64,000 nt of DNA from Rhizophagus irregularis (taxonomy: Eukaryota > Glomeromycota > Glomeromycetes > Glomerales > Glomeraceae): the NCBI RefSeq assembly GCF_026210795.1, contig NC_089455.1, positions 1,612,001-1,676,000 on the forward strand, given 5' to 3'. The notes beneath the pieces were generated by a model. It was given only the letters and a program-made list of their open reading frames with translations, was not told the DNA's origin and did not search any database. This document shows, in pieces, positions 1 to 64,000 of the stretch (within the stretch, counting starts at the first letter, position 1; every line of letters starts with the position of its first letter). A program made the translations under genes and the position numbers.

Positions 1-6
1 GCTAGA

Positions 7-575
7 AACATTATCTTAGTGCCATTTGGCGCATCTCAGTGAGACAAATCCAATGAATATAAATTCATCTGTGTACGACCACTGGATAGCAAATAATGTC
101 AAGTTTCACATTTTTTAAAATTTTCAAGCGTTAAAAATTAAAAATTCTGATGCATGAATTTATTTTTCGTCCAATGGTCATATAAATATAAATTAGAACT
201 CATTAGATTTATCTCGATAAGACAAGTTAAATGGTGCTAAGATCATGTCTTTAGCATTGATAGATAGCTTGCTAATGCCAATTTTTTATAAATTATTTAG
301 CGTAAATTAACTTACGATCTATTAATGCTAGAGATATGATCTTACCACCATTCGACTCATCTCATCAAGACGAATCCAATGAGTCCTAATTTATATTTGT
401 ATGACCATTGGACGACAAATAAATTCATGTATTGGAATTTTTAATTTTTAATGCTCAAAAATTTTAAAAAAATGCGAAACTTGACATTTTTTGCCATTCA
501 GTGATCATACATAGAAGAATTAATATTCATTAGATTCGTCTCACTGAGGCGCATCGAATGGTGCTAAGATCATGT
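7..575. repeat. Long inverted repeat (arms 7-262 and 324-575)
   Basis: The sequence from about 7 to 262 reappears in reverse complement at about 324-575, with scattered substitutions and small indels over roughly 250 bases. The arms surround a shorter palindromic unit. No coding potential is seen. It looks like a foldback or MITE-type element whose outer ends I cannot fix, because the left arm starts at the window edge. Confidence 0.75.
233..349. repeat. 117-bp palindromic MITE-like unit, copy 1
   Basis: Begins GGTGCTAAGATCATG and ends with the near reverse complement CATATGATCTTACCACC-like sequence. Terminal inverted repeats of about 33 bases flank a short AT-rich centre. A second copy of the same length lies at 560-676, so this is a defined repeat family. 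It sits in the loop of the longer inverted repeat 7-575. Confidence 0.7.
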
Positions 576-676
576 TTTTAGCACTAATAGATGGCTTGCT
601 AATTCTAATTATTGATAATTCATTTAGCATGAGTTAACGTGTAATTTATCAATGCTAAAGATATGATCTTACCACC
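560..676. repeat. 117-bp palindromic MITE-like unit, copy 2
   Basis: Same length and same termini as the unit at 233-349, with scattered substitutions in the arms and a more diverged centre. It overlaps the end of the right arm of the longer inverted repeat, so the two repeat scales are interleaved. Confidence 0.7.
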
Positions 677-699
677 ATTTAATGTGTCTCGTCAAGACG

Positions 700-2105
700 A
701 ATCCAATAATATATGGCTTGACTTTGTACGTTCACTAGATGGACAGTTATTCGATTTTTCGCATTTTTATAAAAATCAGATTAAACTGAACTGACCCACC
801 AGTTTTTCGGTTCAGTTTTTACGGATTTTGGCTCTAATCTAAACCATCTATAATCCGGACTAAATTGACCCGTTCAGAGCTTTATTTCTAAATATAACAG
901 ATAAAAAAAATATGTATTTCTGGATATATTAAATAGATAAAAAATTGTGTTTTTAAGTAAAAAAAAATTGATAATAAAAAAAAAGTTTTAATAAAATAAA
1001 TAAAATGTAAAATGTAAATATTTAAATTATGTGATCATATAATAATAATATTACGTAACTTACCCATATTATTTTTAGAGATGCTGGGTAAAACCAAAAT
1101 ATTTAGTTATTTGACAAAACTAAAATAATTTAGATATTTAAAATTAAAAAACAAAATGCTAAAATTCAATATTCTATGGTATTTCTATGGATTTTTCATA
1201 AATTTCCATGGATTTTTAATTATAATAATTACTTAAAAAAATAAATTTTTATTAAAATATAATATTTTTTAAAAAGAATTTATAAAATTATTATAAATAT
1301 AATTAATTTTATATATTTTCATAATAAAACTATAATTTTATATAATTAAAATTAAAATTAAAAATTATTATTATATGGTTTAGTTAATAATAAAACTGAA
1401 ATTAATTGGTAATGAAACCAAAAATTTTGGCAAAAAGAGTTTAGGCAAGCATCACTAATTATTTTATAGCCTAAATACATTTATAATTAAATTTGGCAAA
1501 ATTACATTATAAAACAAAAATTTTTCAATTCAAATGACCTCTTCAATTAAAAAATTTCTCAAAAAGAAATCTTTCTAAATGAATTCTTAGAAAATTTTTT
1601 ATCAAAAAAATATCTGAAATGACCTCTCTAATTAAAAATTTTTTTTAAAAAAAATTTTCCAAATGAACTCTTAAAAGATTTATCAAAAAAATCTCAAAAA
1701 ATCTTCTCAAATAAACTTTTAGAAATTTCTTTATTAAAAATAAAATATCCCAATCCTTAAGGTCTAGGCATTCGTTTCCTAAAAAATAAGTAATAACATT
1801 CTTTTTGGTTTAAAGAACTGTAATGAATAATTTAAAACTATTTTTTTAAAAAAAAACAAAAATATTCAGTTTAAACAAACTGAAAAAAGTTTTTTTTTTT
1901 GTAAATCAACTGGTGACTAATACTGAACTAAAGCTTCAAACCATTCGGAGCTTTATATCGAACAGGTAAATTGGCACAGTTGATTTGCTAGTTGCATAAA
2001 ATTTGCACATATCATTATATTAAACATCGTAAAATTTAAATGGAAAAATCGATACTCTCTTTTATTATCATAATCAATGTAATTATTTAATTATTATATA
2101 TTATT
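700..2105. other. AT-rich non-coding stretch
   Basis: No open reading frame or RNA gene is recognisable. Around 745-890 there are short inverted motifs of the type GGTTCAG/CTGAACC, which look like degraded transposon termini. The remainder is low-complexity A/T sequence, including several poly-A and poly-T runs. It may contain the 3' terminus of the hAT element whose coding part begins at 2106, but no matching terminal repeat was identified. Confidence 0.5.
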
Positions 2106-2963
2106 TTAAGTGAGAACTTTATCTAACACTTCTTCCATGTTAAATTCTTGAGAATCATGATCTACTGGTAGTAATAGAGGAATATCAATTACTACATTAA
2201 CTTCCATTTGAAGTAATTCTTGCAATTCTTTATCTGTAATATTAACCCATCGTGAAATCTCTAAATTAGTATTATTTACTGTTCCATTATTAGCATCATC
2301 ATTTTCATCCTCATTTTGATCATTATCCTCATCATCATCATAATCACTCTCAACATCGTTATCATCGAAAAAAGACGAATTAGAAAATGTTTCCCGAACT
2401 TCATTTTAAAATTGATCTTCAGAAAGTGTATTATATGCAAATTTGAGTTCAGATTTTGCATTTGCCATTAATTCAAGTTTTTCAACATTTAATTTAATCA
2501 AATATATAGAAACTAAGTTAAAGGTGTAAATGTAAATTAAAATATTTACTTTTTGTATTAAATATTAACTTACTGTGTTCTCCTTTTATTAGCCATCCAA
2601 TTATGGAAAATATACGTTCACATCCTGCATTATGTGGAGTAATAGATAAAATCTTTATGACGAGTTGTTGAATATAATGTTCTTCAGGGTGTACTGAATT
2701 GCACAAATGCCACCATAAAAAAACATTATCCATTCCTAGTACATATTTTAAATCATAAGGTTTTTCATATTGTGTAAAGGCTCGAATTTATCCAACTAAC
2801 TCGCTACAAGAATTTTTACCACCGCCCATATTTTTTAGCAATTTCATTGCATCACAAAAGATTGTTGGATATAACTCTTTACCTAAAGTAAATATTTTAA
2901 GAAAAAGTCCTCTTGCCATCCAGGATGGTAACATGATTTTTGCTACCCCTACTGCACGTGATA
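2106..2963 (-). pseudogene. hAT transposase, C-terminal part (dimerisation domain and acidic tail)
   Basis: Read on the minus strand, this stretch holds the end of a hAT-family transposase. After the intron acceptor at 2963 comes a helical segment and then a WWH motif. The hAT dimerisation signature ITPHNAGCERIFSIIG follows near 2590-2660. A tail very rich in Asp/Glu/Asn (about 2270-2460) ends at a stop at 2106-2108. Internal stops near 2790 and 2404 show the gene is dead. hAT transposases are DDE-type cut-and-paste enzymes that dimerise through this C-terminal domain. The rest of the same gene lies at 6157-6788, 7635-8297 and 28620-28868, separated by nested insertions. Confidence 0.8.
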
Positions 2964-2999
2964 CTATAACGTCATATAACATGTGTAAATATTTTAAAT

Positions 3000-5900
3000 A
3001 TTAACGTAACGTGTCAAGAACGATACATTTGCCAATGTAACATTTAAAACAAATATGGATAACATCAATTTAAATAAGGAAAACACTTTACCAAAATCTA
3101 TAGTCTCAAGAAAAAACCGTTTGAGAGTTTTTTAAAAGCTTCAGACTAGTGACAATCTAAAGGAGCAAGCACTTGAGTTAAAGGTTGGCTATAAATTTGA
3201 GAATTGAGAGCATATAGACCAAGTTCTACATACATATGCCAAAACAAAAGGTTTTTCCTGGAGATTGCAAAATACTTATCATAGAATTGATGGAAGTGTT
3301 AGTAAAAAGGTATTTGAATGCCATCATGCTGATAAGCCAAGATCATAATCCAGATATAACATAAAATACAACATCATCTCGCGTTGAGTGTACGTGTTAT
3401 ATAAATATTTGTTGGCCAAAAACTGACTCAAATCCAAGAGTAACTACTTTTGAACCAGGGTATAAAAACCATAATCTTAACACTTTAACAGCAATATTCG
3501 TATCATCATATCGTAGTTTGCCTGAGTCAGTGATGAATCGAATAAAGTTTTATGTCAATAATTCACCTGGAATGGGCAGCTTTATGATTCGGAATCTTTT
3601 AATTGCTGAGTTTCCACAGCAAATATTTCTAGAAAGAGATGTAATAAATGCGATTCAATACTTTAAACAGGATAATTCTCATAGTAAAGTTAATGATCCA
3701 GACAATGATGCGTTTTGGCTATTGGAAATGCTTGAAAATCAGCAAAAAGAAGATCCCAGGATGTTTATTGCTAAAAAAATCTATCAAGAAAGGTTATTTC
3801 ATATTTTTTGGATGGATTCGAATCAATAGGATTTATATCAGTATTTATCATGATGTTATTGTAACAGATAACACTTCAAGAACAAATAAGTACCACATGG
3901 CTCTTTGCATCTTTGTTGGTGTTGATAATCGAAACTATACCCGTATTTTTGCACAAGCATTATTATCTGATGAAATATCAGCGTCTTATACATGGGTTTT
4001 AGAACAACTTTTAGAAGCAAACAATGGAATCACGCCAACTATTATTATTAGTGATGCTGATACAGGCCTAGATGTAGCGTTAAAAACACTTTTACCTCAT
4101 ATAAAACACATCCATTGTATATTTTATATTCATCAAAATCTGGATTGTCATATGCAAAGCTTTTTGGGCGAGAATTATTGCAATTTTTTATTTAAATTTT
4201 ATTCAGCTCGGAATAGTTTAAACGAAACTTTGTTTGAGATTAGATGGAATTAATTAATTGAAGAATTTCCTTCTACTAATAATTACTTAATAGGAACGCT
4301 AGATAAAATCAAGGAATCATGGGCAAAGGCATTTATCTGTATGGTAAATTTTATAGCAATAATTATTAAATGATTTTGATGCTTTATATTTATTTATTAG
4401 CAGTCCTTTACTGCAGGCATGATGTCAACTCAACGTGTTGAAGGTATTAATGCCATTATCAAAAAGTACATTAACTCTCAAAGCAGTTTAGTGGATTTTT
4501 TTCAAGGTATCCAGTCCTTTCTTCACAATCAAGCTACCAAAGCTGAATATCGAGACTGGATTGAATCGCTACCTCATATAAACATTTTAACATCAGCATC
4601 ACAACAGATATTTCTACATATAATCAAAGAATTGAAGAAGTATTTTACATCAGAATTGTATTTTATTCAAAAAGTACAGCTTGATGTAAGTTTGGAATAC
4701 AATGCTACTTTATTTTTACCAGAAGAATATAATAGTATTGTGGTAAGCATCTATTAGTTCATGCACTTGATAGTTTTATATTGGAAAATTTTTTTTTGAT
4801 CGTATGACAATATTAAATTTTTTAGGATGCTTAGATCGAAAATAATGAAAATATTGATTCAAATGTTGATGATATCCAAGTTGATACAACTCAAATATCT
4901 CTGTAATCACTTATAAATCAAGTCAATTTGGAAGATATTCTGGAAATTTGGCGTGTTACTTACCTTACACATAGATCAAACTCAACTTCACATTTCGTGA
5001 TCCTTTTATATGATCAAGGACATATTTGCACCTGTTTAATGATTTTGAACCGTGGATTAGTATGCCGCTATTTTTTTCAGGTTATGATTAGCAGCCAACA
5101 AGCACAATTTAGCATTTTGTTAATTAAAAGGCGATGGTTTAAGTTAAAAACTTATGGAAACGCATTTAATGATTCAGAAAATTCCAGTAATCTGAATATT
5201 CAAAAGCACGCATTTATGGATGTAAATGGAAATCTTTCACATATAGATTCATCAACAATTCTAGATGTTCTTAGAGGCAAAGACTCAATGAATGACATTA
5301 ATATGAAAATCCAAGCGCGGCATTTGTATAGCAATTTGTTTGGGATGGGTCATAAAATTGCACAAATTGCCACTGAAAAGCGATGATTTGATGTTTTAGA
5401 TGTGTTGAATCAGGTTCTAGATGAATTGTATGATACGGACGAAAGTATTGATAAATCAGATTCAAGGAAAATTCTTAATCCACATATGGTTAAATCCAAA
5501 GGAAGGTCACGAAATAAAAGGTTTAAAAGTTCTGTTAAAACATGTAAAAATTCTAGTAAAGGTACTGGTTCAAATGCTTTTATTCAAGATAATAATGGAC
5601 ATGAAGGTGGCAGTTTACAAGGTAAAGAATCAAAGACATGCAGTAATTGTTATGCACCTAATCATAACATTAGACGATGCACAGCATCATGCAAATTATG
5701 TAAAAAGGAAGGTCATACTTATTTAAGATGCAAAGGGAAAAATGTAGAACATAGTAATTCTGATTAGATGAAATTAAAGAATTTGCATGTAGATAGTATT
5801 GTGTTTAATTTCTAATGACTGTGATTTTATTACAAATTTCTTAACTGTTAATGCAAGTTAATTTAAATATGTTTATTGTAAAGATCTATCATATAAAATT

Positions 5901-6096
5901 GTATTAAATTTGCAATTAAGACATTAAAGAATTTAAAGTGATAAATAATGTGAAATGATGAAAAAATACATTTTTGAAGTCTTTTTTTTTATAATGCTTT
6001 ATGTATACTATAAGAAAATTTTGTCTAATTAAAATTTGAAAAAAAGGAGGGCGGCAAAAAACAAAATACCACCCTGGGTGGCACGCAGATAACTCT
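3000..6096 (+). mobile_element. MULE (Mutator-like) DNA transposon nested in hAT intron
   Basis: A Mutator-like element in the opposite orientation to the surrounding hAT gene. The boundaries are inferred. An 11-base direct repeat ATATTTTAAAT occurs at 2989-2999 and at 6097-6107. If the sequence between is removed with one repeat copy, the hAT gene regains a normal intron of about 85 bases, with its donor at 6156-6155 and its acceptor AG at 2965-2964. The repeat is AT-rich and could be chance, and no convincing terminal inverted repeats were found. The palindrome CCACCCTGGGTGG at about 6069-6081 lies near the right end. Confidence 0.6.
3160..5766 (+). pseudogene. MULE transposase with FAR1-like, DDE, SWIM and zinc-knuckle domains (broken)
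   Basis: Fragments in shifting frames follow the order of a FAR1/MULE transposase. A FAR1-like DNA-binding region lies at about 3180-3450. The MULE catalytic core at 3840-4250 shows DVIVTDNTSRTNKYHMALC and ISDADTGLDVAL followed by a CIFYIHQNL motif. The final acidic residue is probably in QRVEGIN at about 4435. A SWIM-type CxC..CxH-like region follows at about 4980-5130. A CCHC zinc knuckle pair, CSNCYAPNHNIRRC and CKLCKKEGHTYLRC, lies at 5638-5750. Several stops and frameshifts (for example near 3345, 3830, 4250 and 5385) make it non-functional as it stands. Introns could explain a few of the breaks, such as the gap at about 4345-4400, but not all. Confidence 0.75.
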
Positions 6097-6156
6097 ATAT
6101 TTTAAATTTAAATCAATACTTATCATAAATAATTCAAAAGAATTTTTATATTTTAC

Positions 6157-6788
6157 CTTGATAGTATGGATGAAGCATATAACTTAGGACATAAAGATCA
6201 AAATCAAATTGTTTCCACCTCTTGTTAAATAATTCAATACAAGTAGATTTAAAATTTTGATCCGATATTGGTGGAAGAAAATTAATTCTTTGTGATAATT
6301 TGATTAATTCAATAAAACAATTAGCAAGTGTAGTAGATTTGAATTCAAGAGCTTTTACTGCTGATTTGACTGGACCTAATAAAGTATTAACGGTATTAAT
6401 ATCATTAAAAAATGATCTGGTTCGTAATAAACCTTTAATTTTGTTATTCAATATTTCTGGACATTCATTAAGCAACTAATAAGATAAATAAAATAAAATA
6501 AAATTTAAATTATAAATTTTATTTTAGTTATTAATAAATTAATAAACTTACATTTTTTAACTGATTCTTAAGACGTAAAATAGAACTTGTACAATCCCAG
6601 GCTGTTGACCATCTAGTCTTGACATAGAATTTGAGATTTCCACCTTTAACTGAATAATTGGTTATATTCAATTTAAGCTTTTTACTGGCCTGATGTGACA
6701 TTTTAAAGAATTTCACTAATTCCATACATTTTGAAATAACCTCTTTGGCAAATGGAGTTTTACAAATATCGGTTGTAATTAGATTAAT
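6157..6788 (-). pseudogene. hAT transposase, central part
   Basis: Minus-strand continuation of the hAT gene. Two exons are visible: 6788-6552 and 6475-6157, separated by an intron with GTAAGT donor at 6551 and a TTAG acceptor. The first exon carries the family motif KTRWSTAWDCTSSILRLK. The second contains FDLYVLSYMLHPYYQG, typical of the region ahead of the dimerisation domain. The upstream end at 6788 is interrupted by the 583-bp TIR element. The reading frame resumes at about 7635, after that element and the adjacent MITE. Confidence 0.75.
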
Positions 6789-7371
6789 TGCAGATCTGCC
6801 TAAAATCGGCACTGCGTTACTAATAAAATTCAGGGTTAAATTTGCCGATTTTGTGCTAGAACACAAACTTCAAAAAAGGATATCTCATAGATGACATATT
6901 GACTATAAAAAAAATCATATGATATACTGAAAAAATACTTGAAAAAAACGAATTTGCAAAAAAAAGTTATACATTCGTATGCAAAATAATGAGTTTACTA
7001 TGCGCGCGTGTCAGATTTACACCTTATAATATACGAAATTTCAATATTTCATTTTACTATATTGCATTATTTACATTAAAAACCTATAATTTTTAGCTTC
7101 TAAAGTTGTTTTTAAAAGCTTTTTTGAAATATTTTTATTATTAAAAACAAGTGAAAGTTGAAGAAAACCAGTTACAGAAATATAATTATAAAATTTTTTG
7201 GCAAATATGACTTGTCATAAAATGAAAGAAAATATTGTATTTATGATATTTCTGTTTGTAAAATGGTTGAAACTTATTTCACGCGCGAGATGCAAAAAAT
7301 GCTTTTTTTTATTATCGCTATTATTCCCGAATTTTATTAGTAATGCAGTGCCGATTTTAGGCGGATCGGCA
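6789..7371. mobile_element. 583-bp non-autonomous TIR element with 6-bp target duplication
   Basis: The ends are inverted repeats of about 45 bases (left begins TGCAGATCTGCCTAAAATCG, right ends GGCGGATCGGCA). ATTAAT is directly repeated on both sides (6783-6788 and 7372-7377). Removing the element and one ATTAAT, together with the MITE at 7383-7626, rejoins the hAT frame ...CIAHYINLITTDICKTP. No transposase is encoded inside; the interior is AT-rich with short chance frames. The superfamily is not assigned. Confidence 0.8.
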
Positions 7372-7382
7372 ATTAATGTAAT

Positions 7383-7626
7383 TAAGGTTGCTTGTCTAAA
7401 CATCTTCAAAATCCTACGATTAGTTTCGTCAAAATTTTACTATAGATTTATTATAGTTTCGGCAGAGTTTTGGCAGTTTCAGCATTTATAATAAGTTTTG
7501 GCAGTTTCACCTTTCTCCAAAGTTTCGCCAATTTTTTAATATAACTTTAATATAGTTTCAGCAGAATTTCACTTTTTGGTGAAATGCCATTTTGCCTAAA
7601 CCCCTAGGTTTCGGCAAGCAACCTTA
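7383..7626. mobile_element. 244-bp MITE with perfect 12-bp TIR and 8-bp target duplication
   Basis: Starts TAAGGTTGCTTG and ends CAAGCAACCTTA, an exact 12-base terminal inverted repeat that continues imperfectly for a few more bases. It is flanked by exact copies of AATGTAAT at 7375-7382 and 7627-7634. An 8-base duplication is typical of hAT-driven MITEs, so hAT mobilisation is likely. The interior repeats short TTTCGGCAG/TTTTGGCAG motifs and encodes nothing. It landed in hAT coding sequence directly beside the 6789-7371 element. Confidence 0.85.
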
Positions 7627-7634
7627 AATGTAAT

Positions 7635-8297
7635 GCGCAATGCATCATATAGGAATGATGTGCTTATGTGTATCAGAAATGATTCGTTTAGCGGATGCAC
7701 AAGCAGCAGCATAATCAGAAACAATAGCGGAGAATTTTTCAGGCCCAATATCTGTAATTACTTCATTAATTTTCTCAGCTAAAAATGTTGTTGTATGGGA
7801 TTCTGATGATAAATTTTTTAAACTATGTATAATCTCTTTTCTTTCATGTGTAATGAATATAAAAACAAAAAAAAAATTTCACAATACAATTTATTTTTTT
7901 ACCTAATGTTAAATCTGATTCTTTATCTAATGTAAGTTGTTGATCAACAATTATTTCAGTAAGTTCGTCATTCATAAACATATTGGATAAAGTATTTGGA
8001 CATGGTGGCTCATATTCATTACATAGACTTTTAACCATATCAATAAAGAAAGGATGTGAGACTAAATGAAATGCCACGCCACAACAAATAAAGAATTTTG
8101 CAACAGCTTTATTGCATAATACTTGTTTAGCATTATCAATCTTATCAGACTCATAAAATTTATCTATTCTTGTTTGAGATGAATCAATATGCCTTTTTTT
8201 TGAGATAGTTGTAACCTGTTCTTCAGCATATTGCTTAATAAGAAGTAAATACTCTGTTTTAATTATGGAAAAACTTTTGAACAAGATAAGGCTAAAT
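7635..8297 (-). pseudogene. hAT transposase, N-terminal and catalytic-core part
   Basis: On the minus strand, 8284-7903 encodes the segment after the BED finger: QTRIDKFYES, then NKAVAKFFICCGVAFHLVSHPFFIDMVKSL and the start of the core at DLTLG. From about 7850 to 7635 the core continues with EIIHSLKNLSSESHTTTFLAEKINEV, FSAIVSDYAAA and KHIIPI, where a stop interrupts the CIAH motif. The piece expected between DLTLG and the next segment (DGW motif) is missing, so an internal deletion is likely. Its 5' neighbour, the BED exon, lies about 20 kb away at 28620-28868 because the LINE pair inserted between them. Confidence 0.75.
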
Positions 8298-8298
8298 C

Positions 8299-8313
8299 AC
8301 TTGTCAAAAACTA
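8299..8313. repeat. LINE target sequence, left copy
   Basis: ACTTGTCAAAAACTA. It matches 14 of 15 bases of the identical copies at 13269-13283 and 28325-28339. It marks the 3' junction of LINE A and is read as its target-site duplication partner. Confidence 0.65.
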
Positions 8314-8324
8314 GGCAAACATGG

Positions 8325-9493
8325 TTAGAGCTCCGCACGGGTCGGGTTGGGTCAGGTTACCTGGTTAACCCGAACTGAAATTTTTTTTCAGGTCAGGTCA
8401 GGTTGGGTAAACCATTCTGACCCGACCTGACCCATTTGACCCAAAAGTATTCGGGTCAATTTGGGTAACTCGGGTTACCCAAAGTTTTATTATTAAATAT
8501 TGTAAAAATACGTTTTGTAACGTTTTTTACTTTTGTTTTTATATATAAAACGCCGAAACTATTTGTTTCGGCGTTTTTCCTTTTGATTTTACATGTAAAA
8601 ACGCTGAAACTGATAGTTTTGGCGTTTTTTTCGATTTTACATGTAAAAACGCTGGAATAATTTGTTCCGGCATTTTTCTTTTTGATTTTACATGTAAAAA
8701 CGCTGAAACAGATAGTTTTGGCGTTTTTTTCGATTTTACATATAAAAATGCTGGAATAATTAGTTCTGGCATTTTTCTTTTTGATTATACATGTAAAAAC
8801 GCCGAAACAGATAGTTTCGGCATTTTTTTTCGATTTTACATGTAAAAGCACTGGAATAATTTGTTCCGGCGTCTTTCTTTTTGATTTTACATGTAAAAAC
8901 GCCGAAACAGATAGTTTTGGCGTTTTTTTTCGATTTTACATGTAAAAATGCCAGAATAATTAGTTCCGGCATTTTTCTTTTTGATTTTACATGTAAAAAC
9001 GCCGAAACTGATAGTTTCAGCATTTTTTTCGATTTTACATGTAAAAATGCCGGAATAATTAATTCTGGCATTTTTCTTTTGATTTTACATGTAAAAACGC
9101 CAAAACTGATGGTTTCAGCGTTTTTCTTTTGATTTTACATGTAAAAACGCTGAAACTGATAGTTTTGGCATTTTTTTTCGATTTTACATGTAAAAACGCC
9201 AGAATAATTAGTTCCGGCGTTCTTCTTTTTGATTTTACATGTAAAAATGCTGAAACTGATACTAGTTTCGGCGTTTTTTTTCGATTGTACATGTAAAAAC
9301 GCCAGAATCATTATAAGTTTCGGCGTTATTTAATTTATTTGACCCAAATATATGTCAGGTCAACGGGTCAGGTTGGGTACCGACCAGCACTGACCCAACC
9401 CGTGTCAGGTCATGAATTTGATGACCTAACCTGAATATTTCGGGTTAACCTGTCAGGTCACCCGATCTGTCGGGTTAGGTTGCAGAGCTCTAA
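8325..9493. mobile_element. 1.17-kb MITE carrying a hairpin satellite, inserted in LINE A
   Basis: Terminal inverted repeat TTAGAGCTC (left 8325-8333) and GAGCTCTAA (right 9485-9493), extended by GC-richer arms full of GGGTCAGGTTGGGT/ACCCGACCTGACCC motifs. The flanks carry ACATGG on both sides; if the last two bases are counted outside, the duplication is AAACATGG (8317-8324 and 9492-9499). Copy B of the LINE has the unoccupied site AAACGTGACATAGTAG, which confirms this is an insertion. The core is a tandem array (8585-9320). There is no gene inside. Confidence 0.8.
8585..9320. repeat. Tandem satellite of alternating 48/51-bp hairpin units
   Basis: About seven dimers of roughly 99 bases. Each half-unit starts with the palindrome TTTTACATGTAAAA and then a hairpin. 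One type has arms like ACGCCGAAAC/GTTTCGGCG with loop TGATA; the other has GCCGGAATAA/TTGTTCCGGC-type arms. The two types alternate almost perfectly. Long frames across the array on both strands are a by-product of the periodicity and not genes. Confidence 0.85.
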
Positions 9494-9750
9494 ACATGGC
9501 ATAGTAGCCTTTATCTTTATTAAATTTATTCGAACTTTACAATTTACTAAAATAAAGAAAAAAAAGAAAATTACAAAAATAAAACTAACTAAAAACAAAG
9601 CTATATAGTCTCCTAAGAAAAAATAAAGTAAAAAATTAATCTAAAAAAAGAAAAATCGCATTACACTAAATTTCCCCAGATCTTCCCCCTTGATATATTG
9701 CAACCAAAGTAGAAGCAACTATGCTAACAAAATAACAAATAGCGCGCCCA

Positions 9751-12700
9751 CTATAAAAATCGACATTCCATCCTGCAAAAGCTGTTATTAAGTAGCACCG
9801 TTAGACGACCCATAAAACCCGAAAAGTGATTAAACCAAGGCAAACCATATTTCATCGAGTTCTTCAACCAATCGGTTTCAGAGTCACGTGAATCGTGTAG
9901 GGTCGGAGGAGGTAAAGATGAGTAAGGTATGTACATTGACAATGGCAAATTAGATGTCTTTGGAGTAGTTTTCAACTTATAGGTAATATTTATCGCGTTT
10001 TCCTATCTACATTTTTCATAAGAACGCGGATTCCAAATTCGTCTTCTGAATTTTTGGACAAAATTATTATGAATAGCAGCGATAACCTTTATCGCAGAAA
10101 TTCTCGGAATGGATAAATCGACAAATAAGTCAATAAAAAGTTTGGGTAAACAACCGCAGACCAGGGCATAAGAGGACCAATTTGTAGAAGAAAAGGACCA
10201 GCATGAAAGAGAAGTGAGTTTAGCAATAAATGGAATGGGATCAATGTCAGCCAATTTACCGGCTTCCAGAATTTTGGAAATCAAATGATTTTGATAAGAT
10301 TGAAGAATTTGTTGCATAGGTAAGCGACGTCTTTTACACATAAAAAGGTGCATCAGGTCTTCCATGCGGTCGATACAAGAACGACAAGTTAATTCATCCA
10401 TGTATAAGTCTGGGCGAGTCTGTTTAAGCTTTTCTAATGTAGGTAATTCGTCCAAGAAAAGTTTGAATTTAAAGGTTAAGTGTCTTGAAGCGTGCTCAGG
10501 AGTAAAGGATACATCATGAGAAGGCTTGAAATTCAAAGCGAACCAAGTAAGATCCCAGTCAACAACATAATCTATATTAGATGATAATAATAAAGAAGTA
10601 AAGTGAAACCGCGTTAAGGCTAACAAATTATGCATTAACTGCGTTTGATAATATTGCTTGAGAAGGTGTCATGGATTAGATTCACAGACAACATCATTGT
10701 CATAAGTTAAGACAAAATCATGAGCAGAGGCCAGGTCCATTCCAGAAATCAAAATACTGGATGACGCAGTATGAGCAGTATTGGCCAAGGAGTCAGCAAA
10801 ATCGTTTAAATAATTGCCAGAATGAGCTTTAACTTTGACGGGAAGGACAGTCAAATTTTTAGAGAGGATGGTTCGCTTGATAATAGCCCAAAGCTCAAAA
10901 TTTGTAGTTTTATAGTACAGACGACTATTTGAGTAAACAAAGGAAGAGCAACTTCGAAGACCATCAATGGCAGTTTGCGAGTCAGTGTAAAAAGTGACCT
11001 CTGAGTCGCGAGAAGAGATAGTTAAAACTGCATAAATAGCAGCAGCTTCAGCTCGAGAAGAAGAAGGATTATCTCAAATAAGGCCGTGAGCATAAGTGGC
11101 AATTGAGTTAGGAAAGCCTGCATCGGGAACGATTTGCATCCAGGACCAGCCCATAGAAACATCAGGAGTGCCTAAATTAATAAGAAACCCATCAGTGAAA
11201 AAAATATAACGCGAATCCGGAGAAGCGACCAACGGGAGTTTGCAAAAACAGCAGCAGCCGAAGATTCAATAGTGACAGGAGTAATGGGAGCTACAATGGT
11301 ATCGACAGAAGGGGAATCAGAATCAAAATCCAATCTACTATAATAAAGACGGATACCATCTTCTATATCAGCCCAGGTAAAAGGGGAAGTCACTTCAGAA
11401 GTATTACATCTGATCCGCTCATTGGTAGTGGGCAGAATAAGCGAATGTCGTAAAGAGACCGTAGGTGTACAAAGGGTTAAATCAGCATTCCGTTTTTTGG
11501 AAGGAGGTAAAGGAATATGAGCAGCGCAGCCAGGGCAAGGAGAAAGTCTAATGAGATCACCAGGCGAAGATTCACAATTAGGAGATACCCAATGAACAAT
11601 AGAGCAAGTACCACGACTTGCTTGGATCAAAAGTTGTTTGCCAAAGATGGGAGAACCAAGATCGTCCAACGTGACAATCCAATTTTTAGTAGTGGGAGGA
11701 GAGGACAGACAAGGTTCCAATTCATAAAATGAAGTATCATTCTTATGCATAGTAATAAAATAATCCATCAAACGATTATTGGAGTCAGGAACAGTGGTAG
11801 CTTGTTGGATATCTTTGTACCAGTAAGGAATACGGCCAGGGTCACGTCGTCCAACCAAATTGTCATAATAAGCCTTTCAGGAAATCAAATGAGTTCCTTG
11901 AGGAGTAACAAGCTGAGATAGATAAAACAGCTGTCGTTTACGCAGAATGAGAAAATAGGCTTTAAAGGCTTTAGGTGTCATGCATTCAAATAGAGGAACG
12001 CATCCGTCTAACAGGGATAAGTTCGGAAGCTTCAAAAGTTGAGTATGAAGCAAACGAAAAGGAGTAGAAGTTAGGAGAGCGATAGTGCATGCAATATAAT
12101 CTTTCTTAAAAGAAAAAAGAGAAGACCATATAGACCAGTCCTTAATTAAAAGGGGAGAAATAGGAATCAAAAAATTATATTGAATCAAACACAATCTATA
12201 AATAAAAAGAGATTGAATAAAAAAAGAAGAAGAATTAGCTATTAAAAATAAATTAGTAATATGACATTGTCGTTGATGAGCAAACAAATTAATCAAGCCC
12301 AAGGCTTGAGACAAGAATAAAATGGGATTGGGTAAAGAACGAGAAAAGTTCGCTTTGTGCTTTACAACAGATCGTATACTTCTCATTATTAGGTGGCAGT
12401 CCGATTCGGACAAGTGAGTAACTTGCATCCGGTATTTAAGTTTTGGTATAAGGACAGCATTATGTAAATACACGACTTGTTTGGGAGAGAGCTTTGCAGG
12501 TCGGATGGTCGCAGTAAAGGAGCAGCATTCACGCTTGAGTTGCTTTTTGACAAAATCACGGGAGCTTTTAATGTTAAACCAGACACCTAAAAAACGAAAA
12601 GAAGTTGTCATGGAAATTGGGGTAATAGTAATGGAAGGAACACTATTTAAAGAGGATAAATCCAGATTAAAAGTAATAGGGGATAAAATGGAATTCAAAG

Positions 12701-13265
12701 TCAAAAGCAACAAATTAGTAATTAACACATATTTGTTATGATTGGCAGAAGTGTTATTGATCTGATAAAATTCTTCTGTAATGGATAACATAAATTTCAT
12801 GCCAGCTTTGATCGAGGAAATAAGAGTAGAGTCATCCATAAATACTAAATTATTAATCTTCAAATCAGGAGAAGGAATTGGAGAATCAATTAAAGACGGT
12901 GTAGAAAGAACATAAGGGTCCATCATTTCATTCTTCAAAACAGTAAGTAAAGGATCAATATAAATAACCCATAAAAGAGGAGAGATAACTTCGCCTTGAT
13001 CAATACCAATACGAACCCTATAAGCAGGCGTAGATCCATGAGCAGTGAAAACGCGATTAGTGCGTTTCGTGAAAAGTGAAAGGATAAACTTAACAGCGGA
13101 AGCTGGAAGACGTATACGTTCGAGAGCAAAACGTAACATTGTCAGATCGACCGAGTCAAAAGCTTTAGAGATATCTTGGGAGAGAATCCAAAGTGGGTTT
13201 TTATTGATATCAGTATCATGGATAATAGATTCTAGAGTAATAATAGGGTCGCGGCAAGAAACACC
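9751..13265 (-). pseudogene. LINE A ORF2 remnant (reverse transcriptase and RNase H)
   Basis: Minus-strand remnant. 13265-11877 holds the RT domain with DISKAFDSVDLTML, IDQGEVISPLLWVIYIDPL and the catalytic NNLVFMDDSTLIS. 11858-11172 is the connecting region. 11170-10670 is RNase H with YTDSQTAIDG-like and SGNYLNDFADSLANTA motifs. 10635-10003 contains a Cys/His cluster, CRSCIDRMEDLMHLFMC. The gene is broken by stops and frameshifts (about 11877, 11230, 11075, 10670 and 10005). Compared with copy B, the endonuclease half is missing because of 5' truncation. Confidence 0.8.
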
Positions 13266-13268
13266 AGG

Positions 13269-13283
13269 ACTGGTCAAAAACTA
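13269..13283. repeat. LINE target sequence, middle copy shared by LINEs A and B
   Basis: ACTGGTCAAAAACTA, identical to 28325-28339. It separates the truncated 5' end of LINE A from the 3' end of LINE B and serves as a flanking duplication for both. Confidence 0.75.
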
Positions 13284-13539
13284 GGCAAACGTGACATAGT
13301 AGCCTTTATCTTTATTAAATTTATTCGAACTTTGACAATTTACAAAAATAAAAAGAAAGATATAAAAATAAAACTAACTAAAAACAAAGCTATATAGTCT
13401 CCTAAGAAAAAATAAAGTAAAAAATTAATCTAAAAAAAGAAAAATCGCATTACACTAAATTTCCCCAGATCTTCCCCCTTGATATATTCCAACCAAAGTA
13501 GAAGCAACTATGCTAACAAAATAACAAATAGCGCGCCCG

Positions 13540-16500
13540 CTATAAAAATCGACACTCCATCCTGCAAAAGCTGTTATTAAGTAGCACCGTTAGACGACCC
13601 ATAAAACCCGAAAAGTGATTAAACCAAGGCAAACCATATTTCATCGAGTTCTTCAACCAATCGGTTCTGGAGTCACGTGAATCGTGTAGGGTCGGAGGTG
13701 GTAAAGATGAGTAAGGTATATACGTCGACAATGGCAGATTGGATGGCTTCGGAGTAGTTTTCAACTTATAGGTAATGTTCATCGCGTTTTCCCATCTACT
13801 TTTCTCATAAGAACGCAGATTCCAGATTCGTCTTCTGAATTTCTGGACAAAATTGTTATGAATAGCAGCGATAACTTTAATCGCAGAAGTTCTTGGAATG
13901 GATAATTCAACAAATAAGTCGATGAAGAGTTTGGGTAAGCAACCACGGATAAGGGCGAAGGAGGACCAATTTGTAGAAGAAAAGGACCAGCATGAAAGAG
14001 AAGTGAGTTTAGCTATAAATGGAGTAGGATCAGTATCAACCAAATTACTCGCTTCCAGAAGATTGGAAATCAAATGATTTTGATAAGATTGGAGAATTTG
14101 CTGCATAGGCAGACGTCGTCTTTTGCACATAAAAAGGTGCATCAGGTCTTCCATGCGGTCGATACAAGAACGGCAAGTTAATTCGTCCATGTATAAGTCT
14201 GGTCGGGTCCGTTTAAGCTTTTTCAGTGTAGGCAAATCATCCAAGAAAAGTTTGAATTTAAAGGTTAGGTGTCTTGAAGCGTGCTCAGGAGTAAAGGATG
14301 CATCATGAGAGGGCTTAAAATTTAAAGTGAACCAAGTAAGTTCCCAGTCAACAATATAGTCTATATTAGTTGGTAATAAAGAAATAAAGTGAAATCGCGT
14401 TAAATTTAACAAATCGCGCATTAACTGCGTTTGATAATATTGTTTTAGAAGGTGTCGCGGATTAAATTCACAAACAACATCATTGTCATAAATTAAGACA
14501 AAATCATGGGCAGAGGCCAGGTCCATTCCAGAGATCAAAATACTGGATGACGCAGTATGAGCAGTATTGGCCAAGGAGTCAGCAAAATCGTTTAAGTAAT
14601 TGCCAGAATGAGCTTTAACTTTGACGGGAAGGACAGTCAAATTTTTTGAGAGGATGGTTCGCTCGATGATAGCCCAAAGTTCAAAATTTGTAGTTTTATA
14701 GTACAAACGACTATTTGAGTAGATAGAGGAAAAACAACTTCGAAGACCATCAATGGCAGTTTGCGAGTCAGTATAAATAGTAACTTCAGAGTCGCGTGGA
14801 GAAATAGTTAAAACTGCATAAATAGCAGCAGCTTCAGCTCGAGAAGAAGAGGGATTATCTCGTATGAGACCGTGAGCATAAGTGGCGATAGAGTTAGGAA
14901 AACCTGCATCAGGGACTATTTGCATCCAAGACCAGCCCATAGAGACATCGGGAGTGCCTAAATTAATGAGAGACCCATCAGTGAAAAAGGTATAGCGCGA
15001 ATCCGAGGAAACGACCAGCGGGGAATTTGCAAAGACAGCAGCAGCCGAGATTCAATAGTGACAGGAGTAATAGGGACTATAGCGGTATCTGCAGAAGAAG
15101 AATCGGAATCAAAATCCAATCTACTATAATAAAGACGGACACCATCTTCAATATCAGCCCAGGTAAAAGGTGAAGTCACTTCAGAGGTAGTACGTCTAAT
15201 TCGTTCATTGGTAGTGGGCAAAATAAGCGAATGTTGTAAAGAGACCGTAGGCGTACAAAGGGTTAAATCAACATTCCGTTTTTTGGAAGGAAGCAAAGGA
15301 GTATGAGCGGCGCAACCAGGGCAAGGAGAAAGTCTAATAAGATCACCAGGCGAAGATTCACAATCAGGAGAAATCCAGTGAACAATAGAACAAGTACCAC
15401 GACTTGCTTGGACTAAAAGTTGTTTGCCAAAAATGGGAGAATCATAATCGTCCAACGTGACAATCCAATTTTTTGTAGTAGAAGGAGAAGATAAACAAGG
15501 AGTCAAATCATAAAAGGAAGAGTCAATCGTAGGCGTAAATTTAAACTGATCTATCAAATGATTATTGGAGTCAGAAATAGTGGTAGCATGTTGAATATCT
15601 TTGTACCAATAGGGGATACGGCCAGGGCCACGTCGTCCAACCAAATTGTCATAGTAAGCCTTCCAGGAAATTAAATGAGTTCCTTGGGGAGTAACAAGCT
15701 GAGATAAGTAAAACATTTGTCGTTTACGCAGGATGGGAAAATAGGCTTTAAAGGCTTTAGGCGTCATGCATTCAAATAAAGGAACGCGTCCATCTATCAA
15801 GGACAAATTTGGAAGCTTCGATAATTGAGTGTGAAGCAACCGAAAAGGAGTAGAAGACAAGAGAGCAATAGTGCATGCGATATAATCTTTCTTGAAAGAA
15901 AATAGAGAAGACCATATAGACCAATCTTTAATTAAAAGAGGAGAAATAGGAATCAAAAAATTATATTGAATTAGACTCAATCTATAAATAAAAAGAGATT
16001 GAATAAAAACAGAAGAAGAATTAGCCATTAAAAATAAATTAGTAATATGACATTGTCGTTGATGAGCAAACAAATTAATCAAGCCCAAGGCATGAGACAA
16101 AAATAAAATGGAATTAGGTAAAGAACGAGAAAAGTTTGCTTTATGCTTTACAACAGATCGTATACTTCTCGTTATTAGGTGACAATCGGATTCAGATAGG
16201 TGAGTAACTTGCATCCGGTATTCAAGTTTCGGTATAAGGACGGCATTATGTAAATACACAACTTGTTTGGAAGAGAGCTTTGCAGGGCGAATAGTCGCTG
16301 CGAATAAGCAGCATTCACGTTTGAGTTGTTTTTTGACAAAATCCCGGGAACTTTTAATGTTGAACCAGACACCTAAAAAACGAAAAGAAGTTGTCATAGA
16401 AATTGGGTAATAATAATGGAAGGAACACTATTTAAAGAGGATAAATCCAAATTAAAAGTAATAGGGAATATAACAGAATTCGAAGTCAAGGGCAACGAAT

Positions 16501-19164
16501 TAGTAATTAACACATATTTGTTATGATTGGCGGAAGTATTATTGATCTGATAAAATTCTTCAGTAATGGATAACATAAATTCCATGCCAGCTTTTGACGA
16601 GGAAATAAGAGTAGAGTCATCCATAAATACTAAATTATTAATCTTCAAATCAAGAGAAGGACTTGGAGAATCAATTAAAGACGGTGTAGAAAGAACATAA
16701 GGGTCCATCATCTCATTCTTCAGAATAGTAAGTAAGGGATCAATATAAATGACCCATAAGAGAGGAGAAATAACTTCGCCTTGGTCAATGCCAATGCGAA
16801 CCCTATAGGCAGGCGTAGATCCATGAGCAGTGAAAACGCGATTAGTGCGTTTCATAAAAAGTGAAAGGATGAACTTAACAGCGGAGGCTGGAAGACGTAT
16901 ACGTTCTAAAGCGAAACGTAACATCGTTAGATCAACTGAATCAAAAGCTTTAGAAATGTCTTGGAAAGAATCCAAAGTGGGTTTTTGTTGACATCAGCAT
17001 CATGGATAATAGATTCTAGAGTAATAATAGGGTCACGGCAAGAACCTCCAGGAAGACCAGCGAAGTTACCACCTTTAAGGACATGGTGTAAAGCCATGAT
17101 AGTAGAAAGGCGATTATAAAAAAGTTTGACAAGAGATTTCCTTATCACTTCAAGTAGGGTAATAGGGTGAGTATTTTTTAATTGACACTTCCATTCGTGA
17201 GGTTTGGGGATGGGAAAAACCATTGCTTGTCGCCATAAGTCAGGAATATCAGCTTTGAAAAGGCATGCTTGAATCAAAATGAGAAGTAAAGCCGAGGTAC
17301 GAGATCCGAGATGTTTGAGCATTTCATAGGTAATCATGGAAGGACCAGAGGCTTTACCGTTAGGAGTAGAAGAAACGGTGGATAACCATTCATCAAGGGT
17401 AGGGGGATTCATTAAAGAATCATAGATGGAGGAGGACACATCATCCATAGGTTGATAGGCAGAAGACCATCTATCAGGTAGTGTATCAATAGATACAGGG
17501 GGAGTGGACTTTATAGGTACAAAGTTTTGGAAATGGTTAACAACAGCGTCATCTATGTCCTTAGGAGCAGTTAACAGCTGAGGTTGAGAAGGATGGTCGA
17601 TGAAGACACGGTCCAAAGTGATACGGCGACGGGTGCGAGAAAGCGCTGAGTCAATAAAGGAGGAAAGGTCAGTTTCAAAATTATTATTCCTATCGTCCAA
17701 GTGAGCACGGATGGAGGAGTCTTGGAATTCTTTTTCTTGAAGTAAATGAAATCCCCGTAAGGATTTTGAAATATCAGATAAATCATCAAGAAGTGACTTG
17801 AAATTATCTTGTCGACATGATGAAAGAGAAAAGGGCAGAGTAGGAATGAAAGTAAAAACTTTCTTATATAATTGAAGAATGTTTTGAAGTCGATGCAAAT
17901 GTATAGACCACTTATGCTCATGAGCAGCAGAATAAGTTAAAGGATATTTGCGCAATAGACGTATCGAATGCATTAGGCGATTTAAAAACCGATAATTTTG
18001 AGTTAAAATTTCCAGATCTTTAGGAACCTTAGGAGTATAATTATTGCCAACAGTAGAAGAAGGTAAAGTAGCGTTGGCGGATTTAAGGATTCGCGATTGA
18101 AGATATTCGCACATCTGATTGATATGCCAGGAGGAAAAGGTTGATGGTGAAACATCACATAAGGCATCAGCTTTGTCAGCAAATTCCGTCCATTGAGTAT
18201 CAGTTACAGAATCAAATTTGAAAACGCGACGGGTTTGGCGCTTAAGTTGACGAGCGCGAGCCAATTTGGTAGAGGCAAAAAGTAAAGACATATCATAATA
18301 TGTGATGACAGGGTTGTGATCAGATGTGCAGATGTCTTGAGCATTAAAAATACAAGCAGTAAGAGCAAATCCTTTGAGAAGAGGGCAGGACCATACATAA
18401 TCAACACAAGTAATGTGGTCATTGCGTTGAAAGGTATCTAAAGAGTCAGAAAGATTAATGGGTGTAAAATCTTCATAACCATGAGAAAGGAGATGAAAAA
18501 GTAATCGGTGTATATGTTTTGAAGCAATTTGAAGTTGATTAAAATAAATAGGATAATATTTATCTAAATGCATATTAAAATCGCCACAAACAGCATGATA
18601 AAAACCAGCTTGTTTAGTAAGGATAAGTTGTTGAATAAGCAAATCAATAGTGTCAGTGCGCAGAACACTTTCAGCAGGGGGAGGGATATAAATAACAAAT
18701 ATACGCAATTTAACATTGCCTTTAAAATATAAATCAACAGAAAGCAGTCGTGAAGAATGGGATTTAAAGTCTTGTACATGTGATGCAAGAGAATTTTCTA
18801 TAAATAGGGAAACACCACCAGAAGAAAGAATTTGTTTAGAAGTATCCAGATTCGAAGAAAACACAGCATAATTAGAAAGTCGTTTGGATAAAAACTTCAT
18901 TTGTTTAGGGTGGATATGAGTATCAACAATACCGCCAAAGGAAATATGTTTTAGAGAAAAGAAGGTAGAAATCTCTTCTAATTTAGTCTGACCATGCATT
19001 TTAAGGCCATTGACATTAAAAGAGGAAATATTAAATGAATTGGGGATAGGAGAAGTGTTACTAGGAGAAGAAAATAATGATTCATGTGAAGAAAGTTCAG
19101 TAACATTATCAGGGTTGGGAGGGTTTCGTATAAAGGTGTCATAATTAAAATTATTGTCTGACAT
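13540..19164 (-). pseudogene. LINE B ORF2: APE endonuclease, reverse transcriptase, RNase H, zinc cluster
   Basis: The start ATG is at 19164, 50 bases after the ORF1 stop. The APE endonuclease occupies roughly residues 40-300 (SFNVNGL, GDFNMHLD, SDHNPVITYYD). The RT follows with ASGPSMITYEMLKHL, PIPKPHEW, DISKAFDSVD, GIDQGEVISPLLW and the active site VFMDDSTL. RNase H begins with FTDGS and continues with SRAEAAAIYA, YTDSQTAIDG and NDFADSLAN, giving all four acidic positions. A C-x2-C...H-x3-C cluster follows (CRSCIDRMEDLMHLFMC). Three single-base losses break the frame: near 16965 and 16408 (both seen by comparison with copy A) and near 15050. The catalytic residues survive, so the inactivation looks recent. 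Confidence 0.85.
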
Positions 19165-19214
19165 TAAAACACAATGATAAAAACAGTCGGGGAGATAAGA
19201 TTTGAAGAAGAAAA

Positions 19215-19263
19215 TTAAATAGAAGAAGCTGAATCAGCTTGTTCTAGGGGAGCACCACCAATG
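19215..19263 (-). pseudogene. LINE B ORF1, 3' end beyond the CACTA insert
   Basis: The last codons of ORF1. Joining 26107-26109 (one target duplication) to this stretch gives ISSIGGAPLEQADSASSI followed by a stop at 19215-19217, in frame with the ORF1 part to the right. This shows the CACTA element landed about 15 codons before the ORF1 stop. Confidence 0.75.
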
Positions 19264-19539
19264 CACTAGTCGAAATAAGGCAAATCGGAAGTAAGGCAAA
19301 TCGGCCAAATTTCGGCCAAATTTCGGATAAATTTCGGATATGATCGATAATCGGCTGACATTCGGCATAGCTGATTTGCGGTGCAAAATTCCGATTTCGG
19401 ATATGATCGATAATCGGCTGCATATCAGATGACATTCGGCATAGCCGATTTGCAGTGCAAATTCCGATATTTGTTTCAAATTCCGATGTTTGCGCATTAT
19501 AATATTTCGACATTCCGATAATTATATTATATGTAAATT

Positions 19540-19770
19540 TGACATTTAATAATTCCGATATTTGTATTGTATTGTTTTAACATTTAATAAATTTCGATAT
19601 TTGTATTATTTGAAATTTGTATTATTTTGAAATTTAATAAATTCCGATATTTGTATTATTTGAAATTTGTATATTTTGAAATTTAATAAATTCCGATATT
19701 TGTATTATTTGAAATTTGTATTATTTTGAAATTTAATAAATTCCGATATTTGTATTATTTGAAATTATAT
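19540..19770. repeat. Tandem repeat of about 50 bp in CACTA subterminal region
   Basis: Four to five copies of a unit beginning ATTCCGATATTTGTATTATT, with starts near 19640, 19690 and 19740 and more degenerate copies before. It is non-coding and lies between the left terminal region and the transposase stop. Confidence 0.75.
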
Positions 19771-19809
19771 GTCATTTCATCAAAATAAAGTTCGAAAAAG
19801 ATACTAATT

Positions 19810-22800
19810 TCAGCGAATATGAAATTTTCTATTGACTGGATTTACCGCTAAATAGACGTTTGAACTTCTCCTGCCTGAAATTCGGTATTTCGTTGGTATA
19901 AATCGGCCAAGAATATGATGAACTGGAATAATACAGTCGCGGGATTCTGGGTAAAACTCGGTACCCCATAATTCAACATTGCATATTTCGTCATCTCTAA
20001 CTCTGAAATGATACCGAATATTTGATGATTCTGCAGGTTTATACCAGCGAATAAATGCTAGATTATGTTCGGATAACCCATCCGGCAAATTAACGGCATG
20101 TGTAAAAAAGTATTGGACTTGTCCAGGATAGCAATCGATATCACCACTTTCTGTCATAAATTTTGCCAAGATAAATGAGCTTTTTACATGACGTGATGAT
20201 ATCGAAGAGCCGAATATTTCAGAACCAATTCGGCACCTTCCAAATTGATTCATTTTAACTTGAACTATTATCGAATCTTCTGCACCCTCTCCAAATGGTT
20301 TCCGAAATTCCATCGTTTCGTAGCTCGCCATGTAGTATTCAACTATTAAGTCAAGCATATCACTTGACATTACAATATCGTTAAATACTGGTCTGAGCAT
20401 TTCGCCCGGAAATGCTTCTTTTCCTGTGGTGGTCGATTCATGAATGTTTCTTGAAGTCAACCAAAATCGCCTCATTTCATCAGCAGAAAATTGGTCGGCT
20501 TCCGATGGAGAGCCAACAGATGGTCTATTACTAATCAAATCTAGGCCCTTTGATTCCACGCCGGAATTAATGATATTACTGATTTGATTATCAAACATCA
20601 GGCGGCGCATAATTTCCGGTTCAATTTTCCTTTTGCTATTCGGAAAAGAGCCTAAATTTATTTTAAACAAAAGTTGATAAAAATGCATTATTTTAGAAAG
20701 TAACAAGAATATTTAAAATATTATACCTAGCATGCCATTCATGCGCTCAAAGGAAAAACACCAGAATGTATATAAAGGTCCATAGTCGAGTGAGCATTCA
20801 CATAAGTGAAGTGATAAATGTAAATTCGGTGTGATTTTATCGCGACCGTAATTTTCTTCTATCAACTTCACTAGGTTAATTAGCCTCTCGATGCGCCTCT
20901 CTCATGAAATCGACTTCTACAATTCGACTTACTGAAATTGAACAAATTCTCACAAAATTCACGAGAATCTTCCGGTCATTCTCAGAAAGATGTTCCCAGA
21001 GAGAGACCGTTGCATATATTGTAAAAAATATTCGCCATTGATCCGCAGTAAAATTTGAAAACCCATCTCCACAATCGACTTTTCCCGGGATTCGACCCAA
21101 GTCAGCTGGAACTTTAAATTCATCCATTTTTTTCTGAACTGTTTTCAAAATATGTGTTGTTAATACGCCATTTTCGATCCAAAGTCTTCTTACAATCCAT
21201 TTTGCGATGCCCAGAAACAAGCAGTGCATCGGGTCGATTGTAATGAACTGAATTGGATCGAAATATGGTAGACGCAATAATTCGGACCATCTAACTCCAG
21301 TTTGCTTTACAAATCGCTTTCTTGCTGCGTCCGAATTACAGCGTCTCCATCCTATAGCATCTTGACGATGTTGAGCCGAATCACGGCAAGTAAACCATTC
21401 GTCCATTTCATTTATCCCAGCGAAATTATGCTGCCGATTTTCATAATTCGCCTTCTTTTCGCATCTATGACACGACACCAAAGCGGAAATATGTCCGCAA
21501 ATTTTTCTTGCAGCCGGTATGTCGCATGAAACAAGAATCAGAGCTGCGCGAATTCTTTTCCCTTCTTGACATTCATACGTTTTATTTAATGTCACTCCTT
21601 CCCAAAGTGACTTCAACTCATCAATGATTGAGCGCCAGATAGTGGTTAATCTTATGTAAACTTACTTCATCTGGGCCGGGTAATAAGCCAAGAATCAAGA
21701 TATTATTGCGCTTGAATCTGACATCCCTCGGAAGGTTACCGATTGCAGCGTATATTACTCCGGTGCTGTGGATTGTGCCATCGAAGGGTTGAAACCAATC
21801 CAAATTCAAAATCAATCCGAGGTGCGAATCAGCAACATCAGATCGGAAAAAATTATTCGAACTTTCATCTGTCGTTTCTTTAAAAGTTTTCCAAACTTCA
21901 CCATCGTATATATCAGTTAGGATATTATCGAAAGTTGGACGATTTATCCAATGCCTTAGAGAATTTTCAAAGTTAGGTTGACGATACATTGCTTCCAATT
22001 GCTGCTTAATACTCACAAACGGAAATAATAATTCAGGTTTGATTGAAATTTGGTTATTTAACAATGTTGTTTTCTGTGCCAAAGGTGTTTGGCACAACCT
22101 TAATCTTCGAGTTGTCGAATTAGGAAATTCGACATGGCAACACTTCATGATGGCAGGTTGCTCATTTTGGAGAAAACTTTTTATTTCCTGTTTGTTGTAT
22201 AATTTGTGGCATTTGGAACACGCCACAAAACTACGAAACCGGTCTTCGCATTAAGGGCTTTTTCTTGCTGATATAAAGTGTCAGGAAATGGGTCAAAATC
22301 AGGACTACCGATTTCTGTTAGAACAAGCTTCAAGAATTTTATCAATGATTCTGTAGCTGTTTCTGGTAAGTTAAACCTGGTTCGGAAGCTCATGATCCAT
22401 AATAATATCCATAAGAACCGATTATTTATTGATTGTTCAGTATCAGAATCTTGAAATGGTTCGAAAGGTGGACATGAATAATTTTCAAAAATTTCGTGGT
22501 ATTCGTCATCATTGGATGGTTCATTATCGGATGATTCATTTCTATCATCGATATTTGCATCTTCCTCCGTAGTATATTCAGAAGATTCAGAAGATTTATC
22601 ATCTACTGTATCTCCTAATTCAGCAATTATAACCGGTCGAACATATTTTCTTGATCGTTGTCTACTAGGCAATTCAGCTTCTGATTCTCTCATTCGTGGT
22701 TCATCTGATATTGAGGCACTTTCGTATGGTTCATCAGCTTCCGGATTCTCTCATTCGTGGTTCATCTGATATTGAGGCACTTTCGTATGGTTCGTCACTA

Positions 22801-23102
22801 GGCAATTCAGCTTCATCAGGTAGATGTACTTCTGTTCTTTCTGAATCATCATCCTCTGAATCTTGGTTAATTTCATGGATAGTTTTCGTACGAGGATCTA
22901 CTAATCGTCCATTACATTCAGAACAATTACATGCAACTAACCTTCCAATACGTGATGATGTAGGATAAGATTGATTTGAAGATTCTTCGTCAATTATATT
23001 TGACACTGATCTGGTTCTTTGTATACGTGATGAAGGTATGGCATGAGGTCTAGAATCTGATTCTTCATTGAGTATACTTGATAATGATCTTTTTCTCGTC
23101 AT
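19810..23102 (-). pseudogene. Plavaka/CACTA transposase (broken)
   Basis: Minus-strand gene read from 23102. The N-terminus is acidic and Ser-rich with a CNCSEC motif. Next comes ACSKCHKLYN (about 22200), a Cys-rich box typical of Plavaka transposases, then the core DSHLGLILNLDWFQPFDGT (about 21780-21830) and NLPRDVRFK with LGLLPGPDE. A CHRCEKK box lies at about 21470, FITIDPMHCLFLG at 21220-21260, and DYGPLYTFWCFSFERMNGMLG just before an intron (about 20728 to 20657). The C-terminal part runs 20656-19810. Breaks: a 61-bp tandem duplication at 22687-22795, single-base losses near 22235 and 21635, and a frameshift near 20890. The domain order is complete, so this is a recently dead autonomous gene. 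Confidence 0.8.
22687..22795. repeat. 61-bp tandem duplication inside the CACTA transposase gene
   Basis: The 61 bases from 22687 to 22747 are repeated from 22748, almost identically for the remaining 48 or so bases. Because 61 is not a multiple of three, it shifts the transposase frame. Confidence 0.85.
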
Positions 23103-23109
23103 TTTTGTG

Positions 23110-23680
23110 AACGTTTTTCGAAATAAAGTTAATTGTTAATAATATATCAATAATATCAATATAATTCGTTTAAAATACTTAAATTAGAATAAATTTTATT
23201 AAAATCATCAACTGCGTCGATGTAATACTAAATTTATTAAAATCATCAATCTACACTTAAATTATAAATATAAATCATTCGATTAATAATATTGATAATA
23301 AAATAGACTATTCGATCGATCAGTATGATGGCGAAAGTTTCTTAAAGTTTAATTTTTTAAACAACTTCATTTTTTCTCACCAACCTTTTTCTTTTTAGAG
23401 TTTAATCTTTTTAGAGTTTAATTGTCGATATAATACTTAAATTATATTAAATTTATTAAAATCATCAACTATCACTTAAATTATAAATATTACATGATGT
23501 CGATTTGCGTTCAAATCGTTCGATTAATAATATTAATAATAAAATAGACTATTCGATCAGTATGATGGCGAAAGTTTCTTAAAGTTTAATTTTTTAAATA
23601 AAACTTCATTTTTTCTCACCTTTTCTTTTTAGAGTTTTAACGTCTAATACTCTTCGCAACCAAAAAAAAAAATAAAAAAA
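23110..23680. promoter_or_regulatory. Probable divergent promoter region of the CACTA element
   Basis: About 570 AT-rich bases lie between the start of the transposase (23102, minus) and the start of the accessory gene (23683, plus). It contains two diverged copies of an approximately 240-base block (for example TAGACTATTCGATC...CAGTATGATGGCGAAAG near 23306 and 23545). No coding frame is seen. Role inferred only from position. Confidence 0.5.
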
Positions 23681-23682
23681 TA

Positions 23683-25731
23683 ATGAGCCAAAATTCGCAA
23701 CCAAAAAAAATAATGATCCAAAATAGAAAAAATAAAAATACTGAAAAAGGTTTGGCTAGTGATAATCGAAATAAAACGATTACTAACATCAATAAAAGTT
23801 CGTCCAATATCCAACAAGCTGTTGAAGGAACTGCCACTCCAATTCATGAGCGAGCTCAAACTACTAACATCAATAAAAGTTCGTCCAATATCCAACAAGC
23901 TGTTGAAGGGACTGCCACTCCAATTCATGAGCAAACTCAAACTACTAACATCAATAAAAATTCGTCCAATACTCAACAACCATCTGCTGCGCCAAGTCAT
24001 GAACGAGCTCAAAGTGTAAAAGAGAGATATAAAAATCTTCGGCTTCCGGATTCGTCCAATACTCAACCACCATCTGCTGCGCCAAGTCATGAACGAGTCC
24101 AAAGTGTAAAAGAGAGATATAAAAATCTTCGGCTTCCGGTCAGATATCAAACTAATGAACCTACCCGCGATGATGATGATGCATCAACAGGTCTGTATCG
24201 TGTATATATCGTCAGTTAGATTTAGTATTTTTTTTTTGTTGATTTTACATTTTTATATAGAGAATCGGAGGTTATCTCAAGAAGTATCCGATTTGCGTGC
24301 GAAGTGTTTACAGTTAGAACGACGAAATAATGAATTAACCAAACATACAGCTGTCGTTGCCACTGAAATAGCTCGCTTACGAGAAGATAACGAATTTCTT
24401 GCTGGTGTTAACGCAGAATTCGGTTCTGAAAATGACGACTTGAAAGAAGAGGTTAACGAATTAAAAACGAAACTCGAACAATACCAGATACGATCATCAT
24501 CTGAAAGCCTTGATTTTATTGATGTTCCAGAAGAACGGTTAGCAAAACGGTTCAAATCGGATGGGTCAAAAAAAGTAAAGAAGACGGTACACTACGCCGA
24601 AAATCAACCAAAAGAAGAACAAGAAGAACAACGTGAAAAGGAGGCGAGGGTTTGTAATTTTGTAATTTTAGGCAGAATTGTACAGTCTTTATACTTTTAT
24701 ACTAATTGTTCCGATTTAAAGATTGAAATGAAAATGATCTTCAAAACTATTAAACCTAATGACAATTTGGATGATAACGAAACGTTTAATAGTCCAAAAA
24801 ATGTTGAAATTCGCAGTAGATTAATTCCCCGAACTTCGAAGGGCGATATTTCCGAATTATAAACCTTCAGTAGCACAATTGACGAACTGGTTAAGCGCCC
24901 TCCATAAGTCGCGAAGATCACAAACACAACTGAAAAAAAGTGGAAAAAGCGACGAGGACAGTCGCAGAGTTCACAACAACAGTCGCGTACAAAATGTAAA
25001 ATTGTCGAATTTTTTCCTTTATCATCATGTTAATGATTTATGCTAATTTTCTTATATATTTATCATTTAAGAAAAAATTGCGTCGAATTAAGGCTGCAAA
25101 GGATCTTTATAGGAAAAGTGACGAAAGAATAATTGGTTATGAAAAACGCCAATTATTAAAAATGTTGGCAAATCGATCTTACCACTCACCGGAAATCAGT
25201 GAGTCAGATGAAGAGAATCCAGATAAGACGATCGTATGCGTCTATGATTATTCTTGGCGATCACAAGAGGTTTATACTTCGATATTTATTATACTTTGAT
25301 ATTTATTATACTTCGATATTTATTATACTTCGATATTTATACTTCGATATTTATACTTCGATATTTATACTTCGATATTTATACTTCGATATATCACTCT
25401 TGTTCCTTTCTTTATTTTGTATTTATTTTATTATATTATCTTTTTTAGCTAAAAAATTTACTTCGAAACGTCATCGACTCACATTCGGCAGATATTCAAA
25501 CGGCAAAATTACAACGACCTCGCCAGTATGATGATGAAGTTCAACACTTCGGACCGAATGCACCCTGAAGATGCTCCACAATGGTCATATGTCGAGCAAG
25601 AGGATTTTATATATGATACGGAAATCGATAGTAGAAGTGGTTTCGACGAAGATGAAGACTATGGTGAAGAAACGGAAGAGGTGTTAATCGATAGTCAAAA
25701 AAGTGGAGCCGGTGATGATTTAGCTGAATGA
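23683..25731 (+). pseudogene. CACTA accessory gene: repeat-rich N-terminus and coiled coil (frame-broken)
   Basis: Starts at 23683. Exon 1 (23683-24190) encodes two repeats of about 26 residues (TNINKSSSNIQQAVEGTATP...) followed by two copies of a block ending QSVKERYKNLRLP. The intron begins GTCTG at 24191. Exon 2 begins at 24261 and forms a leucine/heptad-rich coiled coil (LSQEVSDLRAKCLQLERRNN to ELKTKLEQYQ). Later exons near 25072-25233 (RRIKAAKDLYRKSDERI) and 25450-25731 (acidic, ending SGAGDDLAE) are plausible, but stops and phase changes intervene. There is no catalytic domain. By analogy with plant CACTA elements it could be a TnpA-like subterminal-repeat binder; that is inference. Confidence 0.55.
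25265..25395. repeat. Short tandem repeat (CTTCGATATTTATA-type, 14-24 bp)
   Basis: Several copies of ACTTCGATATTTAT, at first spaced with an extra TATT, then in pure 14-base periods. It lies in an intron-like part of the CACTA accessory gene. Confidence 0.8.
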
Positions 25732-26109
25732 AGTGGGACTATCGATTACATTTATTTTAAATTTTTTTTTTTCATGTATTATTCGTAAATATTTCTGATA
25801 ATTAATATATAACGATAATAAATTTAAATCGAATTTTCTATATATAATAATTTTCTGAATTTAGTATGATTTAGTTCTGATTTATGTCCGATTTAAGTTT
25901 CGAAGTACATCTGATTGACTGTCCGAATTTAATATGATTTAGTTCTGATTTATGTCCGATTTAAGTTCCGAAGTACATCTGATTGGCAGTCAATCGGATA
26001 ACAATCGGAATATATTTTTTTTGTAAAAATCGGACATATTTCAGCCGTAATTTGACCTAAAATCGGATATCCGATTTTTAGCCGATTTGCCTTATTTCGA
26101 CTAGTGATG

Positions 26110-28177
26110 GAGCTAATGAATTGTTTGATATGACCAGTAAGTTGGTCCAATTTACTTTCAATAACGACTCTACTATTTTTGAGATCATTAATTTCTTCTT
26201 GCGTGGAGGAGATAGGGGTAAAAGGAGGAGCATTTGGAGAAAGGTGAGAAGAAGGAAGTGATGTGTCAGGAATAATAGTGAATGTAGGCGAAGGTCGCGT
26301 TAAAATGCTTTTGGGGGGCAGTGAAGATTTAGCGGAAGACTGAATATTAAGCGGAACGTGAGTTACAGGGGCATCTTCTTGCATGAGGTCCGGTTCAGGT
26401 TCGTTGGGCGCGGGAAGTGGATCGAGGCCAAGGTGTGATTCAATACGAGTCATCCGTTGGTCAGCAAGTTCAAGAGCGGAGATGCGTTTGTGAAAGTTGG
26501 CAACTTCACATTGTAATTCTCGCAAAAGGTTTAAAATGTTATTAGCATCATCAGGAGATAATGCAGAGTTAGGAGTTTGTCGGGGTAAAGGACGTGCTGT
26601 AGAATGAGAGGAGGAAGAAAAGGAGACCGATCGTTCTTTGCTATTATGGCGGGCACGTTGAGAGGTATTGGGAGGGGGTATGTTATGATTATGAGCATTA
26701 TTAGTGCGGTTGTGGGAAACGTTATTGGCTCGTCCAGAATTGGAAACAGATCGATCTTTAGATTTGGAGCGAGATCGAGAGCGAGAACGTGCATTGGCAG
26801 TATTAGAATTGGAGCGATGAGGTTGATTAACATTAAATCGTTCTTTGAGTTTTGCAACAGGGTCGCGAGTGCGACTTCTACCTCTGGTTTGTTTGAGTGG
26901 GCAAAAATTTGAACTGCCTAATTTGCCACATCGCCGACAAAGTTTGTTAAGTATTATCTGGGGAAGACCAGAAAAGCACTTTGCCTTGGAAGCTGACAGT
27001 CTGTTCCATAGCAGCATCCATGGTTTCTTGGGGATGAAGGTGACGCCAAAGCCCATCTTTTGGGCTTGTAAGAGTTTAGAGAAGCGGCACATTGACAGCT
27101 TTAGCGCCAAGGCTACGAGTAAGGGGAGCCAAATTGATATCCTTAACATTGGGGGAAGTTGGGTGAGGGTGGCAACGTATTGACGGCGCGCAGCACGATC
27201 GCAGTATAAGAACGTAGTGGAGTAATTCTGAGGCAGGTGGAGAAACAGTACACAGCCCATTGGTCGGTAAAACGAGCAATAGAATCGGCGTGATCATAAA
27301 CAATGCGGGCTTGCTGAACTTTGGCATTAGGCCTGGAGAAAAGGCGGCAAGAGGTGATATTACCAAATTTCTTAAAATAAGCCATGAGGTTGTCTTTTTT
27401 AATGAAGAAAGGGATATCGGTAACTTGGATAGCCCGGAGATCTTCATCGGACGGCAGGCCAAGGCACATGCTGTACGAAAGACAGTTTCCAAAGAATCTC
27501 AGGCATTTTTCGTGGAATCCAACGCACAAATCGCGTGCTTCAGCTGTATGGAAGTGGATAACGAGGCGTTTGGCTTCACCAGAGCCAGTCATACGTGCTT
27601 TTCCAGTAAATGACTCGTAAGTTTCTAAAAAAGGTTATTAACAGCCTCAATAAGGGCTTTGTTGGTAGAGAATTTCTTAAGAGATTCAGGGGCAGCATTC
27701 GGTGCAGCCGCAGCCTGAAAATCTTCTCTAAGTTATGGCGAGGGCCACCACGGATCTGAGCATGATCGTCAAATCGAGCAGTATTGGTGTCCAAATTCGG
27801 GCGACGCGTCCAGGGGGTTATTGCAAGTCTTTGTTTAAAGGTGCGTACGTGGACGCGTCCACGTTTCCAGAAGACGCGACGTGACCGGGCGCAGTTGGCG
27901 CAGCAGATTTTTCGGGGAGGAGGTCAAAGTATTTTCGCCAGAGATATTTTGTTGAGGAGAAGAGGAAAATCCATCTACTCCAACGTCAGCCGTCTGGTCA
28001 TCGGCAACGTAGTCTTCTTCCATAGAATTATCGGTAATCGTGCGATTACGTTTCTGCTGGACAGTGTTTTCACCATCGACTTGAGTTATCGAGTTATTGT
28101 TATTTTTTCGTTCGACGGGAAGTTTTATACTGTTAGGGTTATGACTTCAGGCCTCTCTTGGCATAGTTACCAGACAT
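26110..28177 (-). pseudogene. LINE B ORF1: RRM-like and zinc-knuckle nucleic-acid-binding protein
   Basis: Begins at the ATG at 28177 (MSGNYAKRGLKS) in three shifting frames. An acidic N-terminal part (about 28150-27830) comes first. An RRM-like fold follows at about 27590-27230 with RLVIHFHTAEARDLCVGFH, DIPFFIKKDNLMAYFKKFG and ARIVYDHADSIARF. Then comes a zinc-knuckle-like CRRCGKLGSSNFCP, in which the usual His is replaced by Ser. An SR/SK-rich stretch (RSRSRSRSKSKDRS) and a coiled region (ILNLLRELQCEVANFHKRIS) complete it. ORF1 proteins of LINEs bind the element RNA. The last codons lie on the far side of the CACTA insert at 19263-19215. Frameshifts near 28140, 27800 and 27180 inactivate it. 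Confidence 0.7.
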
Positions 28178-28324
28178 AGTAGAGGGCTTTGAGTTGGGAA
28201 TATATAAAATATAAAATTTTATTAGTAGCTTGTATTATTTTTTTTAAAAATAATAAAAAAAATTATTTTCGTCGGAAATTTTCGTTTTTGAAAAATTCAG
28301 GAGAGAGTTCACTGGTCAAAAACC

Positions 28325-28339
28325 ACTGGTCAAAAACTA
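28325..28339. repeat. LINE target sequence, right copy
   Basis: ACTGGTCAAAAACTA, identical to 13269-13283. It overlaps the terminus of the palindromic MITE 28327-28611. A 13-base partial copy, ACTGGTCAAAAAC, lies just inside the LINE at 28311-28323. Confidence 0.75.
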
Positions 28340-28611
28340 ATATATCGGGTAGCAGATATGTATCAGATATGTACCTGATATGTGTAGTATTAATGCTGAA
28401 AATCGGGTACCCGATATGTGTAAGATATGTGTATATATATATATCGTCACGTATCGTTTACGTATACGTATACGTATCGACCCGATATATATATGATATA
28501 TATATTTACACATATCTTACACATATCGGGTACCCGATTTTCAGCATTAATACTACACATATCAGGTACATATCTGATATATATCTGCTACCGTATATAT
28601 TAGTTTTACCA
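28327..28611. mobile_element. 285-bp near-perfect palindromic MITE
   Basis: The left arm 28327-28447 and right arm 28488-28611 are reverse complements with only a few differences (for example CGGGTACCCGATATGTGTAA in the left arm and its complement in the right). The ends read TGGTCAAAAACTA and TAGTTTTACCA. The centre is an alternating TA/CG-rich stretch. No target duplication is clear, because the left flank has been moved 20 kb away by the LINE insertions. No coding content. Confidence 0.8.
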
Positions 28612-28619
28612 CGTTAATA

Positions 28620-28868
28620 AAGATAGCAGCTACGCTGCATTGCATTTAGCAATTTCGCTAAAGCTAATCGTACTTGCATTTAACTTGGCTCTTCTCACAG
28701 CCTAACTACAATATTTGCATTTACAACCAACATGACCTTCTTTTTAGCACCAAAATCATTAAAATGAGCCCAAATAGGTCCTCTTTTTCTTCCTGATTTT
28801 CCTTTTTTTTTATTTGTATTTGATGGTGTGCCACTTGAATTTTCGCCACTTGTTTCTTGAGTAGACAT
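28620..28868 (-). pseudogene. hAT transposase, 5' exon with BED zinc finger
   Basis: Minus-strand start at 28868 (MSTQETSGENSSGTPSNT), followed by a basic KKKGKSGRKRG stretch and the BED-type motif GPIWAHFNDFGAKK. After a one-base shift it reads EGHVGCKCKYC, the metal-binding Cys pair of a hAT BED finger, and then KLNASTISFSEIAKCNAA. Stops after KYCS and near the end confirm decay. The downstream part of the protein restarts at about 8297 on the same strand, so about 20 kb of nested elements splits this gene. Confidence 0.7.
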
Positions 28869-29292
28869 TATAATTAGTATATAAAAGGATGTAAAAAAAT
28901 ATTATTTTATATTTAATTGGTACGCGTATTAGAAAATATTTTAAATTTGGCATTTTTAAAATAAAGAACTGGATTTTTCAAAAAAATTAAGAAATATAAC
29001 ATATGATTATTTAACATAATTATGTGTTAAATCACATACTGATTAACTGATCTACTTTCCATTTTAATTATTATAAAATTTAATTTTACTGCTGTAATTA
29101 ATTTGACAGGTTTATTTAATTACGGCATATTGGCATTTTTAAAATCGCAACTGTAATTATTATGGTATAGTACGTCCGGTATAATGTCATAATTAAATCA
29201 ATTATGCTGAGAAGTATAGTATTTATTGCATCTTGCATTACAAATTTATATATATTTTTATATTTATCATTTGCCATTTTAAAAAGGGTGCA
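28869..29292. other. AT-rich non-coding stretch
   Basis: Upstream of the hAT start codon. It should contain the 5' end of the hAT element, but I could not identify a terminal repeat or target duplication. No gene recognised. Confidence 0.4.
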
Positions 29293-29685
29293 ATGTATAA
29301 ACTAAAGATCGACATAAATAATTTACAAAAAAGGATACGGCTAAAGCGAAACAGAGCTGCAGTGACTCAGAAAATTTTGTACCAGATTCTCCCAATGGCA
29401 CATAGTGGAAAAATATTACCTACAGTATCGCAACAGTGTCATTGTAACGTGGCGGGACCAGTCCATCGCAGCTGTATGGCTTATATGATGCTCATCAGCA
29501 TTTCTGAAAGGACCTCTCAAAGGCTTAACCATGGTTTAATGTTGAACTGGCTGGGCGCCACAGGTAAATATTTTACCGAATGTGCCACATTGGGGAATCT
29601 GAAAAATTTTTTGAGCTATATTAGCTCTGCTTTAGCCATGCCCAAAAATAGAAGGATGCTTTGTAACGTAGAGTGCGGTAAATAA
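29293..29685 (+). CDS. Unrecognised small ORF (about 130 aa)
   Basis: An uninterrupted frame starting MYKLKIDINNLQKRIRLKR and ending RMLCNVECGK. The upstream in-frame start at 29233 adds a hydrophobic stretch, but it lies in AT-rich sequence and looks less likely. The G+C content is higher than the flanks and codon use is not low-complexity, which argues against pure chance. I recognise no domain. The seven cysteines do not form a known zinc motif. It could be a fragment of another mobile element at the edge of the repeat region. Confidence 0.3.
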   Translation: MYKLKIDINNLQKRIRLKRNRAAVTQKILYQILPMAHSGKILPTVSQQCHCNVAGPVHRSCMAYMMLISISERTSQRLNHGLMLNWLGATGKYFTECATLGNLKNFLSYISSALAMPKNRRMLCNVECGK

Positions 29686-29689
29686 ATTC

Positions 29690-31135
29690 ACTCTTATTTT
29701 TATATATAGTAGATTTAAATTATTAGTAATTTTTATTAAGTACCTTATTTCTAAAATTAATTATAAAATAACATTTTATTTTCTAATTTAAGATTATTGC
29801 AAATCTGCAAATTATTATTCTAATATTATTTAAAGTTATTGTATATAACTATCATATTACTTATATTTAATAAATATGCTATTATATATCTAATGTCTTT
29901 TCTAATTAACTTATAAATTTTATTAATTAATTAATATAAATTTTATATTTTTATTTTTTTAGAATATTAGTTATTGAAACAATAAAATATTGCTTAAATT
30001 TTTGTTTTTTTTTTGTATAAATATTAGAAATATAAAAATTTAACTAAAATTTTATTAATTTAAATAGACCATTTCCTAATTAATTAATATATTAATAAAA
30101 TTTAAATATATATTCTTTGGAATTTATATTATTACATATTAAAATTTCAGATATTGTTATTACTAGTATATACAATTTTGAGTAATTAACAAAGATATAA
30201 GATTTGCTACTTTTGTCTAAATAGTGTATATTTACACCTTTATATATAGATTTACTAGTTATTTTTACATACAAATTTATTTGAAATTTAGAAGTTTGAT
30301 ATAAAGTCATATTTAAAATAGAATTGTAAATAGAAAATTCTTTTATTTGTAAAAAATAAATTTTCCACAAAGTTTTAAAGTTCCATATATAAAAAATTAA
30401 ATAATAATACAATCAGACCTCCATAATTTGGGACTATATGCATAATTTTCAAAATAGTGCATTTAGAAAGGGTGTGCATTTATAGAAGTAAAATAATTAG
30501 AGATCATATAAGCTTGGGACCGAACCAGAGGGTGCATTTAAAGAAGATATATATAGTTATAGAGGTTTGACTGGCTGGGATAATAATTAATTACTATTAG
30601 GCTATTATTACTTTCTAAGAGTTTATTAATATAATGTCGCATGATAATGTACAGTACCTACGTGGCCAAATCATCTTCTAGCAATTATCAGTATTACAAA
30701 AAAAAAGTAACAATTTCAATTTTTGGCAATTACACCATGGCCAATAAGCACAAAAAGTATATACAAAAGTTGGAACTTTGAGTGTTACACATAATCAAAA
30801 AAGGAAAAAGAGGTAGTCTTGTGAGGTTACGTAAGCGATGGAAGGAAGGAAATTGTAGGGTTCAAATTAATTGTCCTTCGCTACTCCGGACAAATTTACC
30901 ATAAAATTTGGATACCATCTGAATGATAATAATATTTATTATATGTTTGTAAATTTATGAGTAGAACAAGTTTCTTTTATGAAGGTTGATCAGATATTTT
31001 TTAGGAAAACTTTCGTGTACCCAACGTTTAAGATTATCAAAAATTAAACTTTCCGAATTTACCCCATTTACCCGAACAGACGTTTCTTTTAAAACGAACC
31101 GACGAAAAAAAAAATTTCATAGTTGGAAATTTTTT
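29690..31135. other. Non-coding boundary between repeat block and host genes
   Basis: Very AT-rich; no gene recognised. It includes a small MITE-like repeat at about 30410-30573. The last few hundred bases before 31140 would contain the promoter of the short-chain dehydrogenase gene. Poly-T and poly-A tracts are frequent. Confidence 0.5.
30410..30573. mobile_element. Small pogo/mariner-like MITE remnant
   Basis: The left end CAATCAGACCTCCATAA and the reverse complement of the right end, CAGTCAAACCTCTATAA, match at 14 of 17 positions. The left end is preceded by TA. Such CAGTCAAACCTC termini are seen in pogo/Tc1-type repeats. The interior also holds short GTGCATTTA direct repeats. The right TA duplication is absent, so the boundary is tentative. 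Confidence 0.45.
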
Positions 31136-31139
31136 AATA

Positions 31140-32449
31140 ATGTTGTTAATAGTGGTTCCAATTATTATGTTATTACTTCATCATTACTTTAATACAATTC
31201 CACCAATTTTTCAAACAATATTTCAAGCAATTTCGATATTATTTGCAAATGTATTTATTGTAATTCCAATATCTATTATATTATTTATTCGAGATTTAGG
31301 AAATGTATTCTTTAATAAAGAAAAATCCGTAGACCCAAAAATTATTTTAATCACAGGCGCAAGGTATATTTTAAACAAAAAAAAATTCAATGGAATTTAT
31401 AATAAATAATAAATCATAAAATTCGCTTTGTGTTTTTATAGCTCCGGAATAGGTGCGTCTATTGCAAGAGAATATGCTAAACCTGGAGTTATTTTAGGTC
31501 TTCTTGCACGTAGTGAAGGTTCGTTATGGTTAGATTCAAACTTAAGTCGACACTAATTACATAAATTAAAATATTTTCTAATTTTTTTAATAGATAAGTT
31601 AAGTAAAGTAGCGGAACAATGTATAGAAAAAGGTGCAAAATGTGAAATCTTGAAAATTGATATTTCAAATATTGAAAGTTTAAATAAAGCATTGGAAGAT
31701 TTTGATGACAAATATCCAATCGATTTATTATTCGCTAATGCCGGTAAGTCATAAAAACTTCTCGTGGTCAGTAAATTGAACGTCACAACTAAAATTCGTA
31801 TATAATTGTAGGTCAATTAGCTGCTACGAGAGATAATTTTGGTAAAGTTAAATGGGAAGATGCATATAAACCTTATATTGATGTCAATTATATTGGAAAC
31901 ATTGCAAGTGTAATGACTGTTTATAAACGAATGAAAGAAAGAAAACGTGGTCAAATCGCAAGTAAGTACCTTGTTTCTTCTTTTTATCTTTTCATATTTC
32001 AATTATTCTTAAATGCTAAATTATGCGCTTTTGTCTTCTTTGCTTTTATAGTTACAACTTCAATTGCGGGATGGTTTAGCCCACCAACAACAGCATTCTA
32101 TAATTCTATGAAATCTGCATTAAATACATTTGCACGTGATCTTTTTTATATTGCTAAACCATATAATGTTCATATCTCACTTATAGTACCAGGATTAATT
32201 GAAACTAATATGACGGCACACCCAGATCAACCATTTCCTCATACTCCTAATCGTTATGAAAGTGCTGACAATTTAGCAAAAATCATTAAATACCAATTAT
32301 CTTATAATGTATTTCATATTGGTTGGCCTTATTTTCAAAATATAATTACTTTTACTATAGCTACTTTTCCTATTAGAATTCAATTATTAATTTCCAATAT
32401 GATGGGTAATCATATGACAAAAAATGGTAAAAATATTGTATTAACATAG
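31140..32449 (+). CDS. Membrane-anchored short-chain dehydrogenase/reductase
   Basis: Five exons (31140-31363, 31442-31518, 31594-31743, 31812-31961, 32052-32449) join in frame to 332 residues. Residues 1-55 are strongly hydrophobic and probably form one or two membrane segments. The SDR fold follows: the cofactor motif ILITGASSGIGASIA is assembled across the first intron, with NAG at about residue 145, a catalytic-Ser region TTSIAGW, the YNSMK catalytic Tyr/Lys pair and a PGLIETNM motif. Classical SDRs use NAD(P)(H) to oxidise or reduce alcohol/ketone groups; the membrane anchor suggests a lipid or steroid-like substrate, as in KDSR/HSD-type enzymes (inference). All introns have GT-AG ends. 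The catalytic residues look intact. Confidence 0.9.
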
Positions 32450-32731
32450 TATATTTAAGATTTATTTATTTTAATGTGTTATCTGTTTTAAACGACAATA
32501 AAATGTTTTGTTATCTAAACTTGTAGAGATATATGATTTTTATTGGCTGACGATAACGTAGCTAACATAGAAACGCCCGATGACTACAAAATTTCTAAAC
32601 CCTTATGCTTCGCTCCAAACAATATATAGAATATATAAACGTTACACTAAGAGTTGCTGATTGGTTCGGATGATTATTACTATTTGATTTTCATTGCTGA
32701 TTCTTATTTTCAAAAAATTATTTGCCCAAAG

Positions 32732-34279
32732 ATGAGTGAATTTCCAAAATTAGTTGATGATTGTTTACAAAATATATTCGAATATTTAAGTAATGATTTA
32801 AAAGCATTACACTCATGCGTTCTTGTTAATAGAAAATGGTGTCAAATTTCAATTCCGGTTTTTTGGAGAGATCCATGGGAATATCGAAGAGTAGGATCAT
32901 TAAAAAAATCTTTTACTATAATCAACACATTTATTTTAACATTACCAGAAGAATCTCAACGAAAATTATTACAAATTGAAATTATTCAACATTCTTTTCT
33001 AAAAAAACCAATATTTGAATATTCGAAATTCTTACAAAGTATAGTTTTACATGAATTGGAAAATGATATTAAAATTTGGATTCATCATCAATCAAATCAA
33101 TTTAAGCAACGTAAAAGGAAAGTCATCAAGAATTTTTCATTGATTGATAATAATAATATAAAAGGAAATGAACAAATACAGAATTTCAAAAGGAATAAAA
33201 AGAATTTAATGTATGAATTACTTAAATTCTTTCTTATTCATTCACAAAAAATAGATACACTTTACGTATTGGATTTTAATTTTTCTTTTATAATGGAAAT
33301 TATTAAAAGAGAACCAATAGCAAAGAATTGTATCTCTAATTTACGATATTTGCAAATTGGATCTCATATGCTTCCAATATATTTATCAACATTATCAGAA
33401 ATCTCAAATAATCTTGATCATTTAGAAATTGTAAATCATAATCTATGTTCTGAAGAATTAAGAAATTTTATTACCGTGCAAAATAATTTAAAAGAATTAA
33501 CAATAGAAGCTGGTATAATTAGATCTATTAATGATCCAATTACTAATAATACTATAATTGAAATTTTTAAAAAAAAATCGATTATTAAACTTACTATTAA
33601 GGATTCACCTAGTATATTCATTGTTTTGAAAGGTTTTGATAGTTTAACAGAATTAATTATAATTTATAATAACAAATATTCTATAAAATTTTGGGAATAT
33701 ATGGCAAATTCATCATTGAAAAATCTAAAGAAATTGATTATCAATAGTAATAAGATTTATTATGATATTATTACACAATTTATTAATAATTCTTCTTGTG
33801 ATTTAGAACAATTTATCATCACTACTACTTCAAAAGTTGAAGATCCATGTGATATTGGATTATATATCAATTCTATAAGTAATAATTGTCCAAGTTTAAC
33901 TATATTTAAAGGAGTAATTAGTGAAAGTAATGTACTTGAATTGTCTCAATTATTAAAAAAATGCATTAATTTAAAAATTTTACATCTTTATCCAGTAATG
34001 CAAGATGTTGAACAAAAAATGTGTCAATTTGATAATCTTTTAAAAGAGATGATAAATATTTCTTCAAATAATTTATCCAGATTATATTTAGAAAATGGCT
34101 GGAAATTAACATTAGTGGATTATTTTAAAAATTTTATGGAGAAAAGAGAATTATTAAGACTAAAACCAATATCTTTTCATGCTCATAAAAATTTTGCTTA
34201 TAACTCTTCAATATTTTTAACTATTTGTGAAGATTATAAGCAAAAAGATTATTTATTAGATTATTATTTTTACAAATAA
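32732..34279 (+). CDS. F-box protein with degenerate leucine-rich repeats
   Basis: A single exon, 515 residues from the ATG at 32732. The in-frame ATG at 32654 would add 26 residues, but the F-box begins right after the 32732 start. The F-box is MSEFPKLVDDCLQNIFEYLS...LHSCVLVNRKWCQISIPVFW, followed by WRDPWEY, typical of the large F-box family in Glomeromycotina. The remainder has irregular Leu/Ile-rich repeats. F-box proteins recruit substrates to SCF ubiquitin ligases through SKP1; the target is unknown. Codon use is extremely AT-rich like the neighbouring host genes. Confidence 0.9.
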   Translation: MSEFPKLVDDCLQNIFEYLSNDLKALHSCVLVNRKWCQISIPVFWRDPWEYRRVGSLKKSFTIINTFILTLPEESQRKLLQIEIIQHSFLKKPIFEYSKFLQSIVLHELENDIKIWIHHQSNQFKQRKRKVIKNFSLIDNNNIKGNEQIQNFKRNKKNLMYELLKFFLIHSQKIDTLYVLDFNFSFIMEIIKREPIAKNCISNLRYLQIGSHMLPIYLSTLSEISNNLDHLEIVNHNLCSEELRNFITVQNNLKELTIEAGIIRSINDPITNNTIIEIFKKKSIIKLTIKDSPSIFIVLKGFDSLTELIIIYNNKYSIKFWEYMANSSLKNLKKLIINSNKIYYDIITQFINNSSCDLEQFIITTTSKVEDPCDIGLYINSISNNCPSLTIFKGVISESNVLELSQLLKKCINLKILHLYPVMQDVEQKMCQFDNLLKEMINISSNNLSRLYLENGWKLTLVDYFKNFMEKRELLRLKPISFHAHKNFAYNSSIFLTICEDYKQKDYLLDYYFYK

Positions 34280-34431
34280 ACTGAAAGGTTTTTATAATAA
34301 TATTTTTTTTTTACTTGTAATAAAATCTATCTATTGTTTTTTTTTTATGTATAAAAAAGTAAAAAAAAAGTAAATTAATATAATATAATATACAAATTAT
34401 TTCTATTAATGATCTGATCTAATTACTAATT

Positions 34432-37400
34432 TTACTGAATGAATAAAACTTTTGTATCAACAGGAAAACCAATTCTCTCTAAAGATCTTCTAACTGCATC
34501 CATCATACCATAAGGACCACAAACAATAACTTTACAAGCTTGAGTAGTATCTTGACTTAACATTCTCATAAATTCTTGTCTTTCGGATAAAATGCTCATT
34601 TCATTAGAACTAAATGCAAAAGGCAAAGTATCTCTTCTCATTTGCCAATTATAATTATCATCTATAGGTGGAGGTGTTGGTGCAGTAGGGTAATTATTTA
34701 CAATTGGTGGTGGGCTATATGATGTTGTTAATAACATTTGAGGCTGTAATGATGGATCTTGCAATGAATTTTGTGATAGATTTTGTACTTGATAATTATT
34801 AGTAGGTTGTGTTATAGGTACGTTGATTCTTGGTGGTATTGCTGGAGGTGGTACTTGATAATTTTTTGAAATCCAGTTAAAAAGTATATCATCATCAATA
34901 TGGCCGGTTAATCCTCTCCATATTGGTGGAGGTTTTGTTAAAATATGAGTTACTGTAAGTTTACCATCCGATGTTGATGCAAGGAAATCTAAGTATTTCA
35001 TTGAAATTATGTCTGCTATTTGTGTATTTGCGCAGAGTAAATGTAATTTGAAATTTGATTTGAAATTATCTGCATTATCAAAATGATACTGAATCTATAA
35101 AAAAAAAAAATTCATTTTGAGAGTCAGAAATAATTTCAAGAAATCGTTAATTTAAATAATTAACTTACCAGTTGTAACATAGGAGTTAAACCTGTACCAC
35201 CACAAACCATGAACAAAGTATCCCAACATTGATCTCCTCTAGCAGGATTTAATAATATTCTAGATTGTCCAGCACCACTATTACTAATAGTACCATATAA
35301 GGAACGACTTTCATCACCGAAAACGCTGTCTAAACCGAAATTACTTGTGTGATAACTATGATGTGGGTTAATAACAACATTATTTACACTATTTTGTCTC
35401 ATTAATGTTGTTGTTCCTCTACGTACTAAATTTGGACTAGTTGGCCCAATCGTTGGTGAAGTTGGAAACACGTTTGTTGGCGATAATGATGATTGTATAC
35501 TCATTCTTTCAGCTATATCAAATGGCCCTCTAACCGCTATTTCAAAATTCCTCAATTGTTTATCCTATAAATAGTGCGCATATAAAAGTTAAGTTTTTAA
35601 ACTGCTTTAATAAATACAGATTAATATAAATTTAACTCACCAAATGTTGAGACATGGCACCATCATTGTAAACTTTAACTAAGACCGTAAATGTCTTATC
35701 AGTAGGTCCTTGTAATGGGGTATATGGTCTAATTACCACATGTTTATTAACATAACTCATAATTTCAATATAATCTCCAGGAAAGAACCTTGGTAATTTA
35801 TCTTTTGGATGAAGAACTTGAAATGTTAATTTTTTAACACGATTTTCAGCATCTTGCCTTGTGGCCAATTCGATATTTGTCAAAATATATCTTCTAAATA
35901 TGTAAGGCGAACTATCTTGTGACATATTAGTTAATGTAGTACTATTAGTAAGCGTACCAATATCATCTTTCTTTTGTTGACTATAATCATCTGATATATC
36001 TGGTATTCTTGCTACTACCATAGTTGCCAATTTAGATGTGGCAAATTTTGAATGACGGTGCATTGCTACTCTTGAATTTTTAAATGTTGTACTATTGATC
36101 AAGTCAATAGCATTAGCTATCGTTTTTGGACGTATTGTTTGATTCGTTTTTTTCTTCTTTATGTTTTTATTACTAGTTTCAACATCTTCCATTTGCTTCA
36201 TCAATTTTTCATTTTCTGAAAAAGCTCTATTAATAACTATTTGATCCGCAGGGTCAAAGAAGAAATCATTTGTTATGTCAGTACCAATTACTCTTCTTAA
36301 TATTCTTTGACCTCCTGGATGTATTTTAATCCATTTATGTATGTCAAACACCAATCCTTCTGCTACTACTAAATGTGCTCCTGCCATAACTCTTAAATTA
36401 AAATCATTCCAACTTATTGCTGGTAATTGTTCATAAACATCTTCGGGTATACAATTATGAAGTCGTCTATTTTTATCTCCTGTTTCTCTAACCGGCCATA
36501 AGAATTGCATATTTTTATATTTATAAACATATTCTGATACCACAATCATTATTACCAAGATTGCTACAATAATAATATTATTTAAATATATTAATATTAA
36601 ATGTAAATAATGACATTATTATTTAATTATATTTACCCAGCCAGCACAAATAAAGAACATATACTGCTTGTACTGATCCATATTGTCTTAATCCAAGATA
36701 AATTTGGACCCTATAAAATTATTATAATTATAAATTATTATAAATATTTTGTAAAAATTTTTTTTCTTTTAACTTCAAATATTTACCATGAAAGAAATAA
36801 TAATGAAACGCCTAAATAAAAATGGAGATGTTTTAACCCAACAACAATTCCTGTACTAGCTGATTCGACAGTTGCAAGTCCCCATATGGCAAGAATACCC
36901 AATCCAATTTGAATAAATAAAGTAAAATAAACCAGCAATCCGCAACTAAAAAAAAAAGATCATCGATGAAAATCACCCTCTACCTCAAATTCAATAATTA
37001 AAATATTACTTACATTCCATGAGCATTCCTTCCATGTTGAGGAACAGTTGCCATAGCTGCGGCCCCAAAAGTAATTACCATTAAGCCTCCGAGCATTTGT
37101 AAGTTACGATGCTGAGACATATAGGAATCGATATGTTTCAAATATCGAACAATAAATATTGAAGCTAAAAAAAAAGGTATAAATAAATATAAGTTAAATT
37201 ATGCATAAAAGCATATCTAATATTTTACGTGATAACTTAAAAAAACTCACCAGGGAATAGAATACTAAAAAGTTGATAGAATTACATACATATTTATATT
37301 AATAACTTTATACTTTTTATACTTTGTATTGTTAAATATATATTTAAATAATACTAACCCCCAAACTGTAAACATTGCAATACCATGAATTAATTGTGTA

Positions 37401-39755
37401 AGTGAATTCGACTTTAAAACTTCAGCGGAAGTTTCACCTGAAAAGAAGTTTACTTTTGTTGCTCCACGATTACCTCCATGATAAGAAAATTCCATCGAAT
37501 TTGGATTCCAAGCATAAATCAATGTAATCATACTATTAGGAATTGGACGTCTATTTGGAGCATTTAATGGACGTGAAATTTCAACTTGAGTAACACCATT
37601 TAAGGTAGATTGACTTAATATTGTTACGAATTGATTTTCTGCATCTACTTCAGGTTTTTTATAACCATTAGACTTATAATCTTTTACGTATACTGTTGAA
37701 TCATTTTTATTCCACATAATTGTCATATCAGCATCAAACATCCCAGTGTCTAATGGATTAAATCCTATTCCGAACCATGAATTGTTACTCAACATTGTTA
37801 ATTTTAGATTAATTTTATCTGCTTTAATGACCCATCTAACTTCATAAACTTCACTAAATTTAATAACATTTTGTGGAGGATAATCATTTTTATCAACTGG
37901 TTCATTTGTTGCATTAAAAGTTACCATAGGTTGAACACTCCATAGATTTTTTGGATAGTTAATATATGATGGAGTATTTCTTTGAATAACTGATAACAAA
38001 GTTGTATTACGAATGTCATCAATTTCTGCAGTTGTAAATCCCGCATCAGTTCCTTCGAACCAAAATCTATCCGAATTACGAATTAAAGTCCATTGTTGAG
38101 TAACACTTGCATGAAAGAGAGGACCTAAAAGTGATCCTTGTAAATGGGGCTCAGCTAAACCTCCTATAAAAGATTCGACTAAATCCACATTCCCGTATGT
38201 AGATTGTAAACGATTTTGAACTTCTTGATCTTGTGAAATATCACTAAATCGAGATGCTCTAACTAAATCAAATGCTTCTCTCGCATCGTTATATAATGGT
38301 ACTCCACGATCACGACCTCTCACAATATCAAGACTTGCAATATCTTGAACAGCTACTTTTGGACGAAAAGCTCTCATTTGATCAGCAAAAAAGATATCAA
38401 TTTCTTCTTGCCTAAAAAAAAAAAAGTTTATGAGAACTAGGAGAATGTGGCGCAGCGAAATTATAAAAAATTTTTTTTTTATCTACCTTTGAAGGGCCAT
38501 TGAAAGAATCAATGTTGGAACACCATAATTTTCAATAAGATTAGGTATTTGAAGTGCATTAAGAGGTAATTCTGCAAGTTTATAACCATCTTTATTCACA
38601 ATATCATAAGTATCACTCAATTCAGAATGACCATAACGAGAAGTAACAGTTGCAAAGAATGAATCAATAGACGGTGTTAATGAAGCGTCATATCCACTAT
38701 AGGTCGGTAAAGGAGTTCCTAATAAAACACTAAGATATTCAAGATAAGTAATTCTTTGAATAATTGCAATGACCCATCTTCTTGCTTCTTGAAAATATTC
38801 TTCATCATTCCATTGATTCTTATGTTGTAAGTATAATTCATCACATTTACGATTATGTTCCCTCATAAAAATAAGCAAAATTGTATTTATAAATACATTT
38901 TTTCCTTTATGTTCACTAACAGCAAAAATATATTCATTAGTTACACCATCAATTAATGGATAACCAAATCTACCATCATCACTATCTACATAATTTAATT
39001 TAAATTTTCCAAGTCCACTTTCTTTATCACGAACTCTTGCCAATTGGGTATCAGTAATACCGTAAATTAGTGATCCATCAAGAAAAGATGTAATTCGATT
39101 AATACCATTTCTAATTGGGGCAATTGTTCTATTAAATGGTAAAGAAATGTCTGTCAAAGGCTGATTTGATGGACCAACAAAGTATTGTGAATTGAAATTT
39201 GAGTCATCCGGAGGGATGTATATGGCTAAATTTTCACCAGTAGACACAGTATTTACAATGTCCAAACTAGCAAATTGACCCCAAAACGTTACCTTAAAAA
39301 AGAAAGAAAAGTATTAGGAAAATCCGATACTTGGACAGATATAAATTATATGATGAGCATACCATATGAGAAGTTTTTCTTTTTGCTTTTTTTGCTTCCA
39401 GAGCATTTAAATTGTACTCATTTTCTAATTTTGATTGCAATCCGTTAACTAAGTCACTAACACACCTTGGAAGAGGGAGTTGTCCTTTTGGTAAAGGAGT
39501 CGTACAAAGTGTATCTTTTGGTACATCTATTGTATACTCCCCAGGTGTTGAAGCCATTGCATTTCCTGATGCATCCGGCCATGAAGTTTTTCCAATATTT
39601 CTGGTTAATTGTGACTGTGGTGTACCTGCTTTTGGATCACCTTTATTATTTGATTGTCCATCAAGCGGACGTATTTCCGCTTTTACTAATATTAAGTTGA
39701 TGAAAATCAATAGCAATATTACTGCGGTAAACTTATTATTTAATATTATAATCAT
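34432..39755 (-). CDS. Peroxidase-DOMON-cytochrome b561-cytochrome b5-FAD/NAD(P)H reductase fusion, gene 1
   Basis: Ten exons (39755-39363, 39292-38487, 38411-37359, 37264-37251, 37164-37014, 36945-36787, 36710-36637, 36563-35641, 35564-35169, 35094-34432) join to 1543 residues. Domains in order: signal peptide (1-26); DUOX-like heme peroxidase (about 120-560) with WGQFASLD, FLDGSLIYG, REHNR at 275, RYGHS with proximal His 353, and LDIVRGRDRGVPLYN; DOMON (about 565-725, NSWFGIGFNP); cytochrome b561 (about 735-880) with four His, in IHGIAMF, SQHRNLQ, NAHG and KHLHFYLG; cytochrome b5-like segment with IHPGG at 965; FNR-type reductase with RPYTPL, CGGTGLTPM and CGPYG. Likely role: moving electrons from cytosolic NAD(P)H through FAD and hemes across a membrane. 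The distal peroxidase His is replaced by Leu 141. Exon 4 is a 14-nt microexon. Confidence 0.9.
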
Positions 39756-42700
39756 CGTTAAATATTTTTTTTTTTAAAAAAAAAGAAAAAAAAACCCAAA
39801 AAGTTAGAACAATTTATGAAATATGAGAGATATATAATATTTTTTATTTATTTATTTATTTATTGAAAAAGGGGTACTATTTTTTTTTCTTTTTCTAAAA
39901 ATAAAATCATTAATTGACAATATTAAAATTCGGAATTGATTATTTTTTCTTTTTTTTTAAAAAAAAAAAAAAATTTATTATAATAGCAAATTAAGGTTTT
40001 GTTTTTACCATTTCTACTGTATTAGGTTACTCATTAATTTAATCGTTTCAGGATTATCAGGTAATAATATTTGCCCATTTATAAAGAGATCCTTTGTTTC
40101 TCCGATCGATTAGTAATTACCTTAAATAAGTGAATATAACACTAGAAATTAATGCGAGTGTCAAAAAATAGTAAGTTATTGAGACATGTTGTACTTCTCT
40201 TATTATGTGCTGTATTAATGTACGGAATTTTCTGTAAAAAAAAAGAAATAAAGAAAGAAAGAAAAAAAAAAAAGAATAAATAAATGAAAATAAAAATAAA
40301 AGGTAAAAATGAAACAAAATAACAAAATTTGTTTTTATAGAAATATCAGAAACATTCCAATTAACATTCATTTACCAACTAAATAAACAAAAAACGCGTT
40401 TTATGATAATAATAATATTATTATCATTATTTTAATGACAATATTACACAATTTAGATCATTTTATTTTAAGTAATTTGAGGGTACGATTAATGATATAC
40501 AAGAAACTTGCAGAATTTAGGTTCAATTAAGAGATTTATTTGGTCTAAGATATCCTTTTTAGGAACAATGATAAATTAAATTTTTTAAAAATAACTTTTT
40601 TGTTGCATTTTTTTTAGTAAATAAATAAGAATATAGATCAATTGATTTTAACCATCAGATAAAACCGTTGATATAACCCTGCTTTACTGACTCACCAATA
40701 CGGTGCTCGGGTGCTGTGTACATTAAAATCAATGTACATGTCACAATATTTTTCTTATTATAACTCTTGTTATTGGTCGATTATCAAATCTAATCTGTAA
40801 GCTATGAAATTATGTTTGAACTTTACTAGTCTAATCTTAGTTAATTTACGGAATTCCACGAATAATTGTTTTAACTTTATATAAATACAAAATGTTTCAG
40901 CTTTTTTTTATTATTATCTAACTATATATGTACTCTATATCCGAAATTCAGGTTTCCATCGTAAGAAGGTAGTCCCGGGTCTCACATTCTTTGCAGTCCT
41001 AATAATGGATGGAAGGCTGTGGTTGATCCTTACACTTTACTATTAATAGTTTTAAGCGACACAATACAGTGCCCTTTTTTTTTACGGATTTTCCCCATCT
41101 GTCAGCCGTCTAAACCTGCAGCCTGCTTTAAGCTGGTTAAAGTTTTACAGTTTCACTGATTAACGTAAAGAATTTACAAAAAAGTAAGAATAATCACAGT
41201 GTATCATAAAATTTATTTAAAACTTTGCGATATAACGCCATTTTCCATAATAAGTAATCTATGTGGCGGGCATTTACGGGTCCCAATCATTCTGGTCGAT
41301 CTACCATGTACTTGTGGTCGGAAGTACACGTAGTCATGTGAGTAACATGAATGTATCCAAATTCTCGAATGTCCTAACTTAGTTGAGTTTGAAACACTGA
41401 GGTATAGGATTGTTGGGTTCGAGAATCGTGATATTGTCAAATTTGGGTTTTGGACTACGTCAGAGATACGGGAAAGACTTAATTTTTAAAAGTATAAGAA
41501 TAATTTATATTTATTACATTACATTACGACATTACATGTTCGCATACGTGATACGTTCGTAGCATCACGAGGACGAATCACTCAATTTGGTTTTCATACG
41601 TAAAATTTGATTTTTCATAGTTTTAAAAATTCGCGAATTGGAGAATTGATAAGTAATATTTTTTTTTTTTACAGAAAAAAAATTTTTTTTTCATCATATC
41701 AACTCAACTCATATCAACTGATGATCTTACCAAATGTTAATAGATCCCTTTCAATATAATAAAGAAAAAATTGACCGATTTAACACAATATCAAACTGTT
41801 AATAAATTATGATTCCGTGACACAAGCAATTTTTTAATAAATTAGATGTCATAATTAAAACGGATAACTTCCTTATTTCATTTATAAGAAATAGCCATTC
41901 ACATTCTTTTTTATTTTTGTGCAACTGTAAAACGTCATGTATCTCTCGCCATTTTCTTCACAGTAGTTTTACAGAATCAGAATTTCCTACTACTATCATT
42001 CGGAATGGTCATGTTGGCGCAAATTTGTTTCCCTGTTCTAAAAGGTTAATGGTTGGTGTTGTTTCTTTTTGACTAGCACATGATTAATTTAAATGAATTT
42101 CGTTATGCAAACACGCTTGTGACCCTTATTTAATGTGCCATGTTATGCATTATTTACAACAATAATGCGTGGGAGGAAACTTTCATTTATAATAATTATT
42201 TGTTACAATTCTTAGCGATTTCGCCTTCCTAAAACGGTTAGTAAATTTTAACGGTTTTTTTTTTTCTTCTTCCCCTTCTTTTTTTATTCTAGATACAATT
42301 TCTTTTAAATATAATATTTCTTAAAGCACATATAATTCATACAAATTGAATTATTGATTTCAAATTTTTCAAAATTTTATATATATATATATTATCCCGG
42401 TAATTGTATATAATTTGTTTCCCTGCGAAATTTATAATATTATACATATGTATGCTTGCTTTTCATGTGAATTTATTTTTTCTGAAAAAAGGTTGGTAGA
42501 TATGTGAGTTTTCCTAATACATTATATTCGTCAATCCCATTATCTATTCCCAATATAAGTAAAAAGAACGTTTTTTTTTTTATAATTATAACTACATATA
42601 TATATATATTTATTTAATTAATATTATTATATTGAAAGCCGCTAAGCCGTTTAATTTGACACATATGTTATTGACTGTATATTCGGAAATTACTTTTTAT

Positions 42701-43016
42701 TGTTTTTTATTTTTAAAAATCATATGCATTATAATTTATGTCAGTTACAACCTTAGAATAAACATGTTTAGTACTTGTCCATAGATTTGCTTATCAAATT
42801 ATCTCATCCCTCCCTTTTTTAAGTAAATGAGGGGAAGGAAAAATAAAACAAGCGTAATTTAGAATAGACCATTTAACTTTCCTTTTAAAGAAGAAAGAGA
42901 TCGCGGATCTCTCCGGTAATTAATTATTTAAAGAATAGAAATCCTGACTCTCACTTGAAACCTTGTTAACACGCTTTCATATATTTTTTTTTTTTGAGAA
43001 AAAAAAAAAAAGAAAA
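39756..43016. other. 3.3-kb intergenic region between divergent redox gene 1 and an F-box gene
   Basis: Contains the promoters of the minus-strand redox gene 1 (right of 39755) and of the plus-strand F-box gene at 43017. Poly-T/poly-A tracts flank both starts. A near-perfect 25-base palindrome, ATGATAATAATAAT..., lies at 40403-40427. A (TA)n run is at about 42378-42392. Short open frames are present but none has a recognisable domain or splice partner. No tRNA or other RNA gene was recognised. Confidence 0.5.
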
Positions 43017-44402
43017 ATGTCACCAGCATTACCTACAGAATGTCTTGTAGAAATATTAAAAATTCTTAATACATCTTATACTTTATATCCTTGTATTTTT
43101 GTAAACCGAACGTGGTGTACTGCTGCAATGCCTTTACTTTGGAGTGATCCTTGGAAACATATTTTTGAATGTTATGAAGAAGAGGAGGATGATGAATTAT
43201 CTGAAATGTTAATTTCAACTTATATATCATGTCTTTCAGAGAATGATCATAATTATTTAATTGGTTCTGGAGTAATTTTAATGGATTGGATGAAAAGAAA
43301 ACCATGTTTTGATTATCCTGCTTTTCTTAGAAATATTAATTTTAATGATATTAGTTATAGTATTGAAAAATTTATATGTAAAAATATTGAAAAGGATGAT
43401 TATGATTCAAGATTAATTAATTTTCTTATTGAAAAGATTGGAAATTTATTTATGAAAAAAATTCAAAGGCTTGATTACTTACAATTTTTAGATCGGTTTG
43501 ACCAAATTACTCATGTTGATTATTCCCCTCTGGTATTGCGAAACCTTCCTAAAGCGAAAAATGCCTTTTGTCAAATTAGGAAATTTGTATGTAGAGGTGA
43601 TACAAATTATGAATTTTTAATTGCATTGTCAAAATGTTGTAAATTAATTGAAGACTTGGAAGTATTGGATATTTATGAGGATAATAATGCTTTAGCCCTA
43701 CTCATAAGTTCACAAATATCTTTACGTAGTTTCCGTTTAGAAGTTTCAAATAATACTCCTAGAAATTTTGAAATTATTAATATTCAAAATTCTTTTAAAG
43801 GTATTGAAACTTTAATTGATTTACAATTATATAAAAAATTATTACCTTTAAATTTATTTACAAAATGTAATGGTTTACAAAAATTACATTTTGATTCAAA
43901 ACATGATGATATTCAAGGATTAGAAGATTTTGTTAAAAGAAAATTTCCGGATTTAAGAGATTTAAAAATTCGTGTAAAGAATATTAATATTTTACAATTT
44001 TCTCAATTAATTAATAATACACAAGGATTTGATAAACTTTGTATTTCAGGAAATGTTAAAGATCCTGAAAATGCTATAATATTTCGTGATTCAATTATTA
44101 AAAAATGTATTAATTTATATAGTTTAAGTCTTGCTTTTCAACCTATAGAAATTTTTATACCAACTTTACCAATACTTTTTAAAACTTTTAAAAATCTTCA
44201 ATTCTTGGATTTAATGTTATCAGCTTCTATTGATAAAATTAATATTGGTGATGAATTAATTGAAGCGGCTTTATATATTCCCAAACAATTATGTTATATT
44301 CATTTCCCAAAAAATTGGTATTGTGATAGAGAATCAAATAAGAAATTTTTTGATGTTTTAGATAGAAAAAATATGAATTTGACAATTTTATTACATGTTT
44401 AA
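43017..44402 (+). CDS. F-box protein
   Basis: A single exon of 461 residues from ATG 43017, placed directly after a poly-A tract. An upstream in-frame ATG at 42963 would add a low-complexity FFFFEKKKKRK stretch and is rejected. The F-box reads LPTECLVEILKIL...LYPCIFVNRTWCTAAMPLLW, followed by SDPWKH, as in the F-box at 32732. The C-terminal two thirds are Leu/Ile-rich and resemble degenerate LRRs. It lies between the two redox fusion genes, on the opposite strand. Probable SCF substrate receptor; target unknown. Confidence 0.9.
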   Translation: MSPALPTECLVEILKILNTSYTLYPCIFVNRTWCTAAMPLLWSDPWKHIFECYEEEEDDELSEMLISTYISCLSENDHNYLIGSGVILMDWMKRKPCFDYPAFLRNINFNDISYSIEKFICKNIEKDDYDSRLINFLIEKIGNLFMKKIQRLDYLQFLDRFDQITHVDYSPLVLRNLPKAKNAFCQIRKFVCRGDTNYEFLIALSKCCKLIEDLEVLDIYEDNNALALLISSQISLRSFRLEVSNNTPRNFEIINIQNSFKGIETLIDLQLYKKLLPLNLFTKCNGLQKLHFDSKHDDIQGLEDFVKRKFPDLRDLKIRVKNINILQFSQLINNTQGFDKLCISGNVKDPENAIIFRDSIIKKCINLYSLSLAFQPIEIFIPTLPILFKTFKNLQFLDLMLSASIDKINIGDELIEAALYIPKQLCYIHFPKNWYCDRESNKKFFDVLDRKNMNLTILLHV

Positions 44403-44606
44403 TATTATATTTTATTAATAATAATAATACATACATACTATTTATTTTATTAATGACGTTTTAATCATGTGATATATGATAATTTTTGTATTATAATTTA
44501 TTCATAAAAAATCCCAATGTAACTAAAATATATACATATAATTAATGAATGCCTTTTACATTTTTTTTTTCTTTTTCAAAAAAAAAAACTATTTAACTAT
44601 TTATAA

Positions 44607-47600
44607 TTATGAAATAAATAAAGCTTTTTCATCGATAGGGAAACCTAATTTTTCCAAACACTTTTTAATACTATCGTTAAATCTACTGGTACCACATACA
44701 ACCAATTTAACTTGATTGGTATTATCTGCTGCTAACGATCTCATATAATTATATCGTTCATTTAATATTATTATTTCATTTGTCTGTTGTGGATTATAAA
44801 GTGAAGGTGAAAAATAATATGGTAAATTCTGTGAATTAAAAGACAAATGAGGATCAGAAGGTGATGTTTGTGTTTCTACTGGAATTTGTAATGGGGAAGG
44901 CGGTGGAATTCTATTACGATATTGTGAATCATATAATTCTTCATCATTATATTGTCTTCTTTGTTGCTGTTGTCTTGTTGGTTCTATAATTTCTTCAAAT
45001 TCATCATATTCACTCGTTGGGCCTTTACCATAATTCCTTGGCCTAGGAGGAGGTTGATTTTGATTTGTAATAGTACTAGTACTGATCATACTATTTGTAT
45101 TGCTTCCACCTGCGCTACCATAATTAGATAATCTTGGTGGAATTGCCGGTGGAGGTACAGAATAATTTTGATGAATCCAATCAAATAATAAACCATCATC
45201 AATCTGTCCACTTAATCCTTTCCAAATTGGCGGTGGTTTTGATAAAATATAAGTAATTCTGAGTTTTCCCTTGAGTACTGTACATAAATAATCTAAATAT
45301 TGTGGTTGAATTAAATCTGCGATTGTATCATTTGCGTTTAATAAATATAAATTAAATTTGGAACCCGAAGTGGCTTTATCCATATGATATTGTATCTAAA
45401 AAAATAATGAACATTAATATTTTTAAAATATAAATATAAAAATTACATATCATTTTTAAAACTTACCAATTGTAACATTGGAGTAATTCCAGTGCCGCCA
45501 CAAACCATAAATAAATGATCCCAACATAAATCTTCTCTCTCTTTATTTAACAATATTCCACTTCTACCTTCAAGTAGATGATCATAAGTATTCAAATTAT
45601 AACCTTGTATATTACTATCACCAAAACTATACAATGATTGTCCTCCTCTTATACTACCATATTGTGAACGTTGTTTAATTTTGTCGCTATAGATAGCGGA
45701 AAAATTATCATTACCAGTATTAGGTGAAGGCAATGGAGGTGATGATGGTCTACTATGTATTGAAGCTGGTTTTAAAGATGGTGAAGACACTTGTACCATT
45801 CGATCAGCTATGTCGAATGGTCCTCTCACTTTAATCTCAAAATTCCTTAGTTGTTTGTTCTATAAGGAAAAAAATTTTTTTTTAAAAAAAATTGGTTATA
45901 TGTGTGTATAATATATATTCTAATTTACTTACCAAATGTTGGCTCATTGCCCCATCTTTATATATCTTAACTAAAATGCAGAAGCTATTTTCAGATGGTC
46001 CTTGAAGTGGAGTATACGGTCTAATAACTACATGATTATTTGCTTCACTCATAATTTCAATATAATCCCCGGGAAGGAATTTTGGTAATCTATCTTTTGG
46101 ATGTATAACTTGAAAAGTGAATTTTTTCACAGGTCTTTCAGCATCACTTCTAGATACAGTTTCAATATTAGATAAAATATATCGACGGAAAATATTAGGA
46201 TAAGGTAAAGGTTGTTGTGATTCGTTTAAGTCATTATTAATATTCATAGTATTCAATTTTTGTTGTTTTGGTGATGATACTGATGGTGAACGTATACTAC
46301 CGCTTTCTTCTACAGGATCTATTATCCTTGCTACTACCATGGTAGCTATTTTCGAAGTAGCAAATTTTGAATGTCGATGCATTGCTACTCGTTTGTCTCT
46401 AAATGCTGTAGCATTGATCATATCAACTGCATTGGCTACACTATGTGGTTTATTTGCACTTTCTTTGTTACTAATTTTCTCTCTGTACATGTTATCTGTT
46501 AATACTGATATACTATTTTGATTGGTCTTTTCGTCATATTCAGCTTCAAAATTTTTATTAATAACGGTCACGACTGATGGATCAAAAAAGAAGTCGTTGG
46601 TAATGTCCGTACCAATGACTCTTTTCAAGATCTTTTGTCCACCCGGATGTATTGGAATCCATCTATGTATATCAAATACCAACCCTTCCGCTATAACTAA
46701 ACTAGCACCTGTCATAACTCTCTGATTAAATTCCTAAAAGGGAATACGTACATGTATATATAAGTATATAAAAAAATACGATAATTTTGGAAAAAAACCA
46801 AAATTTATACATACATTCCATGTTATGGAAGGTAGATTTTCATAAACTTTATCGGGAATACAATCACGAATACGTCTTGACATTTCGTCTGTGCTTTTTA
46901 CTGGCCATAAAAATTGCATGTTTCTAATTCTATAATAAAATTCACTTGCTGTTATTATAAATCCAAACATCACTATAATGTAATATCGTATTTTTTTTTT
47001 AAAAGAAAAAGGAAGAAATTTATTATTAGATAATTTAATTAAAAAACAAAAAAATATTCCATATATGAAATTTTAAAATAATAATACCCACCTAACCATC
47101 CAGTGTAGGCCCAAATATATGGTCTATTCTTATTATTTCCATTAAATTTTGTGTCAAATTGAATCATTCCCAAGTATATATTAGCCCTAACATAAACAAA
47201 ATAAAATAATTAGTTTAAAGATAAAAAGCTAAGTGCTCATAATCCAAATAATAAAATTTTGTTTTACCATGCAGCTAAAAGTAATGCACCACCCAAATAA
47301 AAATGAAAGTGTTTTAAATAACGAACGATTCCTGTTGCTGCTGATTCAACATTAGCCAATGCCCAAATTGCCAATATACCTAGTGCAATTTGAACTCCTG
47401 TAATTGCGAATATAATTATTCCCATTCTAACACAAAAAAAAAGATAGATGTTAATAAGTATAATAATAACGAACACAAATTTCAGTGGTCTAACTTACAT
47501 TCCATGAGGAGAACTTGCTTGTAAGTCTACTACAGACATGGCCACCGCACCAAATGCCGCTACTATTGCACCACCAAGGAGATTCAAATTTCGATGTTGA

Positions 47601-50600
47601 GTCATATATCTAATCAACATATTTAATCACGGTTTAGGAATATAGTTATTATTTTTTTTTTTACAATATATAAAACAAAATGAATAACAAATAATACATA
47701 CGAATCTATGTGTCTCAAATATCTAACAATCCATACAGAACCTATAAAAATAAAATTCGTAAACGAGTTAAAAAAAATTTTTTTTTTTTCTTAAAAAAAA
47801 AAATCTCAATATTAACCCACCTGGGAAGAGTACTCCCCAAATTATAAACATTACAATTCCGTGCATTAACAATAAACTTTTTTGTTTAGCATCAGCAAAG
47901 CCAGAACTTTCTCCTGTTAATAGATTTATCATTTTTGTACCACGATTTCCACCATGATAAGACAAAGTTTTTGAATTAAGATTCCAAGCAAAAACCACTA
48001 AAATTTAAAAACAATGTTAATATAATTTTTTTTAAAAAAATAAATAAACAAATATATGATCGTTTTCTTTCTTATCTCTTACTTACTTTCGATTTGATTG
48101 TTAAGAGATTTTCTATTTTTAGCATTCAAAGGTCGCCTAACCTCAACTGTAGTCAGTCCACTTGCGACACTTGTGCCACTCAATAGTGTTATAATTTGAT
48201 CATCAGGAGGTAATTGTCTAGGTTTGACAGCTCGATCAACACCTTTATAATTCATTCCAACAACACCGCTAGAATCTTCATTATTCCAAAATATCATCAT
48301 ATCGGTATCCTTCATAGCAGCACCATTGGGATTAAATCCTATACCAAACCACGAATTTATGCTACTCACAGTAATTAGGAAAATAACATCTGAACCTTCT
48401 ATTTTCCATTGCATATCGAATCCGTCAGCAAGTGATACACCATATCCATAATTACTATTAGATGATGATGTTGATAAAGCAGCTGGTTGTACAAACCAAA
48501 GATTGTTCGGAAAAATTGAAGATTTTGGTGTATTTCTTCTTATAATATCTACTAATCTTGTTGTTTGTATTTTAGAAATATCATCACTGCTGAATCCTGA
48601 CTCTCCTTTATTTTCATACCAAAATCTATCCGAATCTCTAATTTTTGTCCATGTTGCATTAAAACTAGCTGAAATTAATTCTCCGTAATTTCCTCCATTA
48701 ATATGGTCTTCTGCTAATGCACCCATTAATGGTTCAATTTGATCAACTGAAGTGTAAGTAGATTTTAATTTTTGTTGTACTTCAGCATCGCTTGTTATTT
48801 CTTCCCATGATGCTTTTCTTGACAAGCCGAATGCTGCTCTTGCATCATTATATGATGGAATTCCATGATCCCTAGCTCGAATTATGTCAAGACTAAGTAG
48901 ATAAAATTAGAAAATATATTTAAATGAATAAATGGTAAAATTATCGTATGTGCATGTATTTTAGTTGTCAAACTTACGCAGCAATGTCCATAGCTGGGTC
49001 TGGTGATCTAAGTTTTGCATGATAACTTCGCCTATTAATTCAAATATAGATAGTAAAGGTTATCAATTTTAATATTTTTTTTCTCTTAGTAAAAACAAAA
49101 TTATAGGTATATATGTATAAAGAACTTACATATTTTCAGAAAACCAGATGTCAACTTCTTCTTGTCTATAAACAACAACAACAAAAAAAAGAGTAATAAT
49201 TTATATTTGGAAACTTATAAAATGAAATGAATGAATGAAAAAAAAAAATACATACAATTGAAGCGATAATGAAAGGGCGAGTGATGGAACCCCATAAAGT
49301 TGTAATATGGACTTCTCTTTTAAATCGTGTAATGATAATGTCGCAAGATAATCTCCATGTTCATTTACGATGTTATAAAAATCGCTATAAAATGTAAATA
49401 GTATCGGTATATTAATAAAAAAGAAAACGCGTAAAAATAATGATAATCAATTATTTTAATGATATTACCTAATCTCAGAGTGTCCATAACGAAAGGTAAC
49501 GGAAGAAAAGAAAGTATCAATTTGTGGCCTAATGTCTGGTCTATATCCAGTATATGGAGGTAAAGGAACTCCTAATGCGGTTCCAACTATATGGTATATG
49601 ACGAAAATTAGTAATAAATCAATACAAAAAACATGTCCTATAAAAAACTTACGATATTCATAATAAGTTATTTTTTGTATATAAGCTATAACCCATCTTC
49701 TAGCTTCCTGAAAATATTTTTCATCATCCCAACTATCTTTATTGACTTCATAAAGTTCATCGCATAATCGATTGTGTTCACGTAAAAAAATCGTAGTAAA
49801 CGTATCGGTAAAGACATTTTTCGTTGTTGCTTTAATTCCTATAATCAAATTTCCATCCTCATCTGTGCGTGGATAACCGAGTTGCCCATCAGGCGTTGGA
49901 TAAGTAGCCAATTTCATTTTTCCTCTATTACCATAATCTCGAAGTAATTGTAAATCTGCTTCAGAGTTTCCATAAATAGTGGACGCATCAAGAAATGATG
50001 TGGCTGTGTTTAATCCTGTATGATTACCATCTGCTACTGATCGATTAAATGAAAGGAATGGCTAGTGAAAAAAAGGTTTCATTCGTTAATAATACGTAAT
50101 AATTTTATTATAGTAGGATAAAAAATTACTTTCTTTTTTTATACTTACTACGTTATAAGCAAATGAACTGGCAGAAAGACCATTTCGATAATTTGATAAA
50201 TATGACTGATCATCTGTAGGGATATATACCCCCTGAGGAAATATGTCACCTCTAGAAGGGGCAATAATAATATCCATCCTTATGAAGAATGCCCAATACG
50301 TTAACTGAGAAAGTAATAATGATTAATTAAATTATTTGCATATGCCGCAGTATTATGCTATGCAGCATTAAAAACCAAAAAAAACCAAGAAAATGTAACT
50401 TACGATATGAGAATTTTTTCGTTTACTTTTAAATTTATCCAAACGTTTAAGATCAAAAGAATCCGTGTCTTTTAACGTCATAGCGGTAATTAAATTACTA
50501 ACACATCTAGGTAAAGGATAATTACCAGCGGGTAATGGATCGACACAAGATACTTTTGGATCAGTTGCATAATTTCCTGGTGTAGGGACCATTTGAAATG

Positions 50601-50769
50601 TAGCCGCATCCCCATATAACAAGTTTGGCAAAGCTTCTCTAATTAAAGGAGTATTTGGAATGCCATCCGATGGAAAATTTCTATTATTTCCTTCACCATT
50701 TATTGACCGATAATCACATGTTACAAGGGTTATTAGAAGAATTAGATGGAATAATATTTTAATTAACAT
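44607..50769 (-). CDS. Peroxidase-DOMON-cytochrome b561-cytochrome b5-FAD/NAD(P)H reductase fusion, gene 2
   Basis: Seventeen exons (50769-50404, 50304-50149, 50061-49653, 49586-49469, 49384-49256, 49165-49130, 49031-48978, 48892-48087, 47997-47821, 47741-47702, 47609-47499, 47426-47268, 47186-47092, 46972-46815, 46733-45933, 45859-45467, 45395-44607) join to 1598 residues. Same domain order as gene 1: signal peptide, heme peroxidase (FLDASTIYGN, REHNR, RYGHS), DOMON (NSWFGIGFNP), cytochrome b561 (MHGIVMF, TQHRNLN, SPHGI, KHFHFYLG), cytochrome b5-like IHPGG, and reductase (RPYTPL, CGGTGITPM, CGTSRF). In the distal site WGQFASLD of gene 1 becomes YWAFFIRMD, so the distal His and neighbouring Gln are both absent. 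The CGP motif is CGT here. It is a tandem paralogue of the gene at 34432-39755, on the same strand, with many extra introns. Confidence 0.9.
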
Positions 50770-52037
50770 TTTTTCTCTTTTTCTTCTAATTCTCTTAATT
50801 TATAAATTTGTAATTTATTCCTTAAAATATGAAAAATTATTACTATTATTAATTTTTTATCTCATCAAATGATCTTATTTACGTAACGTCATAAAAAAAG
50901 GACAAAAAAATTGGAAAAAAATTTTCCCTTTTTTTTTCTAAAAAAAAAAGAAAAAGTGAAAGAGAATCACTTGTTTCTAAATAATACCCATTAAACCATT
51001 CAAAAACCTTATAAATAAGTAATTCTTGCTATTGTACATGTAAGCTTTTTTTACAATAAGATAACTACCACAAGGTAGTGCCAAGTTTTATCCTAATAAA
51101 GAAATTGATTTTTTACACAAAATACTCACAAAATTTCACAATTGCTACAATTAATAATGATTTTTTTTTTCCCATTGAAAAGTCTATGCTGGAATGAATT
51201 CTCCATTAAATGAATAACACAAATAATTGCGCAACCTTTCTTAATAAAGTTTAGAATTATGGTTGGCGTCCTAAAAATTGGGATAGGCGTCTATTATTAA
51301 TAGTAGTAAAATTTTTTTACAGATTAATTCGGAAATTTCGGAGTTACCCATTTGAAATTCTCCCAAATTTCTATTTTTACGAATAGCCGATACTCATTAC
51401 ACTCATTATAACGGGTTAATTCTAGATAAATTTGGAAGAATTGCTATCTTATTTAGATTGTATCACAAAAGCAAATCATCGATTAATTTGTGTGAGGCTT
51501 GAATCGATTATCAGGTATCTAACGATATATAAATTGGTAGGTAACGTTACTCGAGAAAAATCAGGAATTAAAAACACTTTTTTTATATTAACGTGCTCGG
51601 AAAAGGTCGGAAAGGCCTATCAAATTAAGTTTCTAGATAGTTCTCCTTGGCGGTATTATTGTTAATCTTGACTTTATAAGTAGAAAGATACTGAAATCAT
51701 TGATTACTAATTTTAGTTTAAAATTTTTGTGTAGCATGTGTATCAGAACGTAAATCTTTAATTCTTTATTTTCATATTTATGGTAAGGAAATGAGTGTGC
51801 AAATTCATAGTTATTTTTAGATAAGGAAAAGCCAACCGGTAAAGTTTAGTTAGGTTTAGTCGAAACAGAAATAAGTTATATTAAAAAAAGTCATGATATT
51901 TATTTGGCATTAATAAAATAAAAATATATTGTGTTGGTTATTCATTGATAAATAAAATTACAATAATTAGAAATATCTGGTGTATATAATAAATATTTTT
52001 ATACATATAATAAATATGAACTCGTCCCAAAATTCTT
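50770..52037. other. Intergenic region upstream of redox gene 2
   Basis: About 1.27 kb. The left part should hold the promoter of redox gene 2 and the right end the terminator region of the channel gene. A 77-codon frame at 51432-51665 has no recognisable domain or clear splice sites. No RNA gene recognised. Confidence 0.5.
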
Positions 52038-54942
52038 TCATCTTTCACCTATTTCTTCTTCAATTTCATCTATTTGTTTTTTTAGTTGTTTCACTTCTCT
52101 CTTCTTATTGGCCTTTTTACTTTTAGCATATTGATCATCTCTAAATTCTAAAGGGATTTTATCTAAATCTATTATAACTTTGTGGTTTTTATCAAGACTG
52201 GCACCTTGATTGGTTGACTTAATACCATCTTTCCTAAATTCGTTAACCATATCATTTGAACCATTTTGATCATTAGGTATCCAAACGCTAGGTTGTATGG
52301 CCACAAGAGCAGGATGCGTAAACGTACTTGCTCCATAATCATCATCCAAGTCTTTTTCATCTCCTTCATTAATATGTAATACATCCGCTCTTGTATAATC
52401 ATCGTTATCATCATCATCATCATCATCATTTCTAATAGGTTCTTTTTCCGATGAAATTTGTTTATCTTGATTTTTACCTACTAAAAGATTTCTTGTTTTC
52501 ATATCAATAACACCCATTAAATCAACTGGTAAAAATTCGGCTCTTGGATTGTGTTTAAAAATAAGTTTCATTGCTAATAATACTCCAACTGATAATACTA
52601 ACAATATTATACATAATACACCTTGCACAAATCCTCCATTAAGGAACATTAATCCGGTAAGTGTTAATTGAAATATATAAATTCCAGTAAACACTTGATA
52701 AATTGCTTTAGGGAATAATAATCCTCCTGTTTGATTTAGTTTATCATAAACATAAAGGAATTGATGCCGATATACAAGGTAGTAAAGTGCAAAATGTAAT
52801 GTAACAATGGGAAGAATTATTGGTTGTATTGTAGAATATACAATACCTATAGAAGCTATCATAATATGTGGAGGAAACCCTGTTCCCCAATCTTGAAACG
52901 GCATCGTTTTTTCCAATTCCCAAATTTTTCTAGGAGTTTTAACAAGAAACTTTTTAAATATAAAATTCATAATTAAGGGTCCAATTTGAAAGATTTCTAA
53001 AGCGCAAGCAGTTATTGTAAGAAGAATGTAAGTGAGGAAAAATGTTGAAGCGCGTGGAAGGTTATTTGCTAAAATTTCAATTGATTGTGTTGGATTATTG
53101 ACAAGTTTTGGTAAAGATTGAAGTATACCATTGGCGAATGTTGTAACTAACAGTACATTCATAACCTAAAAGTAATTTTTTTGTGATTAATTAATTTCTT
53201 TTTTAAAGAAACATAAATTTACATATACGTACGAGATGAAAGTAATATTTGCTTTGCAAGCTAAGATCTACTCCTGAATTTGTGACACTTCCTTCGAATC
53301 TCGATAAAACTAATAAAATTTTTTCTTTTTAATGAAATTTTCAAATAAATTTCCTAACATAATATTAAGTTACTTACATCTTAAAACTATTACCAATATC
53401 ATCATCAATATATTTAAGGCTACAGCCGGTAAAATACCCTGAATTATTCCGACAAGTACTTTTAAATTTCCTTCAGCATTATTAAGTCCTTCCAAGAATT
53501 TTAAAGGTTTAAGTTTTGCCAATTCGGACAATGTAGATATACCCGCGACGAATGTAACTAAAAAAAAAAAAATTTTCAATTAAAACTTTACAATTTTTTA
53601 AATAAATTTTTTTTTATTTATTTTTTTTTTTGCATATTACCTGCGGACATCCAAATTATTACAATGCCAATTACAACAGATAAACTTATAACTCTTCTGA
53701 TCATCTTTTGTTTGCTAGTTAAATTCAAATTTTCCCAAATAATATCATCAGGTGAAATATTAATTAATTTTGGAACTGTTGAAGTAGCAGCTAACTGTGC
53801 TCCAACATAATCATTAAATTGTATGAAAGCCGAATTCAATCTTTTAAAGTCATTAGGATTTTTTTGTAATTCTGATATTTGATGATTTATGTCATTTAAA
53901 TCATTACTATATGTTTCTAAAGAATCAACTTTTTTTCCTATTATTGGTAATTTACTACTATGTTGTGGACGTTTAATATTTGGTGAATTTCCATTTTCAA
54001 CATTGGATTCCCTAAATTCTGGTTTTGTTGAATCTTTGGCGTATTGGATTATATAATTTGTTGCAGCACCTTCTAAATTATTTACAATTGCCTCTCTTTT
54101 AGCTGTGGCTTTTGCTAATTTAGATGGATCCCTATTAAGCCATATACGTTTCACACCACCTGGGAATATGTCGAATAATGCTTTTAATGATTCAGAATTA
54201 TTTAATTCCTTAGGAATTCCCGTAACTAATATTGTGGTTGCTCGTGGAGAATTACGATATTCATCAGTTGTATGATATTCATGACGTAGACGAATAAATG
54301 TGTTAAACTCTCGATATAAAGCGTACATTATGATACCTATTATATAATTACATGTTAGTAAAACTTAAAATAATGTGATAATATTTTAAATGAAAATGTC
54401 GTACCACTGAATAACCAAGTAAAAATTACGTGAGACCATAATCTTTTTTCATCACGAATATTACCGATCGTAAATTTTTCCAAACCCTGATTATCACCCT
54501 GATTTACGGAATTAATTGGTAATAAAACTGCTAATCCAAATATGCTAAAAATAGCAAACAGGATCATAAACAATTTCATAAATCTCAAAAACATGTATGA
54601 ATCAAGACCTATTCTTTTTATAACCTCTTCATCAGAAATCTTCAATACCGGTAAAATCCATGCAAAAAGGCCTGGTGGAAGTGGTTCTGACCTATTACTA
54701 AAAAAAAAAAATAATAATCATCATTAGTAAGTATATAACAATCTGAGGTGAAAATTATGAGTGCTTTACCTTTCGGGAACCAGATAAGTTCTAGGTTCAT
54801 AAACCTTTTTATTTCGTTTTCTCAAGATATCAAAAGCAACAAATATTCCTATCGTAACTGCTACATTGAAAACCAAAGATGAAGTAAAAGTTGCAATTGA
54901 TGAGTCCGTTGATTGTTGTTGACTTGCTAAATCTTGGGACAT
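52038..54942 (-). CDS. CSC1/TMEM63-family (RSN1-like) osmosensitive cation channel
   Basis: Six exons (54942-54770, 54697-54405, 54336-53641, 53557-53378, 53309-53233, 53165-52038) join to 848 residues. The N-terminal membrane segment (SSLVFNVAVTIGIFVAFDILR) is followed by the family motif KVYEPRTYL and LPPGLFAWILPVLKISDEEVIKRIGLDSYMFLRFM. Next comes a cytosolic loop with ATTILVTGIP, and then the 7TM core: LSVVIGIVIIWMSAG, LVGIIQGILPAVALNILM, RFEGSVTNSGVDLSLQSKYYFHLVMNVLLV, WGTGFPPHIM and FALYYLVYRHQFLYVYD. Proteins of this family are mechanically or osmotically gated cation channels in the plasma membrane. The C-terminal tail is acidic (a DDDDDDNDD run) and ends in a charged helix. Length is normal for the family. 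Confidence 0.93.
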
Positions 54943-56431
54943 TTATTTAAAAGGAATTTGAAGAAAAAAGGGAAATAAAAGAATAAATTCAATTAATGAA
55001 TATATTTATACATTTTTAATAGTCAAGTATCGTAACACCATTTTACCTCTTACATATATTATACATCATAATAATGAAAGTTTGATCATCATTTTTTATC
55101 AGCCGACTACGCCCAAAAAGATTCTTTGTATCGATATTGCGGCCATAAACCATTTCCATTAGTTGATTTTAGTTGATCAACTAAAAAAATTTCCCATTCG
55201 CTTCTTTTCAATGCTAAACGTTTAAGGATTTAAACTCGATTGAAAGTTCTGTGTATTGTAGTAATTTATTGCCACCTTTACCTAATTAATATTTCATTCA
55301 CCCCTTTTAATTTTTTTAAATCACAAAATTTCTTTTGTTCACCTGTTGGGTTTGAAAGATTTCCTTTTCCAAGCCGATTAAAATAACTTAATTGATGCAT
55401 CGAAATGCTGAACCCACGCCGAGAGAATAAATAGAATAATTGCAGTACCGTACTAACATTATTAGACCATCTGTTTTTTTAAAAAAAAATTTCGCTTAAA
55501 CTTTTTTTATACTTCATGATACTCGTATAAGTTAAGTATAAATATATTTGATTATTGCGCAATTGTTTCCTATTCCTAAAATTTTTAAAACCATAATTGA
55601 TTTATTTATTTATTTATTTACTTTATTTTTATTTTTTAAGTTATAGAAATTCTCCGTATATGTTACTTATGTTACTTATATTACTCCTCTTGGATGACAA
55701 TGTTGTAATTTATATGCTTGATGAACTTTATGTTTACACATGTATATTAGATGACTGATTATCACCGGCGCAGAAAATTTAAAAGCGACGTTCTCCTTTG
55801 TGTTTCATTTGCCCGATTTATAATGGAACTACGGTAGCACCATTAGTTAAAAGTAAAATGTCATCACAAAACATGTCATATAATTCCTTTTTTTCTTTGA
55901 AGGATGCAGTTATGCAAAGATACATCATTGCAGATACGCATATCAAATGACAATAAAAGATGTCCTTTATAATATGTCTGCAGATTTTAAGAAAAAAAAA
56001 TTTTTTTTTCTTGCATAGCATATATTAAATAAATAATATGAAATATAAATATATGGGAAAAAAAAAAAAATTAAAAAAAAAATTTTTTTTTTCTTCCCAT
56101 AAAAACTCTTATCATTTCTTTGTGGAATCGGAGATCATACTATTGGAAGAAATTTTATGCATACGCACTACTTTTCTGATTGCAATTTTTTTCTTATCAC
56201 ATATTGTACAACTTAAATTTCTAAAAAAATAAATCAGTCACCATTGTTTCTGAAGATTTATTTAAATTTAGTTAACTTAAATTTTATTAACTTATAAATA
56301 TTTAACCTGTTCCCATCTTTTTTTTCCCCCCTTATCTTTCATACCGTCTTTCTATTTGATACCCAACCTTAATAACCTTATATATATTATATATTATATA
56401 TAATTATTGCAAATTTTTTTTAAAAAAAACA
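54943..56431. other. Divergent intergenic region (channel gene / BTB-TLDc gene)
   Basis: About 1.5 kb of AT-rich DNA between two genes transcribed away from each other, so it should hold both promoters. Poly-A and poly-T runs and a TATATA-rich stretch at 56380-56402, about 30-50 bases ahead of ATG 56432, are visible. The short frames at 55818-56232 are low-complexity, and I do not call them genes. Confidence 0.5.
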
Positions 56432-57946
56432 ATGTTATCGGATTTATCATCAACTTTATTAAAAGATATTCGACAACTTTTTGAAGATGCAGACGATTAT
56501 AATGTAACAATTCAAGTTGGAGAAGAACCTAATATAGAAGTTTTAAATGCACATTCAGTTATTTTAAGGGCTAGGTCATCATATTTTCGATCAGCATTAT
56601 CATCAAAATGGGCAAAGAAAAAAGGAGATACATTTACTTATAAAAAACCAAATATATCACCTAAAATATTTAAAGAAATTCTTAGATATATTTATACTGG
56701 TACAATTAGTTTAAATGATAAAGCCGAACAAGGGGAATTATTAAAATTATTAGTAGCAGCAGATGAACTTGAATTAGAAGAATTGGTTGAACATATTCAA
56801 GAACATATTATTACGAATGAAAGTGAATGGTTAAAAAAAAATATCGTACATGTACAACAAACTGCTTCAAAACATAAAGCTTGTGGTAGATTACATTCTT
56901 ATTGTGAAAAAAATATAAGTGAAGATGCTTCATTAATCTTTCAATCTGATGATTTTACTTTAATTGAAGAAACTTCTTTAATCGCTTTGTTAAAACGTGA
57001 TGATTTATCTATGAATGAAATTGAAGTTTGGGATCATGTTATTAAATGGGGTATGGCACAAAATCCAAATCTTTCATCAGATGTTAAAACTTGGTCAAAA
57101 GAAGATTTCAATCTAATGGAACAAACTTTAAAAGGATGTATGGCGCATATTAGATTTTTTCAAATTTCTTCTACTGATTATTTTTATAAAGTTAGACCTT
57201 TTAAAAAATTATTACCTTCAGATCTTAAAGAAAATCTTAAAGAACATTTTATGGTACCTGGAGTTGAACCAAAATTTGCAGTTTTACCTCCACGTAAAAG
57301 TAAGAATAGTAAAAAGGACAAATTACCAGGTTCTAATATTATATCAAGTCAACATGCTTCTCTCATATCAAGTTGGATTGATAGACAAGATTTTAGTTAT
57401 AATAATGATAATTTTAACATTGATGAAATTCCTTATGAATTTAATTTATTAACTCGTGGTTTTCGTGATAGTCTTACACGTCAAGAATTTCATAATAAAT
57501 GTAATAATCAAGGTCCTACTCTCGTAATATTAAAAGTTTTGGGTACAGGTCAAATTATTGGTGGTTATAATCCTGTTAATTGGAGTTCATCTGGTAAATG
57601 GGTTACTACTAGAGATAGTTTTATTTTTTCTTTAGGAGAAGGGAATGATTTAAAAAGTGAAGCTATTTTAAGTAGAGTTCAAAATCATGAACAAGCTATT
57701 CGTGATTGTGCTATCAGTTATGAATGTGTTGGATTCGGATGTGGCGATTTACGTAAGTTACAAGTGTTATAGGTGCCTATGTAAATTTACGCAAATTGCA
57801 AGCTAATAAATGTTTTTATCTATTTTTCTTTTACAGACATAATTGAAGGAACAAGTACAAGAAAAGATTATGACCGAGATATAATTGATATTTCAACTTT
57901 TGTAGTGGATGATTATGAAGTATTTCAAGTTAAAAAGAAAATTTAA
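56432..57946 (+). CDS. BTB-BACK-TLDc domain protein
   Basis: Two exons, 56432-57752 and 57837-57946, joined across a GTAAG...CAG intron to 476 residues. The BTB domain covers about residues 22-120 (YNVTIQVGEEPN, LNAHSVILRARSSYFRSALS, PKIFKEILRYIYTG). The BACK region follows at about 125-245 (DDFTLIEETSLIALLKRDDLSMNEIEVWDHVIKWG). The TLDc domain covers about 310-476 (LLTRGFRDSLTRQEFHNKC, LVILKVLGTGQIIGGYNPVNW, FIFSL, GFGCGDLHI). The TLDc end is completed only by exon 2. BTB proteins often act as CUL3 adaptors, while TLDc domains bind the V-ATPase or protect against oxidative stress in characterised proteins. This combination is greatly expanded in Glomeromycotina; the precise function is unknown. 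Confidence 0.93.
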
Positions 57947-59187
57947 TAAGCACCTTTCCTTTTTTTTGATCCAAGAATTTTCAAGCGAACCTCTTTTTTG
58001 ACGAGGATTTTGAACGAAAAGTTTGAAATGGAACTTAATTTCGATAACTTTTTTTTTCTTTAAAAAAAAAAAGTTCTTTAATTTACGCATCTTTATAACC
58101 AAATAATATATTTTTGATATAAGATTATCTTTTATTATTATTTTAAGAAATATGAGAATTAAGACATATATATGAAATGTATGAAAGTATACTATATTTA
58201 TTGTAATAACCACCATAATTTTATAATATATAAATTATTTTACTATTAATAAACAATTCTTTATGAATTATTATTTGAATTAAATTATTACTGGTTTTAT
58301 CATATTGAAATTAGATATTTAGATTATCATTATCTGTGAATTTTTTTATTTTAAATATGCATGATGGCGGATAAAGCGATATGCTATAGTAAATATAGAA
58401 ATCATTTACGAATTACAGCCTCCCGAGGGAATTGGATATCAAGAATTTTCTATCTTTTATCTTTTTGAAATTCTAAATTGTTTACGGGTAAATTTTACTC
58501 TTATTTTTTATTATAACATTGTACTGTAATCAATTCTTAATCTATTAATCTATACATAAAAAAAAAAAATTCTAAAGATCGTTACACAACTGAATAATTT
58601 TTTTTGATGAACGTTAAAGTCACGTTTTTTATATAGTTACAAAAAAAAAAAATTGTATAATAAAGTTCAAAAGTTTTGCGAACTCCTGAAAAAAAATTTG
58701 CGGAATTATTTATGATTGGACGAAACTTTAACAAGTTTTTCGAAGCAATTTGATAACTTTATGTGATCATCCTTGAAATTTATCATTAGACGAAAATGGG
58801 AAACGAAAAATGGATGCAACCACATACTTTTTACGTAATCGTTTAAATCGAATCAATTAATACAAGATATACAAAAAAGAAATCACATACTAATAATTAC
58901 ATCTCATTGGTATTTGAATGTGCACTAACACAATTTGTACAAGTTTATTGGTATATATTTATTTTTTACAGCATGTAAAGTTCTTTTTTTCTTTATTAAA
59001 TTCCGCTACTCTATAACGGGTTCGTTATCAAATTATTTACGCATATATATATTATATATATATATATTATTTTTTTTTTTTTTTAAAAAAAAAATATCTT
59101 TATACAGAAATTTTTCCAAGCATTTACATATGTACAATTTTTAAGGAAAAAAATATTTTTTTTTAACAAGATAATTTTTTTTCTTTT
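57947..59187. other. Convergent intergenic region
   Basis: About 1.24 kb between the 3' ends of two convergent genes. Strongly AT-rich, with poly-A/poly-T runs and a (TA)n stretch near 59046-59066. No gene or RNA recognised. Confidence 0.5.
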
Positions 59188-60826
59188 TTAAAAATGGTGA
59201 AATTGAGGATTACCAAAACAATGCGGAGATACCATTTGAGGTGGTAACATCTGAGATTGTGACAACATTTGTGGAGCTCCTGTCATCAAATGAGAAGGAA
59301 TAATTTGTTGTTGTGGTGAAATAATTTGTCGGGTAATTCTTGGTACAAAAGATTGATGATGAAACAATTGTTGAGCAGGTGGAGTTGTAATCATAAATTG
59401 TGATCTATTCATCATATGTGGAATTATTTGATGAAATTGAGGCTGAGGGTTTGTTAATCCCATTGACGGGATCGTTGGAGTTGATACCATGTTTACCATT
59501 GGACTCACAGATGTCATGGGCGCCATGGAAGCCATTGTCGGGATGTCTAATATAAAAAAGATAGTATAAATTTAATATTTAATATTAAAATATAAAAATA
59601 TAAAAAAAAAAATAAATATAAAGATATATACTCATGGGACTCATGGGAGCAGTTGTTAATTGTGGCTGCCTTATAAATATCCGTTTTTGCTGTGTTGGAG
59701 CTTGTGGCATATAATTCGGGTTCATTGATTGTGTAAAACTTTCTTCAAATTTTGCGATTTGTTCACTTTGTTCTTCTTGTTTATGAATCAATATTTCTTG
59801 CATAAATCTACTTGCAAATTCTTCATTTTGATCGACCCAACCTTGTTTTTCATCATCTCTGATATTATTATATTCACAGTTTGCCTTTATAACATCATTT
59901 ATCCAATAAAATTGAGATGCATCACGGAATATATGTGGAAGAGTTTTAAAAATTGCATTTGGAATATTATGATCGATATAAAGTTTGTCTCGACTATAAT
60001 ATATATAATAAAATATGAGTATTAAAATTAGTAAATTACAATAATAATTAGAATAATTACAACAAAAAAAAAAATAATCGAATGATCAAAATTACCTCAT
60101 CGTATGATCATCGAGACATAAATCACAACAACGTACTCTAAATTCCCAATATACTTTAACGTAACCTTTTTCATTACAAAATTGACAACCTTTATCCAAT
60201 TGTTTTAAAACGATATAACTTTTTTCATCCATATTATGAGGAGGAGGAGATTGAAGGAATCTCATAAATCTCATTCTTGAATTTCTCCAAATTGCTTGAG
60301 TTTCTTTAGAACCAGGACTACATAATAAACCTTTTAATTTCTTACAAACTAAAGTAAGTGAAAATAAATCACTTGGAGGTAAATTAGCACATATTTGAAC
60401 AAATATTTCATTAGGAATATCCGTTAAATTTTTTTTAGAAATTGATGTTTCCAAAGTTAATCGAGTTGGAATGTGAAGATCATCATTGGATGATGATGTA
60501 TATTGTGAAATTTCTGCGGTAGGTAATTCTAAATTTTTTGGCAATGATACAGGAGAAGCAGTGATAGGTTCTTGTTTTACAATAGCATCAGTTGTAGTTG
60601 GTGATGATGTTGTTGATGTTGATGCTTTTCTTTTATTACTTTTCGTACTTGATTTGCTACTTCCTTTACGTTTACGTCTAAAAAAAAAAGAAGGAAAAAA
60701 GAAAGAAAAGAAATCACGGAAAAAAAGTGTAAATCATGGGAAATTTGATAAAATTAAAAAAGGCGTAAAATATACAGAAAAAATTATAAATTACCCTCGA
60801 GAAACAGTATTATTTGGTTCACCCAT
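59188..60826 (-). CDS. F-box protein with Cys-rich motif and Met/Gln/Pro-rich tail
   Basis: Four exons (60826-60795, 60677-60096, 59993-59632, 59546-59188) join to 444 residues. The first exon encodes only MGEPNNTVSRG. Then come a basic, Ser/Thr-rich linker (RRKRKGSSKSSTKSNKRK), the F-box (LTDIPNEIFVQICANLPPSDLFSLTLVCKKLKGLL) and a Cys motif, CQFCNEKGYVKVYWEFRVRCC followed by DLC, which could bind zinc. The C-terminal 150 residues are low-complexity, rich in Met, Gln and Pro, and probably disordered. The F-box suggests a role in SCF ubiquitin ligase recognition. The basic N-terminus could be a nuclear localisation signal (inference). Confidence 0.85.
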
Positions 60827-63800
60827 TTTTATATATTTATATATATATATATATATATAAGAATATGTAAATGATTTAAATTTAATGAAGTATTATTAGA
60901 TAAAAATATTTTATTTGTAAAGAATTAGTAAAAAAAAAGAACGAAAAACAAAAAAAAGAAAAATGGTCACTTTTTATATTGACTTTTTTTAATCGAAAAA
61001 AAACAATAAGCAATAAAAACTTGTTTAATCAGGGTAGTAAAAAAAAAGTTAATCTTGTTTTATGTAAGTTAACGTTCAGTGCAGAAACGTGTTTGTACAT
61101 TGGCAAAAAAAAAAATATACACTCCGTAATGAGAAAAAAGACTTACACAAATAGGATATGCAATAAGTCAAATGATTACCAGACAAAATTGTTTGGAACT
61201 CCGATTGGGTTAAATTTGTTAGTTGATCTGCGTGAAACTATGCAATCAAATGTATGTTGATGAGAAAGAAAAAAAAAAAAATTTTTGTGTGTGTTTCGTT
61301 ATTAATAAAAAAAATTACGTGTTTGGATTCAAGATAACAAGATTTTTTTTTAAAAAAAAATGATTTTGTAATAAAATTCTTGAATAGGAATCAAGCTTTT
61401 TTGTACTATTGTACTATTTAATAGGTAACTCAATATAAACATTAATTAAAGAAAATTCAACTGTTGATCTATTAGCCAATCACAAAAATTCTTTTCAGAT
61501 TAGACTTTAACCTGAAATAGTACGATTACAATAGTGTGAGACAGAAAAGCAATTTTTTAGTCGGGGGAACCGAACCGGCAAAAACATTATTTAAGTAATT
61601 GTTTGTTTATCGTTTTAAATTTAAACCAATGGGGGAGATAAAGGGAAAAAAAGGAGATTGTTTACTTGAAAGAAAAGTAAAATCTTTTTATCTATTTTTC
61701 TTAAAAATAATAATAAAAATATTTATAATCAAGAAAGAAAAGTAATATGTAATATATGTAAAAGATGCAAAGTAACTGCAAAATAATTCAGTGAAACAAA
61801 GTAACGTATTGCAGTAGTAGTACATGTTTGATATGTCGTGTTACCAAGCAATCACCTAAAAGCAAAATGGCGCCTAACTTTCAGTGATTATTCAAAACAA
61901 TTACTTTAGATTCAATGATTATCCCCAACATTTTCCTTGTGAACAGCAACTTAAACATCTAAAGCCACGATCATAACCGACCGCCATTTTTTTCATAGTT
62001 TAATGAAAAAGAAAATATACTATCATCATCATCATCATCATCATCATATACAAATAAATTTCGTTATCATAATTTTTTTTCTTTTTTAATTTTCTCACGC
62101 CAGATTTCTAAAATAGGGGGCTGTCATTTTGGTACTTCTTTTGATATTCAATTCCGAGAAGAATATTCTTGTATTTAAACATAGCCAATTATTTTGGCTT
62201 AGAATCGGAATTGTATATTCTCTCCGAAATCCCGAAATTACTGGATCTGGAAAAAATTATTTTATTCTGGAATTATTCTAATAATTCCCAAAATTATTCT
62301 AATTATTCCGATTATTCCAAATTTATTCCAACTTTTTTTGATACAAATAATATTTTTCTTGGCGTACGTTAAAAACGAATTACATGAATCAACCTAAATG
62401 TGTAACTTTATATACCTTTCCATTGTCAATGATAAATAAATAATAAAATTATTATTGCGTACTTTTGGTCATTTGATCTATTAATTAATTAAAGTTATAA
62501 TTTACACTTTTTAGTAGGATGTTGTGTTCAAAAAACTTTATTCTAATATAATTCTTATCAGATCTTCTTATTAATAATAAACAAAGAAATATTTAAAATA
62601 CGGAATATTTATATATACATATACAGTACATATATATACATATTTATATAATTTATTATGATATGCAAAAGCAATAACATGCAATATTTGCATTAATTTT
62701 CCCCATACATGACTCATAAGAGCCATAGCCACATCTTTGTGAAATTATGCACAACATCTTTTCATATGAAAATATAAAAAACGGATCTTAATATAATTTA
62801 AAATTTATAATTGGTTTCTATTTTTATTCTTTTTATTGGTTGATTTCGCATGATTATTTATATATTTATTTATTTTAAAAAAGTTTTCTTCATTAATAAT
62901 TTTACTTTTGTAATAGAATTTCTTTCTGTTTTGCATAAATGTATTACTGATCTCTTTAAATTTGCCTTTTTAGGTTCTCCCATTACACGTGTTAAATGCA
63001 CGTGATTCGGTTTATCTTCTTAGCCGTCCCCCTAATAAAGTTAATTTCTTCTATATCAAGTTTGAAATGGTTCTTTTGAATTTTAATCTCTCCTTTTATG
63101 TTATATTGATTTAAATCGTATCACTGTTATACAACGTCTCAGAATTATCAAACTAGTTACATTACTGATATGACGACATATATGTTGCGGCACAGTAAAC
63201 AATGTAAATCATCCAATAATTGTCCTTTAATTTTATATTTATTTTTTTTCTTTGTTACTTTTATTACACATACAGATAATTTATTATCTCTAAAACCGTC
63301 AATAAAGTTTTTTATGTATAATATTTAAATTTTTTGTGATATGTACAAATTAAAAACAAATTATATATTTGTTATAGATGAAAAAAAAGTTTTTAATTCT
63401 GAAACATCATTAATCTTTTATATAAGTTTATATGAGTATAATATAATCTTTTCTGACATAATCCACTTTTTTTAAAAAAATATTTGTCTTAAATTGATTT
63501 GATAAATAGTACAAAAAATTTGTCCTGTTATGATTTGATATAACAAAATTTTTAATCATTATTATATAATATATATTTTCTATGATGGATTTCAATTATG
63601 CATGCATTAAAAATCTGCATTACATATTGTTATCTTTTAGGTAATACATTTAATATTAATTGCAAATGATATTAATAATATTAAATAATTTTTTTTTTTT
63701 AAATGATTAAAATTCTGATATTTATTTTAAATAAATATATTAAATAAAAAAATTTACTTTGAATTTTTGAATAAGTAAAATTCATGTCTTAATTTTTATT

Positions 63801-64000
63801 TTAATTAAAAGCTATTTTTAGCTTTAATTATATATTCTGATTCTATTACTTTTATACATATTTACATTATTGATAATTAAAGGACTATTGATTCTATTAT
63901 AAAATGTCTTAATACTACCAAACAAGTTTAAAAATAATATTAGTATTGCAAAAATAAATTCTAAATAGTTTTTAATATATTTATATAAGTAAAAGAATAT
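60827..64000. other. Non-coding AT-rich right end of the window
   Basis: About 3.2 kb without a gene that I can support. It holds the promoter of the minus-strand F-box gene next to 60826, preceded by a (TA)n tract at 60835-60858. It also has an (ATC)n microsatellite at about 62022-62047 and many poly-A/poly-T runs. A 67-codon frame at 62169-62372 is built from repeated AATTATTCC-type motifs and is not convincing. Confidence 0.5.
62022..62047. repeat. (ATC)n microsatellite
   Basis: About eight ATC repeats in a row within non-coding DNA. Confidence 0.9.

Follow-up and report, generated by a model that had tools for sequence, protein, structure and literature searches.

Nine fused genes of Rhizophagus irregularis encode predicted transmembrane electron-transfer proteins with a peroxidase-like domain

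Two genes on the minus strand, here named genes A and B (Table 1), are located in the window, i.e., the 64-kb stretch of R. irregularis DNA analyzed. Their splice sites were inferred from the sequence, and all 25 introns (nine in gene A and 16 in gene B) are of the GT..AG type with lengths of 66–119 bp. An earlier note had claimed uninterrupted proteins of about 1543 and 1598 residues; the spliced lengths are identical and internal stops are absent. The module order proposed there for a single polypeptide (peroxidase, DOMON, cytochrome b561, cytochrome b5, and FAD/NAD) was recovered by Pfam searches of the spliced products and from the exon structure. However, the view of the locus as a tandem pair captures only part of the family. 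Both genes are real, but 11 peroxidase-family loci were found in the R. irregularis genome, nine of which have the complete architecture with models free of stops. Four of these nine genes form one 57-kb cluster that extends beyond the window, and five are dispersed. The family comprises genes A and B together with L001, L002, L003, L005, L006, L007, and L008.

Table 1. Genes, exons, and modules in the window. Positions are those of the window.
Feature	Position	Strand	Description
Gene A	34432..39755	minus	10 exons, 1543 aa; in silico splicing, GT-AG, no stops
Gene A exons 1-5	39755-39363, 39292-38487, 38411-37359, 37264-37251, 37164-37014	minus	in silico splicing
Gene A exons 6-10	36945-36787, 36710-36637, 36563-35641, 35564-35169, 35094-34432	minus	in silico splicing
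Gene A animal-peroxidase-like domain, aa 29-554	37949..39671	minus	PF03098, E 9e-96; multi-exon; proximal His kept, distal replaced
Gene A DOMON, aa 588-701	37508..37849	minus	PF03351, E 6e-20
Gene A b561 core	36538..37402 (approximate ends)	minus	multi-exon; residues and hydropathy, five hydrophobic helices
Gene A cytochrome b5 first half, HPGG	36244..36426	minus	PF00173, E 1e-7
Gene A probable cytochrome b5 second half (HxHS..AT)	35998..36075	minus	conserved 9/9; after insert of ~60 aa
Gene A FAD-binding module (RPYTPL), two exons	35520..35916	minus	PF00970 (FAD_binding_6), E 2e-11
Gene A NAD(P) module (CGGTGLTPM ... CGPYGMM), two exons	34435..35222	minus	PF00175 (NAD_binding_1), E 7e-15
Gene B	44607..50769	minus	17 exons, 1598 aa; in silico splicing, GT-AG, no stops
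Gene B first exon	50769-50404	minus	in silico splicing
Gene B last exon	45395-44607	minus	in silico splicing
Gene B animal-peroxidase-like domain	48517..50712	minus	PF03098, E 1e-96; multi-exon
Gene B DOMON, two exons	47984..48420	minus	PF03351, E 5e-12
Gene B b561 core	46926..47881 (approximate ends)	minus	multi-exon; weak PF03188 and DUF2427, four His
Gene B cytochrome b5 first half, two exons	46590..46823	minus	PF00173, E 4e-8
Gene B probable cytochrome b5 second half (HRHS)	46323..46391	minus	alignment
Gene B FAD module, two exons	45815..46136	minus	PF00970 (FAD_binding_6), E 1e-12
Gene B NAD(P) module, two exons	45171..45508	minus	PF00175 (NAD_binding_1), E 4e-10

Given that the splice sites were inferred, these models could in principle be artifacts in which adjacent peroxidase-DOMON and reductase genes were falsely joined. 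This explanation is scarcely credible and was rejected because of exons of gene A that bridge the module junctions on either side of b561, as well as features common to the paralogs. A single exon includes the C-terminal part of the peroxidase domain as well as the DOMON and the first His of b561, while another covers the end of the last helix, the cytochrome b5, and most of the FAD module. Any split between modules would need to cut the b561 core. Moreover, the module order is kept in all nine paralogs, and these also have b561 introns in common (one in 9/9 genes and a second in 8/9). The module trees of the family members are largely concordant, and the nine-copy family is under purifying selection (dN/dS 0.04–0.61 over 32 pair-by-module comparisons; 0.35–0.43 for the peroxidase domain). 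These common introns, concordant trees, and dN/dS values below one argue for descent of the family from a single old fused gene. The b5-FAD alignment of seven of the nine members found no confirmed relative in one scan each of prokaryotic contigs (66 pattern stretches) and viral contigs (37 pattern stretches), collections that say nothing on other fungi.

The central part of the proteins is formed by the DOMON and the b561 core. In gene A, the candidate DOMON ligands are the conserved Met 624 and His 711, the latter immediately past the Pfam match, and the b561 His residues are at 742, 774, 804, and 847. Whole-protein Pfam matches for b561 are weak, with PF03188 in gene B only (E 0.0089) and DUF2427 in both (E 0.012 in A and 0.00019 in B). 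When the b561 segments were scanned alone, PF03188 was found at E ≤ 0.1 in eight of the nine members (best 4.7e-8), the segment of gene A having no match at this threshold. The b561 profile had no match among solved structures up to E 5. In all nine members, a DOMON with the Met/His pair is followed by a b561 core with the four His residues, as in the CYBDOM proteins (plant HYP1 and CRR, insect CG8399, and human SDR2), which are described as exporting electrons through an extracellular Met/His DOMON and a four-His b561. HYP1 and CRR, which have the DOMON-b561 core, are described as ascorbate-dependent metalloreductases, and CRR as having five helices and a cytosolic C-terminus. They differ from the present proteins in the use of ascorbate as the donor, and the accessible text on them does not mention an attached flavin reductase, cytochrome b5, or peroxidase-like domain. 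CG8399 and SDR2 differ in having a reeler domain instead.

For the cytochrome b5 module, the earlier note had pointed to a b5-like HPGG segment. The PF00173 matches agree with this assignment, but HPGG, which holds the first axial His, belongs to the first half only, and the second half is probably located beyond an insert. Both HPGG and the HxHS downstream of the insert are present in 9/9 members, and HxHS lands on the HS site of solved b5 structures once the insert is removed by hand. With this removal, the b5 Pfam score of gene A gained little (39.9 bits, compared with 38.0 before the removal and 38.2 for the control), and an AlphaFold model built for the b5-FAD exon of gene B together with the row of gene A was unusable (pLDDT 33). 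On the basis of the alignment, the cytochrome b5 domain is probably split by the insert. The proposed FNR-type FAD/NAD(P)H reductase tail was confirmed by Pfam FAD and NAD modules in both proteins. Among solved structures, the FAD module is best matched by the NADH-cytochrome b5 reductase 2eix, an enzyme with the same FAD/NAD module; in the present proteins, this module is joined to a membrane core and a b5 that is probably split. The RxYT (FAD) and GGTGxTPM (NAD(P)) motifs are present, with single-residue deviations among the paralogs in L006 (RHYC and GGSG), L003 (RGTG), L007 (WGTG), and L008 (GISPM), and the NAD(P) module of gene A contains a low-complexity stretch.

Signal peptides, helices, and location were judged from hydropathy alone. 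In gene A, a hydrophobic segment at the N-terminus is followed by five more above the cut-off. After any N-terminal segment, four helices were found in L005, L006, and L008, and three in L007; L003 has no N-terminal segment above the cut-off. Five helices would place the reductase on the inside, such that the topology suggested earlier (cytosolic reductase and outside peroxidase) is plausible, but with this cut-off only four segments follow the N-terminal one in gene B. Each gene probably encodes a single membrane protein, presumably located in the plasma membrane.

We consider it fairly probable, judging from these modules and ligands, that the proteins are self-sufficient, NAD(P)H-driven metalloreductases related to CYBDOM, with the peroxidase-like domain as a maintained cap or a docking/regulatory module. 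Electrons from cytosolic NAD(P)H would enter the FAD of the b5-reductase-type module and be relayed by the tethered cytochrome b5, which is probably split by the insert, to the pair of hemes in b561 and on to the Met/His heme of the extracellular DOMON. The DOMON would then reduce an acceptor outside the cell, with chelates of Fe(III)/Cu(II) or some other one-electron acceptor as the most likely candidates. The attached reductase suggests an electron donor other than ascorbate, and the b5-reductase tail would replace the cytosolic ascorbate used by the plant CYBDOM reductases. If true, this would mean that NAD(P)H-powered CYBDOM-type reductases independent of ascorbate exist. With regard to the acceptor, the DOMON-type cytochrome of cellobiose dehydrogenase (CDH) donates electrons to a secreted partner. 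A similar donation to a copper monooxygenase or other extracellular redox protein would be consistent with the kept Met/His pair of the DOMON and with a CDH-cyt match in gene A that is weak (E 0.0054) and does not pass the cut-off, but we regard it as quite improbable.

The outermost module is a peroxidase-homology domain (PF03098) in both proteins, as in DUOX, and its location is presumably outside the cell. The earlier description as a DUOX-like heme peroxidase is correct regarding the peroxidase family, but the domain has better matches than DUOX and lacks the distal His. The best solved match is peroxinectin A of Dictyostelium (6ERC, E about 6e-58), and the domain scores lower against DUOX1 (E 4e-30 for gene B and 2e-34 for gene A) than against either peroxinectin A or a bacterial peroxidase. 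An NCBIfam scan of the peroxidase-DOMON part of gene A gave no match. In the alignment, the distal motif lacks the His in all nine copies, which have Met (gene B, L001, and L002), Phe (L003 and L005–L008), or Leu (gene A) as the substitute. The Leu of gene A aligns to the distal His of 6erc, whereas HMMER places a gap there against 8s6c. In contrast, peroxinectin A has the distal His, and its PDB chain of 511 aa is without the other modules. The Asp preceding the distal position is also absent, which is hardly informative because peroxinectin A lacks it as well in the alignment. For the distal Arg, where the alignment is uncertain, some copies have a Lys or Arg near the column, and gene B, L001, and L002 apparently have none.

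The proximal His (YGHSE) is present in 8/9 models, and in L007 the corresponding codons exist, although the assembly puts them in another reading frame. The T-x-F-x-D-x-S motif, which we take to be a calcium site, is intact in five of the nine copies. Together with the purifying selection, these features would fit a heme-binding and catalytically active peroxidase that uses electrons or H2O2 from the attached chain. Nevertheless, this reading is not favored and seems very improbable because the distal His is lost throughout the family; the domain is probably no active classical peroxidase. Alternatively, the domain may have turned into a DOMON-fed electron carrier, either a non-peroxidatic cytochrome or a gas-binding heme, such that a single polypeptide would span the membrane with one FAD and as many as five hemes. 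We consider this possibility improbable, although less so than an active peroxidase. For a metalloreductase, the peroxidase-like module would be comparable to the heme-free domain of DUOX1. If this reading is right, the general question of why peroxidase-like domains with inactive sites top transmembrane electron-transfer enzymes becomes testable.

The layout of these proteins resembles that of DUOX, which is described as combining a membrane heme core and an FNR tail with a peroxidase-homology domain whose heme site is damaged. However, the two-heme core here is of the b561-DOMON type rather than the NOX/ferric reductase type, the proximal His is kept, and the peroxidase domain scores better against peroxinectin A. 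Neither the NOX/ferric reductase core (PF01794) nor EF-hand families were found in either protein by Pfam searches up to E 1. The term "DUOX analogue" used in the earlier note is fair for the layout but not for the ancestry of the core; if the comparison holds, the DUOX layout was assembled independently from different parts. A DUOX-like oxidase would make superoxide or H2O2 outside from O2, for wall cross-linking or signaling where the fungus meets the plant, and the peroxidase-like domain would serve as its partner or cap. In addition to the layout and the DUOX1 matches, this hypothesis is consistent with the report that the peroxidase domain of DUOX1 likewise showed no heme. Nonetheless, PF01794 matches in the genome (five) are all at loci elsewhere, and the potentials of b561 hemes and of Met/His hemes in DOMON domains are positive and thereby poorly suited to one-electron reduction of O2. 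The characterized relatives of the b561-DOMON core are also described as reducing metals. Such an oxidase is therefore unlikely, though less remote than the other alternatives above; the earlier suggestion of extracellular ROS production finds no support here, and ROS production is less likely than reduction of metals or similar acceptors.

The eFRE ferric reductases of Naegleria, Albugo, and Phytophthora also have an extracellular DOMON joined to a membrane reductase, but they are based on a ferric reductase domain, and the accessible text does not mention b561, b5, or peroxidase domains (PMC3591440). Among the open-access literature matches listed, no protein with the peroxidase-DOMON-b561-b5-FNR combination is named in titles or abstract beginnings, and the earlier statement that no characterized protein of the complete architecture is known was not contradicted by these matches. 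The five Ferric_reduct-family (PF01794) matches, together with RiFRE1, which is described as a putative ferrireductase of R. irregularis, imply that iron reduction by the proteins studied here would be partly redundant. The presence of nine copies in the genome of an arbuscular-mycorrhizal fungus suggests a role in metal or redox handling at the soil/root interface.

The genome search (146.7 Mb, 32 contigs) recovered 28 exon-level matches to the peroxidase family PF03098 at 11 loci. The nine loci outside the window were modeled by custom spliced protein-to-DNA alignment, and nine of the 11, including genes A and B, have near full-length alignments and models that lack internal stops. Genes A and B form a four-gene cluster with L001 and L002. 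For L004 and L009, the alignment to the family is confined to the peroxidase part. All seven genomic DOMON-family matches are located inside full-architecture genes; the DOMON domains of L007 and L008 fell below the threshold of that search and do not count toward the seven.

For genes A and B, the splice sites were chosen by eye and the exons were concatenated by script. In silico splicing reproduced the protein lengths proposed in the earlier note (1543 and 1598 aa) with uninterrupted frames, and all 25 introns are short (66–119 bp) and of the GT..AG type. A Pfam scan of the spliced products likewise bore out the module order, with An_peroxidase, DOMON, Cyt-b5, FAD_binding_6, and NAD_binding_1 in both. 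An alternative reading of each locus as two genes was rejected. In gene A, a single exon runs from the tail of the peroxidase domain through the DOMON to the first b561 His, and another spans the final part of the last helix, the cytochrome b5 segment, and most of the FAD module. Also against the two-gene reading, the 137 introns of the nine models occupy 39 distinct position-phase combinations, 24 of which are common to at least two genes, although the seven models other than A and B were guided by these two, which may favor shared intron sites. Within b561, one intron is present in all nine genes and another in eight, and all nine also have an intron close to where the FAD module ends.

Phylogenies of the peroxidase, DOMON-b561, and b5-FNR (FAD/NAD reductase) parts all recovered L007 with L008, L001 with L002, gene B with L001 and L002, and a group of A, B, L001, L002, and L006 (support 84/89 for the peroxidase part, 95/97 and 95/94 for the other two). 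The trees conflict in the placement of A relative to L006, and the weak grouping of L003 with L007 and L008 in the b5-FNR tree involves flagged long branches. The dN/dS ratios range from 0.04 to 0.61 (NG86; 32 comparisons, from four gene pairs and eight segments), with dS of about 1 or higher in some comparisons.

In the family alignment, all nine members keep the DOMON Met and His, four b561 His, HPGG, and HxHS. The b561 signal is weak when whole A and B proteins are scanned, but b561 segments alone match PF03188 at E ≤0.1 in eight of the nine members (best 4.7e-8), the gene A segment being the sole one without a match at E 0.1. As for the b5-like segment, HPGG is universal, but the Pfam match ends at profile position 51 of 74, ahead of the second axial His. 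A conserved motif, HxHS..AT......V, follows in all nine members (about 60 residues after the b5 match in gene A) at a variable spacing that is shortest in L003. After removal of the insert at a point picked by hand, the b5 profile aligns with solved cytochrome b5 structures over almost its full length, and the HS sites coincide. The Pfam score of gene A rose from 38.0 to 39.9 bits (38.2 in a control without the two His), and the L008 construct, which had no control of its own, reached 47.1 over positions 1–73 of 74. A cytochrome b5 split by an insert is therefore likely rather than proven, given the hand-chosen excision point and the small gain in gene A.

The peroxidase domain was previously described as DUOX-like. 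DUOX1 is among the solved matches, but Dictyostelium peroxinectin A (6erc) and a bacterial peroxidase (8s6c) rank above it. None of the nine copies has a His in the distal motif. The residue opposite the distal His of 6erc is Leu in gene A, and this alignment column holds Met in B, L001, and L002 and Phe in the other five; against 8s6c, HMMER places a gap here, making the exact partner residue uncertain. Five copies (A, B, L001, L005, and L006) retain an unaltered T-x-F-x-D-x-S motif, a calcium site, and four carry a changed version. Eight models have the proximal His (YGHSE). In L007, its codons are present but out of frame; the small break, located by a T run immediately ahead of this motif (locus base ~1540–1590), could reflect either an assembly error or recent damage. 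DUOX1 lacks key residues for heme binding, among them the His that ligates the heme, and no density for heme was observed in it (PMC7794343). The apt comparison is thus with a non-enzymatic cap, although a proximal His is retained here.

Hydropathy indicates a hydrophobic N-terminus and five further helices in gene A, L001, and L002. L003 has five helices without the N-terminal segment, and at the same cut-off four helices are found in gene B, L005, L006, and L008 and three in L007. An outside N-terminal part followed by five helices would leave the reductase on the cytosolic side, as has been shown for the plant DOMON-b561 protein CRR, whose C-terminus is cytosolic. The literature describes HYP1 and CRR as ascorbate-dependent metalloreductases; in reported work on ascorbate-dependent ferric reductase activity, CRR gave yeast no increase in this activity when an ascorbate precursor was absent. 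An attached b5 reductase would do away with the need for ascorbate, and this comparison favors a reading in which NAD(P)H drives the reduction of a metal, or of a similar acceptor, outside the cell. Superoxide is a less likely main product, given that b561 and DOMON hemes have positive potentials.

Every single module is of a known kind. DUOX is a NOX with an added peroxidase domain, and reductases with an added DOMON occur in Naegleria and oomycetes (PMC3591440). The complete combination is unnamed among the matches listed from the open-access literature, and on this limited ground it may be new.

Family loci and other features (positions without a contig are those of the window)
Feature	Position	Strand	Remark
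Gene A	34432-39755	minus	10 exons
Gene B	44607-50769	minus	17 exons
A, B, L001, L002	C27:1646432-1703250	minus	full-architecture models
L001, L002	C27:1690533-1703250	minus	two more full-architecture copies, outside window, same strand as A/B
L003, L005	C26		near full-length alignment
L006	C9		near full-length alignment
L007	C11		near full-length alignment
L008	C32		near full-length alignment
L004, L009	C8, C21		animal-type heme peroxidase
Three b561-family matches	C1:2639946, C10:1490975, C26:476947		outside the family
Retroelement-like ORFs	10003-22250	minus	
Scanned retroelement-like ORF	16927-19233	minus	endonuclease-reverse transcriptase, below cut-off
Transposase_21-like ORF	20876-21661	minus	below cut-off
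Short-chain dehydrogenase ORF	31793-32449	plus	piece; PF00106
F-box-like ORF	32651-34279	plus	E 1.6e-4
F-box-like ORF	42948-44402	plus	E 5.4e-5
Calcium-dependent channel/10TM putative phosphate transporter ORFs	52038-54364	minus	upstream of gene B; PF02714, PF12621, PF14703
BTB-BACK-TLDc protein ORF	56360-57772	plus	

The ends of the two F-box-like ORFs, both just under the Pfam cut-off, adjoin the 3' ends of genes A and B, one ORF each.
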